Below are positions 1 through 64,000 of a DNA stretch of 64,000 nucleotides, in pieces; the first letter of the stretch is position 1, and each line of letters opens with the position of its first letter. Source of the stretch: Streptosporangium saharense (GTDB lineage Bacteria > Actinomycetota > Actinomycetes > Streptosporangiales > Streptosporangiaceae); contig NZ_JACHJP010000006.1 in NCBI RefSeq assembly GCF_014203715.1, positions 186,001 through 250,000 of the forward strand, given 5' to 3'. The notes under the pieces were generated by a model. That model saw nothing but the letters and a program-made list of their open reading frames with translations. It did no database searches and had not been told where the DNA came from. The position numbers and the translations under genes are program-made.

Positions 1-129
1 ACCGAAGACCGTGGTGATGCTCCCATCTGGCTCGCCAACGACGAATACAAGACGACGATCATTCTGGAGTCGCCAGGTAATGGGCGGTACAGAGTCAGAG
101 GAGAGACCGCGTGTCTCTCAATCTCATGA
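1..129 (+). CDS. 3' end of an unknown protein (partial)
   Basis: Frame 1 on the plus strand is open from the window edge to a TGA at 127-129, giving a 42-residue C-terminus with balanced composition (charged, aromatic and Gly/Pro residues) that reads like real protein rather than an Arg/Ala-rich shadow frame. The next gene converges on it with a 1-base gap. No family is recognised from this tail. The short length makes the call uncertain. Confidence 0.4.
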   Translation, partial: TEDRGDAPIWLANDEYKTTIILESPGNGRYRVRGETACLSIS

Positions 130-130
130 G

Positions 131-2119
131 CTAACTGTCGAATACCAGGGCGCGTTCCCGTCCTCGTTGGTTACGGCTCTCGAATCTGTCTGCGAACCGA
201 CTGGACAGTGTTCCCAGTGAGAGCTTGTCATCGCTTCCCATGCCGTTGGCCACCGTCCACTTCTCGAAAGCCTCAAGTCCCTTGTTGCCCTGCTTGATGA
301 GCTCTGGGAACGGTCTGAGGTTTCCATGGACGTCGGCGATGGCCACACCGTGCGGATAGGCGGCCTGGAACTGGGCGGGTGTCACCTTCGGTTTGAAGCC
401 GTTGGCCATGAGGATCTGGGCGTAGGTGTGCTGACGTCCGAGTGTCGCGATGTCGTCCTCCTTGTTGACCCGGTCCATCCGGGTTTCGTCGTCTCCGCCG
501 AAGGCCCCCTCGGCGGAGAGACCGGTGCTCAGCGCCAGCCAACCGAGAGCCAGGGGCATGGTCGTCGCGGTGAGCGTGCTCGTCACCCCGACGCCCGTGT
601 CACGGATGAAAACCAGCAGGTCATCCCGCTGCTTGTCGAGAAGGTCCAGATTTCCCTGAACTTTCTCGACGGCCGCCAGCTCGAAACCGCGCACGTTGCC
701 CAGAGCCGTGAACACCCGGTCCATGTGCTCGACGTTCCCGGTTCTGCGGGTCGTCGCCGAGGCGTCGGTGATCACCTTCTGGGAGAAGCGGCCCATACCC
801 TCGTCGAACGGCGTCAGGTTCTTCGCCGAGTTAGCGAAGGTCTTCAGAAAGCGGTAGGTGTCCTTCGGGCTCAAAGTGAATGCCGACTTCGTGCCGAACG
901 CCGAGGTGGCGGGCTTCAGGGCGCTGTCCTCGATCATGTTCGCATCGCCGATGTTGGCGCCCTCGGTGATTTCGGTGGCGTACGCGCCCGCGATCTCGGC
1001 CAGGTGCTTTCTGACCTCCTCGCCGAGTTCGAGGTCGTCGAACGTCGTCATCACGGTGAAGGCGAACGCGGCGGATTTCTTGCTGTGAGCGCCATCTTCT
1101 TCGTCGTAGGCGCCGGAGGCTGCGGCGAGTAGCCGGCCGAAGGCGTCATCGTCGAAGGCGTCGGTCCCCGAGGCGTCATACGGGCCATGAACGTGGTCGT
1201 TGTGGTTCTTCAGGAACTCCTTCAGTTTCGAAGGATCCTTCTCGTACGGCCCGACCAGCGCCGTGATCGCCTGGCGCGCGGCGGCGGGATTGTTGCCCAG
1301 GGCGTACAGGATTCCAGGGCTGGTCTTTCCGGACTTGGAGAACCCCTGGGCCAGTGCTGCTCCGGCCAGCCATTCGGTGGGGAACTTCCCGGCGCTCAGC
1401 AGGAGGCTGGCTCCGAACCGGTCCTCACCTGACTGGCCGGGCTGCCGTACCGCGTCCATGACCTTGGCGAATCCGGGGACGCGCGATCCTCCGGTGACGG
1501 CCGTGCCGAGAGCCTGGCTCACGGTGCGGAGGGCCTCGTCATCGGGGCGGGGTGGGCCAAGGGTCGCCTGGGGACGGGAACTGTCCAGGTTCCCGCGCAG
1601 CAGTACGGGAAGTCCCAGGGTTCCTTTCACGCCGAGGGCGGCGAAGAAGGCCGCGGTGTAGTCGGCGTCGTTCTTGTTGGCGGCCAGTTGGCCGAGGACC
1701 TTCTCGTATTCCTCGGACGAGGTACGTCCGAACCAGGGGACGCTGCCGACAGACTCGATGTCCATCAGGCGTTTGGCGAGATCAGTGCCCTTTTTCCTGG
1801 CTTCCTCGGGAGAGAGGTGTTTCCCCTCGTCGTAGGCGAGCAGCCCGGCGCCAGGGAGCCAGGTCAGGTCCTCGCCCGCCTGGATCGTTGCCCCGCGTCT
1901 GCGCAGTCCTGGCAGCTCATCGTCGATCCACCCCTCGATCTCCTTGACCTGGCGTAGTGCCGTCGCCGGGACCTCGGCTGCGGTGAGGAGTTGGCGGATG
2001 CGTTCCGACTGTTCGGCGATGACGTCGCGGCCGTGTTCCAGGGCGGTGATGAAGGTCTTCATCAGGTCGGGGTCGATGCCGTTGAAGTCCGGTGACAGCG
2101 GTCCTGTTCCCGACGTCAT
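131..2119 (-). CDS. Large unknown actinobacterial protein, DUF6571-like
   Basis: This 662-residue protein has no signal peptide. The N-terminal ~90 residues are predicted helical and polar, similar in style to WXG100/ESX-type helical domains. The body is alanine-rich with few obvious motifs; one hydrophobic stretch near residues 540-560 could be a single membrane segment or a buried helix. The architecture recalls actinobacterial proteins filed under DUF6571, but that is from memory and not certain. The gene stands alone. It is followed by the convergent end of another gene and preceded by a gap with a strong hairpin. A role as a type VII-associated or toxin-like scaffold is possible but not shown by any catalytic motif. 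Confidence 0.75.
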   Translation of the reverse strand: MTSGTGPLSPDFNGIDPDLMKTFITALEHGRDVIAEQSERIRQLLTAAEVPATALRQVKEIEGWIDDELPGLRRRGATIQAGEDLTWLPGAGLLAYDEGKHLSPEEARKKGTDLAKRLMDIESVGSVPWFGRTSSEEYEKVLGQLAANKNDADYTAAFFAALGVKGTLGLPVLLRGNLDSSRPQATLGPPRPDDEALRTVSQALGTAVTGGSRVPGFAKVMDAVRQPGQSGEDRFGASLLLSAGKFPTEWLAGAALAQGFSKSGKTSPGILYALGNNPAAARQAITALVGPYEKDPSKLKEFLKNHNDHVHGPYDASGTDAFDDDAFGRLLAAASGAYDEEDGAHSKKSAAFAFTVMTTFDDLELGEEVRKHLAEIAGAYATEITEGANIGDANMIEDSALKPATSAFGTKSAFTLSPKDTYRFLKTFANSAKNLTPFDEGMGRFSQKVITDASATTRRTGNVEHMDRVFTALGNVRGFELAAVEKVQGNLDLLDKQRDDLLVFIRDTGVGVTSTLTATTMPLALGWLALSTGLSAEGAFGGDDETRMDRVNKEDDIATLGRQHTYAQILMANGFKPKVTPAQFQAAYPHGVAIADVHGNLRPFPELIKQGNKGLEAFEKWTVANGMGSDDKLSLGTLSSRFADRFESRNQRGRERALVFDS

Positions 2120-2256
2120 CGCCCCACCGTTCTTCTCGCCCTGTTTTCAGTTATTTCACCCTAACCAACGAGCTGCGTGGCGAAGAATGCGGATTTATCC
2201 CTTAAATCAGCCTCTATGTCAGGGATCGCCGAGGAGAAGGGCCTCTCCTGACATGG

Positions 2257-2283
2257 CGGAACCCCCGGAGACCGGGGGTTCCG
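2257..2283. terminator. Perfect hairpin terminator
   Basis: A 12-base perfect stem (CGGAACCCCCGG, 2257-2268) pairs with 2272-2283 around a 3-base AGA loop. It is followed on the plus strand by TTTT. It lies 56 bases past the stop of the leftward secreted-protein gene, so it probably ends that transcript. The T run lies on the other strand, so strong intrinsic termination is favoured for rightward transcripts. Confidence 0.7.
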
Positions 2284-2338
2284 TTTTCTGTCCTGAGCTG
2301 GTGGACCCTGGGACCCGCCTCACCGCGGGGTGGACGGG

Positions 2339-2797
2339 TCAGGCGCAGAGGTTGATGAACCAGACCGCGTCCCAGTTCGTGATGAACTGGGCTCCGGGCG
2401 CTATGTACCTGAGGGTGCGGTGATACTCGTCGCGGAGCTCCACGCGGACGTCCTGGTTGTTGAAATAGGGCGTCGTGCCCTCCCATCTCGCCAGCGCGTA
2501 CTCGCGGCACTGGTAGAACTGGAAAAGCGTGTAGCCGCTGCCGTTCCTGATCCAGGTGCAGAACCTGCCGGACGCGCAGTCGTTGACCCAGTCGGTGGCC
2601 TGCTGCTGGGTCCAGGATTTCGTGTCCCAGTACTCCGGGGCCGGGTTGACCGTGGGCCACGCCAGTGCCGATTTCGCCGTCGTGGATACGTTCCCCACGC
2701 TCGCGACATCCGCCCCGGCCGGGCTGGTGAGGCCCGCGAGAGTCGCGACGACAAGGGTCAGCGCTGCCAGGACGCGTTTGATAGCTGACACGTGCAC
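2339..2797 (-). CDS. Small secreted protein of unknown function
   Basis: The 152-residue product starts with a classic Sec signal peptide: basic VSAIKR, then a hydrophobic core, then an SPAGA-AD cleavage region near residue 30. The mature ~120 residues are rich in Trp, Tyr and Phe and contain four cysteines (two within a CASGRFC motif, one in YQC, one penultimate), suggesting two disulfides in a compact extracellular domain. Two GTG codons could start it (2797 or 2791). The AAGGA at 2802-2806 fits the inner one slightly better. It has the size of small secreted actinobacterial proteins related to peptidase-inhibitor-type folds, but no family is recognised. Confidence 0.75.
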   Translation of the reverse strand: MHVSAIKRVLAALTLVVATLAGLTSPAGADVASVGNVSTTAKSALAWPTVNPAPEYWDTKSWTQQQATDWVNDCASGRFCTWIRNGSGYTLFQFYQCREYALARWEGTTPYFNNQDVRVELRDEYHRTLRYIAPGAQFITNWDAVWFINLCA

Positions 2798-2931
2798 TCC
2801 ATCCTTGGGCGATTACCTCGCCACCGATCAAATCAGAGGCCGGAGAGCGATATAGGCCGATAAAATGCCATTTTTCGCTGGTTTACTGCCAACCTCGGAT
2901 CGACGAAAGGAAGGCCCTCTCACAACAGGGG

Positions 2932-3753
2932 TCAGGCCAGGTCCCACAGGAGACGGTAGTAGGCGATGCGCTCACGGTCGGGGGCGACGCCGTACGACTC
3001 GTAGACAAGGTGGTCGTAGCCGGGGCCGTGGTTCCACTCGGTGCTCCAGGCGGCGACGGCGAGGTCGGCCCACCGGTCGGCCACCCCGAGCGAGCCGAGA
3101 TCGACGTGCGCGGCGAACGTGCCGTCGTCGTTCACCAGCGTGTTGGGGGCGCAGGCGTCCCCGTGACAGACGACCAGGCGGTCGATCGGGGGCGGATCGC
3201 CGATGGTGGCCCTGGCCCTGGCGAGGTCGAGGTGGCGGTGTTCGGGGGACCAGTTCTTGGGGCCCTCGCCGTCGGCGATGCGTTCGTCGGCGCGGACGAG
3301 CCGCCGCTCGACGCTCCAGTCGAACGGGCACTCCTCGACGGGCAGGGCGTCGTGCAGGACGCGCAGCCCACGGCCGATCGCGCGCGCCGCGGTCGTGGAG
3401 GCCTCCGGGGTGACGCGCCAGCGGTCGTCCACCGCGGAACGGCCGGGGATCGCCGTCGTGACCAGCCAGGAGCCGTCGGCGTCACTACCGTGTTCGAGGA
3501 CCGGTGGGACGTTCACCCAGCGCCGTGCCCAGGTCAGGCGCTCCGCCTCGGCGAGCAGGTCGATCTCCGGGGTGCCGGTCGCGATCCACTTGGCGTATCT
3601 GACGCCGCCCCGCCCGTCGTCGAGCCGGAAGGTCAGGCCACCCAGCTCGTTGCGCCACACGGGGATGATGTCGTCGTCCCCGGCGAGTCTCGCCACGACG
3701 TCGGGTACGGGCACCGGACCGGTCGGGATCTCGTCGATCTCGGGAAGACTCAT
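2932..3753 (-). CDS. Aminoglycoside 3'-phosphotransferase-like kinase
   Basis: This 273-residue APH-fold kinase is expected to transfer phosphate from ATP to a hydroxyl of an aminoglycoside-like substrate. The catalytic loop HGDACAPN carries the Asp/Asn pair, followed about 15 residues later by the metal-binding DLGSLGVADRWADLA segment, as in APH(3') enzymes. The N-terminal lobe has the ATP-site Lys in an AKW motif. Length matches the family (about 265 residues). Chromosomal APH-like genes are common in actinomycetes and often do not give clinical-level resistance, so the real substrate is open. It follows the MFS gene on the same strand with a 58-base gap. Confidence 0.85.
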   Translation of the reverse strand: MSLPEIDEIPTGPVPVPDVVARLAGDDDIIPVWRNELGGLTFRLDDGRGGVRYAKWIATGTPEIDLLAEAERLTWARRWVNVPPVLEHGSDADGSWLVTTAIPGRSAVDDRWRVTPEASTTAARAIGRGLRVLHDALPVEECPFDWSVERRLVRADERIADGEGPKNWSPEHRHLDLARARATIGDPPPIDRLVVCHGDACAPNTLVNDDGTFAAHVDLGSLGVADRWADLAVAAWSTEWNHGPGYDHLVYESYGVAPDRERIAYYRLLWDLA

Positions 3754-3811
3754 GGGTCGCGATGCTCCCAGGCATGCCGTACCAGGGACAAAGGGTTTTC
3801 CGCCGAGCGGG

Positions 3812-5185
3812 TCACGTCCCGGCGCGGGCTGGGATTCCCCGGTCCGTGACCACCAGGACCACGCCGAGCACGGCGGTGACGACCATGATCAGGGCGAGGA
3901 CGTGCAGGCGGCCGTCGTTCACGGTGGTGTGGGAGGCCAGGGAGATCAGCGCGGTCGAGGCGATCGAGCCGAGGAAGCCCGAGGTGCGCAGCAGTCCAGA
4001 GGCGGTGCCGAGCTGGGACGGCGGGGCCTGGGCGTACAGGGTGGTCTGGTTGGCGCTGACGGTCGTGCCCAGGGTGATCCCGAAGGCGAGCGTGATGCCC
4101 ACGACCCAGATGATCGGGGTGCTCTCGGTGAGGAGGAGGACCCCCACCGATCCGGCCAGGCAGGAGAGCGCGGAGACGACGAGCGGGACGCGGATGAGGT
4201 TGCGCCGGGAGATGGGCCGTACGAGCAGGGCCGAGAGCGCGCTCATGGGCAGCAGGAGCAGACCCGCCGCCCTCGACGACACGCCCCGCTCCGCCTGCAT
4301 CCACTGGGTGAGGCCGTACAGGACGGTGTAGACGCACAGGGACGCCACGGCGAAGCGCAGATAGGTGCGGGTGAGCGCCGGGTCAGCACGCAGCAGGCGC
4401 ATGTCGATGAAGGGACGGCTCGCCCGCAGCTCCCACCACATGAGCCCACCACCGAGCAGTACGGCCAGGCCAAGGGCGATCCAGTCGGGGTTCGGCAGCC
4501 CCGTCAGGAACACCAGCAACGCCGCCGTCGCTCCACCGAATCCGGCGATGCCGACCACGTCGATGCGGGCCGCGAGTTGCTTTGGTGTCACCGGTCCCTC
4601 GACGGGTGGGTCGGCGGGGATCCACAGCAGGCCCATGACCAGGGCCGCGAGCGCGACGGGCAGGTTGACCAGGAACGTGGTCCGCCACCCCCAGGCGTCG
4701 ACCAGGATGCCGCCGATGGGAAGGCCGAGGGCGGCGGTCGCGGCACCGGCGATCATCAGGCCGCCGAGCACGCCACCGGGCGGCGCGGTCAGGCCCGCCG
4801 TCTCCGCGCGGCGCCGGATGAGCAGCATCGCCGAGGGGTAGACGGCCGAGCTGCCCACGCCGATCAGTGTCCTGGCCACGACCAGGGCGGTCAGGCTCCG
4901 TCCGGTCCCGCCCACGATCCCGCCCGCCAGGACGATGAGCAGGCCGGTCAGGAAGACGCGGCGGGCCCCGAACTCCTCGGCGAGCTTCCCGCCGGTCGGC
5001 TGGGCGATGGCCCCGGCCAGGTAGAGCGCGGAGACCAGCACCGCGGTCCGGCCGACCGGGACGTGCACGGCGGCGGCGACCGGCACCAGCGCGGTCGCGA
5101 TGAGGGAGGTGTTGACGGCGTTGATCGCCGATCCGGTGAACAGCGGCGTCACGAACCGCCAGGAGAAGGCGGAGTCCCGCGTCAC
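3812..5185 (-). CDS. MFS drug-efflux transporter (DHA2-like)
   Basis: This 457-residue protein has about 14 hydrophobic segments and the major-facilitator loop signature GGKLAEEFGARR after the second segment, typical of drug:H+ antiporters. The GTG start at 5185 overlaps the marR stop in a GTGA junction, so the two genes are translationally coupled. A longer in-frame extension upstream lies inside marR and is Arg/Gly-rich, hence rejected. The pairing with MarR suggests an exporter induced by its own substrate. The substrate cannot be told from sequence. Confidence 0.9.
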   Translation of the reverse strand: MTRDSAFSWRFVTPLFTGSAINAVNTSLIATALVPVAAAVHVPVGRTAVLVSALYLAGAIAQPTGGKLAEEFGARRVFLTGLLIVLAGGIVGGTGRSLTALVVARTLIGVGSSAVYPSAMLLIRRRAETAGLTAPPGGVLGGLMIAGAATAALGLPIGGILVDAWGWRTTFLVNLPVALAALVMGLLWIPADPPVEGPVTPKQLAARIDVVGIAGFGGATAALLVFLTGLPNPDWIALGLAVLLGGGLMWWELRASRPFIDMRLLRADPALTRTYLRFAVASLCVYTVLYGLTQWMQAERGVSSRAAGLLLLPMSALSALLVRPISRRNLIRVPLVVSALSCLAGSVGVLLLTESTPIIWVVGITLAFGITLGTTVSANQTTLYAQAPPSQLGTASGLLRTSGFLGSIASTALISLASHTTVNDGRLHVLALIMVVTAVLGVVLVVTDRGIPARAGT

Positions 5186-5619
5186 AGGCTCTCGCCGAGC
5201 CGTTCGATCAGGGGCAGCGCCGCCATCAGGGTCGCCAGCTCGGCGGGGGTGAACCCACCACCGGCGAGCGCGCGCTCCAACTGCTCGGCGCGGGCGTCGC
5301 GTCTGGCCCGCAGCGCCCGCAGCCCGGCCTCGGTCACCGACATCACCACCCGCCGCCCGTCCGCGGGGTCGGGACGGCGCTCGACCAGGCCACGCCCTTC
5401 GAGCCCGGCGAGCGTCACCCCCATCGCCTGCGGGGTGATCTGCTCGCATCTGGCCAGGTCACTCGCCGTGGCGGCTCCGGCCCGCTCCAGGCGCGACAGG
5501 GCGGAGACCTCGGGAAGGGTCAGCTCACCCCGGAGCGGCTGCCGGAGCCGCCGCACGAAAAGTCCCAGGCTCGCCTGGACCGCGGAGGCCACCACCCGCA
5601 CGTCCGGATCATCGACCAT
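5182..5619 (-). CDS. MarR-family transcriptional regulator
   Basis: A 145-residue winged-helix regulator. The central segment, ATASDLARCEQITPQAMGVTLAGLEGRGLVERRPDPADGRRV in outline, is the MarR helix-turn-helix plus wing, including the conserved DxR dipeptide context of the wing. The ATG at 5619 gives the usual family length. A GTG 48 bases upstream is also in frame, but it would place the palindromic operator inside the gene. It is coupled to the MFS exporter by a 4-base overlap and probably represses both until ligand binds. Confidence 0.88.
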   Translation of the reverse strand: MVDDPDVRVVASAVQASLGLFVRRLRQPLRGELTLPEVSALSRLERAGAATASDLARCEQITPQAMGVTLAGLEGRGLVERRPDPADGRRVVMSVTEAGLRALRARRDARAEQLERALAGGGFTPAELATLMAALPLIERLGESL

Positions 5620-5640
5620 GGTCGAGAACCTAGTTTCATC

Positions 5641-5663
5641 AACCCAGGTTTTCAAGCTGGGTT
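5641..5663. promoter_or_regulatory. Probable MarR operator
   Basis: A 7-base inverted repeat AACCCAG...CTGGGTT with a 9-base spacer lies 22 bases upstream of the marR ATG, in the short gap after the preceding permease gene. Size and placement are typical of an autoregulatory MarR site that would overlap the promoter. Confidence 0.55.
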
Positions 5664-5669
5664 TCACAT

Positions 5670-7076
5670 CTACGCGGGACGCCGCCCGGAGAACATGACA
5701 TAGCCACCCAGAAGTACCAGTCCGGTCACCATCTGCGCCGCCAGGAGGGGCAGCGGATCAGCGGGCCGTACGGCCAGCGCGAGGAAGGCGGGCACGCAGC
5801 CGAGCAGGGCGAGATCGACGCCGGTCAGCGCCCACAGCAGCGGCCCCGTGGGGATCGCGCCGCCCGGGGTGTCGATGACCGGCATGGAGTTGTCGATCGG
5901 GCGCCTCCTGGCCATCCGCAGCGCCCCGACCGCCAGGACGGGACCGCAGGCCGGGCCGAACAGCGACCACCACGCGCCCGCGCCGCTCAGCCAGAGGGCC
6001 GCCCCCAGCCAGCAGGCGCCGAGCAGGGCAGGAGGCAGGGCCCGTACGGCCAGCGCGGCACGGGAGCCGACGGCCAGCATCCGCAGCAGGGCGGGATTGT
6101 CGCCGTCACGGCGGGCACCGGAGGTGACGGAGACCGAGGCTATGAGCGCGCCCGCGATCACCAGCGCGGCGGCGACCTGGGGGAGTCCGGCGTTCACGGC
6201 CAGGGTGGGCAGCGCGGTGGCGCCGGCCAGCACCGCGAGCCGTACCGGACGGCGGGTGATGCGGCGGGCCTCCTGCCAGGCCAGCGTCCAGGCGCCCGAC
6301 ACCGGCCAGCGGCGCGAGCGCAGCGCCCGGCCCCGCCAGTGGTTGTCCTCGACCGCCCAGGTCAGGGCGCCCGGATCCAGCGTCACGGTCGCCTGCGCCA
6401 CCCTCCCGGAGCGGGCGGAGGCGGCCAGGATCGCGCGGGCGGGGACACGGTCGAGCGCCGTCCAGGCCCGCCGTACCAGAAAGGCGGCCACCGCTGCGGC
6501 GCAGCAGGCGAGCGCGCCGGTCAGCCCGGCGGGGAGAGCGGTCAGCGTCCGGCCAGGGCCCGAACCGGACACGGCGAGCAGTACGGCGGCCGCCAGGGTG
6601 ACGGCGATCAAAGCCTGTAGCCGGGTGTCCCAGGTGGGGAGGGCCTGACCGAGGACACCGAGCGCCATCCCGCCGAGCCCGGCGCCGAGGCCGACCACCA
6701 GCGCGGCCGTCAGCCGCAGGGGAAGCAGGTCGGGGGCTCCGAGCACGGAGACCAGCGCGACGCCCAGCACCAGCCCGCCCAGGACGGAGACCACGAGCAG
6801 CGCCCGCGCGGTCCTGCCCAGGACGGTACGGCGAGGCAGCGGGGAGAGCAGGCGCCACGAGGCGTCGGCGGCGCCGAGCACCACGGGACCGGCCATCCTG
6901 ACGAGCGCCAGATAACCCGCGTAGGCCACGGCGACCAGTGCGAGCCCGGACCCGACCCGCCGGGGATCGGCCTGGTGGGCGAGGTCACCGAGCAGGGAGG
7001 CGACCGGCTGACCGACGACCGCGAGGACCACGGCGATGGTCAACAGCGTCGTGTACCAGTCCTGCCAGCGCCTCAT
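5670..7076 (-). CDS. ABC transporter membrane protein (DUF6297-like)
   Basis: This 468-residue integral membrane protein has about 12 hydrophobic segments and a soluble, tryptophan-containing central region (around residues 205-265). It resembles ABC-2 type permeases that have no conserved catalytic motifs, and actinobacterial DUF6297 proteins (name from memory). Its ATG overlaps the stop of the upstream ABC ATPase by four bases, which makes it the membrane partner of that ATPase. Substrate and direction are unknown. Confidence 0.8.
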   Translation of the reverse strand: MRRWQDWYTTLLTIAVVLAVVGQPVASLLGDLAHQADPRRVGSGLALVAVAYAGYLALVRMAGPVVLGAADASWRLLSPLPRRTVLGRTARALLVVSVLGGLVLGVALVSVLGAPDLLPLRLTAALVVGLGAGLGGMALGVLGQALPTWDTRLQALIAVTLAAAVLLAVSGSGPGRTLTALPAGLTGALACCAAAVAAFLVRRAWTALDRVPARAILAASARSGRVAQATVTLDPGALTWAVEDNHWRGRALRSRRWPVSGAWTLAWQEARRITRRPVRLAVLAGATALPTLAVNAGLPQVAAALVIAGALIASVSVTSGARRDGDNPALLRMLAVGSRAALAVRALPPALLGACWLGAALWLSGAGAWWSLFGPACGPVLAVGALRMARRRPIDNSMPVIDTPGGAIPTGPLLWALTGVDLALLGCVPAFLALAVRPADPLPLLAAQMVTGLVLLGGYVMFSGRRPA

Positions 7077-7702
7077 CGCACGGCCTCAAGCCTGACCAGG
7101 CGGGCACCGCAGGCTTCGGCGAGCCCGAGGTCGTGGGTGGCCATGACGACGGCGCCGCCCCGCACCGCGTATTCGCGCAGGATGTCCGCCAGACGGTCGC
7201 GGAAGGCGGTGTCCAGCCCGCGCTCCGGCTCGTCGAGCAACAGCAGACGACTCGGCCTGACCAACGCCGTGGCGAGCGAGACCCGCTGACGCTGCCCGGT
7301 CGAGAGGGTCAGCGGGTGCAGATCGGCACGTCCTCCGAGGTCGAAGGCGGCAAGAGCCGCCCCGACATCCATCCGCCCGTCACGGTGGGTCGTCGTCACC
7401 AGTTCCAGGTGTTCCTGGACGCTCAGACCCGGGTACCAGGCGGGTTCGTCGCCGGTCAGGGCCACCTCGCGCCAGAACGTCGCCGTGTCCGTCGGCGGGT
7501 CGCCCAGCACCAGGATCCGGCCGGTCGCGGGGGTCTCCAGGCCTGCCAGGCAGCGCAGCAGGGTTGACTTGCCCGCGCCGTTCTCGCCGATGACGGCCAC
7601 GATCTCTCCCGGGGCCGCCGTCAGATCCACTTCGCGCAGTACGGCCTGGCCGCCGAGATCCACCTGGATGTCGTGGGCGGCGATCGTCGGTTCCACGGTC
7701 AC
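7073..7702 (-). CDS. ABC transporter ATP-binding protein
   Basis: This 209-residue nucleotide-binding domain has all motifs in order: Walker A GENGAGKST near residue 39, signature LSTGQRQR near 133-140, Walker B LLLLDEPE ending near 160, and the switch His in ATHD near 190. The GTG start at 7702 overlaps the stop of the upstream gene (GTGA), and its own stop overlaps the permease start. The three genes form one tight operon. An in-frame upward extension to 8533 is Arg/Pro-rich shadow sequence and was dropped. Confidence 0.9.
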   Translation of the reverse strand: MTVEPTIAAHDIQVDLGGQAVLREVDLTAAPGEIVAVIGENGAGKSTLLRCLAGLETPATGRILVLGDPPTDTATFWREVALTGDEPAWYPGLSVQEHLELVTTTHRDGRMDVGAALAAFDLGGRADLHPLTLSTGQRQRVSLATALVRPSRLLLLDEPERGLDTAFRDRLADILREYAVRGGAVVMATHDLGLAEACGARLVRLEAVR

Positions 7703-8412
7703 GAACCCAGGGTGGCGTTGACGCCGTGGACGCGGCCGAGGTGGTCGAAGTCGGCGGTCGCGGTGAAGGCCGGGCCGGTGAGGGTCAGCCTGGTGTGGTT
7801 CGCGTCGAAGGCCGCGCCCAGGCCGCGCCGTACCGCGTAGCCGTACAGGGCGCGGCGGTGGTCGCTCAGGTGGAGGTCGGTGAGGGCCTGCTGGATGACG
7901 CGCACCACGCGGGCGGGCTCCGGAGGCGGCAGCAGGAAGGCGGGGTGTTCGACGAGGAACGCGACGCGGGTGCCGCCGCCCGCGTCGCCGCCGTAGGAGG
8001 TCCAGAGTCCGGTCACGGCCTTGGCGGCCTCGGTGAGGACGGCGGCGGCGAGGTACGGCTCGGCGGGGGAGCCGGGCAGCGCGGAGAAGGGCACCTCGGG
8101 CGAGGAGAGTTCCGCGATGCCGTACCGGTGGCCGAAGTCGCGCAGCGTCAGGGACGCCTGCGTCACCGGCGCCGGGAAGCCGGACGGGTTGGCCCAGGCC
8201 CACAGCCACGAGCCCGTGCTGGGGGCCGCAGTGCCGAGCAGGTGGAACCGGGAGCAGGCGATCGGTCGGCTCCCGGTGAACTCGAACCGCTGTTCGCGCA
8301 GGTCGACGTTCCAGTCGTGGTCGCCGAGGACCTCCGCCAGGTGCAGCTGGTGTTCGAGGGAGAGCAGCGCCGCGTCGTCGAGGAGGTTCGCCAAGGTGAG
8401 TGATTCCGGCAC
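7699..8412 (-). CDS. Conserved unknown protein, DUF6882-like
   Basis: A 237-residue soluble protein without signal peptide or membrane segment. A GSWLWAWANPSGFP block in the first half is the most striking feature and recalls proteins listed as DUF6882 (recalled, not searched). It is the first gene of the ABC operon and is coupled to the ATPase by a 4-base overlap, so a role linked to that transporter is possible. No enzymatic motif is visible. Confidence 0.75.
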   Translation of the reverse strand: MPESLTLANLLDDAALLSLEHQLHLAEVLGDHDWNVDLREQRFEFTGSRPIACSRFHLLGTAAPSTGSWLWAWANPSGFPAPVTQASLTLRDFGHRYGIAELSSPEVPFSALPGSPAEPYLAAAVLTEAAKAVTGLWTSYGGDAGGGTRVAFLVEHPAFLLPPPEPARVVRVIQQALTDLHLSDHRRALYGYAVRRGLGAAFDANHTRLTLTGPAFTATADFDHLGRVHGVNATLGS

Positions 8413-8590
8413 GCCCGCAGACTAGGGGGTCTCGCTGAGGGAGTCCACTTCGTGTGGATTGTCGGGAATTCTCCCGCCGCTCATGGTGCAGGGGAAGGGA
8501 CATGCGGTTGGCGGTGGCATGGATGCGTCCCACGGCGCCTGGACACGTTCCACAGAACCCCAGGAGGGGACGCGGTGCGTTCAGTGCGAA

Positions 8591-8680
8591 CGTGCCTCAT
8601 GGCGCTTGGGTGGGGGTGCGAACGTGTTCCACGGTGTCCGGGAGGGTGGGCGTGCCTCATGGCGCTTGGGTGGGGGTGCG
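8591..8680 (+). repeat. 30-base direct repeat, two exact copies 60 bases apart
   Basis: The segments 8591-8620 and 8651-8680 are identical (beginning CGTGCCTCATGGCG and ending GGGTGGGGGTGCG). A third partial copy sits at about 8697-8715. The repeats lie in a roughly 320-base stretch (8413-8730) with no convincing gene, just upstream of the T-box leader. They may be a local expansion or binding sites; no function is evident. Confidence 0.7.
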
Positions 8681-8730
8681 GCGCGTGCGTTTGCGGTTGG
8701 TGGGGGTGCGAACGTACTCTTCCGGCAACG

Positions 8731-8965
8731 CGTTGACGGAGACGAGTAGTCCCCGGGTGAGGACAGGCGGAGAGAGCCGCCGGAAGCTGCGAAGGCGGAC
8801 CTGTCCCCGGGGGTGAAGACCCTCCCGAGCGCGGGGAGGAACGACGTGCGTCCAAGCGTGCGCCCAATGCCCTGCCGGCCGGCCCCCGTGATCGGGCCTT
8901 CGAGGCCGTCGTGACGGCGGCGAAAGTGCGGTGGCACCGCGAGTTCCCTTCTCGCCCGCACTCCC
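8731..8965 (+). promoter_or_regulatory. T-box riboswitch leader, specifier GAC (Asp)
   Basis: All canonical parts are visible. Stem I: GGAG 8738-8741 pairs with CTCC 8822-8825; the AGTA motif is at 8745-8748; CCCCGG 8751-8756 pairs with CCGGGG 8807-8812; GGACAGG 8761-8767 pairs with CCTGTCC 8800-8806; an AGAGAG bulge is at 8771-8776; CCGCC 8777-8781 pairs with GGCGG 8794-8798 around a GCTGCGAA distal loop. The specifier after GTGAA is GAC at 8818-8820. The T-box core GGTGGCACCGCG is at 8930-8941, and its variable base C would pair with a G discriminator, as in tRNA-Asp. The competing stem is AGTGCGG 8925-8931 with CCGCACT 8956-8962. No T run follows, so control may be translational. Confidence 0.92.
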
Positions 8966-8998
8966 AAGGGATCACCACTCACTGAGCTGAGGTTTGTG

Positions 8999-10315
8999 AT
9001 GATCTCCACCTCCACCACCCGTGTCCTGGCCGCGGAACTCCCGCTACGGATCGGCGACCGGGTCACCGTCCAGGGCTGGCTGCACCGGGGACGGCCCCTG
9101 AAGTCCGTGGTCTTCCTCGTCCTGAGGGACCGCTCCGGCCTGGCCCAGGCCGTGTTCACCGAGCCGGAGGCCATGGCCGCGGCCTCCGGTCACCCCGAGG
9201 AGACGGTTCTGAGCGTCACCGGGACCGTGACCGCCAACCCCCAGGCCCCCGGAGGGGTCGAGCTGACCTCTCCCGAGGTCGTCGCCCTGTCGGGGCCCGC
9301 AGAGGCCCCGCCGTTCGACCTGTACCGGCCCGGCGTGCCCGCCACGCTGCCGACCGTCCTGGACCACGCGCCGGTCACCCTGAGGCACCCGCTGCTGCGC
9401 GCCCCGCACGTCATCTCCGCCGCCTCGGTGGCGGGGTTCAGGGCGGCGCTGGACGGGCTCGGCTTCACCGAGATCCACACGCCGAAGGTGGTGGCCTCGG
9501 CGACCGAGTCCGGCGCCAACGTCTTCGCGATCGACTGGTTCGGCACCCCCTCCTACCTGGCCCAGTCCCCGCAGTTCTTCAAGCAGGCCATGGTCGGCGT
9601 CTTCGAGCGGGTCTACGAGACCGGCCCGGTCTTCCGCGCCGAGCCACACGACACCGCGCGGCACCTGGCCCAGTACACCTCGCTGGACGCCGAACTCGGC
9701 TTCGTCGGCGACCACCGGGACGTGATGGCCGTGCTGCGCGAGGTGCTCGCGGGCATGACGGAGACCGTCGCGCGCCAGGCGGGCCAGGAGTGCGCGCTGC
9801 TCGACGTCACGCTTCCCGAGGTGCCCGAGCGCATCCCGGAGATCCACTTCTCCAGGGCGCAGGAGCTCATCGCCGCAGGCACCGGCGAGGACCCCAGGGG
9901 GGAGCCGGACCTCGCCCCGGCGCACGAGCGCTGGCTGTCGGAGTGGGCGCTGCGCGAGCACGGCAGTGAGTTCCTGTTCGTCACCGGCTACCCGATGGTC
10001 AAGCGGCCGTTCTACACCCACCCCGAGCCGGGCAGGCCGGAGTACTCCAACAGCTTCGACCTGCTCTTCCGGGGACTTGAGCTGGTCACCGGGGGCCAGC
10101 GCCTGCACCGGTACGAGGACTATCTCGCCGCCCTGGCCGCCAGGGGCGAGTCCGCGCGGCCGTACGAGGGCTATCTGTCGGCGTTCCGGCACGGCATGCC
10201 GCCGCACGGCGGGTTCGCCTTGGGGCTCGAACGGTGGACGGCCAGGCTGACCGGGGCGGACAACATCCGCCGCGCCACCCTGTTCCCCCGTGACCTGCAC
10301 CGCCTGACGCCCTGA
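8999..10315 (+). CDS. aspS: Archaeal-type (probably non-discriminating) aspartyl-tRNA synthetase
   Basis: This 438-residue class IIb synthetase charges tRNA with aspartate. An N-terminal OB-fold anticodon-binding domain (about residues 10-100, VTVQGWLHRGR) precedes the catalytic core. Motif 1 is the EIHTPKVVASATESGANVF region, motif 2 is FRAEPHDTARHLAQYTSLDAE, and motif 3 ends in GGFALGLERWTARLTG. The short length and lack of a GAD insertion mark the archaeal/eukaryotic AspRS-AsnRS lineage, so it may also charge tRNA-Asn and should be a second copy beside a bacterial AspRS elsewhere. The ATG at 8999 has GAGG six bases upstream; a GTG directly before it is less likely. It is controlled by the Asp T-box upstream. 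AsnRS is the main alternative, but the specifier argues for Asp. Confidence 0.88.
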   Translation: MISTSTTRVLAAELPLRIGDRVTVQGWLHRGRPLKSVVFLVLRDRSGLAQAVFTEPEAMAAASGHPEETVLSVTGTVTANPQAPGGVELTSPEVVALSGPAEAPPFDLYRPGVPATLPTVLDHAPVTLRHPLLRAPHVISAASVAGFRAALDGLGFTEIHTPKVVASATESGANVFAIDWFGTPSYLAQSPQFFKQAMVGVFERVYETGPVFRAEPHDTARHLAQYTSLDAELGFVGDHRDVMAVLREVLAGMTETVARQAGQECALLDVTLPEVPERIPEIHFSRAQELIAAGTGEDPRGEPDLAPAHERWLSEWALREHGSEFLFVTGYPMVKRPFYTHPEPGRPEYSNSFDLLFRGLELVTGGQRLHRYEDYLAALAARGESARPYEGYLSAFRHGMPPHGGFALGLERWTARLTGADNIRRATLFPRDLHRLTP

Positions 10316-10345
10316 CGCGTGTGGCCCGCCTCTCGTCGGCGAATT

Positions 10346-10717
10346 TCAGGGGCGGGCCGTACGGCCCTCCGCGGGGGGTTCCCCCGTCACACCGCCGAGC
10401 AGGTGTTTCCTGCCCCAGGCGCCGAGCGGGTCCAGGGCCTCGTTGAGGGAGTAGCCCAGCGGGGTCAGGGAGTACTCGACGCGGGGTGGCACCTCGGCGT
10501 ACACCTCGCGGTGCACGATGCCGTCCCCCTCAAGCTCGCGTAACTGGGAGGCGAGCACCTTCTCGGTCACCCCCGGCACCAGCCTGCGCAGCTCGCCGAA
10601 GCGGCACGCCTGTTTGTCGAGTGCCCAGATGATCAGCACCTTCCACTTGCCGCCGATCACGTCCATCGCCGCGTCGATCCCGCAGACGTACGCTCCCGGC
10701 CTCGGTACGGTCGCCAT
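10346..10717 (-). CDS. HxlR-family transcriptional regulator
   Basis: A 123-residue winged-helix protein with the HxlR/YodB pattern: a Cys near the N-terminus (VCGID), then GGKWKVLIIWAL, CRFGELRRLVPGVTEKVLASQLRELEGDGIV and the wing YSLTPLGYSL. The ATG at 10717 has AGGAGGG at good distance; upstream in-frame codons were rejected. It is divergent from the imine reductase gene, with a palindrome between them, and so is likely its redox- or aldehyde-responsive regulator. Confidence 0.9.
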   Translation of the reverse strand: MATVPRPGAYVCGIDAAMDVIGGKWKVLIIWALDKQACRFGELRRLVPGVTEKVLASQLRELEGDGIVHREVYAEVPPRVEYSLTPLGYSLNEALDPLGAWGRKHLLGGVTGEPPAEGRTARP

Positions 10718-10759
10718 CCCACGCCCTCCTGCCTGCTCGCTCACCCCGGGGTAAGCACC

Positions 10760-10771
10760 CACTTCGAAGTG
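10760..10771. promoter_or_regulatory. Palindromic operator between HxlR and imine reductase genes
   Basis: The 12-base perfect palindrome CACTTCGAAGTG sits in the 77-base divergent gap, with further partial symmetry outward (AAG on the left, CTT on the right). HxlR proteins bind such palindromes as dimers. Confidence 0.6.
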
Positions 10772-10794
10772 CGTACTTGTTCGCCAGGGGAACC

Positions 10795-11688
10795 GTGACC
10801 AGCCTGGACGACATGGAAGAGAACATCTCGGGCCTCACCCTTCTCGGACTCGGCACCATGGGCACCGCGCTGGCCCACGCCTGGCTGGCTGCGGGTCACC
10901 CGCTGACCGTCTGGAACCGTACCCCAGGCAGAGCGAAACCGCTCGTCGGGCGGGGCGCGCGGATCGCCGCGAGCGCCGCGGAGGCGGTGGCCGCCAACCG
11001 TCTCGTGGTCACCTGCCTGCTCGACGACGCCTCGGTCGGCGAGACGCTGGACGGCGTCGACCTGGCGGGCAGGGACCTGGTCAACCTCACCACCGGCACC
11101 CCCGCCCAGGGACGCGCCCGCGCCGTGTGGGCGGCGGAGCGCGGCGCCCGCTTCCTGGACGGCGGCATCATGGCGGTCCCGCCGATGATCGGCGTCCAGG
11201 AAGCGGGCGCCTTCGTCCTCTACAGCGGCTCACACGACCTCTTCGACGAGCACCGGGACACGCTGGCCGTACCGGCACATCCCGTCCACGTCGGCGAGGA
11301 CGCCGGATACGCCGCGCTGCACGACGTGGCGCTGCTGAGCGCGATGACCGGGATGTTCGCCGGGATCGCGCACGCCTTCGCGCTGCTGCGCAGGGAGAAG
11401 GAGATCTCGCCGAGGGAGTTCGCCCCCATGCTGGCCGGGTGGCTCACCGCCATGACCTCCTCCGCGTACAGCACCGCCGACCAGCTGGAGAGCGGGGACT
11501 ACACCAGGAACGTGACCTCCAACCTCGCCATGATGGTCGAGGGCAACGCGACGATGCTGCGCACGGCCGAGGAGCAGGGGGTCAGCGCCGAGTTGCTCAC
11601 CCCGTTCATGACGCTGATGGAACGCCGGCTGGCCGACGGGCACGGCGACGAGGACACCACGGGGGTGATCGACCTGATCCTCCACTGA
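10795..11688 (+). CDS. Imine reductase-like NAD(P)H-dependent oxidoreductase
   Basis: This 297-residue protein of the 6-phosphogluconate dehydrogenase-like fold reads as an imine reductase (IRED). The Rossmann motif GLGTMGTALA is followed by WNRTPGRA (Arg typical of NADPH preference) and the LTTGTPAQGRA helix. The catalytic-position Asp lies in HDVALLSAM of the inter-domain helix, and a helical C-terminal dimerisation domain follows. Such enzymes reduce cyclic imines or similar C=N compounds. The GTG at 10795 follows AGGGGA; an ATG at 10813 is also possible. It is divergent from the HxlR gene. Confidence 0.85.
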   Translation: MTSLDDMEENISGLTLLGLGTMGTALAHAWLAAGHPLTVWNRTPGRAKPLVGRGARIAASAAEAVAANRLVVTCLLDDASVGETLDGVDLAGRDLVNLTTGTPAQGRARAVWAAERGARFLDGGIMAVPPMIGVQEAGAFVLYSGSHDLFDEHRDTLAVPAHPVHVGEDAGYAALHDVALLSAMTGMFAGIAHAFALLRREKEISPREFAPMLAGWLTAMTSSAYSTADQLESGDYTRNVTSNLAMMVEGNATMLRTAEEQGVSAELLTPFMTLMERRLADGHGDEDTTGVIDLILH

Positions 11689-11753
11689 CCCCTGGGTGAT
11701 TTGTGGGGGTTTGGGTGGGTAATCCTCACGGGACAAAGGGCGAAGGAGGGGAC

Positions 11754-12455
11754 ATGTCAGCGACGAAGAAGATCCTGGTCGTCGTCACCAACGTCGGCGA
11801 GTACGAGAAGGCGGGCATGCGCACTGGCCTGTGGCTGGGGGAGCTGACGCACTTCTGGGACTACGCCGAGCGGGCAGGGTTCTCCATGGACATCGCGAGC
11901 CCGTCCGGCGGCACGATCCCGATCGACCCGGAGAGCCTGGCCCACGACGTGCTGGCCGAGCTGGGTACGGAACGGCGCTATCGGGACAGAAGGTTCATGA
12001 ACCTCCTCGACGACACTGTGCGGGTGGCCGACGTCGACGTCGAGGACTACGACGCGATCTATCTCACCGGTGGGCACGGCGTCATGTTCGACTTCCCGCG
12101 CAGTGACGACCTGGAGTCGCTGGTCGCCAGGTTCCACGAGAGCGGGCGCGTGGTCTCGGCCGTCTGTCACGGTCCCTGCGGGCTGCTGAACGTCACGCTC
12201 TCCAACGGGGAGCCACTGGTCAGGGACCGGGACGTCACCGGCTTCTCCTGGCCGGAGGAGGAGGCGGCCGACCGCGAGGACGCCGTCCCCTACAGCCTCC
12301 AGGACGAGCTGAAGAAACTCGGGGCCCACTACAGCGTCGCGGACAGGCCGTTCGAGACCCATGTCGTCGAGGACGACCGGCTGATCACCGGCCAGAACCC
12401 CGGCAGTGCCAGGGGCGTCGCCGAGGCCGTCGTCAGACGCCTGCAACCCGCCTGA
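11754..12455 (+). CDS. DJ-1/PfpI superfamily protein (Hsp31-like)
   Basis: A 233-residue member of the type 1 glutamine amidotransferase-like fold. The nucleophile elbow is AVCHGP with the active Cys, and the TGGHGVMFDF loop and an upstream Glu complete the usual Cys-His-Glu site. Length and motif order match Hsp31-type chaperone/glyoxalase III proteins that detoxify methylglyoxal or act in stress. The ATG at 11754 has AAGGAGG just upstream. It follows the imine reductase on the same strand with a 65-base gap, so both could share an aldehyde-stress role (inference). Confidence 0.88.
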   Translation: MSATKKILVVVTNVGEYEKAGMRTGLWLGELTHFWDYAERAGFSMDIASPSGGTIPIDPESLAHDVLAELGTERRYRDRRFMNLLDDTVRVADVDVEDYDAIYLTGGHGVMFDFPRSDDLESLVARFHESGRVVSAVCHGPCGLLNVTLSNGEPLVRDRDVTGFSWPEEEAADREDAVPYSLQDELKKLGAHYSVADRPFETHVVEDDRLITGQNPGSARGVAEAVVRRLQPA

Positions 12456-12509
12456 GCACGTCCACGGCGCTCACCAGCGAGCATGCCGTACGGCATCGCG
12501 GCCGGGTTC

Positions 12510-13955
12510 TCACAGCGGCAGCAGCCGGTCGAAGAAGCGGTCGAGTGGTGCCACGTGCCGTTCCCGGTCCTGCCAGCGGGCGGTCACGCTGCCGGGCAGG
12601 TGCACCTCGCTCGTCAGCGTGCCATTCCTGAAGACCCGGACCGCCGGGTGGATGGCCCCGCTCTGTCGCAGGCCGACGGTCACCAGGTCCCCGAAGCGCT
12701 CGACGGCGTAGTCCTCCGGCAGGTCCTCGTAGCGCTCGATGCCGTGCTCGGTGATCACCAGGGCGTCGACGAGGTAGTCCGCCTGCGCCCACAGCGCCGA
12801 ACTGCTGTTGACCCGGTCGAGAACCGTCCCGGTCAGCGCGGGCCGGGGAACGTGGGTACGCGGGAGCCGTACCCCGTCGTAGCGTTCGGCGAGCAGGCGG
12901 CTGAGCGTCCGCAGGTTGTAGCGGAAGCCGTAGATGAACGCCGAGGAACCCCGCCTGGCGTCACGGGCCTGCATCATGGTGCCCGCGACGTAGAGCCCGG
13001 GAAGGCTCTCCGACTCCCAGTCGGAGGTGAGCGCGGGCAGCCTCCCGCCGGGGAGGGTCCGCAGCTCGTCGGCGAAGACCTCGGTGTCCATCCGGAAGCC
13101 GGTGCAGCGCAGCACCGCGTCGTACTCCAGCCGCTCGCGCCCGCCGTCCGCGTGGTTGTGGACGATGTCCACGGTGTAGGCCGCGCCGTCGAAGGAGATC
13201 CGCTCGACCGCGCAGTCGAGCAACGCGTGCGGCGCGCCGAAGCGGTGGCTGTCGAGCAGCGCGCCGTGGCAGCCCCGCACGTCCCCCGGGTGCCGGGAGT
13301 TCCAGGCGAGCCTGACCGGTCTCGGGCTGGCCAGGTGGATCGTCGAGGCGTGGTCGTGCAGGGCGTTCGCCGTCTCGAACGCCGCGTTTCCCTTGCCGAG
13401 GATCAGCACCCGCTTCCCGAGGAACCGCTCGGGATCGACCGTCATGTCCTCATACCCCTCGGCGTGCTCGATGCCAGGAATATCCGGAATGTACGGCCCG
13501 CCCCACCCGCAGGCCCAGATCAGGCACTCGGCCTGGAACGGGTCCCCGTCCTCGGTCTCCAGCCGGAACCCCTCCTCCTTGCAGGTCACCCGGCTGATCC
13601 CGGTGCCGAAGGCGATCCGCAGGTCGTGGGTGGTGTGGAAGTCGGTGAGGTAGCGCCGCAGGTCGTCGGGGGAGGGGAAGGAGTCGTCGCTGTAGGCGGG
13701 GAACAGCAGGGATGGGTCGTCGCTCAGCAGCGAGTTCCAGTCCCAGCGGAGCCTGGTCTCCGGATCGCCGGACCAGGTCCGCGCCCTGTTGGGCGAGATC
13801 AGCCGCCCGTGCCGGGGGAAACGGGCGAAGAAGCCGCCCGCCGACCGCTCCCGTTCGACGATCACGTAGTCGGCGCCCCGCTCCTGCAGGAAGTGGCCGA
13901 TCTGCAACCCCGCCGGTCCGGCGCCGACCACGACGTAACGATGTTCCTGGATCAC
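12510..13955 (-). CDS. Flavin-dependent monooxygenase (FMO-like)
   Basis: A 481-residue two-dinucleotide-domain flavoprotein. The FAD motif GAGPAGLQ is at the N-terminus, and the NADPH motif GKGNAAFE is near residue 208, preceded by an FMO-like EHAEGYEDM segment. A GTMMQARD region near the FAD C-terminal side completes the fold. Such enzymes oxygenate N, S or carbonyl groups. The GTG at 13955 is preceded by AGGAAAGG; the longer upstream frame lacks a ribosome site. The substrate is unknown, and it stands convergent to the DJ-1 gene. Confidence 0.85.
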   Translation of the reverse strand: MIQEHRYVVVGAGPAGLQIGHFLQERGADYVIVERERSAGGFFARFPRHGRLISPNRARTWSGDPETRLRWDWNSLLSDDPSLLFPAYSDDSFPSPDDLRRYLTDFHTTHDLRIAFGTGISRVTCKEEGFRLETEDGDPFQAECLIWACGWGGPYIPDIPGIEHAEGYEDMTVDPERFLGKRVLILGKGNAAFETANALHDHASTIHLASPRPVRLAWNSRHPGDVRGCHGALLDSHRFGAPHALLDCAVERISFDGAAYTVDIVHNHADGGRERLEYDAVLRCTGFRMDTEVFADELRTLPGGRLPALTSDWESESLPGLYVAGTMMQARDARRGSSAFIYGFRYNLRTLSRLLAERYDGVRLPRTHVPRPALTGTVLDRVNSSSALWAQADYLVDALVITEHGIERYEDLPEDYAVERFGDLVTVGLRQSGAIHPAVRVFRNGTLTSEVHLPGSVTARWQDRERHVAPLDRFFDRLLPL

Positions 13956-14014
13956 GGAGCCGGCCTTTCCTGAGGTTGCACGGGCCCAAGGGGGATACCC
14001 ACCTCCGGTGAAGG

Positions 14015-14998
14015 TCACGTCAGCAGCGCGACCAGGGCCTCCCCCTTCGCGGTCGCCCGGATACGAACGTTGCGGCCGTGGCGTTCACGGTCCAGGAGCC
14101 CCGCCGCCTCAAGCTGGGCGCAGTGGTAGGTCGCGGCGGCGGGGGTCGAGCGCAGCAGGGTGGCGACCTCGCTCATGGTCAGCGACGCCGCGGCGGCCCG
14201 CAGGATGGCGGCGCGGGCCTGTCCCAGGGTGAGGGCCAGGGAGTCGGGCGAGACCTCGTCCGGGCCGCCGTCGTCCCACAGCACACCGAGCGCGGGCAGC
14301 GGGTAGCCGATCCACACCATCCTCGGATCGTCGAAGGCGAAGATGCTCGCGCCGTTGCCGGACACGATCGGCACCAGGGAGAGCCGCCGTCCGCCCAGGT
14401 CGAACCGCTTGGCCTGCTGGTCGGGAAGGCCGAGCGTGGTGCCCGAGAAGTGGAAACGCGGGCTGAGATTGCCCATGACCAGCTCAAGACGGTCGGTGAC
14501 CGCGGCGGCCCCGATCCGCTCCCGCTCCCGTTTGAGCAGGCTGTCCGCCCGGCGCCAGACCGGCCTGAACTCCTTCCACAGCACGCGCATGAGATGCGAG
14601 TAGGCCTGGATCCACGCGCCGGGCCGCTCGACGACGGGCCGCCACTGGGCGGGTACGGCGGGCGGGAACTCCGCCTCAAGCTCGGCCAGCAGGGTCTCCG
14701 GGGAGAGGTCGGCCAGCCGTTCGAGGTGGCTGTCGGCGTCGGCCTCCGACATCGAGACCGTGGGGCTGACGCAGTCGGGGATGACGGAGAAGGACGGGGC
14801 GAACAGCGGGCGCAGCACCTCGGCCGCGTTGCGCGGGGCGGCGGACATGACCGCCCGCTGCCAGTGCCTGGGGACGCCGTGCGGACGGCCGCCCAGGGTC
14901 CCGGCCGTCAGCGACAGCAGCGTCGCCCCGGGATGGAGCACGACCGAGACTTTGACCTCGTCCAGGTCCCCAAGCTGGAGTTCGGAGAATCCCTGCAT
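14015..14998 (-). CDS. ArsR-type winged-helix regulator with large N-terminal domain
   Basis: A 327-residue protein with a C-terminal ArsR/HTH domain (SLTMSEVATLLRSTPAAATYHCAQLEAAGLLDRERHGRNVRIRAT in outline) and a ~240-residue N-terminal region of the kind seen in DUF5937-containing actinobacterial regulators (recalled). The ATG at 14998 has AAGGGGGG upstream. It precedes the FMO gene on the same strand with a ~60-base gap, so it may control it. No metal-binding cysteine cluster typical of true arsenic sensors is visible. Confidence 0.8.
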   Translation of the reverse strand: MQGFSELQLGDLDEVKVSVVLHPGATLLSLTAGTLGGRPHGVPRHWQRAVMSAAPRNAAEVLRPLFAPSFSVIPDCVSPTVSMSEADADSHLERLADLSPETLLAELEAEFPPAVPAQWRPVVERPGAWIQAYSHLMRVLWKEFRPVWRRADSLLKRERERIGAAAVTDRLELVMGNLSPRFHFSGTTLGLPDQQAKRFDLGGRRLSLVPIVSGNGASIFAFDDPRMVWIGYPLPALGVLWDDGGPDEVSPDSLALTLGQARAAILRAAAASLTMSEVATLLRSTPAAATYHCAQLEAAGLLDRERHGRNVRIRATAKGEALVALLT

Positions 14999-15893
14999 AC
15001 GGCGCCCCCCTTTCGGTGCTTCCGCGGTGGGTGTCCCCTCCCGCTGAGGCCATAGTTTTGTCCCAATCCCAGGAGTGCGCACCTTTTAAGGATCATTTTA
15101 ATGATTGTGGTTGATTTCGCTGTTCGCGATGCTTGTTCTGCGTGACCGGAACGGGGGCACGTGGGGGCGCGGAGTAGGGGGAACCATGCGTTTCACGGGG
15201 GTACGTACGGTTTCCTGAGCTCCGGGGGCGCTCACCGGGGGATGACGGTGAGTGCCGTCCGATGCCGGAGATGACCGTTCCGCCTGACGTATCAGTACAG
15301 CCGTGCCAGGACAGCGATTCCGGTACGGCCATGCCGATGCGACGTGCGGCGGAACGGATGGGCGGGGCGCCGGTCGCCAAGGCCCGGCGAGCGTGCGGCC
15401 CCACCGCGCGCCCGATCACGGCACCGGCGCCGCAGGGGACGGCGGATCGCCCGCCCATGAGGGATGCGGCGGGTCCGCTCCGCCGTCCACGGCCGTGTCA
15501 GCCGCCTGACGACGTGAGTCCCGAGGGAACCGTCAAGCAGGACACGGCCGAGCGGTACGGCCCCGCGGGGGCGTGGGGGCCGTACCGCCTGAACGGCGCC
15601 GCTTCAGCGAGCGGCGCCGTTCAGCTGTCTCCGGGGCCATGCGCCAGGGGCGCCTGTCGGGGCGTCGTGGGGCTGGGGCTCCTTTGGTCGGGGCTCCGAG
15701 GACTGGGAAAGCCTGGGGTTTGGGGACGCCGGGCATTCACAACCAGACTTTCAGGGATATATCACGAAATCACGTATTAAAAGCCCTGTCGGGGCGGTGG
15801 TGTCCGGGGGCATAAATCCGTGGATAGCGTTTCCTGGGGTACATATCCGAGAAAAGATCACGAATATCCTTACGTCAATATATAAAAGTGATC
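14999..15893. other. Geneless stretch with tandem hairpins and an AT-richer promoter-like end
   Basis: No frame here has convincing composition or homology. The two longest (15262-15780 plus, 15093-15458 minus) are Pro/Arg-rich and were rejected. The stretch holds two adjacent perfect hairpins (15552-15623). From about 15730 to 15890 the base content drops markedly in GC, with TATATAAAAG-like sequence directly before the membrane protein gene, which looks like its promoter. Confidence 0.6.
15552..15623. repeat. Two back-to-back perfect inverted repeats
   Basis: The first stem pairs GCGGTACGGCCCC (15552-15564) with 15576-15588 around an 11-base loop. One base later the second pairs TGAACGGCGCCGC (15590-15602) with 15611-15623 around an 8-base loop. 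Both are 13 of 13. Tandem hairpins without a T run may act as a terminator or a transcript barrier. Confidence 0.75.
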
Positions 15894-17855
15894 ATGAAGG
15901 TTGTGAGCCCGGAGGGGAAGAATGGCCGCGTCAGGCCGTGGACCCCATCACCAGGACGGCATCGTCTCTTCCTGACCGTCCTGCTGGTCGCGGTCGCGCT
16001 GCGCGTCCTCACCGTCATGGGCTACCCGCCGGTCGTGTGGTTCGAGGACTCCTTCGACTACGTGGGCGTCGCCGAACGGCCACAGCCCTACGCGGTCCGC
16101 CCCAGCGGCTACCCCCTGCTGCTGTGGCTCCTGCGGCCACTGCACAGCTTCGCCGCCGTCGCGATCCTTCAGCACCTGATGGGACTGGCGACCGGGGTGA
16201 CGGTCTACGCGCTCGTCCGCCGCAGGGCACCCGGGGCGCGGGCCGGATGGGCGGTGCTCGCCGCCGCCCCCGTCCTCCTCGACGCCTACCAGATCTTCTT
16301 CGAGCACACCGTGCTGAGTGACGTCCCCTTCACGTTCCTGGTGGTCACCGCCGTGGCGGTCGTGCTCTGGTCGCCCGGGATCACCCCCGGCCGCGCCGCC
16401 ACGGCCGGACTGCTGCTGGCCGTCGCGACGCTCACCCGCTCCATCGGCCTCGTACTGCTCCCCCTCCTCGCCGCCCACCTCCTACTGACCCGCCCCCACC
16501 CCGCCCCTCCCACAACCACCCGCCTCCCGACCACCCGTCCTGGGACCGGACGTTTTCCGAGCGCCCGGCTCCTGGGTGCCCGCCTCGTACCCGCCCGTCT
16601 TCTGACCGGCCGCCTCTCGACCACCCACCCCCTGCCCACCGCCCGTCCTGGGACCGGCCGTTTTCCGAGCGTCCGGCTCCTGGCCGATCGTCTTCTGGGC
16701 ACCCGCGCGGGCGCACAAACCCCGGCCACCCCCCTCCGACCCGCCCCCGCCACCCGTCCAGGCGCGCGAGCCCTGCTCACGACCCTGCTCGCGGTCACGG
16801 CCGCGGTGGCGGTCCCGCTCGGCGGCTACGCCGTGTGGTACGGCACCTGGCACGGCACTCCCTCGCTCAACGGTGGCAGCGGGGTGTGGCTGTGGGCCAG
16901 GACCATGCCGTTCGCCGACTGCCGGAGGATCAGGCCGCCCGAGGAGGAGGCCGTCCTGTGCCCGCCCCAGCCGGTCGGCTCGCGTCCGGCCTCGCCGTAC
17001 TTCATCTGGTCGGACTGGTCACCCCTGCGCCGGGTACCCGGGCACCCCGTCGGCACCCGTGCCGACCTGTTCCAGCCGGAGATCGACGGCCTGGCGGGAA
17101 GCCTCGCCCGGCGCGCCATCACCGCCCAGCCACTGGACTATCTCCGGTTGGTCGGCACCGACCTGCGCAGAACGCTGAACTGGAGAAGGGGCCCGGTGCC
17201 GGGGGCCACGCCGGTTGTCTACAACCGCTACGTCTTTCCCAACGCCGAGGGCCCACTACCCGACGAGGTCAGGATCCCCGGCGGAAGCATCGGGGAGGAC
17301 CTGCTGTCCTACGGACGTGAACGGCCGACAACCCGGGTCGTCGAGCCCGCGGCGGGAGTGATGCGCGCCTACCAGTCCTTCGGCTTCCTCCCCGGCCCCC
17401 TGTTCGGCGCCCTCAGCGCGGTAGCCCTCCTGGTGTGCGCGACCCATCTCATCCCACGCCCCCGAATCCCACGCCAACGAACCTCGGACGCCCGAACCCC
17501 GAACCCCGGGACCCCGAACCCCCAGAACTCGGACGCCCGGACCTCGAACTCCGTAGCCCAGCCAACGACCTCCCGATCCTCACCCGCGCAGACCGTGAAT
17601 CCTCCAGCCCCCGACACCCAGCACACGGACACCCGCCCCCCGGGCGACCGGAGCCCGGATCCCCGGGTCCGGAGGAGAGCCGCTCTGGCCGGGGCGTTGC
17701 CGTTGGCCATGGCGTTCGCCCTCATCGTGGGGCCGGTGGCCGTCACCGCCTACGACAGTCGATATTGGCTGCCCGCCATCCCCCTGCTCTGCCTGGCCCC
17801 GGCTCTCACCCTCGCCGAGCGCCACTCTCGAACCACCCCCGGCGACAACCCCTGA
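15894..17855 (+). CDS. GT-C-like polytopic membrane glycosyltransferase with repeat insertions
   Basis: A ~653-residue membrane protein with about 9-11 hydrophobic segments. The first outside loop carries an acidic motif (WFEDSFDY) at the place where GT-C enzymes using lipid-linked sugars keep a catalytic Asp. Two low-complexity insertions break the hydrophobic pattern. One, around residues 200-290, is built from a 36-codon imperfect repeat. The other, around residues 520-600, is a Pro/Asn/Thr-rich run. The start is uncertain: ATG 15894, with a GTG at 15888 and no clear ribosome site, so it may be leaderless. The acceptor is unknown; arabinosyl/mannosyl-transfer-like roles are possible. Confidence 0.7.
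   Translation: MKVVSPEGKNGRVRPWTPSPGRHRLFLTVLLVAVALRVLTVMGYPPVVWFEDSFDYVGVAERPQPYAVRPSGYPLLLWLLRPLHSFAAVAILQHLMGLATGVTVYALVRRRAPGARAGWAVLAAAPVLLDAYQIFFEHTVLSDVPFTFLVVTAVAVVLWSPGITPGRAATAGLLLAVATLTRSIGLVLLPLLAAHLLLTRPHPAPPTTTRLPTTRPGTGRFPSARLLGARLVPARLLTGRLSTTHPLPTARPGTGRFPSVRLLADRLLGTRAGAQTPATPLRPAPATRPGARALLTTLLAVTAAVAVPLGGYAVWYGTWHGTPSLNGGSGVWLWARTMPFADCRRIRPPEEEAVLCPPQPVGSRPASPYFIWSDWSPLRRVPGHPVGTRADLFQPEIDGLAGSLARRAITAQPLDYLRLVGTDLRRTLNWRRGPVPGATPVVYNRYVFPNAEGPLPDEVRIPGGSIGEDLLSYGRERPTTRVVEPAAGVMRAYQSFGFLPGPLFGALSAVALLVCATHLIPRPRIPRQRTSDARTPNPGTPNPQNSDARTSNSVAQPTTSRSSPAQTVNPPAPDTQHTDTRPPGDRSPDPRVRRRAALAGALPLAMAFALIVGPVAVTAYDSRYWLPAIPLLCLAPALTLAERHSRTTPGDNP
16534..16683 (+). repeat. 42-base coding repeat, two copies 108 bases apart
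   Basis: Copies at 16534-16575 and 16642-16683 differ at two positions and encode the peptide pattern RPGTGRFPS(A/V)RLL. The 108-base period is 36 codons, so duplication keeps the frame. It lies inside the insertion of the GT-C-like gene. Confidence 0.8.
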
Positions 17856-17894
17856 CCCACGCCTCGCCGTACGGGAACTCACCGGACCCCCAGC

Positions 17895-20800
17895 TCAGGC
17901 ACGCAGGCGCAGTCCCCGGGGGGTCGGGTGGAATCCGGCGGACTCAAGGGCGGCGCCGAGGGGGGAGCCGTTGATGGCGGTGCCGTCGGCTCGCTCGACG
18001 GTCAGCTTGCCGAGGGCCCCGTCGCGTACGGCAAGCGCGAGGGCGTCCACCGCGGGCCGCAGGGCGTCGCCGTCGGTGAAGGACAGCAGGGTCCTGCCGC
18101 CGCGCTCCACGTAGAGGATCAGGTGACCGTCGACCAGGACCACCAGGGAGCCCGCCTTCCTGCCCGGCTTGTGGGACACCTCGCCCGGGTGCGCGGGCCA
18201 CGGCAGGGCGGCGCCGTACGGATTGGCCGGGTCGGTCGCCGCCAGCACGACCGCCCGCCGCGCTCCCTCACGCCGGGCCGTCCCACCCCGCGCCCCCACG
18301 CCTCGGACTCCCGAAGCTCCCGGGTGCCGAGTCCCTTCGCCCCATGCACTCTCGTCCCGGACATCCGCACCCTGGGGACCGCTCTGCCACGGGTCCGCGA
18401 ACGGCTCGGTGGCCGGATCGTCCAGCGGTGGGACGGACGGGGCGGCAGAGGGGACGGGTGCGGTGCCGCGCATCCGGTCGACCGCTCCCGCCAGCGCGAA
18501 CTGCGCCCCGCCCAGACCCTCGACGAAGTAACCCCTGCGGCAGCGGCCACTCTCCTCGAAGGCCCGCAGCACCGGATAGACCGCCGCGAACCCACCGGGC
18601 AGCCGTTCTGCGGCGACCGCGCCGCGGGTCACCACGCCGTGCCGTTCCAGCAGGACCTCCGCCTGGGCGTGCGCCCGCTGGGTCGCGTCCTGCGACGGGG
18701 CCGGGAGTGTCCACCAGCGTCCGCCGACGGTCGGTGGGCCACTCCGGCTGGGAAGCACCGCGCGCCGTCTGCGCGAGGGCGCCCTGCGGTGGGCGGGACG
18801 CCCGGTGCCGAGGGTGGCGCGCAGCGGCGCGAGCGTGTCGCCGGTGATCCGCCCCGCCCACACCAGGTCCCACAGCGCGGCGGCGAGGGCGCCGTCGTCC
18901 GGGACCGCGCCCGGCATCAGGGAACCGACCCGGCCCGCGAGGTCGCGGAAGAACAGCGCGCCACCACCGCCCAGGACGTCGAGCACCCGCTCGTGCACCG
19001 GCGTCATCGTGATCTCCACCGGGTCGGGCATCAGCAGCGGGGCGGTGTCGGCGAAGTAGAGCGCGACCCAGCCGTCCCCGCCCGGCAGCGACCCCTGGCC
19101 CGCCCAGACGACCTCGCCGGAGGAGGTCAGCTCATCGAGCATCGAGGGGTCGTATCCGGGCACCCGCGAGGGCAGGATCAGCGTCTCCAGCGCGGAGGCG
19201 GGCACCGCGGCCCCCTGGAGCTGCTCGATCGCCCCGGTCAGCGCGTCGATGGGCGGTCTGCCCCGCCCCGGGGCGCCGGTGATGCCGTGCCAGGCGGGGG
19301 CGAAGGCGGCCAGGGCCTCCGGCGGGACCGGTTCGACCTCCTTGCGGAGCCTGGCCAGCGACCTGCGGCGCAGCATCCGCAGCACCCCGCTGTCACACCA
19401 CTCCTCGCCACGGCCTCCCGGCCTGAACTCCCCGCTCACCACCCTGCCGGGGACGGTCAGGCGGCGCAGCGCGTCGGTGACGACCGCGGGTCCGAGCCCG
19501 AACCTCGCGGCGGCCGTGTCCGCGGCGAACGGCCCGCGTGTGCGGGCGTGTCTGGCGACGAGGTCACCGAGCGGATCCTCGACCGGTTCGAGGAACACAT
19601 GCGGCACCCCGACGGGCAGCGGCACCCCGAGCGCGTCACGCAGCCGGGCGGCGTCCTCGATCGCCGCCCACTGCTCCTGCCCGGCGATCCGCACCCTGAT
19701 GGCCCGTCTCGCGGTCTCAAGCGTGCCGAGCCAGGCCGGATCGCCCTCGCGCAGGCTCACGTCCGCCGCGACCAGCGGGCCGTGCGAGCGCAGCAGGTCG
19801 GCCAGGTCCTCGGCGTCGCGCAGCGGCCGGTCCAGCCGCGCGAGCTCCCGCTCGGTGTCGGCGATCACGTCGGGGTCGAGCAGCTCCCGCAGGTCGGCCT
19901 GGCCGAGCAGCTCGGCCAGCAGGCTCGTGTCGAGGGCGAGCGCCTGGGCGCGGCGCTCCGCGAGGGGAGCGTCTCCCTCGTACATGAACGCGCCGACGTA
20001 GTTGAACAGCAGCGACGCCGCGAACGGCGACGCCTGTCCGGTCTCGACCTCGACCAGCCGCACCCGCCTGGCCGCGATGTCGCGCATGAGCGCGGCCAGC
20101 CCCGGAACGTCGAACACGTCCTGCAGGCACTCGCGCATCGTCTCGAGCACCACCGGGAAGGAGGCGTATCGCCCCGCGACGTTGAGCAGGTGCGAGGCCC
20201 GCTGCCGCTGCTGCCACAGCGGGGTGCGTCTGCCCGGCGTGTGTTTGGGCAGGAGCAGCGATCGGCCAGCGCACTCGCGGAAGCGCGCCGCGAACAGCGC
20301 GGAGCCGCCGAGCTCCTCGGTGACGATCCGCTCGATCTCGTCAGCGTCGAAGACCGCGAGGTCCGAGGGCGGTCCGGAGAGCGTGTCGGGGACGCGCAGC
20401 ACGATGCCGTCGTCGGAGTGCACCGCCTGGACGTCGGTGCCGTAGCGCTCCCGCAGCCGCCGCCCGATCGCCAGGGCCCACGGCGCGTGCACCCTGGCAC
20501 CGTACGGCGAGTGCACGACGACCCGCCAGTCGCCCAGCTCGTCGTGGAAGCGCTCGACCAGCAGCGTCCGGTCGTCGGGCACGTATCCGGTCGCCTCCCG
20601 CTGCTCGGCCAGGTAGGACAGCAGGTTCGCGGAGGCCAGGTCGTCGAGCCCGGCCGCCTTGATGCGGGCCAGGGCCGCCTCGCGCGCCCCGGCGGCCTCC
20701 TCCTTCGGCTTCCGCGCGGCACCGGAATCCGCTCCCGCGGTGGACATCTCACGGAGGAACGCGCCGATCGCCCTGCCCAGCTCGGCGGGGCGGCCCGCGC

Positions 20801-22721
20801 TGTCGCCGTGCCAGAACGGCAGCTTGCCCGGCTGGCCCGGGGCGGGAGAGACCAGGACCCGGTCGGCCGTGATGTCCTCGATCCGCCACGAGGTCGCGCC
20901 CAGCACGAACACGTCCCCGGCGCGGGACTCGTAGACCATCTCCTCGTCCAGCTCGCCCACCCGGGAGGACTTCTCCCCGACGAGGAACACGCCGAACAGC
21001 CCGCGGTCGGGGATCGTGCCCCCGTTGGTCACCGCGAGACGCTGGGAGCCGGGCCGCCCGCTCAGCGTGCCGGTGACCCGGTCCCACACGACGCGCGGCC
21101 GCAGCTCGGCGAACTCCTCGCTGGGGTAGCGCCCTGCGAGCATGTCGAGCGTCGCCTCAAGCGCGCTGCGGGGCAGCCCGTGGTACGGCGCGGCACGCCG
21201 TACCACCGTCTCCAGCTCGTCGACCGTCCAGTCTTCGAGCGCGGTCATCGCCACGATCTGCTGGGCCAGCACGTCGAGCGGGTTGCGCGGGTAGCGCAGC
21301 TCCTCGATCAGCCCGTCGCGCATCCGCTCGGCCACCACGGCCGTCTGGACCAGGTCGCCACGGTACTTGGGGAAGATCACGCCACGGGAGACCGCTCCGA
21401 CCTGGTGACCGGCCCTGCCGATGCGCTGCAGGCCGCTGGCCACGCTCGGCGGCGACTCGACGCACGCCACCAGGTCGACGGAGCCCATGTCGATGCCGAG
21501 CTCCAGGCTGGAGGTCGCGACGACCGCGGGCAGCCGCCCCGACTTCAGCGCCTCCTCGATCTGGGAACGCTCCTGCTTGGAGACCGATCCGTGGTGGGCC
21601 CGGACGATCTCGGGGAGCGCGCCCTTCGAGGCACCGGCCTGCGCCATCATCTCGGCCGGGGTCGCCAGGGAGACCGGGGGAGCGGGTTCCTGCTGGTCCT
21701 CCGCGGCGGCGCCGTGCTGCCAGGCCAGCTCGTTGAGGCGGGTGCACAGCCGCTCGGCCAGCCGCCGCGAGTTGGCGAACACGATCGTCGAGCGGTGCCG
21801 CCCGATCAGGTCGAACAGCCGCTCCTCGACGTGCGGCCAGATGGAGCGTCTGGGCGCGGGGCCGGTCAGCCACCGCTCCTCGTCGCCGGGCTCGGCGGGC
21901 CGTACGGGGGCGTCGAGCTCGGTCATGTCCTCGACGGGCACGACGACCTCGACCTCGATCACCTTGTCCGAGGGCGGCTGGACCACCACGGCGGGTCGCC
22001 GGCCGCCGAGGAAGGTCGCGACCTCGCCCACCGGGCGCACGGTCGCCGACAGGCCGACACGCTGGGCGGGCTGGGCGAGCAGGGCGTCGAGCCGTTCGAG
22101 ACTGAGGGCCAGGTGCGCGCCGCGCTTGGTCGCCGCGACCGCGTGCACCTCGTCGAGGATGACGGTCTCGACGCCGCGCAGCGCCTCGCGGGCTTGGCTG
22201 GTCAGCAGCAGGAACAGCGACTCCGGGGTGGTGATGAGGATGTCGGACGGCTTGGCGGCGAAGCGCCTGCGCTCCTCGGCGGAGGTGTCGCCGGAGCGGA
22301 TCGCCACCGAGATCTCCGGCACCGGCAGCCCGAGCCGCCGCGCGGTCTGCCGCAGCCCGGCCAGCGGCGCCCTGAGGTTGCGCTCGACGTCGACCGCCAG
22401 CGCTTTGAGCGGGGACACGTACAGCACCCGGCACCGCCGGGGTGACTCCTCCTCTTCCTCGCGCGCCGCGAGCCGGTCGAGCGACCACAGGAACGCGGCC
22501 AGCGTCTTGCCCGACCCGGTCGGGGCGACCACGAGGGTGTTGTCGCCCTTGGCGATCGACGTCCACGCCCCCTCCTGGGCGGCGGTCGGGGCGGAGAAGG
22601 CCCCGGTGAACCACTGCCTGGTCACGGGGGTGAAAAGGTCGAGCGCCCCACCCGCGGGATCGCCGGTCTCACACACGTGGATCGCCCCCTCGTCCTCGCC
22701 GGACCGGACGGCCCGGCCCAC
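17895..22721 (-). CDS. lhr: Lhr-type ATP-dependent DNA helicase
   Basis: A 1608-residue superfamily 2 helicase. Motif I APTGSGKT is near residue 66, motif II is LDEVHA, motif III is LSATV, and motif VI is QRIGRAGHQ. The winged-helix and Lhr-specific domains follow, then a long C-terminal extension typical of bacterial full-length Lhr (about 1,500 residues). Lhr unwinds RNA:DNA hybrids 3'-5' and is linked to DNA repair; the family's C-terminal domain resembles DNA glycosylase-associated modules. A charged low-complexity insert near residues 1440-1490 is lineage-specific. GTG 22721 is used; GTG 22676 with GAGGGGG upstream is an alternative. Confidence 0.93.
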   Translation of the reverse strand: MGRAVRSGEDEGAIHVCETGDPAGGALDLFTPVTRQWFTGAFSAPTAAQEGAWTSIAKGDNTLVVAPTGSGKTLAAFLWSLDRLAAREEEEESPRRCRVLYVSPLKALAVDVERNLRAPLAGLRQTARRLGLPVPEISVAIRSGDTSAEERRRFAAKPSDILITTPESLFLLLTSQAREALRGVETVILDEVHAVAATKRGAHLALSLERLDALLAQPAQRVGLSATVRPVGEVATFLGGRRPAVVVQPPSDKVIEVEVVVPVEDMTELDAPVRPAEPGDEERWLTGPAPRRSIWPHVEERLFDLIGRHRSTIVFANSRRLAERLCTRLNELAWQHGAAAEDQQEPAPPVSLATPAEMMAQAGASKGALPEIVRAHHGSVSKQERSQIEEALKSGRLPAVVATSSLELGIDMGSVDLVACVESPPSVASGLQRIGRAGHQVGAVSRGVIFPKYRGDLVQTAVVAERMRDGLIEELRYPRNPLDVLAQQIVAMTALEDWTVDELETVVRRAAPYHGLPRSALEATLDMLAGRYPSEEFAELRPRVVWDRVTGTLSGRPGSQRLAVTNGGTIPDRGLFGVFLVGEKSSRVGELDEEMVYESRAGDVFVLGATSWRIEDITADRVLVSPAPGQPGKLPFWHGDSAGRPAELGRAIGAFLREMSTAGADSGAARKPKEEAAGAREAALARIKAAGLDDLASANLLSYLAEQREATGYVPDDRTLLVERFHDELGDWRVVVHSPYGARVHAPWALAIGRRLRERYGTDVQAVHSDDGIVLRVPDTLSGPPSDLAVFDADEIERIVTEELGGSALFAARFRECAGRSLLLPKHTPGRRTPLWQQRQRASHLLNVAGRYASFPVVLETMRECLQDVFDVPGLAALMRDIAARRVRLVEVETGQASPFAASLLFNYVGAFMYEGDAPLAERRAQALALDTSLLAELLGQADLRELLDPDVIADTERELARLDRPLRDAEDLADLLRSHGPLVAADVSLREGDPAWLGTLETARRAIRVRIAGQEQWAAIEDAARLRDALGVPLPVGVPHVFLEPVEDPLGDLVARHARTRGPFAADTAAARFGLGPAVVTDALRRLTVPGRVVSGEFRPGGRGEEWCDSGVLRMLRRRSLARLRKEVEPVPPEALAAFAPAWHGITGAPGRGRPPIDALTGAIEQLQGAAVPASALETLILPSRVPGYDPSMLDELTSSGEVVWAGQGSLPGGDGWVALYFADTAPLLMPDPVEITMTPVHERVLDVLGGGGALFFRDLAGRVGSLMPGAVPDDGALAAALWDLVWAGRITGDTLAPLRATLGTGRPAHRRAPSRRRRAVLPSRSGPPTVGGRWWTLPAPSQDATQRAHAQAEVLLERHGVVTRGAVAAERLPGGFAAVYPVLRAFEESGRCRRGYFVEGLGGAQFALAGAVDRMRGTAPVPSAAPSVPPLDDPATEPFADPWQSGPQGADVRDESAWGEGTRHPGASGVRGVGARGGTARREGARRAVVLAATDPANPYGAALPWPAHPGEVSHKPGRKAGSLVVLVDGHLILYVERGGRTLLSFTDGDALRPAVDALALAVRDGALGKLTVERADGTAINGSPLGAALESAGFHPTPRGLRLRA

Positions 22722-22913
22722 CGCTCCATAGTGCAGGGCCCCACCGACAGAATCCGTCCCCCACCCTCCAGCCCACCGGTGGGGGAAAGATCACCATAAG
22801 TCGCCCTTAATGCCTGATGTTCGGTTCTTGAAGGGCAGGAGTAAGAAAAGGTTCATCCATCGCCAAGGCGGAGATAGATCCCGGGTGAGCAACCAAGCCG
22901 GTGAGCGTGAGCG

Positions 22914-23402
22914 ATGAGCGTCGACCACCCCGCCATCGAGGCGGCACGTGAGCGGATCAGGGTGGAGCACCTCAGGGAGCACCGCCCGCGGAGCAGCGTC
23001 AGGGGAGTGCACCACGTCGCGCTGCTCTGCTCGGACGTCGAGACCACGATCGCCTTCTACCAGGACCTGCTGGAGTTCCCCCTCACCGAGATCGTCGAGA
23101 ACCGCGACTACCGGGGGTCGAACCACTTCTTCTTCGACGTCGGCAACGGCAATCTGCTGGCCTTCTTCGACTTCCCCGGCCTGGATCTCGGTCCCTACCG
23201 GGAGGTGCTCGGCGGCCTGCACCACATCGCGCTGTCCGTCGATCCGGCGACCTGGGAACGGCTGCGCGGCAAGCTGGAGGCGGCGGGCGTGCCGCACCAG
23301 ATCGAGAGCGGCGCCTCCATCTACTTCCGCGACCCCGACGGCGCCCGTCTGGAGCTGCTCGCCGACCCCCTCGGCGAGATGTACGGCTCCCGCGTCCTAT
23401 GA
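22914..23402 (+). CDS. VOC-family (glyoxalase/dioxygenase fold) protein
   Basis: A 162-residue protein with two beta-alpha-beta-beta-beta modules. Metal-ligand positions are His in GVHHVALLCSD, His in GLHHIALSVD, and Glu in RLELLADP, the usual pattern of an active VOC metal site. Members are glyoxalases, fosfomycin-type thiol transferases or extradiol dioxygenases; motifs here do not separate these. It is divergent from lhr and stands alone. Confidence 0.85.
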   Translation: MSVDHPAIEAARERIRVEHLREHRPRSSVRGVHHVALLCSDVETTIAFYQDLLEFPLTEIVENRDYRGSNHFFFDVGNGNLLAFFDFPGLDLGPYREVLGGLHHIALSVDPATWERLRGKLEAAGVPHQIESGASIYFRDPDGARLELLADPLGEMYGSRVL

Positions 23403-23725
23403 CCAAATAGGATTTATCCGGTAAATTCCGGGCCGACGTTTACCGTGGGTCGAAGCCGCCCTTATCAAGGGGTATCCCGGAAAGGCATGCTTGGTCCCCC
23501 GGAAGTCGATCAAGTGTCGCTATACTGACCCATGCCGGGGGGCCGTTCGTCGCTGAGAGTGCCGTTTCCGGCAGTTTGACGAAGGACGCGGGCCGTACCC
23601 ACCGGGGCCACGGATATCGGCATGGTCAAGTCTTGATATGTCGTGTGATTTCAGGGTGAGGGAAGCAGGGGAACGGTGAGAACGACCCATCCGGCCGTCC
23701 GAGCCGAGACCGACCTGGAACCCTG
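23403..23725. other. Geneless 323-base gap upstream of the acetylation operon
   Basis: No gene is seen. The gap holds AT-richer segments (around 23405-23440 and 23510-23540) and must contain the promoter for the AlgI/AlgX-like pair. No clear operator or terminator was found. Confidence 0.5.
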
Positions 23726-25162
23726 ATGTCCTTCTCGTCCCCGCTGTTCCTGTGGTTCTTCATGCCCGCGACCCTGCTCGCCTACTGGGTGCTGCCAAGG
23801 CACTGGCGCAACGGGCTCGTCGCCGTGGTCAGCCTGGTCTTCTACACCTGGGGCGCCGGGCCGTACGTCGTGCTGCTGCTTTCGGCGATCGCCGTCAACT
23901 ACGGCGCGGGACTGGCGGTCGGCTCGGCGTGGGCGCGCGAGCGGCCACGCGCGCGCAGGGGGCTGCTGGTCGCGGCGGTCGGCTGGGACCTGGCGATCCT
24001 GGCCGTGTGGAAGTACGGCGGGTTCGCCAGCAGGCAGGCGGACGCGCTGTCGAGCGCGCTGGGGCTCGGGCACACCCCGATCGTGGAGATCGCCCTGCCG
24101 ATCGGGATCTCGTTCTTCACCTTCCACCACCTGTCCTACGTGGTGGACGTCTACCGGGGCAGCAGGCCCGCCCAGCGCAGTCCGGTCGGGTTCGTCACCT
24201 ACATCGCGATGTTCCCCCAGCTCGTCGCCGGGCCGATCGTCCGCTACCACGAGATCTCCGAGCAGCTCACCGAGACGCGGCGCGACCGGTTCGGCGACTT
24301 CGCCGCAGGTTTCCCCCGGTTCGCGCTCGGCCTGGTCAAGAAGGTGGTCGTCGCCGACACGATCGCCCCGGTCGCCGACGCCGCGTTCGCCCAGGCGGGC
24401 GGCCAGATCACGACCCCGACCGCCTGGCTGGCCGCGCTGTCCTACACCGTCCAGATCTACTTCGACTTCTCCGGCTACTCCGACATGGCCATCGGCCTGG
24501 GCACGATGCTCGGCTTCCGGCTCCCGGAGAACTTCAACCGGCCCTACTCCGCCTACTCCGTCACGGACTTCTGGCGGCGCTGGCACATGTCGCTCTCGCG
24601 CTGGTTCCGCGACTACGTCTACATCCCGCTGGGCGGCAACCGCGGCGGCACCCTGGCGACCTACCGCAACCTGCTGGTCATCTTCGTGCTCTGCGGCTTC
24701 TGGCACGGTGCCGACTGGACCTTCCTGGTCTGGGGGCTCTACCACGGCGCTCTCCTGGTCGTCGAACGGCTGCTCGGCTGGGACCGTCCCCCGGGAACCG
24801 CACTGGCCACGCTGGCGCGTCGCGCGGTGACGTTCCTGCTGGTCGTGGTCGGCTGGGTGTTCTTCCGCGCGGAGAGCATGACCGAGGCGGGGGAGGTGCT
24901 GCGGGCGATGTTCGTCTGGACGCCGGGTGAGCTGGACGAGTTCGCGGCCTTCGCGCTCACCCACCAGCGGGCGCTCACCCTCGCGCTCGCGCTGACGGTC
25001 GTGCTGCTGCCCGCCTCGCTCACGCTCGGCCCGCTGATCGAGTCGGGCAGGGGAGGCGCGGTGCGGGTGGTGCGGGCCGCGATGACCTGGGTAGCTGCCC
25101 CCTACGCGGGGGTGCTGGTCGCCGCGGGCACCTTCAGCCCTTTCCTGTACTACCAGTTCTGA
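23726..25162 (+). CDS. MBOAT O-acyltransferase, AlgI-like
   Basis: A 478-residue polytopic membrane acyltransferase. It has the AlgI pattern: an N-terminal FLWFFMP start, a central WRRWHMSLSRWFRDYVYIPLGG block, and the catalytic His in FWHGADWTFLVWGLYHG. AlgI-type proteins move acetyl groups across the membrane for O-acetylation of an exported glycan. The partner gene 13 bases downstream encodes the extracytoplasmic SGNH-like enzyme. The polysaccharide acceptor is unknown; the GT-C-like gene 6 kb upstream is a loose candidate. Confidence 0.92.
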   Translation: MSFSSPLFLWFFMPATLLAYWVLPRHWRNGLVAVVSLVFYTWGAGPYVVLLLSAIAVNYGAGLAVGSAWARERPRARRGLLVAAVGWDLAILAVWKYGGFASRQADALSSALGLGHTPIVEIALPIGISFFTFHHLSYVVDVYRGSRPAQRSPVGFVTYIAMFPQLVAGPIVRYHEISEQLTETRRDRFGDFAAGFPRFALGLVKKVVVADTIAPVADAAFAQAGGQITTPTAWLAALSYTVQIYFDFSGYSDMAIGLGTMLGFRLPENFNRPYSAYSVTDFWRRWHMSLSRWFRDYVYIPLGGNRGGTLATYRNLLVIFVLCGFWHGADWTFLVWGLYHGALLVVERLLGWDRPPGTALATLARRAVTFLLVVVGWVFFRAESMTEAGEVLRAMFVWTPGELDEFAAFALTHQRALTLALALTVVLLPASLTLGPLIESGRGGAVRVVRAAMTWVAAPYAGVLVAAGTFSPFLYYQF

Positions 25163-25175
25163 GGGGAGACGGAAG

Positions 25176-26372
25176 ATGACCGCCGTCAGGACCGAGGCGA
25201 CGTCCTCCGAACGGCGTGGCCGTCCCCTCGCGAGGCGGCGGCTGCCGAGACTGCTGGTCGCGGGGCTGTTCTTCTTCGGGCCCGCGCTGGCCTTCGCCCT
25301 GGGGGAGCGGGCCGTGGAGATCGAGAACAGGAAGCTGCCCGAGTTCCCCTCGCTGTCGAAGGGCTGGGACTTCATCCCCGAGACCGAGTCATGGGCCGTG
25401 GCGCACCTGCCGCTGCGGCAGCACGCCGTACGCGGAAACGTCACCCTGTCCGAGGGGGTGTTCGGCCAGCCGCCGTCGTACAACACCGGTAGGAAACCGA
25501 CCTATCCCCACGTCGTCGAGGGCCGTGACGGCTGGCTCTACTTCGGCGACGACGTGATCGAGGCGTGCGGGCCGCGCTGGAGCGTCGCCGAGACCCTGGA
25601 GCGGACCCGCAGACTGGCCGAGACCGTACGGAGGTCGGGCAGGAGGTTCGTCCTCACCGTCGCCCCCGACAAGACCACGGCCCACCCCGACGAGCTCCCC
25701 GGGCGCTTCCTCGGCCAACGGTGCCTGGAAAGGCGCAAACAGGAGTTCTGGACGGCACTCCAGCGGGCCGACCTGCCCGGATACGTGGACCTGCGGGGCC
25801 CGCTCGAACGGCTGCGCCGGGAGACCGGCGCGCCGACCTACTGGCGGACCGACAGCCACTGGAACGAGCGCTCTTGCGGACTGTACGGCGCGACCCTGGC
25901 ACGGGCGCTCGATCCGAAGCTGGAGCGCGGGACCCGCCTGGTGCGGATCGGGCAGGCACCGAGGGTCGGTGACCTGGGGCCGATGCTGGGCACGCCACGC
26001 GAGGAGACCATCGACCGATGGTCCCTGGTCAGGCAGGGGGTACGGCGCACCGGACAGGACGACACCCAGCTTCCCACCTCGTTCACCACCGCGAACGCCT
26101 CCACCGGGGCGCCGCTCTACAAACCCAGGACTCTCCTCGTGGGTGACTCGTTCACCCGTAACTCGCTGCCGTGGGTCACGCCGTACTTCGCGGACCTGAC
26201 CTATCTGCGCAGCGACGCCTCCGCCAAGGCGGGGCCCGAGTACGTCGCGGAGAAGGTCGCCGGGAGCGAGACCGTGGTGTTCGAGATGGTCGAGCGCTAC
26301 TTCGTCGGCGGGCACGGGGAGATGCTGGAGGAGGAGACCCTCGCCGCGATCGAGAGGGCGCTGCGGAGTTAG
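25176..26372 (+). CDS. AlgX/AlgJ-like SGNH O-acetyltransferase, membrane-anchored
   Basis: A 398-residue protein with a cytoplasmic basic N-terminus, one hydrophobic anchor (about residues 25-45) and an extracytoplasmic catalytic domain. The Asp/His motif lies in WRTDSHWNERS and the Ser motif in LLVGDSFTRN, matching the AlgJ/AlgX SGNH-like active site. It would take acetyl groups from the MBOAT partner and place them on a polysaccharide. The genes are 13 bases apart, so they are one operon. Confidence 0.9.
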   Translation: MTAVRTEATSSERRGRPLARRRLPRLLVAGLFFFGPALAFALGERAVEIENRKLPEFPSLSKGWDFIPETESWAVAHLPLRQHAVRGNVTLSEGVFGQPPSYNTGRKPTYPHVVEGRDGWLYFGDDVIEACGPRWSVAETLERTRRLAETVRRSGRRFVLTVAPDKTTAHPDELPGRFLGQRCLERRKQEFWTALQRADLPGYVDLRGPLERLRRETGAPTYWRTDSHWNERSCGLYGATLARALDPKLERGTRLVRIGQAPRVGDLGPMLGTPREETIDRWSLVRQGVRRTGQDDTQLPTSFTTANASTGAPLYKPRTLLVGDSFTRNSLPWVTPYFADLTYLRSDASAKAGPEYVAEKVAGSETVVFEMVERYFVGGHGEMLEEETLAAIERALRS

Positions 26373-26402
26373 GGACGTCCGGGGGTGTCCCATACTGGAG
26401 TG

Positions 26403-26597
26403 ATGCGCCTGTCGGAGTTTTGGAGCCGGATGAACACGCACTTCGGTGCCGGATACGCCGAGTCGTGGGCCCAGGACTACGTCATCGCGGCCCTGGGCGG
26501 CAGGACCGTCAACCAGGCGCTGGCCGACGGTGTCGCGGCCAAGGAGGTCTGGCGGGCCGTGTGCGTCACCGCCGACGTCGCCGCACGGCTGCGTTGA
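26403..26597 (+). CDS. DUF3046 protein
   Basis: A 64-residue acidic protein matching DUF3046 (Pfam PF11248) almost end to end: MRLSEFW at the start, a central SWAQDYVIAALGGRTVNQAL and a VWRAVC near the end. The function is unknown. In Mycobacterium tuberculosis the family member Rv2738c lies next to recA. Here recA is 13.4 kb downstream, which marks the intervening region as a probable insertion. The ATG at 26403 follows GGAG closely, and a CATACT element upstream could allow near-leaderless translation. Confidence 0.9.
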   Translation: MRLSEFWSRMNTHFGAGYAESWAQDYVIAALGGRTVNQALADGVAAKEVWRAVCVTADVAARLR

Positions 26598-27171
26598 ACA
26601 ACCCTCGACGCCACGGCCCCCGGCGCGAAATGTCGAACGATATGGTCATCCCTTTCCTGGGGCCGATCTTGAACGCCCGCGCCCGGGGGACTTGCCCTCC
26701 TTTCCCCGATGCGGCGTTCAGCAGGGTAAACCCGCAAGTCATGTGTCATGCCCTACTCATCGGCGGCGGCCTGTTCCGTTGAGTCCTGTCGGATTCCGTA
26801 TGGTTCGATACGTTGATCGACTTTTCCCGTAAGGCCGCCACCTGGCCGAATATCGTTCCGGTCGCAAATAGCGAGGGTTAAGTCACAAAAATTGGTAGAT
26901 ACATTGCGATCGCGCTGTTGTATACCCGAGGTATGAGTATCCGGATAGTGGGGGTCTGTCCGCTGTGTCTCTTGTCGACCGCGAGCCGACCCACCCCATG
27001 ACCCCTGGTTCGCTCGTCAGGGACGGGCCCACCAGGAGGACGGCCCGTCCGGCCCCCGCCGGCGGCGGCCGTACCCCATGCTCTGGAACGTCCGTGACCT
27101 CCCGCCGTGTCCCCGGGCGCGCGGGAAAAGAGCCGCCGAAACCGCGATTTCCCAGGCCAGATACGGTGACG
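26598..27171. other. Geneless 574-base region with palindromes before the LuxR gene
   Basis: No convincing gene was seen; an in-frame extension of the LuxR gene to 26965 is Pro/Arg-rich and lacks a ribosome site. The part 26870-26950 is AT-richer and holds ATACC-CGA-GGTAT (26922-26934) and the perfect palindrome TATCCGGATA (26938-26947), a likely promoter/operator zone for the cluster regulator. Confidence 0.5.
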
Positions 27172-27900
27172 ATGAAGAATGCCACCCCGAAGAAAACGGT
27201 CCTTCTGGCCGAGAGCCGCACGCTTCTCCGGATCGGACTGAGGGAGATCCTCGACGAGACCGGAGACATGGCGGTGACCGGTGAGACGACCGACTCGGCG
27301 GACACCATCCGCAGCATCCGCGACCTGTGCCCCGAGGTCGTCGTGATGGGACCGCTCAGCGACTGCGCCGACTCCCTTGAGGCGGCCAGGAAGATCGCGG
27401 CCGAGCTGCCCGGCGAGGCCCCCCGCTTCCTCGCGCTCGTCGACGTCTGGGACGCCCGCTCCCTCGACGTGGCCGAACCGGAGGTCGGGGGGCTGCTGTT
27501 CACCAACGCCTCCGCCGAGGAACTGCGCGCCGCGATCAGGATGCTGTCGGCCGGATACTCCCTCCTCGCCCCCGAGGCGTGCCAGCGGGCCGTCAGGACC
27601 GTGGCGGCCGGGTCGCCGCGGACGCCGCCGGTCGCCGACATGACGAACAGGGAACTGGACGTGCTGCGCCTGCTGGCCCGCGGCTACACCAACGCGGAGA
27701 TCTCCAGGGACCTGTCACTCAGCGAGAGCACCGTCAAGTCCCACGTCCAGAACGTGCTGCACAAGAAGCATCTGCGCAATCGTGCGGGAGCGGTGATCTA
27801 CGCCTACGAGACGGGCCTGATGAAGGTGGGGGAGAACCCCGCCCACCTGTCCCGCAGGAGGTATCCACAGGAGGAACGCAGCCGGGCGGCCAACGCGTAA
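27172..27900 (+). CDS. Orphan NarL/LuxR-type regulator with degenerate receiver
   Basis: A 242-residue protein with a receiver-like N-terminal domain (about residues 8-125) and a LuxR HTH at the C-terminus (TNRELDVLRLLARGYTNAEI...STVKSHVQNVLHK). The receiver lacks its chemistry. The acidic pair reads ES (LLAESRTLLRIGL), the phospho-Asp position is Gly (VVVMGPL), and the usual Lys near the end is Thr (GGLLFTNAS). No histidine kinase is nearby. Such aspartate-less regulators (RedZ and JadR1 are known cases) act without phosphorylation and can sense pathway products. It is likely the cluster regulator. ATG 27172 was chosen; a GTG lies six bases earlier. Confidence 0.85.
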   Translation: MKNATPKKTVLLAESRTLLRIGLREILDETGDMAVTGETTDSADTIRSIRDLCPEVVVMGPLSDCADSLEAARKIAAELPGEAPRFLALVDVWDARSLDVAEPEVGGLLFTNASAEELRAAIRMLSAGYSLLAPEACQRAVRTVAAGSPRTPPVADMTNRELDVLRLLARGYTNAEISRDLSLSESTVKSHVQNVLHKKHLRNRAGAVIYAYETGLMKVGENPAHLSRRRYPQEERSRAANA

Positions 27901-27971
27901 CGGGAGGTCAGTCCACTTGTCCGCCCATTGGCACTTCCACAAGATCGCCGTGCTTGCCACGATGGCACTCC

Positions 27972-28898
27972 GTGACGTTCATACGAGACAAGGCCGACAG
28001 GCGGCGCGGCATGATCGGCGCCGCGACCGCGATGTTCTGCGTCGGCACGCTGACGGGGGTCTCTCCTGCGCTTCACGGCTACCCGGTGTACGGCGGGCAG
28101 GCGGTGCGCTACGCCGTCGGCGCGGTCCTGCTGTTCGCCGTCGCGAGGGCCAGGCGGCTGCCGCCGGTCAGGCTGAACCGCCGCGAGATCCTCCTCGTCG
28201 CGCTCCTGGCCCTGGTCGGGCTCGCGGCGTTCAACGTGTTCATCGTCGAGTCGACCCGCTACGCCGACCCGGCGATGGTCGGCACGATCGTGGCCACCGT
28301 CCCCATCGTCTTCGCGGTGGCGACGCCGCTCATGGAGGGCAGGAGACCGACCCCGCACGTCGTGGTCGCGGCGGTCGTGGTCGCCACCGGGGCGGCTGTC
28401 ACCATCGGCCTCGGCGGCGCGACGCTCGTCGGGGTGCTGCTCGCGCTGGGAGCGCTCGGCGGGGAGGTCGGCTTCTCGCTGCTGGCGATCCCGCTGCTGC
28501 CGAAGCTCGGCGCCATCAGGGTCGCCGCCTACTCGGCCGCCGCCGCCGTGCCGCTGCTGCTGGTCGCCGGGGCCGTCGTGGACGGGCCACGGATGCTGCG
28601 GATGCCCACGGCCTCCGAGGCCGCGGCGCTGGCCTACCTCGCCGTGGTCGTGACCGCCTTCGCGTTCTTCTGCTGGTACGACGCGCTGCCCCGCCTCGGC
28701 GCCGAGCGGGCGGGCCTGTTCTCCGGCTTCCTGCCGCTGGGCACCATCGTCGCCGCCGTCGTCCTGGGCACGGGCCACCCCGGCTGGCCGGAGTTCGCCG
28801 GGGCCGCCCTGGTCGTCGTGGGCCTGCTGGTCGGGCTACAGCCGGCGGGCCCCTCCGTCCCGCTGACGGGCCGTCAGACGGCCGAGCAGCGAGAGTAG
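27972..28898 (+). CDS. EamA/DMT-family transporter
   Basis: A 308-residue protein with ten hydrophobic segments in two EamA repeats (each about five helices), as in RhtA/YddG-type exporters of amino acids and metabolites. It starts at GTG 27972, with ATG 28011 as an alternative; the ribosome site is weak. It follows the LuxR gene by 71 bases in the same direction. Its 3' end overlaps the convergent antiporter gene by 63 bases, so both transcripts can form antisense RNA. Within this locus it is a candidate exporter of an amino-acid-like product (inference). Confidence 0.85.
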   Translation: MTFIRDKADRRRGMIGAATAMFCVGTLTGVSPALHGYPVYGGQAVRYAVGAVLLFAVARARRLPPVRLNRREILLVALLALVGLAAFNVFIVESTRYADPAMVGTIVATVPIVFAVATPLMEGRRPTPHVVVAAVVVATGAAVTIGLGGATLVGVLLALGALGGEVGFSLLAIPLLPKLGAIRVAAYSAAAAVPLLLVAGAVVDGPRMLRMPTASEAAALAYLAVVVTAFAFFCWYDALPRLGAERAGLFSGFLPLGTIVAAVVLGTGHPGWPEFAGAALVVVGLLVGLQPAGPSVPLTGRQTAEQRE

Positions 28899-30263
28899 CG
28901 GGGCCGTCGCCGCGGTCGTCACCAGCGCCATGGCGACCAGCACCACGAACAACCGCTCGCTGAGCAGCCCCAGGGCGAGACCGAGGTTGAGCACGACCAG
29001 CTCCGTCAGCCCCCTGGCGTTGAGCAGCACGCCAAGAGAGGCGGAGTCCGGCCAGCTCAACCCGGTCGAACGGGCCATCAGCATCGGGCCCGCCAGCTTG
29101 CCCAGCATCGCGACCGCCACGACGAGCGCGGTGACGCCCACCAGCGAGGCGTCGAACCCGCTGCGCCAGACGTCGGTGCGCAGCCCCGTGCCAACGAAGA
29201 AGAACGGCAGCAGCAGAAGGCCGGAGACGGAGTTGATCCGCTCGGTCAGCCGGGTGAGGGACCCCGCCGGGCAGCACAGGCCGTACAGGAACGCGCCGAA
29301 GATCGCGTGGATCCCGATCGCCGACGTCACCGCGGAGGAGGCGAGCAGACCCGCCAGCAGCACCAGCAGGCGGATCTCCGCACGGCCTTCGAGCGCGGTG
29401 AGGACCCTGGCCAGCCAGGGCCGGACCAGCCAGGTCATCGCGACGCCGTACACGATCACCAGCGTCACGGTGAGCACCGCCCTGGCCGGGGTGTCCCGGC
29501 CGGCCACCGCGGTCATCGCGGCGATCAGGCACCAGGCGACCACGTCGGCGATGGCCGCGCACAGCATGCTCAGCCGCCCCAGCGGGGTGCGGAACATGTT
29601 CCGCTCGACCAGGATGCGGGCGAGCACCGGGAAGGCCGTGATCGACAGGGCGGAGCCGAGGAACATCGCGAAGACCACCGGGCTGGCCTGCGGACCCGCC
29701 CAGTCGCGGTAGAGCAGGCTCGCCAGGAGCGCGCCGCCGAGGAAGGGACCCGCGATGCCCGCGTGGGCGATCGTCACGGCGGCCCCGCCCTGCCCGCGGA
29801 AGGAGGTCTGCTTCGTCTCCTGGCCGACCACGAACATCAGGGCGATCAGCCCCAGGTCGGCCAGTCCCTGCAGGACGGGACGCACCTCCGTGGGGAAGAG
29901 CCAGGCGCTCGCGCCGGGCAGGAGCGCGCCGAGCACCGAGGGGCCGAGGCAGAGCCCGGCGAAGATCTCCCCGACGACGGGCGGCTGCCCCACGCTCCTG
30001 GCCAGCCGCCCGAAGAGCCTGGCGGCCAGGATGACCACGGCTATCGCGGCGAACAACTGGACGCTGTGGTCGAGGGGACCCGACCCCGGGGGCGTCCGCG
30101 CGGAATCGGTGGAGGTCCCCAGCATCACCAGCAGACCGAGGGCCGCCAGCGCGGGCAGGACCGCGGTCAGGACATAGGTGAGGGTGCCCTTCCCGCGACG
30201 CGGGGTCTGGGACCCGGACGGGCGGGGATCGAGGTCGACCGTGCCCGTGGGAGTCGGCGTCAT
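28836..30263 (-). CDS. CPA2-type cation/proton antiporter
   Basis: A 475-residue membrane protein of the Na+(K+)/H+ exchanger family. After an N-terminal cytoplasmic tail of about 28 residues come about 13 hydrophobic segments, with QPPVVGEIFAGLCLGPS and a charged membrane pair around FVVGQETKQ. Related proteins occur in many secondary-metabolite clusters as putative exporters or self-protection. The ATG overlaps the stop of the adenylation gene by four bases, so it is co-translated with the pyrrole-forming enzymes, which is good evidence that it belongs to the pathway. Confidence 0.9.
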   Translation of the reverse strand: MTPTPTGTVDLDPRPSGSQTPRRGKGTLTYVLTAVLPALAALGLLVMLGTSTDSARTPPGSGPLDHSVQLFAAIAVVILAARLFGRLARSVGQPPVVGEIFAGLCLGPSVLGALLPGASAWLFPTEVRPVLQGLADLGLIALMFVVGQETKQTSFRGQGGAAVTIAHAGIAGPFLGGALLASLLYRDWAGPQASPVVFAMFLGSALSITAFPVLARILVERNMFRTPLGRLSMLCAAIADVVAWCLIAAMTAVAGRDTPARAVLTVTLVIVYGVAMTWLVRPWLARVLTALEGRAEIRLLVLLAGLLASSAVTSAIGIHAIFGAFLYGLCCPAGSLTRLTERINSVSGLLLLPFFFVGTGLRTDVWRSGFDASLVGVTALVVAVAMLGKLAGPMLMARSTGLSWPDSASLGVLLNARGLTELVVLNLGLALGLLSERLFVVLVAMALVTTAATAPLLSLLGRLTARQRDGGARRL

Positions 30264-31717
30264 CGTGCCTCCGCGGCGAGCAGGCGACGGTGGACCTTGC
30301 CGTTCGGCGTCCTGGGCAGCTCCTCGACGTGCCGGACGGCATCGACGATCATGTGCCGGGGCAGTACGGCGGCGCAGTGGCGCTTGATCTCCAGCAGGTT
30401 CGGGCGCTCGGTCCCCGAGGGCACCAGATAGGCGACGAGCCTGGCGTCGATCCCGCTGCCGGTCACCACGACGGCCGCGTCGCCGACGGCGGGATGGGCC
30501 TGCAGCGCCGCCTCGATCTCCCCGATCTCGACCCGGTACCCCCGGATCTTGACCTGTCCGTCACTCCTGCCGAGGAAGTCGTACTCGCCGTCCTCCCGCA
30601 GCACCACCCGGTCTCCCGTCGCGTACGGCCCGGCCTGCGGTGGGGCGCCCCAGTAGCCCAGCATCACCGTCGGCCCCTCGACGACCAGTTCCCCCTCCTC
30701 GCCGGGACCGGCAACGCCCCCGTCCTGCCTGACGGCCCACACCCGGTCGCCGGAGCAGGCCCGCCCGATCGGCACCGGCAGCGTCTGGTCCTTGGGAACC
30801 TCACCGACCTCGTGGAAGGTGCACACGTTGGTCTCCGTCGGGCCGTACAGATTGAGCATGCGCACCCCGGCCAGGTGCTCGCGCAGCCCGCGCAGATGCG
30901 TCACGGGGTACGGCTCGCCCGCGAACAGCAGCGCGCGCAGCGCGGTCGGGCGCGTGTCGAGCAGCCCGCCGTCACGGGCCATCAGGATCAGCGCCGAGGG
31001 TACCGAGTACCACACGGTGATCCGGCGGCCGAGCAGGAACTCGACCAGCAGGCGCGGCGCGTAGGCCGTCTCCTGCGGGATCAGGTGCACCGAGGCCCCC
31101 GCGTGGAAGGCGACGTACAGGTCGAGCACCGACAGGTCGAAGTGGAAGGGGGCGTGGTTGGCGAACCGGTCGCCGGGGACGGCCTCCAGCTCGGCGGCGG
31201 CCCAGCCGACGAAGGCCAGCGCGTTGCGGTGCGACAGGCAGACCCCCTTCGGCACGCCGGTCGAGCCCGAGGTGTAGAGGATGTAGGCCAGGTCGTCGGC
31301 CGTCCCCTCCGGCTCGGGCAGCGGCGGTGGCGTCCCCTCGGGCCCCGGACCGGGCGCGGGCACCTCGACGCCGTTGAGTTCGAGCGTCCGCAGCCGCTCG
31401 GGCGTGGTGACCACGGCACGCGGCGCGCAGTCACGCACGAGGTGCACGGCCCGCTCGACCGGGCTGAGCGGGTCGACGGGCACGTAGGCGGCCCCAAGGC
31501 GCAGCACCGCCTGGGTCGCGACCACGGCCCGCGCCGACTTGTCGAGCCAGAGCGCCACCCGGTCGCCCCGCCGTACACCGGTCGCGGCCAGCGCGTGGGC
31601 CAGGCGGTCCGCCTCGGCGTCCAGCTCGCCGTAGGTCAGGGAGGCGTCGGGCCCGGCGACGGCGAGCGCGGTGGGGTCGCGGCGGGCGCTCTCACGGACG
31701 AGTTCGTGCAGTCTCAC
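30260..31717 (-). CDS. Proline-type adenylation enzyme (PltF-like prolyl-AMP ligase)
   Basis: A free-standing 485-residue adenylation domain. Core motifs: A3 TSGSTGVPKG at 149-158, A4 FHFDLS at 191-196, A5 LYGPTETNVCTFHEV from 290, A8 GQVKIRGYRVEIGEIE, and A10 LPRTPNGKVHRR near the end with the catalytic Lys. The A5 block followed by NVCT is the wording seen in PltF/CloN4/RedM-type enzymes, which load L-proline onto a discrete PCP. Flanking dehydrogenase, PCP and halogenase genes support proline as substrate. It overlaps the genes on both sides by four bases (ATGA-type junctions). Confidence 0.88.
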   Translation of the reverse strand: MRLHELVRESARRDPTALAVAGPDASLTYGELDAEADRLAHALAATGVRRGDRVALWLDKSARAVVATQAVLRLGAAYVPVDPLSPVERAVHLVRDCAPRAVVTTPERLRTLELNGVEVPAPGPGPEGTPPPLPEPEGTADDLAYILYTSGSTGVPKGVCLSHRNALAFVGWAAAELEAVPGDRFANHAPFHFDLSVLDLYVAFHAGASVHLIPQETAYAPRLLVEFLLGRRITVWYSVPSALILMARDGGLLDTRPTALRALLFAGEPYPVTHLRGLREHLAGVRMLNLYGPTETNVCTFHEVGEVPKDQTLPVPIGRACSGDRVWAVRQDGGVAGPGEEGELVVEGPTVMLGYWGAPPQAGPYATGDRVVLREDGEYDFLGRSDGQVKIRGYRVEIGEIEAALQAHPAVGDAAVVVTGSGIDARLVAYLVPSGTERPNLLEIKRHCAAVLPRHMIVDAVRHVEELPRTPNGKVHRRLLAAEAR

Positions 31718-32841
31718 AGCCCCAGCTCCTTGACGATCTGTTCGAGCTGGATCTCCGAGGTGCCGGAGAAGACGGTCGAGGGCAGCGCGTCCCGCAGCGC
31801 GCGCTCCACCCCCGCCGCACCGCGGATGCCCGCCCCGCCGAAGATCTGCACGGCGTCGAGACCGGCCCGCACCGCGCCCTCGCTGACCGCCAGCTTGGCC
31901 ATCGCGACGTCGAGCACGGCCCGCTCACCCCGGTCGAGCCGCCAGCAGGCCCGCCACAGCAGCAGCCGCGCCGCCTCAAGGCGCAGCCGCAGCCGCGCGA
32001 CGCGGTGGGAGACCGCCTGGTTGTCCGAGATGCGGCGGCCGAACTGCCTGCGTTCCCCGGCGTGCTCGACCACCGCGTCCAGCAGCCGTTCCGTCAGGCC
32101 CACGTATCCGGCGAACAGGCAGGTGCGCTCCCAGCGCATCGACGACTGGAAGATCGCCGCCCCCTGCCCCCGCACGCCGAGCATGGCGCTCGCCGGCACC
32201 CGGCACCCGTCGAAGGTGACCTCCGCCGCAGGGACGCTCTCCAGCCCCACCTTGCGGAACGGCTCGCCGACGGTCAGTCCCGGCGTACGGCGCGACACGG
32301 CGAAGGCGCTCACCCCCATGTGCCCGAAGGCCGGGTCGGTCGAGGCGTAGACCGTGAAGACGTCCGCGATCGGCGCGTTGCTCACGAAGGACTTGACCCC
32401 GGTGATGACGTAGTCGTCGCCGTCGGCGACCGCGCGCGTCGTCATCGCGGTGACGTCGGAGCCCGCCCCCTCCTCGGTGATCGCGTTGGCGCCGACGAGG
32501 TCGCCGGAGCACAGCCCGGGGAGCGTCGCCGCCCGCAGCTCCTCGCGGCCGTGCTCGGCGACGGGCATCGCGCAGGCGAAAAGGTGCGCCATGGTGGCGA
32601 AGACCAGCCCCATGTCCTGGCAGCCCCTGCCGAAGGCCTCGACGGTCAGCGCCGTGTCCAGGAAGCCGAGTCCGCCGCCGCCGTACTCCACGGGCACGGA
32701 CAGGCCCGTCAGCCCGAGCGCCGCGCACCGCCCCCAGTCCTCACGGGTGAGGAACCCGTTCTCGGTCACCGGCCATGTACGTGTCTTTTCCCGGACCAGC
32801 TCGTATCGCTCCCGCTGGTCGGGATCCCAGGCGAAATCCAC
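31714..32841 (-). CDS. L-prolyl-S-PCP dehydrogenase (PltE-like acyl-CoA dehydrogenase fold)
   Basis: A 375-residue flavoprotein of the acyl-CoA dehydrogenase family. The FAD-binding ITEEGAGSDVTAM block lies near residue 120, and the catalytic-base region SSMRWERT is near residue 235. The FAD-contact segment QIFGGAGIRG and the C-terminal VFSGTSEIQ complete the family pattern. Beside a proline ligase and PltL-like PCP it should oxidise prolyl-S-PCP by four electrons to pyrrolyl-2-carboxyl-S-PCP, as PltE, RedW and CloN3 do. It is the first gene of the leftward operon and starts at an ATG in the divergent control region. Confidence 0.88.
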   Translation of the reverse strand: MDFAWDPDQRERYELVREKTRTWPVTENGFLTREDWGRCAALGLTGLSVPVEYGGGGLGFLDTALTVEAFGRGCQDMGLVFATMAHLFACAMPVAEHGREELRAATLPGLCSGDLVGANAITEEGAGSDVTAMTTRAVADGDDYVITGVKSFVSNAPIADVFTVYASTDPAFGHMGVSAFAVSRRTPGLTVGEPFRKVGLESVPAAEVTFDGCRVPASAMLGVRGQGAAIFQSSMRWERTCLFAGYVGLTERLLDAVVEHAGERRQFGRRISDNQAVSHRVARLRLRLEAARLLLWRACWRLDRGERAVLDVAMAKLAVSEGAVRAGLDAVQIFGGAGIRGAAGVERALRDALPSTVFSGTSEIQLEQIVKELGL

Positions 32842-33132
32842 TCTCGGAAGCTTAGGATCGGCCGCTTTCGGCTGTCCTCATCATTCCAGCGGAAGCCGTA
32901 CTCAACCCTTCTGTCCCGGAAACCGGGAAACGTGGGGAGGCTCGTCCTTTCCACCCCCTACGAAAGGAGGAGAAACCCTGTCCCCCGGAGGGCTCGCGGA
33001 GGGTGAAGTTCAATATTTGTCAGGAGGACAGTCAGAGCGCCGCTTCGTAGTCTCGTGCCGGTGGTCGTGCCCAGATCCACGGCCACGGCGGCGTGACCGC
33101 CCGATGGGTCACCCACGAGACGGGAGCTGCTA
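32842..33132. promoter_or_regulatory. Divergent promoter region of the pyrrole cluster
   Basis: This 291-base gap separates the leftward dehydrogenase operon from the rightward PCP operon. It contains a symmetric element TCCCGG-AAA-CCGGGA at 32914-32928 and an AT-rich CAATATTTG at about 33011-33019 that could serve the rightward promoter. A single regulator could control both arms from here. Confidence 0.6.
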
Positions 33133-33387
33133 ATGAACGGTTCGGAGGTCTCCGACGTACTCCGCAAATACCTGCAGGAAAGAATCCTTGACACCTCGGA
33201 CGTGGAGATCGAGCCGGAGACCCCGTTGCTCGAATGGGGAATTCTCAATTCGCTCACGACCACCCGGCTCGTCGGATTCATCAGGGAACAGTACGGGATC
33301 GAGATCCCCATGGAGGAGATGGTCGGCGGGAACTTCAAGGACCTGCGGAGCATCAGCGCCCTCGTCGTACGGCTCGGCGGCGAGTGA
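33133..33387 (+). CDS. Discrete peptidyl carrier protein (PltL-like)
   Basis: An 84-residue acidic carrier protein. The phosphopantetheine site is Ser40 in TPLLEWGILNSL, a wording essentially shared with PltL of pyoluteorin biosynthesis and unlike general fatty-acid ACPs (DSL). It would carry proline, then pyrrole-2-carboxylate, then the halogenated pyrrole as thioesters. It is the first gene of the rightward operon; the halogenase begins 56 bases later. A dedicated phosphopantetheinyl transferase is not in the window. Confidence 0.92.
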   Translation: MNGSEVSDVLRKYLQERILDTSDVEIEPETPLLEWGILNSLTTTRLVGFIREQYGIEIPMEEMVGGNFKDLRSISALVVRLGGE

Positions 33388-33443
33388 GCGAGTGAACGTG
33401 TACCGGTGTGCCCGTGAACGTGTCCACGAGGGGAAGGCCAATC

Positions 33444-34787
33444 ATGTCTGACGTTGACTTCGACATCGCGATCATCGGGGGCGGTCCCGCGGGATCCACG
33501 ATGGCCTCCTACCTGTCGCAGGCCGGGCTGTCCTGCGGTGTGTTCGAGAGCGCGATCTTCCCGCGTGAGCACGTGGGGGAGTCCCTGATCCCCGCGACCA
33601 CCCCCGTGCTGTCCGACATCGGCGCGCTGCCGAAGATCGAGGCCGCGGGCTTCCCCAGGAAGTACGGCGCCGCCTGGACCTCGGCGATCGACTCGAAGAT
33701 CCCCACCCTGGGCTTCGAGGTCTCCCACGGCTTCGGCACGGCCGAGATCGACTTCAGCGAGCGTGACCAGGCGGGGGTGAACCAGGACTACACCTACCAC
33801 GTGGACCGCGGGCTGTACGACCTGATCCTGCTGCAGCACGCCGAGTCGCTCGGCGCCAAGGTCTACGAGGGCATCCGCGTGCGCCGGGTCGACTTCTCCG
33901 AGCCCGAGCCCAAGCTGGTCTTCAGCATGGGCCGCAGGGAGACCGACATCCGGGCCAGGATGGTGATCGACGCCAGCGGGCGCAACACCTTCCTCGGCAG
34001 GCAGCTCAAGCTCAAGGTCTCCGACCCGGTGTTCAACCAGTACGCGGTGCACACCTGGTTCGACGGGCTCGACCGTGGCGCGCTGTCGGTCAGCAAGGAG
34101 CAGAGCGACTACATCTTCGTCCACTTCCTGCCCATCACCGACACCTGGGTGTGGCAGATCCCCATCACCGACACGGTCACCAGCATCGGGGTCGTCACCC
34201 AGAAGAAGCACTTCAGCGAGTCCGGGTCCGACTGGGAGACCTTCTTCTGGAGGTGCGTGGAGAGCCGCCCCGAGCTGGCCGAGGCGCTGCGCGCGAGCAA
34301 GCAGGTCAGGCCGTTCAAGCCCGAGGGCGACTACAGCTACGCCATGCGGGAGATCTGCGGCGACGGCTGGCTGATGATCGGCGACGCCGCCCGCTTCGTC
34401 GACCCGATCTTCTCCAGCGGCGTCAGCGTGGCCATGAACAGCGCCAGGATCGCCTCCTACGACATCCTCGCGGCGGCCGAACGGGGCGACTTCACCAAGC
34501 CCTCCTTCGCGAACTACGAGGGCAAGCTGCGCAACGCCGTGAGCAACTGGTACGAGTTCATCTCGATCTACTACCGCCTCAACATCCTGTTCACGGCCTT
34601 CGTGGCCGACCCGAGATACCGCCTCGACGTGCTGAAGATGCTCCAGGGCGACGTCTACGACGGCGGTGAGCCGGTCGCGTTGACCAAAATGCGAGAGATC
34701 ACCCGCCAGGTCGAGGAGAATCCTGATCATCTCTGGCACAAGCACCTCGGCACGCTGCGCGCCCCCAGTGCCGCGCCGCAGTTCTAG
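33444..34787 (+). CDS. Flavin-dependent halogenase (PltA-like, acts on pyrrolyl-S-PCP)
   Basis: A 447-residue FADH2-dependent halogenase. The dinucleotide motif GGGPAG is at residues 12-17, the halogenase signature WxWxIP is present as WVWQIP at 235-240, and the second signature FxxPxxSxG appears as FVDPIFSSG at 318-326. PltA has nearly the same length. The adjacent PltL-like PCP indicates chlorination or bromination of a carrier-bound pyrrole. The number and positions of halogens cannot be read. A partner flavin reductase is not in the window. ATG 33444 follows GAGGGGAAGG; an ATG 36 bases upstream lacks one. Relation to geranylgeranyl reductases was considered, but both signatures argue for halogenase. 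Confidence 0.92.
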
Positions 34788-34819
34788 CCGCAGTTCCGAA
34801 CGGAAGGACCGGTAGATCC

Positions 34820-36181
34820 GTGAAGAAGTTCATCCTGGCGGAGAACGACCTGCCCCAGCAGTGGTACAACATCCTGCCCGACCTGCCCACCCCGCTGCCG
34901 CCGTACCTCAACCCCGTCACCCACGAGCCGCTGCGCCCCGAGGACCTCGCGCCGCTGCTGCCGCAGGCGGTGATCGAGCAGGAGTTCTCCCCGGAGCGCT
35001 GGATCGACATCCCCGAGCAGGTTCGCGACATCTACCGGATGTGGCGGCCGAGCCCCCTGGTGCGGGCCGACCGCCTGGAGAAGGCGCTGGACACCCCGGC
35101 GAAGATCTACTTCAAGTACGAGGGCGTCTCGCCCGCGGGCTCGCACAAGCCCAACACCGCGATCCCGCAGGTCTACTACAACGCCAACGAGGGCGTACGG
35201 CGTCTCACGACGGAGACCGGCGCCGGGCAGTGGGGCTCGGCGCTGTCCTTCGCGGGCAGCCTGTTCGGCGTCGCCGTCACGGTCTACATGGTGCGTGCCT
35301 CCTACCACCAGAAGCCCTACCGCCGCTCGCTCATGCACACCTGGGGCGCCGAGGTCTTCCCGTCCCCGACCGAGCGCACCCAGGCGGGCCGCGACATCCT
35401 CGCCAAGGACCCCGAGTCGTCCGGCAGCCTGGGCATCGCCATCAGCGAGGCCGTCGAGGACGCCCTGGCCCACGACGACACCAAGTTCGCCCTCGGCTCG
35501 GCCATGAACCACGTGGTGCTGCACCAGACCGTCATCGGTCTTGAGGCCAAGCGCCAGCTGGAGATGGCGGGCGACTACCCCGACGTCGTGGTCGGGTGCG
35601 TCGGCGGGGGCTCCAACTTCTCCGGGCTGGTCTTCCCCTTCATGGCCGACCGGCTCTCCGGGGAGCGGCCGCAGACCAGGTTCGTCGCTGCCGAGCCCAC
35701 CGCCTGCCCGACGCTCACCCGGGGCACCTACACCTACGACTACCCCGACTCCGCGGGGCTCGGGCCGCTGCTGCCCATGCGCACGGTCGGCCACGGCTTC
35801 ATGCCCGCGCCCATCCACGCGGGCGGGCTGCGCTTCCACGGTGACGCCCCTACCCTGTGCGCGCTGCACGAGCAGGGCTACATCGAGGCCCGCGCCTACG
35901 AGCAGGGCGAGGTGTTCGCCGAGGCCGTCCGGTTCGCCAGGAGCGAGGGCTTCGTCATGGCGCCGGAGTCGTCGCATGCGCTGCGCGGCGCCGTGCAGGA
36001 GGCACTCGCGGCCAAGGAGGAGGGCCGCGAGCGCACCATCCTGTTCGGTCTGTCCGGGCACGGCCACTTCGACCTGGGCGCCTTCGACGCCTACCTGGCC
36101 GGTGAGCTGGAGGACTACACGATCCCCCAGGCCCAGCTCGACGAGGCGCTGAGCCAGCTGCCGAAGATCGCGAAGATCTGA
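34820..36181 (+). CDS. trpB2: Tryptophan synthase beta-like PLP enzyme (TrpB2)
   Basis: A 453-residue stand-alone TrpB2. The PLP Lys is K110 in GSHKPNTA, the catalytic Glu is E132 in ETGAGQWG, and the phosphate-binding loop is GGGSN at 262-266, so it should be active. TrpB joins a nucleophilic heteroarene to the aminoacrylate made from serine. No trpA, trpC or other tryptophan gene is nearby. It sits 32 bases after the halogenase and one base before the amidohydrolase. In this setting a halopyrrole is a plausible nucleophile, giving a pyrrolyl-alanine (inference). A housekeeping indole-salvage role is the alternative. The GTG start is supported by GGAAGGA upstream. Confidence 0.9.
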
Positions 36182-36182
36182 G

Positions 36183-37169
36183 ATGGGCGGCGGCTGGATC
36201 GATGTGCACCACCACAGCTACCACCCGCCGCTGATCGCCGAGCTGCGCCGGAGAGGGGTGACGCACATGGCACCGGGCGTCCCCCTCCCCGAGTGGACGG
36301 TCGAGGACTCCCTGCGGGTGATGGACGCCAACGGCGTCCGGGCGGCGATCCTGTCGATACTCCTGCCGGACGCCGCGCTCGGCCAGGGCGCTTCCTCTCT
36401 GGTACGGCAGGCGAACGAGTGGTCGGCCGAGCTGGTGCGCGACTTCCCCGGCAGGTTCGGCGCCCTGGCCGTCCTGCCCCTGCCCGACGTCGAGGCGGCC
36501 CTGGCTGAGATCGAGTACGCGCTCGACGTGCTCGGCCTCGACGGGGTCGTCATGAGCGCGAGCCTGGCCGACGGCCGCTATCTGGGCGACCCGGCGTTCG
36601 CCCCGGTCTTCGACGAGCTCGACCGGCGCGGGGCCGTGGTCTTCGTCCACCCGAACCCGGCGTACCGGTGCGACTGCGTCGGCGGGCCGGGATTCGCCGC
36701 CAAGGTCCCGCCCCCGCTCGTCGACTTCGTCATGGACACCACGCGGGCGGTCGCCGACCTGCTCTTCGGCGGCACCCTCACCCGCTGCCGCGACATCCGG
36801 TTCGTCCTGGCCCACGCGGGCGGCACGGTGCCGTACCTGGCCTGGCGCCTGGAGCTTGCGGCGACCTGGGTGCTGCCCGGGGCGGGCGAGGTGGACGTGG
36901 CGGGTGAGCTGCGGCGGCTGTACTACGAGACGGCCCAGGCCGCCTCACCCGCGACGCTGGCCTGCCTGGCGGAGGTGACGGGCAGGGAGAACGTCCTGTT
37001 CGGCACGGACTTCCCGTTCATGCGGGACGCGGTCGTCGCCGAGACCCTGCGCCACCTGGCCGAGGCGGGACAGATCCCGTTCGAGGACAACACCCTGGCC
37101 CTGTTCCCCCGGCTGGCGGACAGGCTCGCCTCGGCGCGGGAAGGGGCCGCCGATGCCGCGCGCCTTTGA
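36183..37169 (+). CDS. Amidohydrolase-2 family metal enzyme (decarboxylase-like)
   Basis: A 328-residue TIM-barrel protein of the ACMSD/resorcylate decarboxylase family. Metal and catalytic positions are H9 and H11 (DVHHH), H156 (FVHPNP), H211 (LAHAGG) and D276 (GTDFPF). The family removes carboxyl groups from aromatic acids or hydrolyses related substrates. In this operon a pyrrole-2-carboxylate decarboxylase is a reasonable guess, producing a free halopyrrole for TrpB2. It starts one base after the trpB2 stop, so it is translationally coupled, and its end overlaps the MaoC-like gene by 17 bases. Confidence 0.85.
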   Translation: MGGGWIDVHHHSYHPPLIAELRRRGVTHMAPGVPLPEWTVEDSLRVMDANGVRAAILSILLPDAALGQGASSLVRQANEWSAELVRDFPGRFGALAVLPLPDVEAALAEIEYALDVLGLDGVVMSASLADGRYLGDPAFAPVFDELDRRGAVVFVHPNPAYRCDCVGGPGFAAKVPPPLVDFVMDTTRAVADLLFGGTLTRCRDIRFVLAHAGGTVPYLAWRLELAATWVLPGAGEVDVAGELRRLYYETAQAASPATLACLAEVTGRENVLFGTDFPFMRDAVVAETLRHLAEAGQIPFEDNTLALFPRLADRLASAREGAADAARL

Positions 37170-37584
37170 GGACTTCCAGGTCGGGGACGTCTTCGAACTG
37201 GGCAGCCAGAAGATCACCCATGAGGAGATCGTCGGGTTCGCCCGGATGTACGACCCGCAGCCCCGCCATCTCGACGACGAGGACCTCATCGCCAGCGGCT
37301 GGCACGTGACGGCGCTGTTCATGAGGCTCTACGCGGAGGGGGTCCTGCTGCACGCCGAGGCGGAGGTCTCTCCCGGTGTGGAGGAGCTTCGCTGGCTGCG
37401 GCCGGTCAGACCGGGGGACGTCCTGACCGGCAGGGCGACGGTCGTCGGGCTCGCGGCCTCCCTGTCCAGGCCTGACTGCGGCATCCTCCAGCAGCGCGGG
37501 GAGTTCCTCGACGCCCAGGACAGACCCGTCATGCGCATCACGTTCTACGGCCTGATGCGCAGGCGGGGGGCCGCAGGGCCGTAG
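37153..37584 (+). CDS. MaoC-like hot-dog fold protein, shortened
   Basis: A 143-residue MaoC-like protein. The hydratase dyad Asp...His is retained in YDPQPRH near residues 36-42, and the IASGWH helix follows. About eight residues normally found between these two (ending in an FGG motif) are missing, so the substrate tunnel should differ. Relatives hydrate enoyl thioesters, and other hot-dog proteins cleave thioesters. Because no thioesterase is present, it might release the pyrrolyl acid from the PCP (inference). It overlaps the preceding gene by 17 bases and ends the operon. Confidence 0.85.
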   Translation: MPRAFEDFQVGDVFELGSQKITHEEIVGFARMYDPQPRHLDDEDLIASGWHVTALFMRLYAEGVLLHAEAEVSPGVEELRWLRPVRPGDVLTGRATVVGLAASLSRPDCGILQQRGEFLDAQDRPVMRITFYGLMRRRGAAGP

Positions 37585-37590
37585 CGGTCC

Positions 37591-39066
37591 TCACACGACG
37601 ACCTGTACGGCGGGCGCCGGCCCGTGCCTGGCGATCTCCGACCAGGCACGGGCGAGCCGGTGGACGAGCTCGTCGAGGACCTCGGGGGAGAAGGTGAACG
37701 GCAGCCTGATGTGGTTGGCGTGCCCGCCGTCCGGGTCCATCACCGCGCCGGGCACTACGTCCACGCCGTGCCGTACCGCGACCTGGGCGAAGGCCATGGC
37801 GTCCACGCCGGGCAGCTCCACCCACAGGGCGCCGCCCCCGTCGGGGCGCTGCCAGCGCCAGCTCGGCAGCCGGTTCCGCAGCAGGGCGTCCATGTGGTCG
37901 AGCTGCAGCCCCAGCTCCTTGGACCGATCGGCGAGGATCCGGTCGAGACGGGGCATCAGCCTCGCCGCCAGAGCCTGGTCGATCACCGGGCTGCCGATGT
38001 CGGCCAGGACCTTGCGCCGGGAGAGCCGCTGCACGATCTCCGCGGGCCCGCGGACCCACCCGATCCGCAGGCCACCCCAGACGGCCTTGGCGAGCGAGCC
38101 GAGCGAGAGCATCTCCGTGCCCGGCGGCGCGTAGGCGGCCAGCGGCGCGGGCACGACCCCCGACTCGGGGTGGTAGGTCATGTAGGCGTTGTCCTCAAGG
38201 ACGGGCACCTCGTGCTCGGCGGCGAGTTCGGCGATCCTGCGCCTGCGCGCCGCCGACATGAGCACCCCGGTCGGGTTGTGGTAGGTCGGCATCACGTAGA
38301 GCAGCGAGGGCTTGCGCTCCCGCAGCACGGTGCCGAGCGTGTGGATCTCCGGGCCCTCCTCGTCGAGCGGCACGGTCACCAGACGCGCCCCCGCGGAGCG
38401 GAACACGTCCAGGCAGCCGGGCCAGTTGGGCGTCTCGACGATCACCGTCGCGCCCTGGCTGACGTACAGCTCCGTCGTCAGGACCAGGCCCTGGTGCGCG
38501 CCCGTGGTCACCACGACCTCGTCGTGCGCGGTCGGCAGGCCGTTCCTCGTCAGGTAGTCCGCGATGGCCTCACGCAGCTCGGGCAGCCCCGAGGGGTGGT
38601 AGCCGGGTCCAGACAACAGCTCGTCCAGGTCGTCGCGGACCAGCTCGCGCAGCGTGACGGCCAGTTCCGGCGCCGCCCCGCCCGCCGCGACCGCGACGGA
38701 GATCAGCTCGCCGGGCCCGTCGATCAGCCGCTGGAAGATCGTCATCGCGGTGCCGCCCGGCACCCGCCCGTCGGCGGTCGGCCTGGGCACCTTGACGTCC
38801 GAGGCGATCCTGGTGCCGCTTCCCTGACGGCTCGACAGCAGCCCCGCGCCCCGCAGCTCCTGGTAGGCCGCGACCACGGTCGCCCTGCTCACCTGGAGCG
38901 CCTCGCCGAGCCCGCGCTCGGAGGGCAGCCGGTCGTCGGGGAGCAGCAGCCCGTCCTCGACGGCCCGCGTCAGCGCGTCCGCCAGCTTGCGGTAGAGGGG
39001 CCCCCGGCCCGACGCCCAGTCACCGAGGAGCGCGACGATGTCACGTTCGGTGGAAATACGGTCCAT
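37591..39066 (-). CDS. MocR-type GntR/aminotransferase regulator
   Basis: A 491-residue fusion: a GntR winged helix (residues about 20-90, LPSERGLGEALQVSRATVVAAYQEL) joined to a class I aminotransferase-like domain. The PLP Lys lies in SLGSLAKAVWGGLRIGW, and the Asn and Tyr of the cofactor site are in YHNPTG and NAYMTY. Such proteins sense PLP or amino-acid adducts and regulate neighbouring genes. It converges on the MaoC-like gene with a 6-base gap and is divergent from a small membrane protein. Given a PLP enzyme in the cluster, it may be a second pathway regulator, though it could be unrelated. Confidence 0.88.
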   Translation of the reverse strand: MDRISTERDIVALLGDWASGRGPLYRKLADALTRAVEDGLLLPDDRLPSERGLGEALQVSRATVVAAYQELRGAGLLSSRQGSGTRIASDVKVPRPTADGRVPGGTAMTIFQRLIDGPGELISVAVAAGGAAPELAVTLRELVRDDLDELLSGPGYHPSGLPELREAIADYLTRNGLPTAHDEVVVTTGAHQGLVLTTELYVSQGATVIVETPNWPGCLDVFRSAGARLVTVPLDEEGPEIHTLGTVLRERKPSLLYVMPTYHNPTGVLMSAARRRRIAELAAEHEVPVLEDNAYMTYHPESGVVPAPLAAYAPPGTEMLSLGSLAKAVWGGLRIGWVRGPAEIVQRLSRRKVLADIGSPVIDQALAARLMPRLDRILADRSKELGLQLDHMDALLRNRLPSWRWQRPDGGGALWVELPGVDAMAFAQVAVRHGVDVVPGAVMDPDGGHANHIRLPFTFSPEVLDELVHRLARAWSEIARHGPAPAVQVVV

Positions 39067-39146
39067 TTGGTCCTCTACTGGATCTGGCCACTTGCCCCAA
39101 GCGTGCCAAGAATGGACGCAGTGGGCAATGGAAGTGGACTGGAAAA

Positions 39147-39398
39147 ATGACCAATTTTCTGTTTTTCCTGGCCGCGGCCGTGTTCCTGGCCGTGGTCGTA
39201 CCGCGCTACGGCGCGGACAGCCGCGACAGCCAGGACTGGCGACCCGCCGATCCCTATCCGCCGGAGCGCGCGGTCACCGCCGCCGTAACCGGCAGGCAGA
39301 CCGGGCGGGCGCGGGCCGGACGACGTACGCCACGGCGGAGGGCGACGACGGTAAGGGCGTCCGGCCCGCGCGGGACGATCGGGATACGCCACCCCTGA
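39147..39398 (+). CDS. Small single-span membrane protein
   Basis: An 83-residue protein with a hydrophobic N-terminal segment (residues 3-19) followed by a polar, then strongly Arg-rich cytoplasmic tail. Divergent from the MocR gene with an 80-base gap containing TGG-rich repeats, it could be its target. No family is recognised and no clear ribosome site is seen; moderate support only. Confidence 0.45.
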   Translation: MTNFLFFLAAAVFLAVVVPRYGADSRDSQDWRPADPYPPERAVTAAVTGRQTGRARAGRRTPRRRATTVRASGPRGTIGIRHP

Positions 39399-39440
39399 GC
39401 TCTCCGGGCTTCCCGTACGGCCGGGCCCTGCCGTGACGGG

Positions 39441-39719
39441 TCAGTCCGAGAGGGCCGAGGCGTTCAGCAGGCGTTCCAGGGAGTCGGCGACCCGCCGGAG
39501 CTCTCCCGCCCTCTCCTGGCCGTCCGGGGACCACAGGAAGAGCCATCCCTCCCTGGCCGGGGTGGCGAAGACGATCGTCTGCCTCAGGCTCTCCGGATGC
39601 CACACCCACAGCACCGGGTCGTCCCCGCCGACCATGCGGCTGCCCAGCCCTCGCTGGGACAACTCGGCGGACAGGGACCCAAGGTAGGTCAGGCGTTGCT
39701 GGCTGAACGTGCTGGTCAC
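39441..39719 (-). CDS. Conserved unknown small protein upstream of recA
   Basis: A 92-residue soluble protein with a predicted alpha/beta pattern (VLWVWHPESLRQTIVFATP, then WLFLWSPDG, then a C-terminal helix). The GTG at 39719 is preceded by GAGGTG at seven bases; the longer frame to 39845 has poor composition. It is divergent from recA and may share the control region. Function unknown. Confidence 0.65.
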   Translation of the reverse strand: MTSTFSQQRLTYLGSLSAELSQRGLGSRMVGGDDPVLWVWHPESLRQTIVFATPAREGWLFLWSPDGQERAGELRRVADSLERLLNASALSD

Positions 39720-39866
39720 GTCGGCACCTCGGGGTCGGCTGCCTTCAGGATCGCCCCAGGTCAGCCCCCTGACAACAGCCGTAGGGGAATTCTCGGAAAT
39801 GTCGCCTTCCGGATGGGGTTGGCCGTCTCGACAGGCCCGGGACATGTGTCGTCGTTGAGCCGCGCT

Positions 39867-39888
39867 CGAACAGTCGTTCGGCTATATT
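39867..39888 (+). promoter_or_regulatory. SOS (LexA) box and -10 element of recA
   Basis: The palindrome CGAAC-AGTC-GTTCG at 39867-39880 has the arms of the actinobacterial LexA box. Two bases later TATATT (39883-39888) fits a -10 hexamer, so LexA bound here would block the promoter. The recA ATG lies about 100 bases downstream. Confidence 0.85.
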
Positions 39889-39990
39889 GGACCCCGCCGA
39901 CGCTGCTCGGCGTGCTCTCCGGAAAATGTCGGTGGCACCCCGTAGCTTTCTGGCAACCGATCCAACCCGCGACCCTCCAGGGGGGCTCCC

Positions 39991-41085
39991 ATGGCAGCTA
40001 ACGACCGCGAGAAGGCGCTTGAGACCGCCCTCGCCCAGATCGAGCGGCAGTTCGGCAAGGGCTCCGTCATGCGTCTCGGCGACGACGCCCGCGCGCCCAT
40101 CGAGGTGATCCCGACCAGCTCCATCGCGCTCGATGTGGCCCTGGGCATCGGCGGTTTCCCGAGGGGCCGCATCGTCGAGGTCTACGGTCCCGAGTCCTCC
40201 GGCAAGACCACCGTCGCCCTGCACGCCGTGGCCAACGCCCAGCGGGCCGGTGGCATCGCGGCCTTCATCGACGCCGAGCACGCCCTCGACCCCGAGTACG
40301 CCAAGAAGCTCGGTGTCGACACCGACGCGCTGCTGGTCTCCCAGCCCGACACCGGTGAGCAGGCGCTTGAGATCGCCGACATGCTGATCCGCTCCGGCGC
40401 CGTCGACCTGCTGGTCATCGACTCGGTGGCAGCCCTGGTGCCGAAGGCCGAGATCGAGGGCGAGATGGGCGACAGCCACGTCGGCCTCCAGGCCCGCCTG
40501 ATGTCCCAGGCGCTGCGCAAGGTGGCGGGCGCGCTCAACAACACCGGCACCACCGCGATCTTCATCAACCAGCTCCGCGAGAAGATCGGCGTCATGTTCG
40601 GCTCGCCCGAGACCACGACCGGTGGAAAGGCGCTGAAGTTCTACGCCTCGGTCCGTCTCGACATCCGCCGCATCGAGACGCTGAAGGACGGCACCGAGGC
40701 CGTGGGCAACCGCACCCGCGTGAAGGTCGTCAAGAACAAGATGGCCCCGCCCTTCCGCGTGGCCGACTTCGACATCCTCTACGGCGTCGGCATCTCCCGC
40801 GAGGGCGGTCTGATCGACATGGGTGTCGAGCACGGCTTCGTCCGCAAGTCCGGCGCCTGGTACACCTACGAGGGCGACCAGCTCGGCCAGGGCAAGGAGA
40901 ACGCCCGTAACTTCCTGAAGAACCACCCCGACATCGCCAACGAGATCGAGAAGAAGATCAAGGAGAAGCTCGGCATCGGCCCGCGCCTGGACACCCCCGC
41001 GACCCCGCCGCCCGCCGCTCCTGCTCCCGCCGCCTCCTCGGGCCGTGGCTCCAAGGCCTCGACTCCCAAGCCGGGTGACGTCTGA
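39991..41085 (+). CDS. recA: Recombinase RecA
   Basis: A 364-residue RecA, the DNA strand-exchange and SOS co-protease protein. Walker A GPESSGKT, the MAW-like homopairing and L2 regions ([19 protein letters not shown] in outline) and the C-terminal domain are all present. No intein interrupts it, unlike in Mycobacterium tuberculosis. The last ~35 residues are a Pro/Ala-rich tail common in actinobacteria. GGGGGGCTCCC precedes the ATG. recX follows after 13 bases. Confidence 0.98.
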
Positions 41086-41098
41086 TCCGGGCTGACCG

Positions 41099-41860
41099 AT
41101 GACGACGGGACCCGATTCCGGTCCGGCCGGTGAGGCCGGACCGCGGGACTGGGGTGCCTGGCCCGACTCCGAGGAGACCCGGCGGGGGCGGCGCGGCCGG
41201 GGTGCCCGGAGCGGGCGTGCCCGGGGCAGGCGCGCCGGACGCTTCGGAGAAGGGCGCGAAGAAGGCTCGGGGCAGGGGAGCGGCTTCCTGCCCGACGGCC
41301 CGGTCGAGGGGTCAGCGGCGGCCAGGGGGCCCGGTGCCGACCCGCAGGCGGTGGCGCGGGCGATCTGCCTGCGGTTGCTGACCATGGCGCCACGGACCCG
41401 GGCCCAGCTCGCCGAGGCGCTCCAGCGGCGCGAGGTGCCGCAGGAGGCCGCCGAGGCCGTGCTTGAGCGGTTCTCCGAGGTCGGCCTCATCGACGACGAG
41501 GCGTTCGCCGAGGCGTGGGTGACCTCCCGCCACGCGGGCCGGGGGCTGGCCAGGAAGGCCCTCGCCTCCGAGCTGCGCCACCGGGGGGTGGACGAGGACA
41601 TCGTCAAGGACGCGATCGAGCAGCTCGACCCCGAGCAGGAGGCCGAGACGGCACGCGCGCTGGTCATGCGCAAGCTGTCCTCGACCCGTGGCCTCGACCC
41701 GGCGGTCAGGACCAGGAGGCTGGCGGGCATGCTCGCCAGAAAGGGATACGGCCCCGGCCTGGCCTTCCGGGTGATCCGTGAGGCACTGGAGAGCGAGGAG
41801 GCGGACAATTTCCCCTCTTCATCCCCTTCCATGGAAGAACGCGATTATCCGGAAGACTGA
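41099..41860 (+). CDS. recX: RecX regulatory protein with basic N-terminal extension
   Basis: A 253-residue protein. The C-terminal ~170 residues form the three-repeat helical RecX fold (AICLRLLTMAPRTRAQL..., LIDDEAFAEAWV..., and the RRLAGMLARKGYGPGLAFRVI end). RecX caps RecA filaments and limits recombination. The first ~75 residues are a Gly/Arg-rich disordered extension that may bind DNA or RecA's acidic tail. It is co-transcribed with recA. Confidence 0.93.
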   Translation: MTTGPDSGPAGEAGPRDWGAWPDSEETRRGRRGRGARSGRARGRRAGRFGEGREEGSGQGSGFLPDGPVEGSAAARGPGADPQAVARAICLRLLTMAPRTRAQLAEALQRREVPQEAAEAVLERFSEVGLIDDEAFAEAWVTSRHAGRGLARKALASELRHRGVDEDIVKDAIEQLDPEQEAETARALVMRKLSSTRGLDPAVRTRRLAGMLARKGYGPGLAFRVIREALESEEADNFPSSSPSMEERDYPED

Positions 41861-42326
41861 CACGTATCCAGAAGCCCGCCCCGGAGTTTCGTGACCCTCG
41901 GTGTCCCTCCGATTTCGTACGGCTGCCGCCCCGGAGTTGACGGACATCGTCGCCGTTGACGGGCCGGGGCGACGAAACCCGGACTGCCAGGTCGGCGCGG
42001 TGCCCCGGCCGTGCCGTACGGGAGAAAGAGGAGCCTCTTCACGTTCGGGCGTTTCCCAGCGCCTCTTTGCTTGCCCGTTACCTCTTTGACGCTTAACCTC
42101 GACGGCAGTGAGGAGTTACTCCGCGCAGTGCGGATTGTCATAACGGTAAATTGCGGACGAACAAGCTTGATGGATGCGGGCAGGCGACAGGGCCGGTGGG
42201 ATGGGCTGATGCGGCGTCGCTCCCGGATCAACATATGTCCTGGTGATACCACCATGTGGACTTTCCGTGCCGTGCGTGTGACCCCTCGTGTCTTGCTATT
42301 GGCAACGCGAGGAGGGCGGGGCGCGC
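41861..42326. other. Geneless 466-base gap between recX and rny
   Basis: No convincing gene is seen. A GCCCCGGAGTT direct repeat occurs at about 41880 and 41930. A segment around 42070-42160 is lower in GC (TTTGACGCTTAACC, then ATAACGGTAAATT), and a TTGCTATTGG element at about 42293 is a candidate rny promoter. Confidence 0.5.
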
Positions 42327-43946
42327 ATGAATTCGGTTGTGGTCGTCACTTTGACGGTCGCGGTCGCGGTTCTCGCCTTGGCGACGATAGCCGCGCTGAT
42401 CGTGTTGCTACGCCGTACCGGCGGAGCAGTGGGACGGCCAAGCGGCCCCTCGCCCGAACAGCTTGAGGAGATCCAGACGGAGCTCGACGCGGCCAGGCAG
42501 GAGGCCGACGAGATCCGCGCCAAGGCGGAGAACGAGGCGGGAGACATCCTGCGCAGGTCCGAGGCCGCCGTGGAGGCCGCCACCGGGCTGCGCAAGGAGG
42601 CGGAGGCCGAGAGCAGGCTCCTGAAGCAGGAGCTCAAGGAGTTCCGCTCCGACCTCGAACGCAGGGAGAAGCGGCTCGCCGAGCGGGAACAGCGGCTCGA
42701 CGAGGAGGCCAGGCGCCAGGCCGAGCGGGCCCGCAAGCTCGCCGAGACGGAGACCGAGCTGGCCGACCGCCGCGAGGACCTCGACCGGGCCGCCCAGGAA
42801 CGCAGGGCCGTCCTGGAGCGGGTGGCCGGGCTCACCGGCGAGCAGGCCAAGTCCGAGCTGGTCAAGGAGATCGAGAACCAGGCGAAACGCGAGGCGGCCC
42901 TGATCGTCAGAGAGATCGAGGGCCAGGCCCGCAAGGAGGGGGAGAAGCGCGCCACCAAGATCGTGACCCTGGCGGTCCAGCGGGTGGCGACCGAGCAGAC
43001 CGCCGAGTCCGTCGTCAGCGTCCTGCACCTGCCGGGCGACGAGATGAAGGGGCGCATCATCGGCCGTGAGGGCCGCAACATCCGCGCCTTCGAGTCGACC
43101 ACCGGGGTCAACCTCATCATCGACGACACCCCGGAGGCGGTCCTGCTGTCGTGCTTCGACCCGGTCCGCAGGGAGACCGCCCGGCTGACGCTGGAGAAGC
43201 TCGTCCTCGACGGCCGCATCCACCCGCAGCGCATCGAGGAGGCCCACGAGCGCAGCAGGGCCGAGGTCCAGGACCTGTGCGTGCGCGCGGGCGAGGACGC
43301 CCTTGTCGAACTGGGCATCACCGACATGCACCCCGAACTGGTCACCCTCCTCGGCCAGCTCCGCTACCGCACCTCCTACGGGCAGAACGTGCTCGGCCAC
43401 CTGGTCGAGTCGGCCCACATCGCCGGCATCATGGCGGCCGAGCTCCGCCTCGACCCCGTGCTGCTCAAGCGCTGCACGCTCCTGCACGACATCGGCAAGG
43501 CGCTCACCCACGAGGTCGAGGGCAGCCACGCGCTCATCGGCGCCGAGATCGCCAGACGGTACGGCGAGCACGAGGACGTGGTCCACGCCATCGAGGCCCA
43601 CCACAACGAGGTCGAGGTCAGGACCGTCGAGGCCGTGCTCACCCAGGCCGCGGACGCGATCAGCGGCGGCAGACCGGGGGCCCGGCGCGAGTCCCTTGAG
43701 GCCTACGTCAAGCGCCTTGAGCGGCTTGAGGAGATCGCCACCTCCTACGACGGCGTCGAGAAGGTCTTCGCCATGCAGGCGGGCAGGGAGATCAGGGTCA
43801 TGGTCAAGCCCGAGGCGATCGACGACATCCAGGCCCAGGTGATCGCCCGCGACGTGGCCAAACAGGTCGAGGAGGAGCTGACCTACCCCGGCCAGATCCG
43901 CATCACCGTGGTCCGCGAGTCCCGCGCCACGGAGTTCGCCCGATAG
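42327..43946 (+). CDS. rny: Ribonuclease Y
   Basis: A 539-residue membrane-anchored endoribonuclease that starts mRNA decay. The order is one N-terminal transmembrane helix (about residues 3-30), a long charged coiled coil (about 40-210), a KH domain ([15 protein letters not shown]) and an HD domain with LHDIGK metal-ligand residues, then the RNase Y C-terminal domain. The ATG at 42327 is preceded by AGGAGGG. Residues 1-13 of a longer frame were dropped because they add polar sequence before the membrane helix. Confidence 0.95.
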
Positions 43947-43974
43947 GGAACCACCGCAGACGCGGGACCAAACG

Positions 43975-45852
43975 TCAGGGACGGAACAGCTGCTGGTAGA
44001 ACGCCAGCTCCGTAGCCAGGGCCGTGCTTCGGGTCTCGGCGCGGCGGAAGCCGTGCGACTCTCCCTCGAAGGTGAGGTAGGTGCACGGGACACCGCGTTC
44101 GGCCAGCGCGTCGGCGAAGGCCTGCGACTGCGCCGGAGGCACCACGGGGTCGGACAGTCCCTGCAGCAGGAGCATCGGGCACGTCACCTCGGAGACCCGG
44201 GCGAGTGGTTCGCGGGAGCCGTACAGGACGGGGTCCGTGCCGACCAGCCAGTCGATGTAGCGGGACTCGAAGTCGTGGGTGGTGGTCACGAACGGGGCGA
44301 GCGCGCTCACGCCGAAGTAGGAGACGCCGCCCGCGAACGCGTCGGAGGCGCAGCAGGCGGCCATGACGGTCCAGCCGCCCGCGCTGCCGCCCCTGATCGC
44401 GATCCGCTTCGGGTCGGCGAGCCCTTCGGCGGCCAGCCACTGCGCCGCGGAGACGGCGTCCTCGACGTCGACAACTCCCCACTCGCCGTGCAGCAGCTCG
44501 CGGTAGGCGCGGCCGTACCCGGTCGAGCCGCCGTAGTTGAGGTCGAGCACCCCGATGCCCCTGCTGGTGAAGAAGGCCTTCTCCAGGTCGAGCGCGCTGA
44601 TGCTGTGCGCGGTCGGGCCGCCGTGGACGAACACCACGTACGGCGCCGCCCCCTGCCCCTGGGCCTCCGGGCTGGTCGGCGGGTAGACGATCGCGTGCAC
44701 CCGGCGCCCCGAGCTGCCCTCGAACTCGACGCTCCTGGGGACGGGCAGGTAGGCGGGGTCGGGCAGCTCGGTGACGTCGCGCCGGAACTCCTCGGTCTTC
44801 CCCGTCGCGGGGTCGAGCCTGACGACGGCGCGGGGGATCGCCGGGCCGTAGGCGATCGCGGCCACCGTCCGCCCGTCGCAGGACAGGGACGGGTGCCAGC
44901 CGTCATAGGGGGTGTCCAGGTCGGTCAGCGTGCCGTCCTCGGGGTCGAGCACGCCCACGCGCAGGTCACCCCGGCCGTGCAGCAGGACGATCCGCCCGTC
45001 GGCCAGCGGCGCGTACGGTGCCCCGCCGAGCTGCCAGAGCGGTCCGGCGCACTCCTCGTCGATGGGGTGGAGCGCCCGCGCGGGGGAGCCGCCGAGGCCG
45101 CTCAGGTAGAGGTTCCACCAGCCTGAGCGGTCGGAGACGAAGTACAGGCTCCGGTCGTCACGCCAGTGGGGGGCCAGGACCGACTCCTCAAGCCCCCCGG
45201 CCACCGTGCTGGTCAGGCCGTCCGACAGCCGGGTGACCCGGATCTCGGTGCCGTTCCACGGCATACGGGGGTGGTCCCAGCAGACGTAGGCCAGGTGCTC
45301 GCCGTCGGGCGACAGGACGGGGAAGGCGTAGAAGTCGCTTCCGCCGACCAGCTCGCGGGGCTCGGACCCGCCGTCCAGCGGGATGGAGACGATCGAGCGG
45401 CTGACCCGCCCGTCGTCGTGGTGCCGCTCGCGCACGCACAGGATCCGCCCGTCGTGGACGGTCATGTCCGCGTAACGCAGACCGCACTCGGGCTTGGGCT
45501 CCGGCGTGACGGGCACGGGCTCGGCGCCGGGGGACAGCAGGTAGAGGCGCTGGTCGGCGAAGTTCGTGAACACCAGGCCGCCACCGGGGACCAGGGCGTA
45601 GGGCCGCCCGCCGTACTCGTGGACGCGCGTCCTGGCGTTCCACGGGGCGGCCAGGAGCTGTGTGCGCGTGCCGTCGGAGTCCTGCCGCACGATCGTGGTG
45701 CGGCCGCCCTCAAGGGGACGGTCCTCGGTCCACCACGTCTGGGTGCCGGACACCGTCGGGAACCCCAGGCGCAGCCCTGACCGGGCGACACCCGTGGTCG
45801 AGATCGGAGAGGGCCAGGTACCGTACGGCCGGACGGCCTGCTCGGGGGACAT
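43975..45852 (-). CDS. S9-family (prolyl oligopeptidase-like) serine peptidase
   Basis: A 625-residue two-domain peptidase. An N-terminal beta-propeller (WD-like strands with repeated L-S-P-D-G motifs) precedes an alpha/beta hydrolase. The nucleophile is in GGSAGGW, the acid in GLSDPVVPP and the His in GESHGF. It likely cleaves short peptides in the cytoplasm, as no signal peptide is visible. ATG 45852 follows AGGATGG; the longer frame to 45939 has no site. It is convergent with rny. Confidence 0.92.
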   Translation of the reverse strand: MSPEQAVRPYGTWPSPISTTGVARSGLRLGFPTVSGTQTWWTEDRPLEGGRTTIVRQDSDGTRTQLLAAPWNARTRVHEYGGRPYALVPGGGLVFTNFADQRLYLLSPGAEPVPVTPEPKPECGLRYADMTVHDGRILCVRERHHDDGRVSRSIVSIPLDGGSEPRELVGGSDFYAFPVLSPDGEHLAYVCWDHPRMPWNGTEIRVTRLSDGLTSTVAGGLEESVLAPHWRDDRSLYFVSDRSGWWNLYLSGLGGSPARALHPIDEECAGPLWQLGGAPYAPLADGRIVLLHGRGDLRVGVLDPEDGTLTDLDTPYDGWHPSLSCDGRTVAAIAYGPAIPRAVVRLDPATGKTEEFRRDVTELPDPAYLPVPRSVEFEGSSGRRVHAIVYPPTSPEAQGQGAAPYVVFVHGGPTAHSISALDLEKAFFTSRGIGVLDLNYGGSTGYGRAYRELLHGEWGVVDVEDAVSAAQWLAAEGLADPKRIAIRGGSAGGWTVMAACCASDAFAGGVSYFGVSALAPFVTTTHDFESRYIDWLVGTDPVLYGSREPLARVSEVTCPMLLLQGLSDPVVPPAQSQAFADALAERGVPCTYLTFEGESHGFRRAETRSTALATELAFYQQLFRP

Positions 45853-45986
45853 GGCGCCATCCTGCCCGATAACCCGTCGCCTGTCGCCGGTATGGTCCTC
45901 ATCCCTCGTGGCGTGCGGAAATTCGTCTCCCGTGGTCACCTGACGCAGCCTCCCAAACAGTGATGATCAGCTTTTCCCGGGCGCCG

Positions 45987-46883
45987 TCAGTCGACCGCGG
46001 AGACGCCGGGGGTCGTACCGGCCACCACGATCGCCCCCGGGGGCTCGACCGGCGTGGCCGTGGTCTTACGACTGCGGCGGCTGCGTCGCTCCAGCCAGGT
46101 GGCGACGGCGCCGACGACCAGGTTGATGATGATGTAGACGACCGCGATGACGATCACGGAGGGGATGAGGTTGTTGAAGTTGGACGGCAGCACCCGCGCC
46201 CCCGCGTTCAGCAGGTCCTCGAAGGAGACGATGAAGCCCAGCGCCGTGTCCTTCAGGAGCACAACGAGCTGCGAGACGATCGCCGGCATCATCGCCGTGA
46301 CGGCCTGCGGCAGCAGGATCATCCGCATGACCTGGCCCTTGCGCAGGCCGACGGCGTAGGCCGCCTCCGACTGGCCGCGTGGCACGGCCTGGATGCCCGC
46401 CCGCACGATCTCGGCCAGCACGGAGCCGTTGTACAGGACTAGGCCGACGACCACGGCGGCGAACGGCGTCACGGTGAGCCCGAAGACCGCGCTTCCGCCG
46501 TACATCACCGCGAAGATCATGATGAGCAGCGGGATCGCCCTGAAGAACTCGACGACCACCCCGGCGGGGACGCGGATCAGGGCGTGGTCGGACAGCCGCC
46601 CGATGCCCAGGACGAACCCGAACGGCACCGCGATCAGCGAGGCGACCAGCGCGGCGCTCAGGGTGTTCAGCAGGCCCGGCACGATCAGGTTGATCCACAC
46701 GTCGCCCCGCAGGAACGGCGTCCACAGGGCCGGGTCGAGCTGGTTCTTCTCGCCCAGCTTGGCCACCATCGTGTAGGCGGCCAGCAGCGCGACCACGACG
46801 ACCACCACCGTGAGCACGGTGTTGCGCGCTCGGGCGCGGGGGCCGGGGGCGTCGTAGAGGATGTCGGTCGAGCGTGTGCTCAT
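45987..46883 (-). CDS. gluD: Glutamate-type ABC transporter permease 2
   Basis: A 298-residue permease with about five to six membrane segments and the polar-amino-acid-uptake EAA loop (GLRKGQVMRMILLPQA, after YAV). It is the second permease of the GluABCD-type system; Streptomyces has the same genes between recA/recX and miaB. Its ATG overlaps the gluC stop (ATGA). The C-terminal tail is charged and extends past the core domain. Confidence 0.9.
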   Translation of the reverse strand: MSTRSTDILYDAPGPRARARNTVLTVVVVVVALLAAYTMVAKLGEKNQLDPALWTPFLRGDVWINLIVPGLLNTLSAALVASLIAVPFGFVLGIGRLSDHALIRVPAGVVVEFFRAIPLLIMIFAVMYGGSAVFGLTVTPFAAVVVGLVLYNGSVLAEIVRAGIQAVPRGQSEAAYAVGLRKGQVMRMILLPQAVTAMMPAIVSQLVVLLKDTALGFIVSFEDLLNAGARVLPSNFNNLIPSVIVIAVVYIIINLVVGAVATWLERRSRRSRKTTATPVEPPGAIVVAGTTPGVSAVD

Positions 46884-47548
46884 CGGACCACCGCCAGGCG
46901 CCTGGACAGCCAGGTGAACAGCAGCCCGGTCGGCAGGGTCAGCACTAGGAAGCCGAGCGCGAACCCGAAGAAGATCGGGACGACCGCGTCGCCGTGCGCC
47001 TCGAAGAGTGTCTTCATCGTCAGGGACGCCTCGGTGACGCCGATGGCCGCGGCGATCGTGGTGTTCTTGGTCAGCGCGATCAGGATGCTGCCCAGCGGGG
47101 CGACCACCGCGCGCAGCGCCTGGGGCAGCACGATCAGCCTGAGGTTCTGGGAGAAGGTCAGGCCGATGGCGCGGGCCGCCTCCGCCTGGCCGACCGGCAC
47201 GGTGTTGATCCCGGACCTGATCGCCTCGCAGACGAACGCGGCCGTGTAGGCCGACAGGCCGATGATCGACAGCCAGAGGTAGTTGGTGGACAGGCTCGTG
47301 GAGAACGAGACGTCCAGGACCAGGCCGAGACCGAGTCCGCAGAACACGATCACCAGGGTCAGCGGGGTGTTCCGCAGGATGTTGACGTAGGCCGTGCCGA
47401 TGCCGCGCAGCACGGGCAGCGGGCTGACCCGCATCGCGGCCAGGATCGTCCCGAGGACCAGCGCCGCGGCCCCGCTGGCGAGCGTGAGCCGGATGGTCAG
47501 CCAGAAGGCGTTCAGGATGACCGGGAATTCGTCGAGGAGTGCCTGCAC
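46880..47548 (-). CDS. gluC: Glutamate-type ABC transporter permease 1
   Basis: A 222-residue His/Glu/Gln/Arg/opine-type permease. The domain pattern runs from LLDEFPVILNAFWLTI to the EAA loop with LRLIVLPQALRAVVAPLGS. The GTG start has GGAGGGACGA upstream. It forms the membrane channel together with gluD and follows the hairpin after gluB. Confidence 0.9.
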   Translation of the reverse strand: MQALLDEFPVILNAFWLTIRLTLASGAAALVLGTILAAMRVSPLPVLRGIGTAYVNILRNTPLTLVIVFCGLGLGLVLDVSFSTSLSTNYLWLSIIGLSAYTAAFVCEAIRSGINTVPVGQAEAARAIGLTFSQNLRLIVLPQALRAVVAPLGSILIALTKNTTIAAAIGVTEASLTMKTLFEAHGDAVVPIFFGFALGFLVLTLPTGLLFTWLSRRLAVVR

Positions 47549-47565
47549 TCGTCCCTCCAGGGAGA

Positions 47566-47598
47566 CCCCGGGCCGGGGACGCGTGCCCCGGCCCGGGG
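47566..47598 (-). terminator. Intercistronic hairpin between gluB and gluC
   Basis: A perfect 13-base stem CCCCGGGCCGGGG (47566-47578) with 47586-47598 around ACGCGTG lies 5 bases past the gluB stop. Such hairpins commonly cause partial termination or protect the upstream message, so more binding protein than permease is made. Confidence 0.75.
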
Positions 47599-47603
47599 GT
47601 GGG

Positions 47604-48419
47604 TCAGTAGCGCTCGATGGCGGGCGGCGTGGTGAAGAACTTGCCGAACTCCCCGAAGTTGGCGTCCACGGCCTTCTTCCAGCTGCCGTCGGCGAACATC
47701 TTCTCGAGGGCCTTGTTGATCTTCTCGCGGGTGTCCTTGTCGTCGAGCTTCAGGCCGATGCCGTACTTCTCCTCGGAGAAGGGCTTGCCGACGAGGCGGA
47801 ACTTGCCCGGCGACTGGGTGGCGAACCCGGCGAGGATCGTCGCGTCCGTGGAGATCGCGTCGACCTGCTTGTTCTCCAGCAGCGGCAGGCAGGCGCCGTA
47901 GCCCTGCTGCTCGATGAGGTACTGGCTCTTCCACGCCTCGCCGAACTTGTCCACCAGGCGCTTGGGCGAGGAGGAGCCCTGGGCGCCGCACACCTTCTTG
48001 TTCCTCAGGTCCTCCTCACCGTTGATCGTCGTGTCGTCCGCGCGGGTCAGGACGTCCTGCCCGGTGATGAGGTACGGCCCGGCGAAGGAGATCTTCTTCT
48101 TGCGGTCGTCGGTGATCGAGTAGGTCGCGGCGACGATGTTGACCTGGCCCTGCTGGATGAAGGGCTCCCGGTTGGCCGAGATGGCCTCCTTGAACTCGAT
48201 CTGGTTGTCCTGGTAGCCGAGCTCCTTGGCGACGTATCTCGCCACGTCCACGTCGAAGCCCTTGAACGAACCGTCCGGCTGCTTCTGACCGAGTCCTGGC
48301 TGGTCGAACTTGATGCCCACGACGAACTTGCCGCCGCCGCTCCCGCCGCCGCACGCGGTGAGCCCGGCCACCATGGCCGCCACGGCGACAAGCACGGTCC
48401 CGGCACGCTTTACACGCAT
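47604..48419 (-). CDS. gluB: Glutamate-type ABC transporter substrate-binding lipoprotein
   Basis: A 271-residue lipoprotein with a signal peptide ending in the lipobox LTACG (Cys23) and a Gly/Ser linker. The family-3 solute-binding fold follows (FKGFDVDVARYVAKELG..., TYSITDDRKKKISFAGPYL...), with the ligand Arg and Asp positions of amino-acid binders. It captures glutamate or a related acidic amino acid for GluACD. Confidence 0.93.
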   Translation of the reverse strand: MRVKRAGTVLVAVAAMVAGLTACGGGSGGGKFVVGIKFDQPGLGQKQPDGSFKGFDVDVARYVAKELGYQDNQIEFKEAISANREPFIQQGQVNIVAATYSITDDRKKKISFAGPYLITGQDVLTRADDTTINGEEDLRNKKVCGAQGSSSPKRLVDKFGEAWKSQYLIEQQGYGACLPLLENKQVDAISTDATILAGFATQSPGKFRLVGKPFSEEKYGIGLKLDDKDTREKINKALEKMFADGSWKKAVDANFGEFGKFFTTPPAIERY

Positions 48420-48464
48420 CCTGCTACCTCGTCTTCCCTTATTTCCTTGAGAAACCTGGTGGCC

Positions 48465-49220
<756 letters not shown>

Positions 49221-49258
49221 GAAACACAACGTAAATCTGTAACCGGCACCTCGGGCTA

Positions 49259-49300
49259 ACCCTGAGGTACCGATCAGATCACATCCCCCTTACTCAGGGT
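49259..49300. promoter_or_regulatory. Inverted repeat in the gluA-miaB divergent region
   Basis: ACCCTGAG (49259-49266) and CTCAGGGT (49293-49300) form perfect 8-base arms around a 26-base AT-containing spacer, 39 bases upstream of the gluA ATG. This could be two half-sites for a nitrogen- or amino-acid-responsive regulator, or a leader stem. Confidence 0.5.
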
Positions 49301-49412
49301 AAAGATTTGCTGTTTTCTGTCATATCTCGACGAGACTCGTGGCGTTAAGTAGCCGATCGAGCGGTCTCGGGCCGTACCTCGGGGTCGGCGGAGCGCCTAC
49401 CCTTGTCTTGAG

Positions 49413-50912
49413 ATGACTGCCACCGTGGAGAGCGCCCGCACGTACGAGGTTCGTACCTACGGGTGCCAGATGAATGTGCACGACTCCGAGCGCCTTTCCG
49501 GCCTCCTGGAGGACGCGGGCTACGTCCCCGCGCCCGAGGGGCAGGTCGCCGACGTGGTCGTGTTCAACACCTGTGCCGTGCGAGAGAACGCCGACAACCG
49601 GCTCTACGGCAACCTCGGGCACCTGCGCCCCTCGAAGGTCGGCAACCCCGGCATGCAGATCGCCGTGGGCGGCTGCCTGGCGCAGAAGGACCAGGGAGAG
49701 ATCGTCCGCAGGGCGCCCTGGGTCGACGTGGTCTTCGGCACGCACAACATCGGCTCGCTGCCGGTGCTCCTCGAACGCGCGCGCGTCCAGCAGGAGGCGC
49801 AGGTCGAGATCAAGGAGTCGCTGGAGACCTTCCCGAGCACGCTGCCGACCAAGCGCGAGTCGGCCTACGCCGCCTGGGTCTCGATCTCCGTCGGGTGCAA
49901 CAACACCTGCACCTTCTGCATCGTGCCCTCGCTGCGTGGCAAGGAGAAGGACCGCCGCCCCGGCGACATCCTCAACGAGGTGCGGACCCTGGTCGACCAG
50001 GGGGTCCTGGAGATCACCCTGCTCGGCCAGAACGTCAACACCTACGGCGTCGAGTTCGGCGACCGGCTCGCCTTCGGCAAGCTCCTGCGGGCCTGCGGCG
50101 ACGTCGAGGGCCTGGAGCGGGTCCGCTTCACCAGCCCGCACCCGGCCGCGTTCACCGACGACGTCATCGCGGCCATGGCCGAGACACCCAACGTGATGCA
50201 CCAGCTCCACATGCCCCTGCAGTCCGGCTCCGACCGGGTCCTGAAGGCGATGCGCCGCTCCTACCGGGCCGAGCGCTACCTGGGCATCATCGAGCGCGTT
50301 CGCGCCGCCATGCCCGACGCGGCCATCTCGACCGACATCATCGTCGGCTTCCCCGGCGAGACCGAGGAGGACTTCCAGGAGACCCTGGAGGTCGTGCGCC
50401 GTTCCCGCTTCGCCAACGCCTTCACCTTCCAGTACTCCATCCGTCCCGGCACGCCCGCGGCGACCATGGACGGCCAGGTGCCCAAGGAGGTCGTGCAGGA
50501 GCGCTACGAGCGTCTCGTGGCCCTGCAGAACGAGATCTCCTGGGAGGAGAACCGCGGGCAGGTCGGCAGGACGCTCGAAGTCCTGGTCGCCGAGGGCGAG
50601 GGCCGCAAGGACGAGGCGACCAACCGCCTGTCGGGCCGTGCCCCCGACAACCGTCTGGTCCACTTCACCCCCGGAGCCGAGGTGCCCAGGCCCGGTGACA
50701 CGGTCCGCGTCGAGGTCACCTACGCCGCGCCGCACCACCTGGTGGCCGACGGCCCCGTCCTTGAGCTGCGCCGTACCCGCGCGGGCGACGCCTGGCAGGC
50801 CAGGCAGGGCGCCCCCGCGTCCGGCGGAGCGGGGGTCATGCTCGGCATGCCGTCGATCGGCCGTCCCGCGGCTCCCGAGGTCCAGGACTCCGGCTGCTCC
50901 GTCCGCTCCTGA
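49413..50912 (+). CDS. miaB: tRNA-2-methylthio-N6-dimethylallyladenosine synthase MiaB
   Basis: A 499-residue radical-SAM methylthiotransferase that modifies A37 of tRNAs. The UPF0004 domain carries [18 protein letters not shown] and VGGCLAQKD cysteines; the radical-SAM motif is in CNNTCTFC; a TRAM domain follows ([13 protein letters not shown]...). A roughly 40-residue C-terminal tail ending in Cys is lineage-specific. miaA, which makes its substrate, lies 3.3 kb downstream. Confidence 0.97.
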
Positions 50913-50919
50913 GCGACGC

Positions 50920-51363
50920 TCAGCGGCCGGAGAGCCCGTCGAGCACGGCCTCGCAGTAGGCGCGGCGCAGGCCGTCCAGCATGGCGCAGATGCCCTGCCG
51001 CACGGGCCTCTTCCTGGGCGTCGCGGGCCGTCTGACCTTCGTCTTCGGACGCTGTGCGTTCTGGCGGGGAGCCGTACGCGCCCGGCCCCACGTCGCGTGC
51101 TCCGGCGCGCGGCCCGCGGGGCGGGCCACGGGCGGCACGAGCACGACCGCGGACCTCGGCGGCAACCGAAGCCGCTGGGGGTACGGCTCGGCCTCGGGCA
51201 ACCCCGTGACGACCCGGCTGAGACCGGGGTCGGGCCCCGGGGCGGGCGGCCGTGGCGCGTCGGTGACGATCGCGACGCTGACCCCCGCGACTCCCGCGGC
51301 CACCAGCACACTCGCCAGAGCGTACGGCCAGGCGTACGGCGCGGCCCTCCCGGAGTCTGACAA
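50920..51363 (-). CDS. Unknown small membrane-anchored protein (TTG start)
   Basis: This 147-residue protein has one hydrophobic segment near the N-terminus (YALASVLVAAGVAGVSVAIV), then a Pro/Arg-rich linker and a short C-terminal module with two cysteines (ICAMLDGLRRAYCEAVLDGL). The start is inferred: a TTG at 51363 has AGGAAGGA at seven bases, whereas upstream ATG 51540 has no site and adds low-complexity sequence. It converges with miaB, leaving a 7-base gap. Function unknown. Confidence 0.55.
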   Translation of the reverse strand: MSDSGRAAPYAWPYALASVLVAAGVAGVSVAIVTDAPRPPAPGPDPGLSRVVTGLPEAEPYPQRLRLPPRSAVVLVPPVARPAGRAPEHATWGRARTAPRQNAQRPKTKVRRPATPRKRPVRQGICAMLDGLRRAYCEAVLDGLSGR

Positions 51364-51636
51364 GCCGCACTTCCTTCCTGGGAGCCGGGGACGTTTCGCG
51401 TCGTCCAGTTTGACGGGCGACCGAGGGGTCCTGTGCGGGTTTCCCCTGGAGAACGGGTATTTCCCGGCCTTTTCCTGGACGGCCTTCCCGGTGGGCGCGA
51501 AACCCGGTGAAGATGAAACACCAGAAATGGAGCGATCCATTTGGTGCGCGTGATACGGGACGGCAGTGAGAAAACCAGGAAATCGCGGAAATGTGAGGGG
51601 TGCGGGGCGCCCGAGGCGCTCCGTTAGTCTGGCGGG

Positions 51637-52314
51637 GTGCTTGTCGCCGCGGCGGTCTGCCCGCATCCCCCGTTGCTGTTGCCGGAGCTGGCCGGTGCCG
51701 CCGCCGTCGAGCTCGACGGGCTGAGGGCCGCCTGCGCGGCCGCGCTCCACGCCCTGCGCGAGGCCGGGCCCGAGGCGGTCGTGGTGGTCGGCGGCGCCTC
51801 CCACGCCGGGACGTACGGCCCGCACGCCGCGGGAAGCCTGGCCCCCTGGGGAGCCGACGTCGTGGTCGGCACCGGCGAGCCCGTGCTTCCGCTGTCCCTG
51901 ACGGTCGGCCGGTGGCTGCTCGACAGGGAGGGGATGACCGCCTCCGCCTTCCACGCCGTGCCGTTCGACGCGCCAGAGGAGGAGTGCGCGCGGCTGGGGG
52001 CGCGGCTGGCCACCGAGCACGACAGGGTCGCGCTGCTGGTCATGGCCGACGGCTCGGCCCGCCTTACCGAGAAGTCGCCGGGCTATCTGGACCCGAGGGC
52101 GCTGCCGTACGACGCGATGATCGTCGAGGCGCTGGGGCGGGGTGAGGTGCCGGAGCTCGACCCCGGGCAGGCGGAGGAGCTGTGGGTCCAGGGCAGGGCC
52201 GCGCTGCGGGTCCTGGCGGGGGCGGGCGGTCCCCCCGAGGGGCTCGCGGGGAAGGTCCTCTACGCCGACGCTCCTTATGGCGTCGGCTACTTCGTCGCCA
52301 GCCTGGTCTCCTGA
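51637..52314 (+). CDS. LigB-like class III extradiol dioxygenase-fold protein
   Basis: A 225-residue protein whose N-terminus (AAAVCPHPPLLLPEL) is the start of the LigB/MEMO-like fold. The His in this segment and one in GGASHAG could be metal ligands, but an aromatic dioxygenase function is unproven. A homologous gene lies between miaB and miaA in Mycobacterium tuberculosis (Rv2728c), as it does here, so this is a conserved core gene of unknown role. It starts at GTG. Confidence 0.85.
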   Translation: MLVAAAVCPHPPLLLPELAGAAAVELDGLRAACAAALHALREAGPEAVVVVGGASHAGTYGPHAAGSLAPWGADVVVGTGEPVLPLSLTVGRWLLDREGMTASAFHAVPFDAPEEECARLGARLATEHDRVALLVMADGSARLTEKSPGYLDPRALPYDAMIVEALGRGEVPELDPGQAEELWVQGRAALRVLAGAGGPPEGLAGKVLYADAPYGVGYFVASLVS

Positions 52315-52318
52315 GGGT

Positions 52319-53248
52319 TCACCCCACCACGCGGCGGGGGACGGCGATCCGCTCCAGGTCGTGGGCCAGGACGACGTCGCCGTCGAAGTGGCGCCGCGCC
52401 TCGTCGAGGAACCGGGGCTCCTCGTCCGGGCCGTAGCGCTCCGACAGGTGCGTCAGGACGAGGCGGCGCACCCCCGACTCGGCGGCGACCAGGCCCGCCT
52501 GCTCCGCGGTCAGGTGGCCGTACCGCGAGGCCAGCTCGGTCTCCCCGGACAGGAACGTGGACTCGATCACCAGCAGGTCCACCCCCTCGGCCAGGGCGAA
52601 CACCCCCTCGCACAGCCGGGTGTCCATGACGAAGGCGGCGCTCTGGCCGGGACGCGGCCTTGAGCACTCCTCAAGCCTGACCGTCGCGCCGTCGGGGGCG
52701 ACGACCGTGCCCGTGCGCTGCAGCTCACCGATCGCAGGGCCGCGAACCCCCCGCTCCGCCAGCAGCTCGGGAACCATCCGGTGGCCGTCCGGCTCGTCGA
52801 GGCGGTAGCCGTAGGAGTCGACCGGGTGGGACAGCGGACGGGCCGTGAGGGTCACCGGTCCCGCGTCGAGCCGCGCCTCTTCCCCGGAGACGGGATGCTC
52901 GACGATGACCTCGGTGTCGGCGAAGGAGGAGGCGTGCCGCAGCCGCCGCCAGTAGACCTCCCCGCTCGCCGGGAAGACCGCGGAGACCCGGTGGGAGACC
53001 CCGTCCCTGGCGATGCGCTGGACGATCCCGGGGACGCCGAGACAGTGGTCGCCGTGGAAGTGCGTGACGCAGATCCAGGTGACGTCGTGCGAGCCGACAC
53101 CCGCGAACAGCATCTGACGCTGGGTGCCCTCACCGGGATCGAACAGGAAGCCCTGGCCGTCCCAGCGCAGGAGATAGCCGTTGTGGTTGCGGTGACGGGT
53201 GGGGACCGCGCTTGAGGTGCCGAGGACGACGAGTTCACGGTGGGACAC
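52319..53248 (-). CDS. rnz: Ribonuclease Z
   Basis: A 309-residue beta-lactamase-fold endonuclease that trims tRNA 3' trailers. The zinc motif is [10 protein letters not shown], with further ligands in [17 protein letters not shown] and LTHLSERY. Length matches the short RNase Z form. It converges on the LigB-like gene with a 4-base gap. Confidence 0.93.
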
Positions 53249-53316
53249 GACCCGATGCTAGGGGACCGTGATCATCGGGAGGGAATACGGCTCGGTGGGG
53301 CGCTCTTTCATGAAGA

Positions 53317-53850
53317 ATGATGACAGGAACCGTGGCGTTCGGGACGGTCCAGACGCCTCTGGGGGAGATGCTCGCCGCCGTCACCGAGGACGGCGTCGCC
53401 GGGGTCGGCTGGACCCACAGAAGCACGGGGCTCAGGGCGCGCATGCTGGAGGGACTCGGCCTGGCCGAGATCGACGACCCGGGCAGGACGGAACCCGTGC
53501 TCGGCGAACTCGCCGAGTACTACGCGGGCAGGCTGCGGACCTTCGGCGTCCCGGTGGACTGGCGGCTGACCTCACCCGTCCAGCGCAGGGTGCTCGGCAC
53601 GCTGTACGAGACGGTCGCCTACGGCAAGGCCGTGACGTACGGCGAGCTCGCCACCCGCAGCGGAACCGGCGTCCCGGCGCGGGCCATCGGGTCGATCATG
53701 GGGGCCAACCCCATCCCGATCATCGTTCCCTGCCACCGGGTGGTCGCGGGCAACGGGCTCGGCGGGTTCAGCGGGGGAGAGGGCGTGGAGTCCAAGCGGT
53801 GGCTGCTCACCCTGGAGGGCTATCTGCAGCCGACCCTCGACTGGGACTGA
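53317..53850 (+). CDS. ogt: Methylated-DNA-protein-cysteine methyltransferase
   Basis: A 177-residue suicide repair enzyme that takes methyl groups from O6-methylguanine. The reactive Cys is in IVPCHRVV, with the helix-turn-helix (YGELATRSGTGVPARAIGSIM in outline) just before and GLGGFSGGEGVESKRWLL after. The N-terminal ribonuclease-H-like part is normal in length. It is divergent from rnz. Confidence 0.93.
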   Translation: MMTGTVAFGTVQTPLGEMLAAVTEDGVAGVGWTHRSTGLRARMLEGLGLAEIDDPGRTEPVLGELAEYYAGRLRTFGVPVDWRLTSPVQRRVLGTLYETVAYGKAVTYGELATRSGTGVPARAIGSIMGANPIPIIVPCHRVVAGNGLGGFSGGEGVESKRWLLTLEGYLQPTLDWD

Positions 53851-53884
53851 GCACCCCCGGCCCCCGCGTAACCCCCTGATGTCC

Positions 53885-54187
53885 TCAGACGGCGGGCGGG
53901 TCGACCCTGCCCTCGTCGGAGCGGCCCTGACCCGGGTGTGTCCGGGGATCGTTCTGCGAGCCGTACGGGGCGTTCTGCCCTGAAGGCCGCTGCACGCCTT
54001 CCGGCTCGTCGATTCTGTCGGCCATCTCCTTCGCCTTGGTGGCCGCGGTGTCGATGTGCTGGTCGTATTTGCCGCCCGTCTTCTCCTTGGCCATCCGCGC
54101 CGCCTGGTCCACGCCCTGCTTGGCGAGTTCCTCGGCCTTGGCGCTGTGGTCACCGAGCATGCTCTTGACCTTGTCGAAGATCGACAT
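53885..54187 (-). CDS. Antitoxin family protein (MT0933/Rv0909-like)
   Basis: A 100-residue hydrophilic helical protein of the MT0933-like antitoxin family (PF14013). It starts [12 protein letters not shown], then a Lys/Ala amphipathic helical stretch, and ends in a disordered Gln/Arg/Gly-rich tail. In mycobacteria the family pairs with a toxin, but no adjacent toxin gene is seen here, so it may act in other ways. ATG 54187 follows GGGGGA. Confidence 0.8.
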
Positions 54188-54227
54188 GGGTGTGTCCCCC
54201 GATCCGGTTCGACGAATCATCGTCCTC

Positions 54228-55166
54228 ATGCATACCCAGGGAGTTGACACACTTATCACCGTGCGCCAGCTACCAGTCATCGCCGTCGTGGGCCCAACCG
54301 CGGCGGGAAAGTCCGATCTCGCCGTCGACCTCGCCCTCGAACTGGGGGGTGAGGTGATCAACACCGACTCCATGCAGCTCTACCGGGGGATGGACATCGG
54401 GACGGCCAAACTGACCCCGGAGGAGCGGCGCGGGGTCCCGCACCACCTGCTCGACATCTGGGAGGTGACCAGGACCGCGAGCGTCGCCGAGTACCAGGCG
54501 CTGGCCAGGCCGCTGATCGACGACATGCTGGCGCGGGGGGTCGTGCCCGTCCTGGCCGGGGGGTCAGGGCTCTACGTGCGGGCCGCGCTCGACGACCTGG
54601 AGTTCCCCGGCACCGACCCCGGCATCCGGGCCCGCCTTGAGGCGGAGCTCGAACGCGTGGGCACCGCCCCGCTGTACGAACGGCTCCGCGACCTCGACCC
54701 GAAGGCCGCGGAGGCGATCCTGCCGGGCAACGGCCGTAGGATCGTCCGCGCCCTTGAGGTCATCGAGCTGTCCGGACGGCCGTTCTCGGCCACCATGCCC
54801 TCCTACGACGCGATCTACCACAGCGTCCAGCTGGGGGTCGAGGTGCCCAGGGAGGTCCTCGACGAGCGGGTGGCCGTACGGGTCGAGCGCATGTGGGAGG
54901 CGGGGCTGGTCGAGGAGGTCGGGCGGCTGGCCGCACACGGTCTCGCCGAGGGCCGTACGGCCAGCCGCGCGCTCGGCTACGCCCAGGTGCTGCGCTTCCT
55001 CGACGGCGAGTGGACCGAGGACCAGGCGAAACAGGAGACGATCAGGGCCACCCGCAGGTTCGTGCGCCGTCAGGAGTCGTGGTTCCGCCGCGACCCCCGG
55101 GTGCTCTGGCTGCCCCAGCGGGAGCCTGGCCTGTTGGGCAGGGCGCTGGCGCTGATACCCCGGTGA
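54228..55166 (+). CDS. miaA: tRNA dimethylallyltransferase MiaA
   Basis: A 312-residue enzyme that adds a dimethylallyl group to A37 of tRNAs reading UNN codons. It has the P-loop GPTAAGKS and the substrate-binding [15 protein letters not shown] segment. The ASRALGYAQ region and the [14 protein letters not shown] end are family hallmarks. Starts are uncertain: ATG 54228 or GTG 54261, neither with a clear ribosome site, so leaderless translation is possible. dapF follows after 20 bases. Confidence 0.95.
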
Positions 55167-55186
55167 CGCGCCGATAGAGTTGGGAC

Positions 55187-55993
55187 ATGCGATTTGTCAA
55201 GGGCCACGGCACAGAGAACGATTTCGTGATCATCCCCGACCTCGACGGCGAGGTGGAGCTCTCCGCGGCGTTCGTCGCCGCGGTGTGTGACCGGCACACG
55301 GGGATCGGCGCGGACGGCGTGCTGCACGTGATGCCCACCAAGCTCAGCCCCGAGGTCGCCGACCAGGCGGGCCAGGCCGAGTGGTTCATGGACTACCGCA
55401 ACGCCGACGGCGGCGTCGCGCAGATGTGCGGCAACGGCGTGCGGGTCTTCGCCCGCTACCTGGTCGACTCGGGCCTGGCGGACGCCGGTGAGTTCGGGGT
55501 CGCGACCAGGGGAGGCGTCAAGCGCGTGCGGCTGGCCGAGACCGGCGACGTGACCGTGGAGATGGGCAGGCCGAAGACGTTCGGCGAGAGCGTCGCGACC
55601 GTCGCGGGCAAGCCCTACGAGGGGCTCCACGTGGACATGGGCAACCCCCACCTGGCGTGCGTCATCGGGGACCCGGTCGCCCAGCTCGACCTGTCCCACC
55701 AGCCCGCCTTCGACCCCGCCGTGTTCCCCGAGGGGGTGAACATCGAGCTGCTCAACCCGGTCGGGGAGCGCCGCGTGGTGATGCGGGTTTTCGAGCGCGG
55801 CTCGGGCGAGACGCGCTCCTGCGGGACTGGCGCCGTCGCCTCCGCCGTCGCCGCGGCCAGGCTGGCGGGGGAGACCACCGGCACCTGGGCCGTCGAGGTG
55901 CTCGGCGGCACGGTGACCGTCACCCTCGAAGAGGACACCAGCTATCTGGCCGGCCCCGCCGTACTGGTGGCCTCGGGAGAGCTGAACCTGTGA
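55187..55993 (+). CDS. dapF: Diaminopimelate epimerase
   Basis: A 268-residue PLP-independent epimerase that converts LL- to meso-diaminopimelate for peptidoglycan and lysine. The two active cysteines lie in MCGNGVR and SCGTGA, each with the expected flanking Gly/Asn. The order miaA-dapF is as in other actinobacteria. hflX, the usual next gene, is not here; an unknown gene takes its place. Confidence 0.97.
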   Translation: MRFVKGHGTENDFVIIPDLDGEVELSAAFVAAVCDRHTGIGADGVLHVMPTKLSPEVADQAGQAEWFMDYRNADGGVAQMCGNGVRVFARYLVDSGLADAGEFGVATRGGVKRVRLAETGDVTVEMGRPKTFGESVATVAGKPYEGLHVDMGNPHLACVIGDPVAQLDLSHQPAFDPAVFPEGVNIELLNPVGERRVVMRVFERGSGETRSCGTGAVASAVAAARLAGETTGTWAVEVLGGTVTVTLEEDTSYLAGPAVLVASGELNL

Positions 55994-56126
55994 GGCGGCG
56001 CGGATTTCGTGGGAGCGCTCTCGCGGCCGGATGTGGCGAACTCCGCTGAACTGGTCGAATCGCATCGCCAATCGGGATGGCGCAGTCGTTTGGGGCATGG
56101 TCGCCGACCTGGCAGACTGACGTCCC

Positions 56127-58403
56127 ATGGACGTGGACATCTGGGCCTGGGTGGGCGACACCCAGCGGCAACTGCACGAAGCCGGGAACACCGGCCTGGC
56201 CATGGCGATCGGCGACGTGCCCGCGCAGGCACTGGAGGGCCGGTACGCGCAGCTCGACGTGCTCGCGCCGGCCATCGCACAGCAGGCGCAGAACCTGGGG
56301 CTGCCCTGGCTGGAGTTCTACGCCCGCTACTGGCATCTGATCGGCCGCATCGGCGACCGCGCCCAGGGGGCGGTCGCCCTCGCCGACGCCGAGACGCTGG
56401 TCGAGTTCTCCCGGCGCGAGGACGTCCGTGACTGCCCCGGGGCGCCCGGAGCCGTGACGGCGCTGGCCCTCACCCAGGCGAACACCGACGGTCCCGGCTA
56501 CGCCGCCGAGCGGCTGGCCGCCCTCGACGCCGTCGTGGTCGAGCCGGACTCGCTGGCCTTCTCCTCCGTCGCGGAGCAGTACGTCGCGGCGCTGCTGGAC
56601 GCGGGCCGCGCCGAGGAGGCGGTCACCTACGCCGAGTCCGCGGTCGCCAGGCTCGGCGCCGTGGACAGGGAGGCGAGCTGGGAGCTCGGCGCCGCCTCCG
56701 CCCGCGCCCTGCTGGCCGCGGGCCGCGCCGAGGACGCGCTCACCGCGCTCGACGCGGCCGCCGGTTTCAAGCCCGACGACCCCGTGGCCAAGGAGCACCG
56801 CGAGGGCGTGCTGCGCTCGCTCGTGCTCGCCGTGCTCGGCAGGCCGCAGGAGTCCGTCGACGCGCTGCCCGACCTGGACGTCGTCGGCGACCACCCGCGG
56901 GTCTGGGCCGAGTGGGCGCGGGCCATCCGCGAGCTCGCCGGATTCGCGAAGATCACCAACACCTGGCAGCTCGGCCGGGTGCTCAAGCAGTGGATCGACT
57001 ACTTCGCCATGATGGGCGGCTACCAGGCGCGGGTCGAGCTGGCGCTCGTCGCCGGGGACCTCGCGGTGAGCAGGCAGAGCGTCTGGCAGGCCAGGCTGCT
57101 CGCCGACATCGCCGAGTCCGCCGTCGGTGAGCTGAAGTCCCCGGGGAACGTCGCGGAGCGGATCGCCGCGCTGCGTGTCGCCGCGGACGCGGTTACCGAG
57201 CCCGAGGCCCCCGGGCCCCAGGATGAGCTCGTCGAGTACTTCGACGCCGCGGACGGCTTCAACGCCGACCCCGAGCGCTGGGTCGGCTGGCTGGCGCCGC
57301 TGTCCGGTCAGGACCTGCTCGCCACCCGCAGGCACACCACCACGCTGGGCTTCCTCGGCTACCCGGCCAGGGGCGCCGACATCTACTGGACCATGCTGGT
57401 CGAGTCGGGCGACGTCGAGACCGCCGACCCGCAGGACGTCTCCTACCTCACCGGCCTGCTGATCGAGGCCCGTCAGGACGAGCGTCTCGAACAGCTCGCG
57501 CAGCGGCTTCCCGAGGCCCAGCGTCACCTGTCCCTCGGCCGTCTGTACCGCGCGCGGGAGCGCTGGGAGCAGGCCGCGACCGAGGGTGAGGCCGCGGCCG
57601 CCGCGGGCGCGGGCATCGAGGCGAGCCGCCTGTGGGCCGCCGCCGTACAGCAGAGCGGTGACAACGCCAAGGGCGCCGCGATCCTGCGTGACGTGCTCGA
57701 CTCGGAGGAGACCGAGCCCGAGGACATCTGGCGGATGATCACCATGGCCACGGCCGCCGAGGATTGGGAGACCGTCCGCGCGGGCACCACCAAGCTCGGC
57801 ATGCCGCTGAAGTCCACGGAGGGGCCGATCGAGGAGGAGATGGGCCTGGTGCGCATCGTCCTGCCCGCCCCCGACGGCGGCCAGCGCGTGGTCATCAGCG
57901 TGCGCACCGGCCCGGCGACGGCCCGGCTGGCCATCCCGCAGCCTCCCGGCCTTGACTACAACGCCGGTGACCTGGTCGTCTTCGACCCCCAACTGCTCGA
58001 ACCGATCCCGGAGAACCCCGAGGAGCAGGAGGGCTTCATCCCGCCCTTCGCCGCGGTCAGCATGCTCCGCCCGGGTGGCTACACCAGCTGGTTCTTCGAC
58101 GGCGCCGCTCCCAGCGAGGCCGACTGGACCGAGTTCAACGAGGTCATGGCCGAGCGCGGCTGGCCGATGTGGGTCTACAGCGACGACAACTACACCGTCG
58201 CGCACCCGACCTCCGGTGAGCGGCTGCCGGGCGTCTTCGGCTGGATCGCGATCCCGCCGGACGTCACGCCGGTCGAGCTCGACGCGGTGCTCGACGACGC
58301 GACCGAGCGCTGGGTGCACCCGCTGGCCTGGCTGGACCTCGCCAAGTCCGTGGACGTCGAGGTCGAACGGCACGAGCGCATCGTCAAGGAGTACGGCCTG
58401 TAA
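56127..58403 (+). CDS. Large unknown helical-repeat protein
   Basis: A 758-residue soluble acidic protein. Residues about 1-560 are alanine-rich helices with TPR-like spacing (for example AAERLAALDAVV and EEAVTYAESAVARLG), suggesting protein-protein contacts. The C-terminal ~170 residues are a beta-rich domain with WFFDGAAPSEADW and PMWVYSDDNY. No catalytic motif is visible. It stands between dapF and a strong terminator. It occupies the place where hflX often lies, so it may be a lineage-specific insertion. Confidence 0.8.
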   Translation: MDVDIWAWVGDTQRQLHEAGNTGLAMAIGDVPAQALEGRYAQLDVLAPAIAQQAQNLGLPWLEFYARYWHLIGRIGDRAQGAVALADAETLVEFSRREDVRDCPGAPGAVTALALTQANTDGPGYAAERLAALDAVVVEPDSLAFSSVAEQYVAALLDAGRAEEAVTYAESAVARLGAVDREASWELGAASARALLAAGRAEDALTALDAAAGFKPDDPVAKEHREGVLRSLVLAVLGRPQESVDALPDLDVVGDHPRVWAEWARAIRELAGFAKITNTWQLGRVLKQWIDYFAMMGGYQARVELALVAGDLAVSRQSVWQARLLADIAESAVGELKSPGNVAERIAALRVAADAVTEPEAPGPQDELVEYFDAADGFNADPERWVGWLAPLSGQDLLATRRHTTTLGFLGYPARGADIYWTMLVESGDVETADPQDVSYLTGLLIEARQDERLEQLAQRLPEAQRHLSLGRLYRARERWEQAATEGEAAAAAGAGIEASRLWAAAVQQSGDNAKGAAILRDVLDSEETEPEDIWRMITMATAAEDWETVRAGTTKLGMPLKSTEGPIEEEMGLVRIVLPAPDGGQRVVISVRTGPATARLAIPQPPGLDYNAGDLVVFDPQLLEPIPENPEEQEGFIPPFAAVSMLRPGGYTSWFFDGAAPSEADWTEFNEVMAERGWPMWVYSDDNYTVAHPTSGERLPGVFGWIAIPPDVTPVELDAVLDDATERWVHPLAWLDLAKSVDVEVERHERIVKEYGL

Positions 58404-58415
58404 CCCCGTGCCAGT

Positions 58416-58444
58416 GGCCGCCCGGGGCATTGTCCCGGGCGGCC
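58416..58444 (+). terminator. Strong hairpin terminator
   Basis: An 11-base perfect stem GGCCGCCCGGG (58416-58426) pairs with 58434-58444 around GCATTGT, followed by TTCAC. It lies 13 bases past the stop of the helical-repeat gene. Confidence 0.8.
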
Positions 58445-58498
58445 TTCACGTGACCAGCGCGGCCATCCCGGCGAATTCTCGTAACGTGAGGTAATCGT

Positions 58499-58579
58499 CT
58501 CACCTGAGTTAAGCATCCAGTTTCATGGAACATGCGCACTCGTTACGCGCACGTGCCACAGTTCCTGTACTCAGGTGAG
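58499..58579 (+). promoter_or_regulatory. Long-range inverted repeat covering the cupin gene's ribosome site
   Basis: CTCACCTGAGT (58499-58509) and ACTCAGGTGAG (58569-58579) are perfectly complementary over 11 bases with a 59-base spacer. The second arm contains AGGTGAG, the only ribosome-site-like sequence before the GTG start, so pairing in the transcript would hide it. Confidence 0.55.
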
Positions 58580-58956
58580 TGGATGGAGGCATCTTGCAGG
58601 ACATCGACCGGCTCGGCGCGGTGATCCGGGATGAGCGCCCGTGGGGTGCTTTCGAGCGGTACACCCTCAACGAGACGTCCACGGTGAAGATCATCGAAGT
58701 GGCGCCCGGGCAGCGGCTCAGCCTGCAGCGGCACGAGCACCGCGACGAGCTCTGGGTCGCCCTCGACCCCGGCGCGGTGTTCGAGATCGACGGTGAGCGC
58801 ATCGAGCCCGCCGTCGGCGACCGCGTGCTGATCAGGGCGGGACAGACCCACCGGCTCAGCTCCTCGGGCAAGGCGACCAGGATCCTGGAGATAGCCTTCG
58901 GTCACTTCGACGAGGACGACATCGAGCGCCTTGAGGACTCCTACGGCCGCGTCTGA
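58579..58956 (+). CDS. Cupin, C-terminal mannose-6-phosphate isomerase type
   Basis: A 125-residue single-domain cupin of the phosphomannose isomerase type II family. The RPWG start, the metal-site wording LSLQRHEHRDELWVAL and the AGQTHRLSSSG block correspond to the isomerase part of bifunctional GMP/PMI enzymes, without the nucleotidyltransferase domain. It may isomerise mannose-6-phosphate or bind another sugar phosphate. GTG 58579 is used; TTG 58594 after GGAGG is an alternative start. Confidence 0.85.
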   Translation: MDGGILQDIDRLGAVIRDERPWGAFERYTLNETSTVKIIEVAPGQRLSLQRHEHRDELWVALDPGAVFEIDGERIEPAVGDRVLIRAGQTHRLSSSGKATRILEIAFGHFDEDDIERLEDSYGRV

Positions 58957-58985
58957 GCAGGTGAGGGATTGCTTACGTGACCTAG

Positions 58986-59042
58986 AGCGGCAGATGAGGG
59001 TTACGCGGTGTGACCTTATGATTGATAGCGGCGGATGAGGGT
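58986..59042 (+). repeat. 16-base direct repeat, two copies 41 bases apart
   Basis: AGCGGCAGATGAGGGT (58986-59001) and AGCGGCGGATGAGGGT (59027-59042) differ at one base. They lie directly upstream of the lipoprotein gene and could be activator sites; no family is recognised. Confidence 0.6.
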
Positions 59043-59085
59043 AGTTCGCCGCTTCGTCATCGGTGAAATCGTAATAAGGGGTGCC

Positions 59086-59757
59086 ATGGTGCGGTCGGCG
59101 CTGGGTCGGGGAGCGGTGGCCGTGGCGGTCGCCTTCACTCTGGCGGGATGCGGTCTCACCGGACAGGCGGGCGGGGGAGCCTCGACCGCCCAGGGCAAGT
59201 CCTCCGCCGAAGCCCTCAGCGAGCTGGGCAAGCTGCAGGTCAAGGGGCGTGCCCCGATGACCGGCTTCGACCGCGACAAGTTCGGTCCCGCCTGGTCCGA
59301 CGTCGACCACAACGGCTGCGACACCCGCAACGACATCCTCAAGCGCGACCTGAAGGACGAGACCTTCAAGGCGGGCACCCACGACTGCATCGTGCTGACC
59401 GGTGTCCTGGACGACCCCTACAGCGGCAAGACCATCAAGTTCGAACGCGGCCAGAAGACCAGCTCCGCCGTACAGATCGACCATGTGGTCGCCCTCGCCG
59501 ACGCCTGGCAGAAGGGCGCGCAGCAGCTGCCGGAGGGCAAGCGCAAGGAACTGGCCAACGACCCGCTGAACCTGCTGGCCGTGGACGGGCCGCTGAACAG
59601 CCAGAAGGGCGCCGGTGACGCGGCGACCTGGCTTCCGCCGCGCGGCGCCTACCGGTGCGCCTATGTCTCACGCCAGATCCAGGTGAAGGCGAAGTACGAC
59701 CTGTGGGTGACGTCCGCGGAGAAGGACGCCATGCGGAAGATCCTCAACTCCTGCTGA
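59086..59757 (+). CDS. Secreted lipoprotein nuclease of the HNH/DUF1524 type
   Basis: A 223-residue lipoprotein: signal peptide, lipobox LAGC near residue 22, a short linker, then a DUF1524-type HNH domain. Core motifs are the IDHVVALADAW histidine pair and NDPLNLLAVDGPLNSQKG, with WLPP after. Conserved cysteines in NGCDTR, HDCIVL, YRCAY and the C-terminus suggest disulfides. The family is known as extracellular nucleases in actinobacteria. ATG 59086 follows AAGGGG. Confidence 0.85.
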   Translation: MVRSALGRGAVAVAVAFTLAGCGLTGQAGGGASTAQGKSSAEALSELGKLQVKGRAPMTGFDRDKFGPAWSDVDHNGCDTRNDILKRDLKDETFKAGTHDCIVLTGVLDDPYSGKTIKFERGQKTSSAVQIDHVVALADAWQKGAQQLPEGKRKELANDPLNLLAVDGPLNSQKGAGDAATWLPPRGAYRCAYVSRQIQVKAKYDLWVTSAEKDAMRKILNSC

Positions 59758-59860
59758 CGGCCCGCCCGTAGCCCGTCCTGTCACGTCGCTCGTTCGTGAC
59801 GTGACGCCAATAGGATCCGCCTTCGACAAACGCACTCAAGGCGGACGTAAAGGATGGGCG

Positions 59861-60784
59861 ATGAGCGCTAAGGGGCCGGTCGGCAGACGGAGACGGCTGT
59901 GGACCTATCTGATCGCGGTTCCCCTGCTGGTGGTGTGCGGCCTGATCCTCAGCGGTTGTTCGCGGGTGAGCACCCAGCCCGACGAGATGGTCCTGCACTA
60001 CGCGGGTGGCCTGTTCGAGCCGATCAAGTTCGAGCGGTGCATCAACCCCTCCAGCGGGGCGACGCTGCTCGGCCCCGGCGACACCCCCTACTCCTATCCG
60101 TTCGGGCAGCGGACCTTCGACTTCTCCGACACCAAGGACGCCGAGTCCAAGCCGTTGTCCGTCGTCTCGAAGGACAACGTCGAGATGACGGTCTCCGGGG
60201 TCGCGACGTTCACGTTGAACACCGACTGCAAGACGCTGCAGCGCTTCCACGAGAAGATCGGGCTGAAGTTCCGCGCCTACTACGAGGACGGCGAGTCCGA
60301 GGGCTGGAAGCGGATGCTCAACCTGTACATGCGGGTGCCGCTCGACCGCGCGATGGACGCCGCCTCGCAGGAGTTCGAGTGGCGGGGGCTGTTCAACGAC
60401 CCGAAGGTGAAGCAGGCCTGGGAGGCCAGGGTCGGCGTGCTGGCCAGGCAGTTCATCGAGGAGACCGGCGGCGCCGACTACTTCTGCAACCCCAACTACA
60501 CCGGCAGTGGCGCGTGCGGTGACATCTCCCTGACCATCCAGAAGCCCGAGCCGCCCACCGCGCTGGTGAACGCCCTCGCCGACGAGCAGGCCGCCAAGAC
60601 CGAGAACATCGCCCAGGCGCAGCGCAACGCGAAGGTCCGCACCGAGCTGGAGTCCATCAGGGACCTCGTCAAGGTCCTCGGCCCCCAGGGCGCCGTGCTC
60701 TGGCAGGCCATCCAGAAGGGCCAGGTCTCGGTGGTCCCGGTTCCCCAGGGCAGCAACCTCAACATCACTCCTTCCGCCAGATAA
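59861..60784 (+). CDS. Lipoprotein with SPFH/band-7-like domain
   Basis: A 307-residue predicted lipoprotein. A membrane segment ends in LILSGCS, giving a possible lipobox Cys near residue 33. A central SPFH-like region follows (YSYPFGQRTFDF..., LSVVSKDNVEMTVSGVATFTL) and then a long Ala/Glu/Lys coiled coil (ADEQAAKTENIAQAQRN...). SPFH proteins scaffold membrane domains; being exported by a lipoprotein signal is unusual for the family. ATG 59861 follows AAGGATGG. Separated by about 100 bases from the HNH lipoprotein gene. Confidence 0.8.
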   Translation: MSAKGPVGRRRRLWTYLIAVPLLVVCGLILSGCSRVSTQPDEMVLHYAGGLFEPIKFERCINPSSGATLLGPGDTPYSYPFGQRTFDFSDTKDAESKPLSVVSKDNVEMTVSGVATFTLNTDCKTLQRFHEKIGLKFRAYYEDGESEGWKRMLNLYMRVPLDRAMDAASQEFEWRGLFNDPKVKQAWEARVGVLARQFIEETGGADYFCNPNYTGSGACGDISLTIQKPEPPTALVNALADEQAAKTENIAQAQRNAKVRTELESIRDLVKVLGPQGAVLWQAIQKGQVSVVPVPQGSNLNITPSAR

Positions 60785-60793
60785 CCGGCGGGG

Positions 60794-61582
60794 TCACGCG
60801 CCCAGCGCGACGCCGAAGTCGTGGGCGATCTTCCGCATGCCCTCGGCGAGCTCCTCCCGGTCGAGCACCTCGATCCGCCCGACCGGGCCGGAGACCGACA
60901 TCGCGGCGACCGTGCGACCGCCGTCGCGCACCCCGACGGCCATGCAGTGCACGCCCAGCTCCTCCTCGCCCAGGTCCATGGCATAGCCCCGCTCGCGCAC
61001 CCGCCGCAGCTCCGTCAGCATGCCGGGCAGGTCGGTGATCGTGTTGGCGGTGCGCCTCGGCATGCCGGTCCGCCCGACCAGCGCCGCCACCTCCTCCTCG
61101 GCGCGGTCGGCCATCAGGACCTTCCCCACCGCCGTGCTGTGCGGCAGCACCCGCCTGCCGACCTCGGCGAACATCCGCAGCCTCCTGGGCGAGGGCACCT
61201 GGGCCACGTAGACGACGAAGTCCCCCTCAAGCACCGCCAGGTTGGCCGTCTCACCGGACAGTTCGACCATCCTCGCGAGGTACGGCTGCGCCAGCGTCGC
61301 GACCATGCGCTCGGCCACCCCGCCGAGCCGTACCAGGGCGCCGCCGAGCGCGTAGCGGCGGTCGGACTCCTGGCGCACGTAACCGCGCGCGAGCAGGGTG
61401 CGCAGCAGCCGGTGGATCGTCCCGTACGGCAGGCCGGTCCCGGCGGCGATCTCGGAGAGCCCGGCCTCCCCACCCCGCTCCGCGAGCGCCTCAAGGACGT
61501 CGAGCGCCCGGTCGACCGACTGCACGGTGCCGTTGCCGCTCCCGTTGACCGATCCGTCCCTGCTCGGGGCTGTGCTGTCCAT
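60794..61582 (-). CDS. IclR-family regulator
   Basis: A 262-residue regulator with an N-terminal winged helix (SVDRALDVLEALAERG..., GLPYGTIHRLLRTLL) and the C-terminal IclR effector domain (PHSTAVGKVLMA..., RERGYAMDLGEEELGVHCMAVGV). It directly follows glcF on the same strand and probably controls the glycolate oxidase genes in response to glycolate or glyoxylate. GTG 61639, overlapping the glcF stop as GTGA, is a strong alternative start that adds a 19-residue low-complexity head. Confidence 0.9.
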   Translation of the reverse strand: MDSTAPSRDGSVNGSGNGTVQSVDRALDVLEALAERGGEAGLSEIAAGTGLPYGTIHRLLRTLLARGYVRQESDRRYALGGALVRLGGVAERMVATLAQPYLARMVELSGETANLAVLEGDFVVYVAQVPSPRRLRMFAEVGRRVLPHSTAVGKVLMADRAEEEVAALVGRTGMPRRTANTITDLPGMLTELRRVRERGYAMDLGEEELGVHCMAVGVRDGGRTVAAMSVSGPVGRIEVLDREELAEGMRKIAHDFGVALGA

Positions 61583-61635
61583 GTCGTCTGTGCCGTCCGT
61601 TCCCGTTCCGCAGAGGTCTGTGTCTGTTCTACCGC

Positions 61636-62865
61636 TCACCACGCCCGGTCCAGGCCACGCAGGGAGGCGTCCAGCACCTGGGCGACGTGCGCGACGGGGA
61701 TCGGGCCGGCGCCACGGCGGCGGACGGCCGAGCCGATCTGCAGGGTGCAGCCGGGGTTGGCCGAGACCAGCAGGTCGGCCCCGGTGGCCAGCACCCGTTC
61801 CGCCTTGCGGTCGCCGAGGTCGCGGGCCGCCTCCGGCTGCAGGAGATTGTAGGTCCCCGCGGAGCCGCAGCAGATGGACGACTCGGCGATCTCCACCAGC
61901 CTGAGCCCGGGGACGGCCGAAAGCAGCGCCCTGGGCTGGGCGCGGATCCCCTGCGCGTGCGCCAGGTGGCAGGCGTCGTGGTAGGCTACGGTGACCGGCA
62001 GCGGGTGCCTTGTGGCCACGGGGCCAATCTCGGCGAGATACTCCGACAGGTCCACGACCCTGATGTTTTGCGCCCGGTCCTCCCCGAGCAGGTCGCCGTA
62101 CTCCTTCATGGTCGATCCGCAGCCCGCGGCGTTGACCACGACCGTGTCCACCCCGGCGCGCTCGAAGGTCGCCAGTGTCCGTTCCGCGAGCCGTACGGCC
62201 TGCTCGGGCAGCCCCGAGTGCAGCGACAGGGCACCGCAGCAGCCCTGCGCGGGCGGGATCACCACCTCGCAGCCCTCCATCGCCAGCACCCGCGCGGTCG
62301 CCGCGTTGACCTGGGGGAAGAAGGCGCCCTGGACGCATCCGGTGAGCATGCCGACCGTGGCCCTGCGCCGCCCGACCGCCCTGACCCGGCGCGGCAGCCG
62401 TACCCGGGCGGGGACCGGGGGAGCCAGCTCGGCCATCGCGGCCAGGGAGGGGCTGATCCGCTCCAGCCTCGGGGCGAGGCGGCGGCGTGCCCCCTCGGTG
62501 AGCCGCAGCGGCAGCCGCATCGCCCGCAGCCGCCGAGGATAGGGGAACAGCCGGAAGACCAGGGCCCGCAGCGCCCGCTCCTGGAGGGGTCTGCGGTGGG
62601 CCCGTTCGACCTCGGCCCTGGTTTGCTCGATCAGCCGGTCGTACCTCACCCCGGAGGGACAGGCCGTCACGCACGCCATGCATCCCAGGCAGGCGTCGAA
62701 GTGCCCGGCCATCTCCGGGGTCAGCGGCGTGCCCCCGACGTGCTGGCCCATGAGGTGGATCCGGCCCCGGGGGGAGTCCATCTCCTCGCCCCACAGCACG
62801 TAGGTCGGGCACGTCGGCAGGCAGAACCCGCAGTGCACACAGTCGCCGATCAGCTCCGGGTCCAT
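61636..62865 (-). CDS. glcF: Glycolate oxidase iron-sulfur subunit
   Basis: A 409-residue protein with two 4Fe-4S ferredoxin motifs at the N-terminus (CVHCGFCLPTCP and CLGCMACVTACP) and two CCG domains (GCCGALSLHSG and CCGSAGTYN regions). It passes electrons from glycolate oxidation, catalysed by the FAD subunits, towards the quinone pool. It begins one base after the upstream FAD subunit ends, so the two are coupled. Confidence 0.93.
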   Translation of the reverse strand: MDPELIGDCVHCGFCLPTCPTYVLWGEEMDSPRGRIHLMGQHVGGTPLTPEMAGHFDACLGCMACVTACPSGVRYDRLIEQTRAEVERAHRRPLQERALRALVFRLFPYPRRLRAMRLPLRLTEGARRRLAPRLERISPSLAAMAELAPPVPARVRLPRRVRAVGRRRATVGMLTGCVQGAFFPQVNAATARVLAMEGCEVVIPPAQGCCGALSLHSGLPEQAVRLAERTLATFERAGVDTVVVNAAGCGSTMKEYGDLLGEDRAQNIRVVDLSEYLAEIGPVATRHPLPVTVAYHDACHLAHAQGIRAQPRALLSAVPGLRLVEIAESSICCGSAGTYNLLQPEAARDLGDRKAERVLATGADLLVSANPGCTLQIGSAVRRRGAGPIPVAHVAQVLDASLRGLDRAW

Positions 62866-62866
62866 C

Positions 62867-64000
62867 TCAGATCCCTCCCGCGAACCGGCCGGGGGACAGT
62901 CTCCGGTCCGGGTCGAACCGCTCCTTGACCCGCCGCATCAGCGGCAGCGCGCCGACCGGCCCCCACCTGTCGATCCCCTCGATCGCGTCGTACGGCGCGG
63001 CGAGGACGACCAGGCGGCCCCCGAGCCGGTCGCGGACGGCCGAGACGAACGCCGGGAGCACGTCCGGTGGCGGCGCCGCCCACAGCACCCCCGAGGCGGC
63101 CGAGCCCCGCACCCTGACGGGGCCACACGCCGTGACCTCCCGCAGCGTCCGGCCCACCTCGGCGGGAGGCAGGCGCAGTTCGCACAGCACCCCACCGGGG
63201 TCACCGGGCAGCGTGTTCCACCAGCCGGGCGCCTCGTCACGGACCCGCGCCGGATGCCCGCCCGCCAGTTCCCGTACGGCCGCCGCCCGTTCCCCGGCCG
63301 CCGTCCCCTCGACGAGGGCGGCGACGACCGGCGCGCTCCCGGTTCCCGGCCAGTCCACCTCGACGGCGGACGGCTCGGCCTGCGAGGCCGCCAGCGCGGC
63401 GACGAGGCCGTCCAGGGCCGCGAGCGAGTCCGGCTCCACCGTGATCCAGCGGCGCTCCGGCGCGACCGGGTGGAGGCGGAAGACGGCCTCGGTGACGACG
63501 CCGAGCGTGCCGTACGAGCCGCACAGGAGTTTGCCGAGGTCGTAGCCCGCGACGTTCTTGACGACCCGGCCGCCGGAGGTCGCGACCGTGCCGTCGGCCA
63601 GGACCACGGTGACGCCGATCAGCAGGTCGCGGGCGGTGCCGTACCTGAACCTGCGGGGGCCCGCGACGGCGGTGGCGAGCGTGCCGCCGACGGTGCCCGC
63701 GCCGAGCGGGTCGTCCAGGGCCAGTTCCTGGGCGACGCCGGGGAAGGAGGCCAGCGTGCCGACGGGCAGGCCGGCGGAGACCCTGACGACCAGGTCACCG
63801 GGGGAGTGCTCAAGAGAGGTCAGGCGGCCGGTGCGCAGCAGCAGGTCGCAGCGCTCGGGCGGGTTGCCCCAGGCCAGCTTCGTGCCCGCTCCCGAGGGGA
63901 CGACGGCGAGGTCGTGCTCCGCGGAGACCCGCATCAGCGCGGCGACCTCGGCGGTCGTGCCTGGATACGCGACCCAGCGGGGGGCGTCTCCGGGAGCGGC
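62867..64000 (-). CDS. glcE: Glycolate oxidase FAD-binding subunit (partial, runs off the window)
   Basis: The reading frame is open through the right edge; the first 22 codons seen there encode a typical FAD_binding_4 N-terminus (PRWVAYPGTTAEVAAL), so the apparent ATG at 63934 is internal and the true start lies beyond 64000. PCMH-type FAD motifs VVPSGAGTKL, DPLGAGTVGGTLA and GGRVVKNVAGYDLGKLLCGSYGTLG are clear. The protein is about 40-60 residues short of full length. It forms the GlcDEF complex; glcD is expected just upstream. Confidence 0.93.
   Translation of the reverse strand, partial: AAPGDAPRWVAYPGTTAEVAALMRVSAEHDLAVVPSGAGTKLAWGNPPERCDLLLRTGRLTSLEHSPGDLVVRVSAGLPVGTLASFPGVAQELALDDPLGAGTVGGTLATAVAGPRRFRYGTARDLLIGVTVVLADGTVATSGGRVVKNVAGYDLGKLLCGSYGTLGVVTEAVFRLHPVAPERRWITVEPDSLAALDGLVAALAASQAEPSAVEVDWPGTGSAPVVAALVEGTAAGERAAAVRELAGGHPARVRDEAPGWWNTLPGDPGGVLCELRLPPAEVGRTLREVTACGPVRVRGSAASGVLWAAPPPDVLPAFVSAVRDRLGGRLVVLAAPYDAIEGIDRWGPVGALPLMRRVKERFDPDRRLSPGRFAGGI

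Follow-up and report, generated by a model that had tools for sequence, protein, structure and literature searches.

The closest described systems are the pyoluteorin-type cassette, which comprises PltF, PltE, PltL, and PltA, and the Bmp pathway of marine bacteria, from which free bromopyrrole is released, and in which carrier and thioesterase form one fused protein and no TrpB is known to follow. TrpB2 proteins also occur alongside canonical TrpB, where their role is often unclear. The window analyzed here, a 64-kb stretch of Streptosporangium saharense DNA, carries seven core genes at 30260-37584, which encode a ligase, a dehydrogenase, a peptidyl carrier protein (PCP), a halogenase, a TrpB2, a PF04909 protein, and a MaoC-like hot-dog protein (Table 1). 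This locus shares with the pyoluteorin-type cassette the ligase residues, the PCP, the halogenase, and the divergent layout, and it encodes a candidate prolyl-PCP dehydrogenase. However, the ketosynthase (KS) is absent, TrpB2, PF04909, and hot-dog proteins and exporters are present, and a tRNA-editing gene is found in relatives. With the Bmp pathway, as we understand it, the locus has in common a proline-derived pyrrole, carrier-bound halogenation, and release without a polyketide, whereas separate release proteins are proposed here and TrpB2 is present. No description of the pathway or of the gene set was found in searches of one open-access paper library, which lacks most subscription papers. 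We consider it somewhat better than an even chance (roughly 0.55) that the cluster makes a free halogenated pyrrolyl amino acid, halopyrrolyl-alanine, through release, decarboxylation, joining by TrpB2, and export.

Table 1. Features of the halopyrrole locus and its neighbours, in window coordinates
Feature	Position	Strand	Basis or remark
LuxR-family (GerE) regulator	27166..27900	+	PF00196; adjoins exporter
EamA/DMT-type exporter	27960..28898	+	Pfam; start uncertain
CPA2-type cation/proton antiporter, auxiliary	28836..30263	-	Pfam and NCBIfam-type models
PltF-like L-prolyl-PCP ligase	30260..31717	-	PltF match, code DLLYLALVCK
Prolyl-S-PCP dehydrogenase (PigA/RedW/PltE type)	31714..32841	-	Pfam and model matches
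Divergent control region	32842..33132	none	291 bases
Free-standing PCP	33133..33387	+	PF00550; core EWGILNSL
FAD-dependent halogenase	33444..34787	+	ATG 33444 preferred over GTG 33408
TrpB2	34820..36181	+	TIGR01415, NF009057; predicted condensation of halopyrrole with serine-derived aminoacrylate
PF04909 metal-dependent enzyme, predicted decarboxylase	36183..37169	+	Pfam, metal ligands, fold
MaoC-like hot-dog protein	37153..37584	+	Pfam; Asp34/His39 dyad; predicted halopyrrole acid release
MocR-type regulator (GntR + aminotransferase-fold)	37591..39066	-	Pfam and model matches

Predicted halopyrrolyl-PCP starter cassette

The best solved match of the ligase was PltF (6o6e, E 7.8e-149), and alignment showed identical residues at the ten positions taken as specificity-determining, with DLLYLALVCK read as a proline code. 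The code DLLYLALVCK was present in 9 of the 11 loci, and altered codes were found in G035 and G183. The top models for the dehydrogenase were PigA (450 bits; equivalog cut-off 500) and RedW (424 bits; cut-off 650), with the next model at 235. A stand-alone PCP with its Ppant serine and a PltA-like halogenase were both present, and the motifs named in the first-pass annotation, LLEWGILNS in the PCP and WVWQIP and FVDPIFSSG in the halogenase, were all found in the sequence. The halogenase matched ChlB4, Mpy16-type, and PltA structures (7fco, 5buk, and 5dbj, of which 5buk is presumably Mpy16) with E values of at most 5.4e-193. ChlB4, whose substrate is a benzenoid acid, outscored PltA, and the assignment of the halogenase substrate therefore leans on the neighbouring genes. 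A call between mono- and dihalogenation from halogenase similarity was dropped, since the structure matches cannot separate the two.

The set of PltF-, PltE-, PltL-, and PltA-like genes that had been read from the DNA was recovered by homology, the PltE-like dehydrogenase as a candidate, and its reading as a proline-derived halopyrrolyl-S-PCP cassette appears sound, the ligase sharing the specificity residues of PltF. Strong homology predicts that the ligase would load L-proline onto the PCP, the dehydrogenase would oxidize it to pyrrolyl-2-carboxyl-S-PCP, and the halogenase would place halogen on the pyrrole ring while it is carrier-bound.

Conservation of the gene set and search for an assembly line

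A search for the same neighbourhood in other genomes, as the first-pass annotation had proposed, found all seven core genes clustered in each of 11 genomes, which is more than chance, and the CPA2-type antiporter in 8 of the 11 cluster contexts. Divergence was correlated among the core genes (r 0.83-0.97 across 55 locus pairs), and the surroundings of the clusters varied, recA adjoining only in the window and in S. carneum. Of 52 public halogenase-relative loci, 7 carried the complete trio of TrpB2, PF04909, and hot-dog genes, and none held a partial set. The earlier observation that TrpB2, an amidohydrolase (PF04909), and a hot-dog protein stand in place of an assembly line was confirmed, and the trio is conserved together with the cassette. 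The proposed start of the pyrrole cluster at 28836 did not hold, as the first gene of that interval (28836-30263) encodes the antiporter and not a pyrrole enzyme. The length of the divergent control region was confirmed, and simple scans of its 291 bases for terminators and promoters, which covered sigma-70-type promoters only, returned no hits.

KS and condensation (C) domains were searched by tblastn (E 1e-5) using one KS and one C domain from the same genome as probes. Neither was detected in any of the 11 contexts (the 64-kb window and 10 homologous contexts of 14.8-40 kb), in agreement with the first reading. Both probes gave positive controls; the C probe found the NRPS stretches of its source genome (L009 and L011), and the KS probe matched 5 of 5 other halogenase loci. 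KS matches were found in 0 of the 7 trio loci, in contrast with 35 of the remaining 45 public halogenase-relative loci. Pfam detected no thioesterase (TE) domain among the 30 window proteins scanned, which are a subset of the window genes. Large flanking ORFs were ruled out as megasynthases by a Pfam check of 7 proteins, 5 of them of at least 588 aa, which gave TPR/NB-ARC, ThuA/lectin, DNA polymerase III alpha, Dak kinase, or no Pfam match. With no assembly line beside the cassette and with TrpB2, PF04909, and hot-dog proteins instead, a small product is expected. The suggestion of a small molecule of a new type therefore stands as to size, but the product class was beyond the reach of the first reading.

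An NRPS region does lie on the same contig, outside the window; its carrier domains fall within C6:135.5-177.7 kb, at a distance of about 37-79 kb from the antiporter gene. We regard it as quite improbable that the cassette feeds a building block to this upstream NRPS. Carrier and condensation domains are present in that region, and S. carneum has a 4-kb NRPS piece, 90% identical and similarly placed. However, the best NRPS match in G004 (72%) is located at 1.5 Mb and the cluster at 8.97 Mb, G001 and G002 gave NRPS matches of 67-79% although no close halogenase relative was found in them, and neither KS nor C domains were detected around the cluster in the remaining contexts.

Proteins proposed for release, decarboxylation, and amino-acid formation

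The hydratase-type Asp34/His39 dyad of the hot-dog protein was invariant in the alignment of all 11 copies. Foldseek analysis of its structure model (pLDDT 76; four other models, 57-68) gave MaoC (de)hydratases as the best folds, with the thioesterase FlK first at rank 32. Pfam, alignment, and Foldseek agree on a MaoC fold with an Asp/His dyad. The hot-dog protein may free the halopyrrole acid from the PCP, a step for which another hydrolase is less likely; this is the least secure of the gene assignments.

In the PF04909 protein, the HxH motif, two further His, and Asp were invariant in 11 of 11 copies, and the cluster copies also have an invariant CxC. Its nearest characterised folds were isoorotate, dihydroxybenzoate, and carboxyvanillate decarboxylases (among the best 50 of 133 matches, E ≤ 0.001). 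The cluster protein has the fold and the metal-ligand pattern in common with these enzymes, but identity is about 19-28% and the proposed substrate is a halopyrrole carboxylate. Family, metal ligands, and the decarboxylase-like fold suggest that the enzyme would convert the halopyrrole acid to free halopyrrole. Other members of PF04909 are hydrolases, a hydratase, and a diiron oxygenase, PtmU3; the latter was dropped as a thioesterase precedent for the cluster protein, since PMC10127204 describes it as a diiron monooxygenase. The hydrolases and the hydratase in the family, together with the invariant MaoC dyad, would agree with a scheme in which the PF04909 protein is a thioester hydrolase, the hot-dog protein is a hydratase on some intermediate, and the pyrrole used by TrpB2 is carboxylated or PCP-bound. 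This scheme is improbable, because among the best 50 matches the characterised folds nearest to the PF04909 protein are those of decarboxylases, and the pathway shows no apparent alkene or hydroxyacyl intermediate.

TrpB2 scored 639 bits against TIGR01415 (cut-off 518.85) and 709 bits against NF009057 (cut-off 366). The PLP lysine, the Glu109 equivalent, and the serine were kept in all 11 cluster copies, and canonical TrpB was encoded elsewhere in the genome in 11 of 11 cluster genomes. Family and catalytic residues are shared with the known stand-alone TrpB2 proteins (6hul, 4qys, and 6hte). In contrast to these, the cluster copies formed one group of their own in the tree (86/73, moderate support), were linked to the halopyrrole cassette, and differed from other TrpB2s at 22 diagnostic positions of the sequence. 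Outside the clusters, no trio partner lay within about 1.5 kb of any of 32 TrpB2 genes or 28 PF04909 relatives. Following the proposed release and decarboxylation, TrpB2 would join the halopyrrole to L-serine-derived aminoacrylate to form halopyrrolyl-alanine.

Exporters, tRNA editing, and the predicted product

Two features absent from the first-pass annotation were an exporter in 11 of 11 clusters and a PF04073 aminoacyl-tRNA editing gene in 6 of 11. The exporters belonged to amino-acid-type families (EamA in 9 clusters, LysE in 2), which are broad families with amino-acid exporters among them; the EamA exporter of the window gave weak matches, both below cut-off, to carboxylate/amino acid/amine transporter and YddG models. 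The PF04073 gene occurred in 0 of 45 non-trio loci, and none was present in the window cluster or in its four nearest relatives. The two PF04073 proteins scanned of the six scored 67.7 and 85.8 bits (Pfam cut-off 25.5), and a lysine (Lys44, in an LLKT stretch) was invariant in all six. Membership of the family above the Pfam cut-off and the invariant lysine are shared with YbaK/ProX-type trans-editing deacylases. However, the cluster protein is located in a biosynthetic cluster and, at 38.7 bits in L049, falls far short of the 153 bits required of a Cys-tRNA(Pro) deacylase. The exporters, like the editing proteins, were below every NCBIfam equivalog cut-off. When the window genome was considered as the source of a partner for its own cluster, the sole PF04073 match was distant (C2, 29%), and therefore no hidden partner was demonstrated.

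EamA or LysE would export halopyrrolyl-alanine. In six relatives the PF04073 protein would remove product mischarged onto tRNA, a proofreading step that seems to protect these relatives from a possibly toxic amino acid. The PF04073 gene, the exporters, the resemblance of the PF04909 fold to decarboxylases, and the strict co-segregation of TrpB2 together point to a free amino acid. It is unlikely that the product is instead a small non-amino-acid halopyrrole, either halopyrrole-2-carboxylate or free halopyrrole, with an unrelated or accessory role for TrpB2. The starter genes match pyrrole pathways, free bromopyrroles are known natural products, and the antiporter likewise occurs in 13 of 45 non-trio loci, all of which would suit such a product; against it, TrpB2 is present in 11 of 11 clusters with its catalytic residues kept, and the PF04073 gene and amino-acid-type exporters would be hard to explain.

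A more specific form of the halopyrrolyl-alanine pathway is tentative, with odds short of even. Decarboxylation of a 4,5-dichloropyrrole acid would yield 2,3-dichloropyrrole, an indole look-alike because its chlorines occupy the benzene-fusion positions of indole, and TrpB2 could convert it to the tryptophan mimic 3-(dichloropyrrolyl)-L-alanine. The latter may be exported as an antimetabolite, producers being protected by the trans-editing protein or, in the window lineage, by other means. TrpRS copy number was considered as a sign of self-resistance and was uninformative, because genomes with two trpS matches made up 8 of the 11 with the cluster and 6 of the 7 used for comparison.

If halopyrrolyl-alanine is the product, a familiar cassette that primes the synthesis of polyketide and peptide antibiotics would have been turned to making a halogenated amino acid in free form, and TrpB2 would act last. 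This carrier-protein-to-amino-acid route, in which a halogenated acid leaves its carrier, is decarboxylated, and is then rebuilt as an amino acid, would give TrpB2 a specialised role, offer naturally evolved TrpB enzymes that use pyrroles, and link a PF04073 editing protein with producer self-protection. The pathway consists of seven short genes and is therefore directly testable in a laboratory host.

Two regulator genes flank the locus. All 11 contexts had a homolog of the LuxR-family (GerE) regulator, between 37 and 100% identical to the one in S. carneum, and the MocR-type regulator was found in 6 of 11.

Organisation and recurrence of the gene cluster

The dehydrogenase, prolyl ligase and antiporter genes run leftward from the divergent control region, and the genes for the PCP, halogenase, TrpB2, PF04909 protein and MaoC-like hot-dog protein run rightward. 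The rightward genes look like one operon, because 1 base separates the TrpB2 and PF04909 genes, and 17 bases are shared between the PF04909 gene and the hot-dog gene. Beyond the hot-dog gene lie a MocR-type regulator gene and then recA; of the 11 contexts, just those of the window and S. carneum have recA next to the cluster. The left flank encodes an EamA exporter together with a regulator of the LuxR family.

Positions of features in and around the cluster (window positions unless a locus is named)
Feature	Position	Remark
Class II aminoacyl-tRNA synthetase (D, K, N type)	8996-10315	18 kb away from the cluster; not matched in any other context compared
MBOAT acyltransferase and AlgX-like gene pair	23726-26372	also in S. 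carneum, but in no other context
Divergent control region	32842-33132	291 bases, between the dehydrogenase and PCP genes
PF04909 gene	36183-37169	invariant Cys-x-Cys at residues 163 and 165 in all 11 clusters
recA and recX	39991-41860	directly past the MocR gene
LysE-bearing clusters with altered ligase codes (G183 and G035)	L100:1001-2380; L101	

The first-pass annotation proposed a search for the same neighbourhood in other Streptosporangiales genomes. Halogenase matches at E <= 1e-100 were found in 24 of the 345 genomes of the order, and TrpB2 lay within about 1.5 kb in 8 of these 24 loci. All seven core genes recurred together in each of 11 genomes, eight from this search and three added through loci in genome_contigs (two Saccharothrix, one Amycolatopsis). 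The distances between core proteins over the 55 locus pairs were correlated for all 21 gene pairs (r 0.83-0.97), and the surroundings of the cluster varied among the 11 contexts. The trio of TrpB2, PF04909 and hot-dog genes was present in 7 of 52 public loci fetched with the halogenase; the other 45 had none of the three, an absence that says little for the three contigs shorter than 5.5 kb and the few remote loci among them, such as L096, which has no halogenase at the threshold used. Ketosynthase (KS) genes were present in 35 of these 45 loci but in none of the seven trio loci. Within flanks of about 1.5 kb, no trio partner was found near the other TrpB2 genes (0/32 loci) or the other PF04909 relatives (0/28).

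The claim that no KS or condensation domain stands by the cluster was borne out. Probes for both domains from the same genome matched 0/11 contexts; as controls, the condensation probe matched the NRPS stretches of that genome, and the KS probe matched 5/5 other halogenase loci. The contig also bears an NRPS region, 37-79 kb upstream, whose occurrence across genomes is not tied to that of the cluster. A 4-kb segment of this region has a counterpart of 90% identity and similar placement in S. carneum. The best match in genome G004 (72%) was far from that genome's cluster, and the segment was also present, at 67-79%, in genomes G001 and G002, which gave no close relative of the halogenase.

Loading and halogenation enzymes

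The halopyrrolyl-PCP cassette itself is already known. Searches of an open-access library turned up no report that joins it to TrpB2, a decarboxylase-like enzyme and a gene for tRNA editing, though this combination may already have been published. PltF was the best solved relative of the ligase, and alignment placed PltF residues at all ten specificity positions. The code DLLYLALVCK was present in 9/11 loci; the ligases of G035 (DLLYVAFVCK) and G183 (DLFYAAFVCK) may load a different acid. These two altered codes occur in the two clusters that bear a LysE-type exporter. The PigA and RedW models were closest to the dehydrogenase, yet it scored below both equivalog cut-offs. The halogenase, whose motifs were kept in 11/11 loci, matched ChlB4, 5buk and PltA over its full length. 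Because the top-scoring match was ChlB4, whose substrate is a benzenoid acid, we infer a pyrrole substrate from the adjoining ligase and dehydrogenase.

Four public halogenases (L087, L048, L050 and L052) were 77-78% identical to that of the window and adjoin KS genes. No ligase, dehydrogenase or PCP homologs were found there within the stretch available, and these halogenases probably serve another substrate class.

TrpB2, its partners and a proposed amino-acid product

The window TrpB2 scored above the family cut-offs. Alignment with canonical TrpB showed that the PLP lysine, the equivalent of Glu109 (Salmonella TrpB numbering) and the serine were kept in 11/11 cluster TrpB2s, which formed one group in the tree (support 86/73). 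Canonical TrpB was also present in each of the 11 genomes, and the cluster copy was the sole TrpB2 in eight. Under a fixed rule, 22 positions separated the cluster TrpB2s from 32 others; some fall in segments that correspond, in the alignment, to the substrate side of the canonical enzyme, and one of these is Phe339, which is Tyr in 31/32 of the others.

The PF04909 protein (model pLDDT 85.5) has HxH, His156, His211 and Asp276 invariant in the 11 clusters; its Cys-x-Cys falls where model confidence is lowest. By sequence and fold, its nearest characterised relatives among the matches listed were isoorotate, dihydroxybenzoate, carboxyvanillate and aminocarboxymuconate-semialdehyde decarboxylases. 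The sequence matches also include, with weaker scores, PtmU3 and 4-oxalomesaconate hydratase, which count against a decarboxylase reading. The hot-dog protein has a MaoC fold in a modest model (pLDDT 76), with the hydratase dyad Asp34/His39 kept in 11/11.

By homology, proline would be loaded on the PCP, then oxidised and halogenated there. The halopyrrole acid would be released and decarboxylated to free halopyrrole, which would attack the serine aminoacrylate formed by TrpB2, as indole does in tryptophan synthesis, and the resulting amino acid would be exported. The weakest link is the release step, given to the hot-dog protein mainly because no other role is left for it in the cluster. The boldest version of this scheme has PltA-like 4,5-dichlorination and decarboxylation yielding 2,3-dichloropyrrole, whose chlorines, judged from structure formulas, would sit at the benzene fusion positions of indole, and TrpB2 would turn it into a tryptophan mimic.

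Two features of the gene content may be signs of an amino-acid product. An aminoacyl-tRNA editing gene (PF04073, assigned by running Pfam on two of the six proteins) directly follows the hot-dog gene in 6/11 clusters (Actinoallomurus, G183, G035, two Saccharothrix and Amycolatopsis), with Lys44 invariant in 6/6. It was absent from all 45 non-trio loci, from the window's own cluster and from those of the four relatives nearest to the window. The EamA exporter is encoded in 9/11 clusters, and G183 and G035, both without it, have a LysE-type exporter at the opposite cluster end. Both families include amino-acid exporters, yet are broad, and the NCBIfam matches of the exporters and editing proteins were all below cut-off.

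Homologs of the window's CPA2 antiporter were found near the halogenase in 13/45 non-trio loci (L053, L054, L061, L062, L064, L070, L073-L077, L080 and L083), mostly with KS; the antiporter is perhaps a companion of proton-shuttling halopyrroles.
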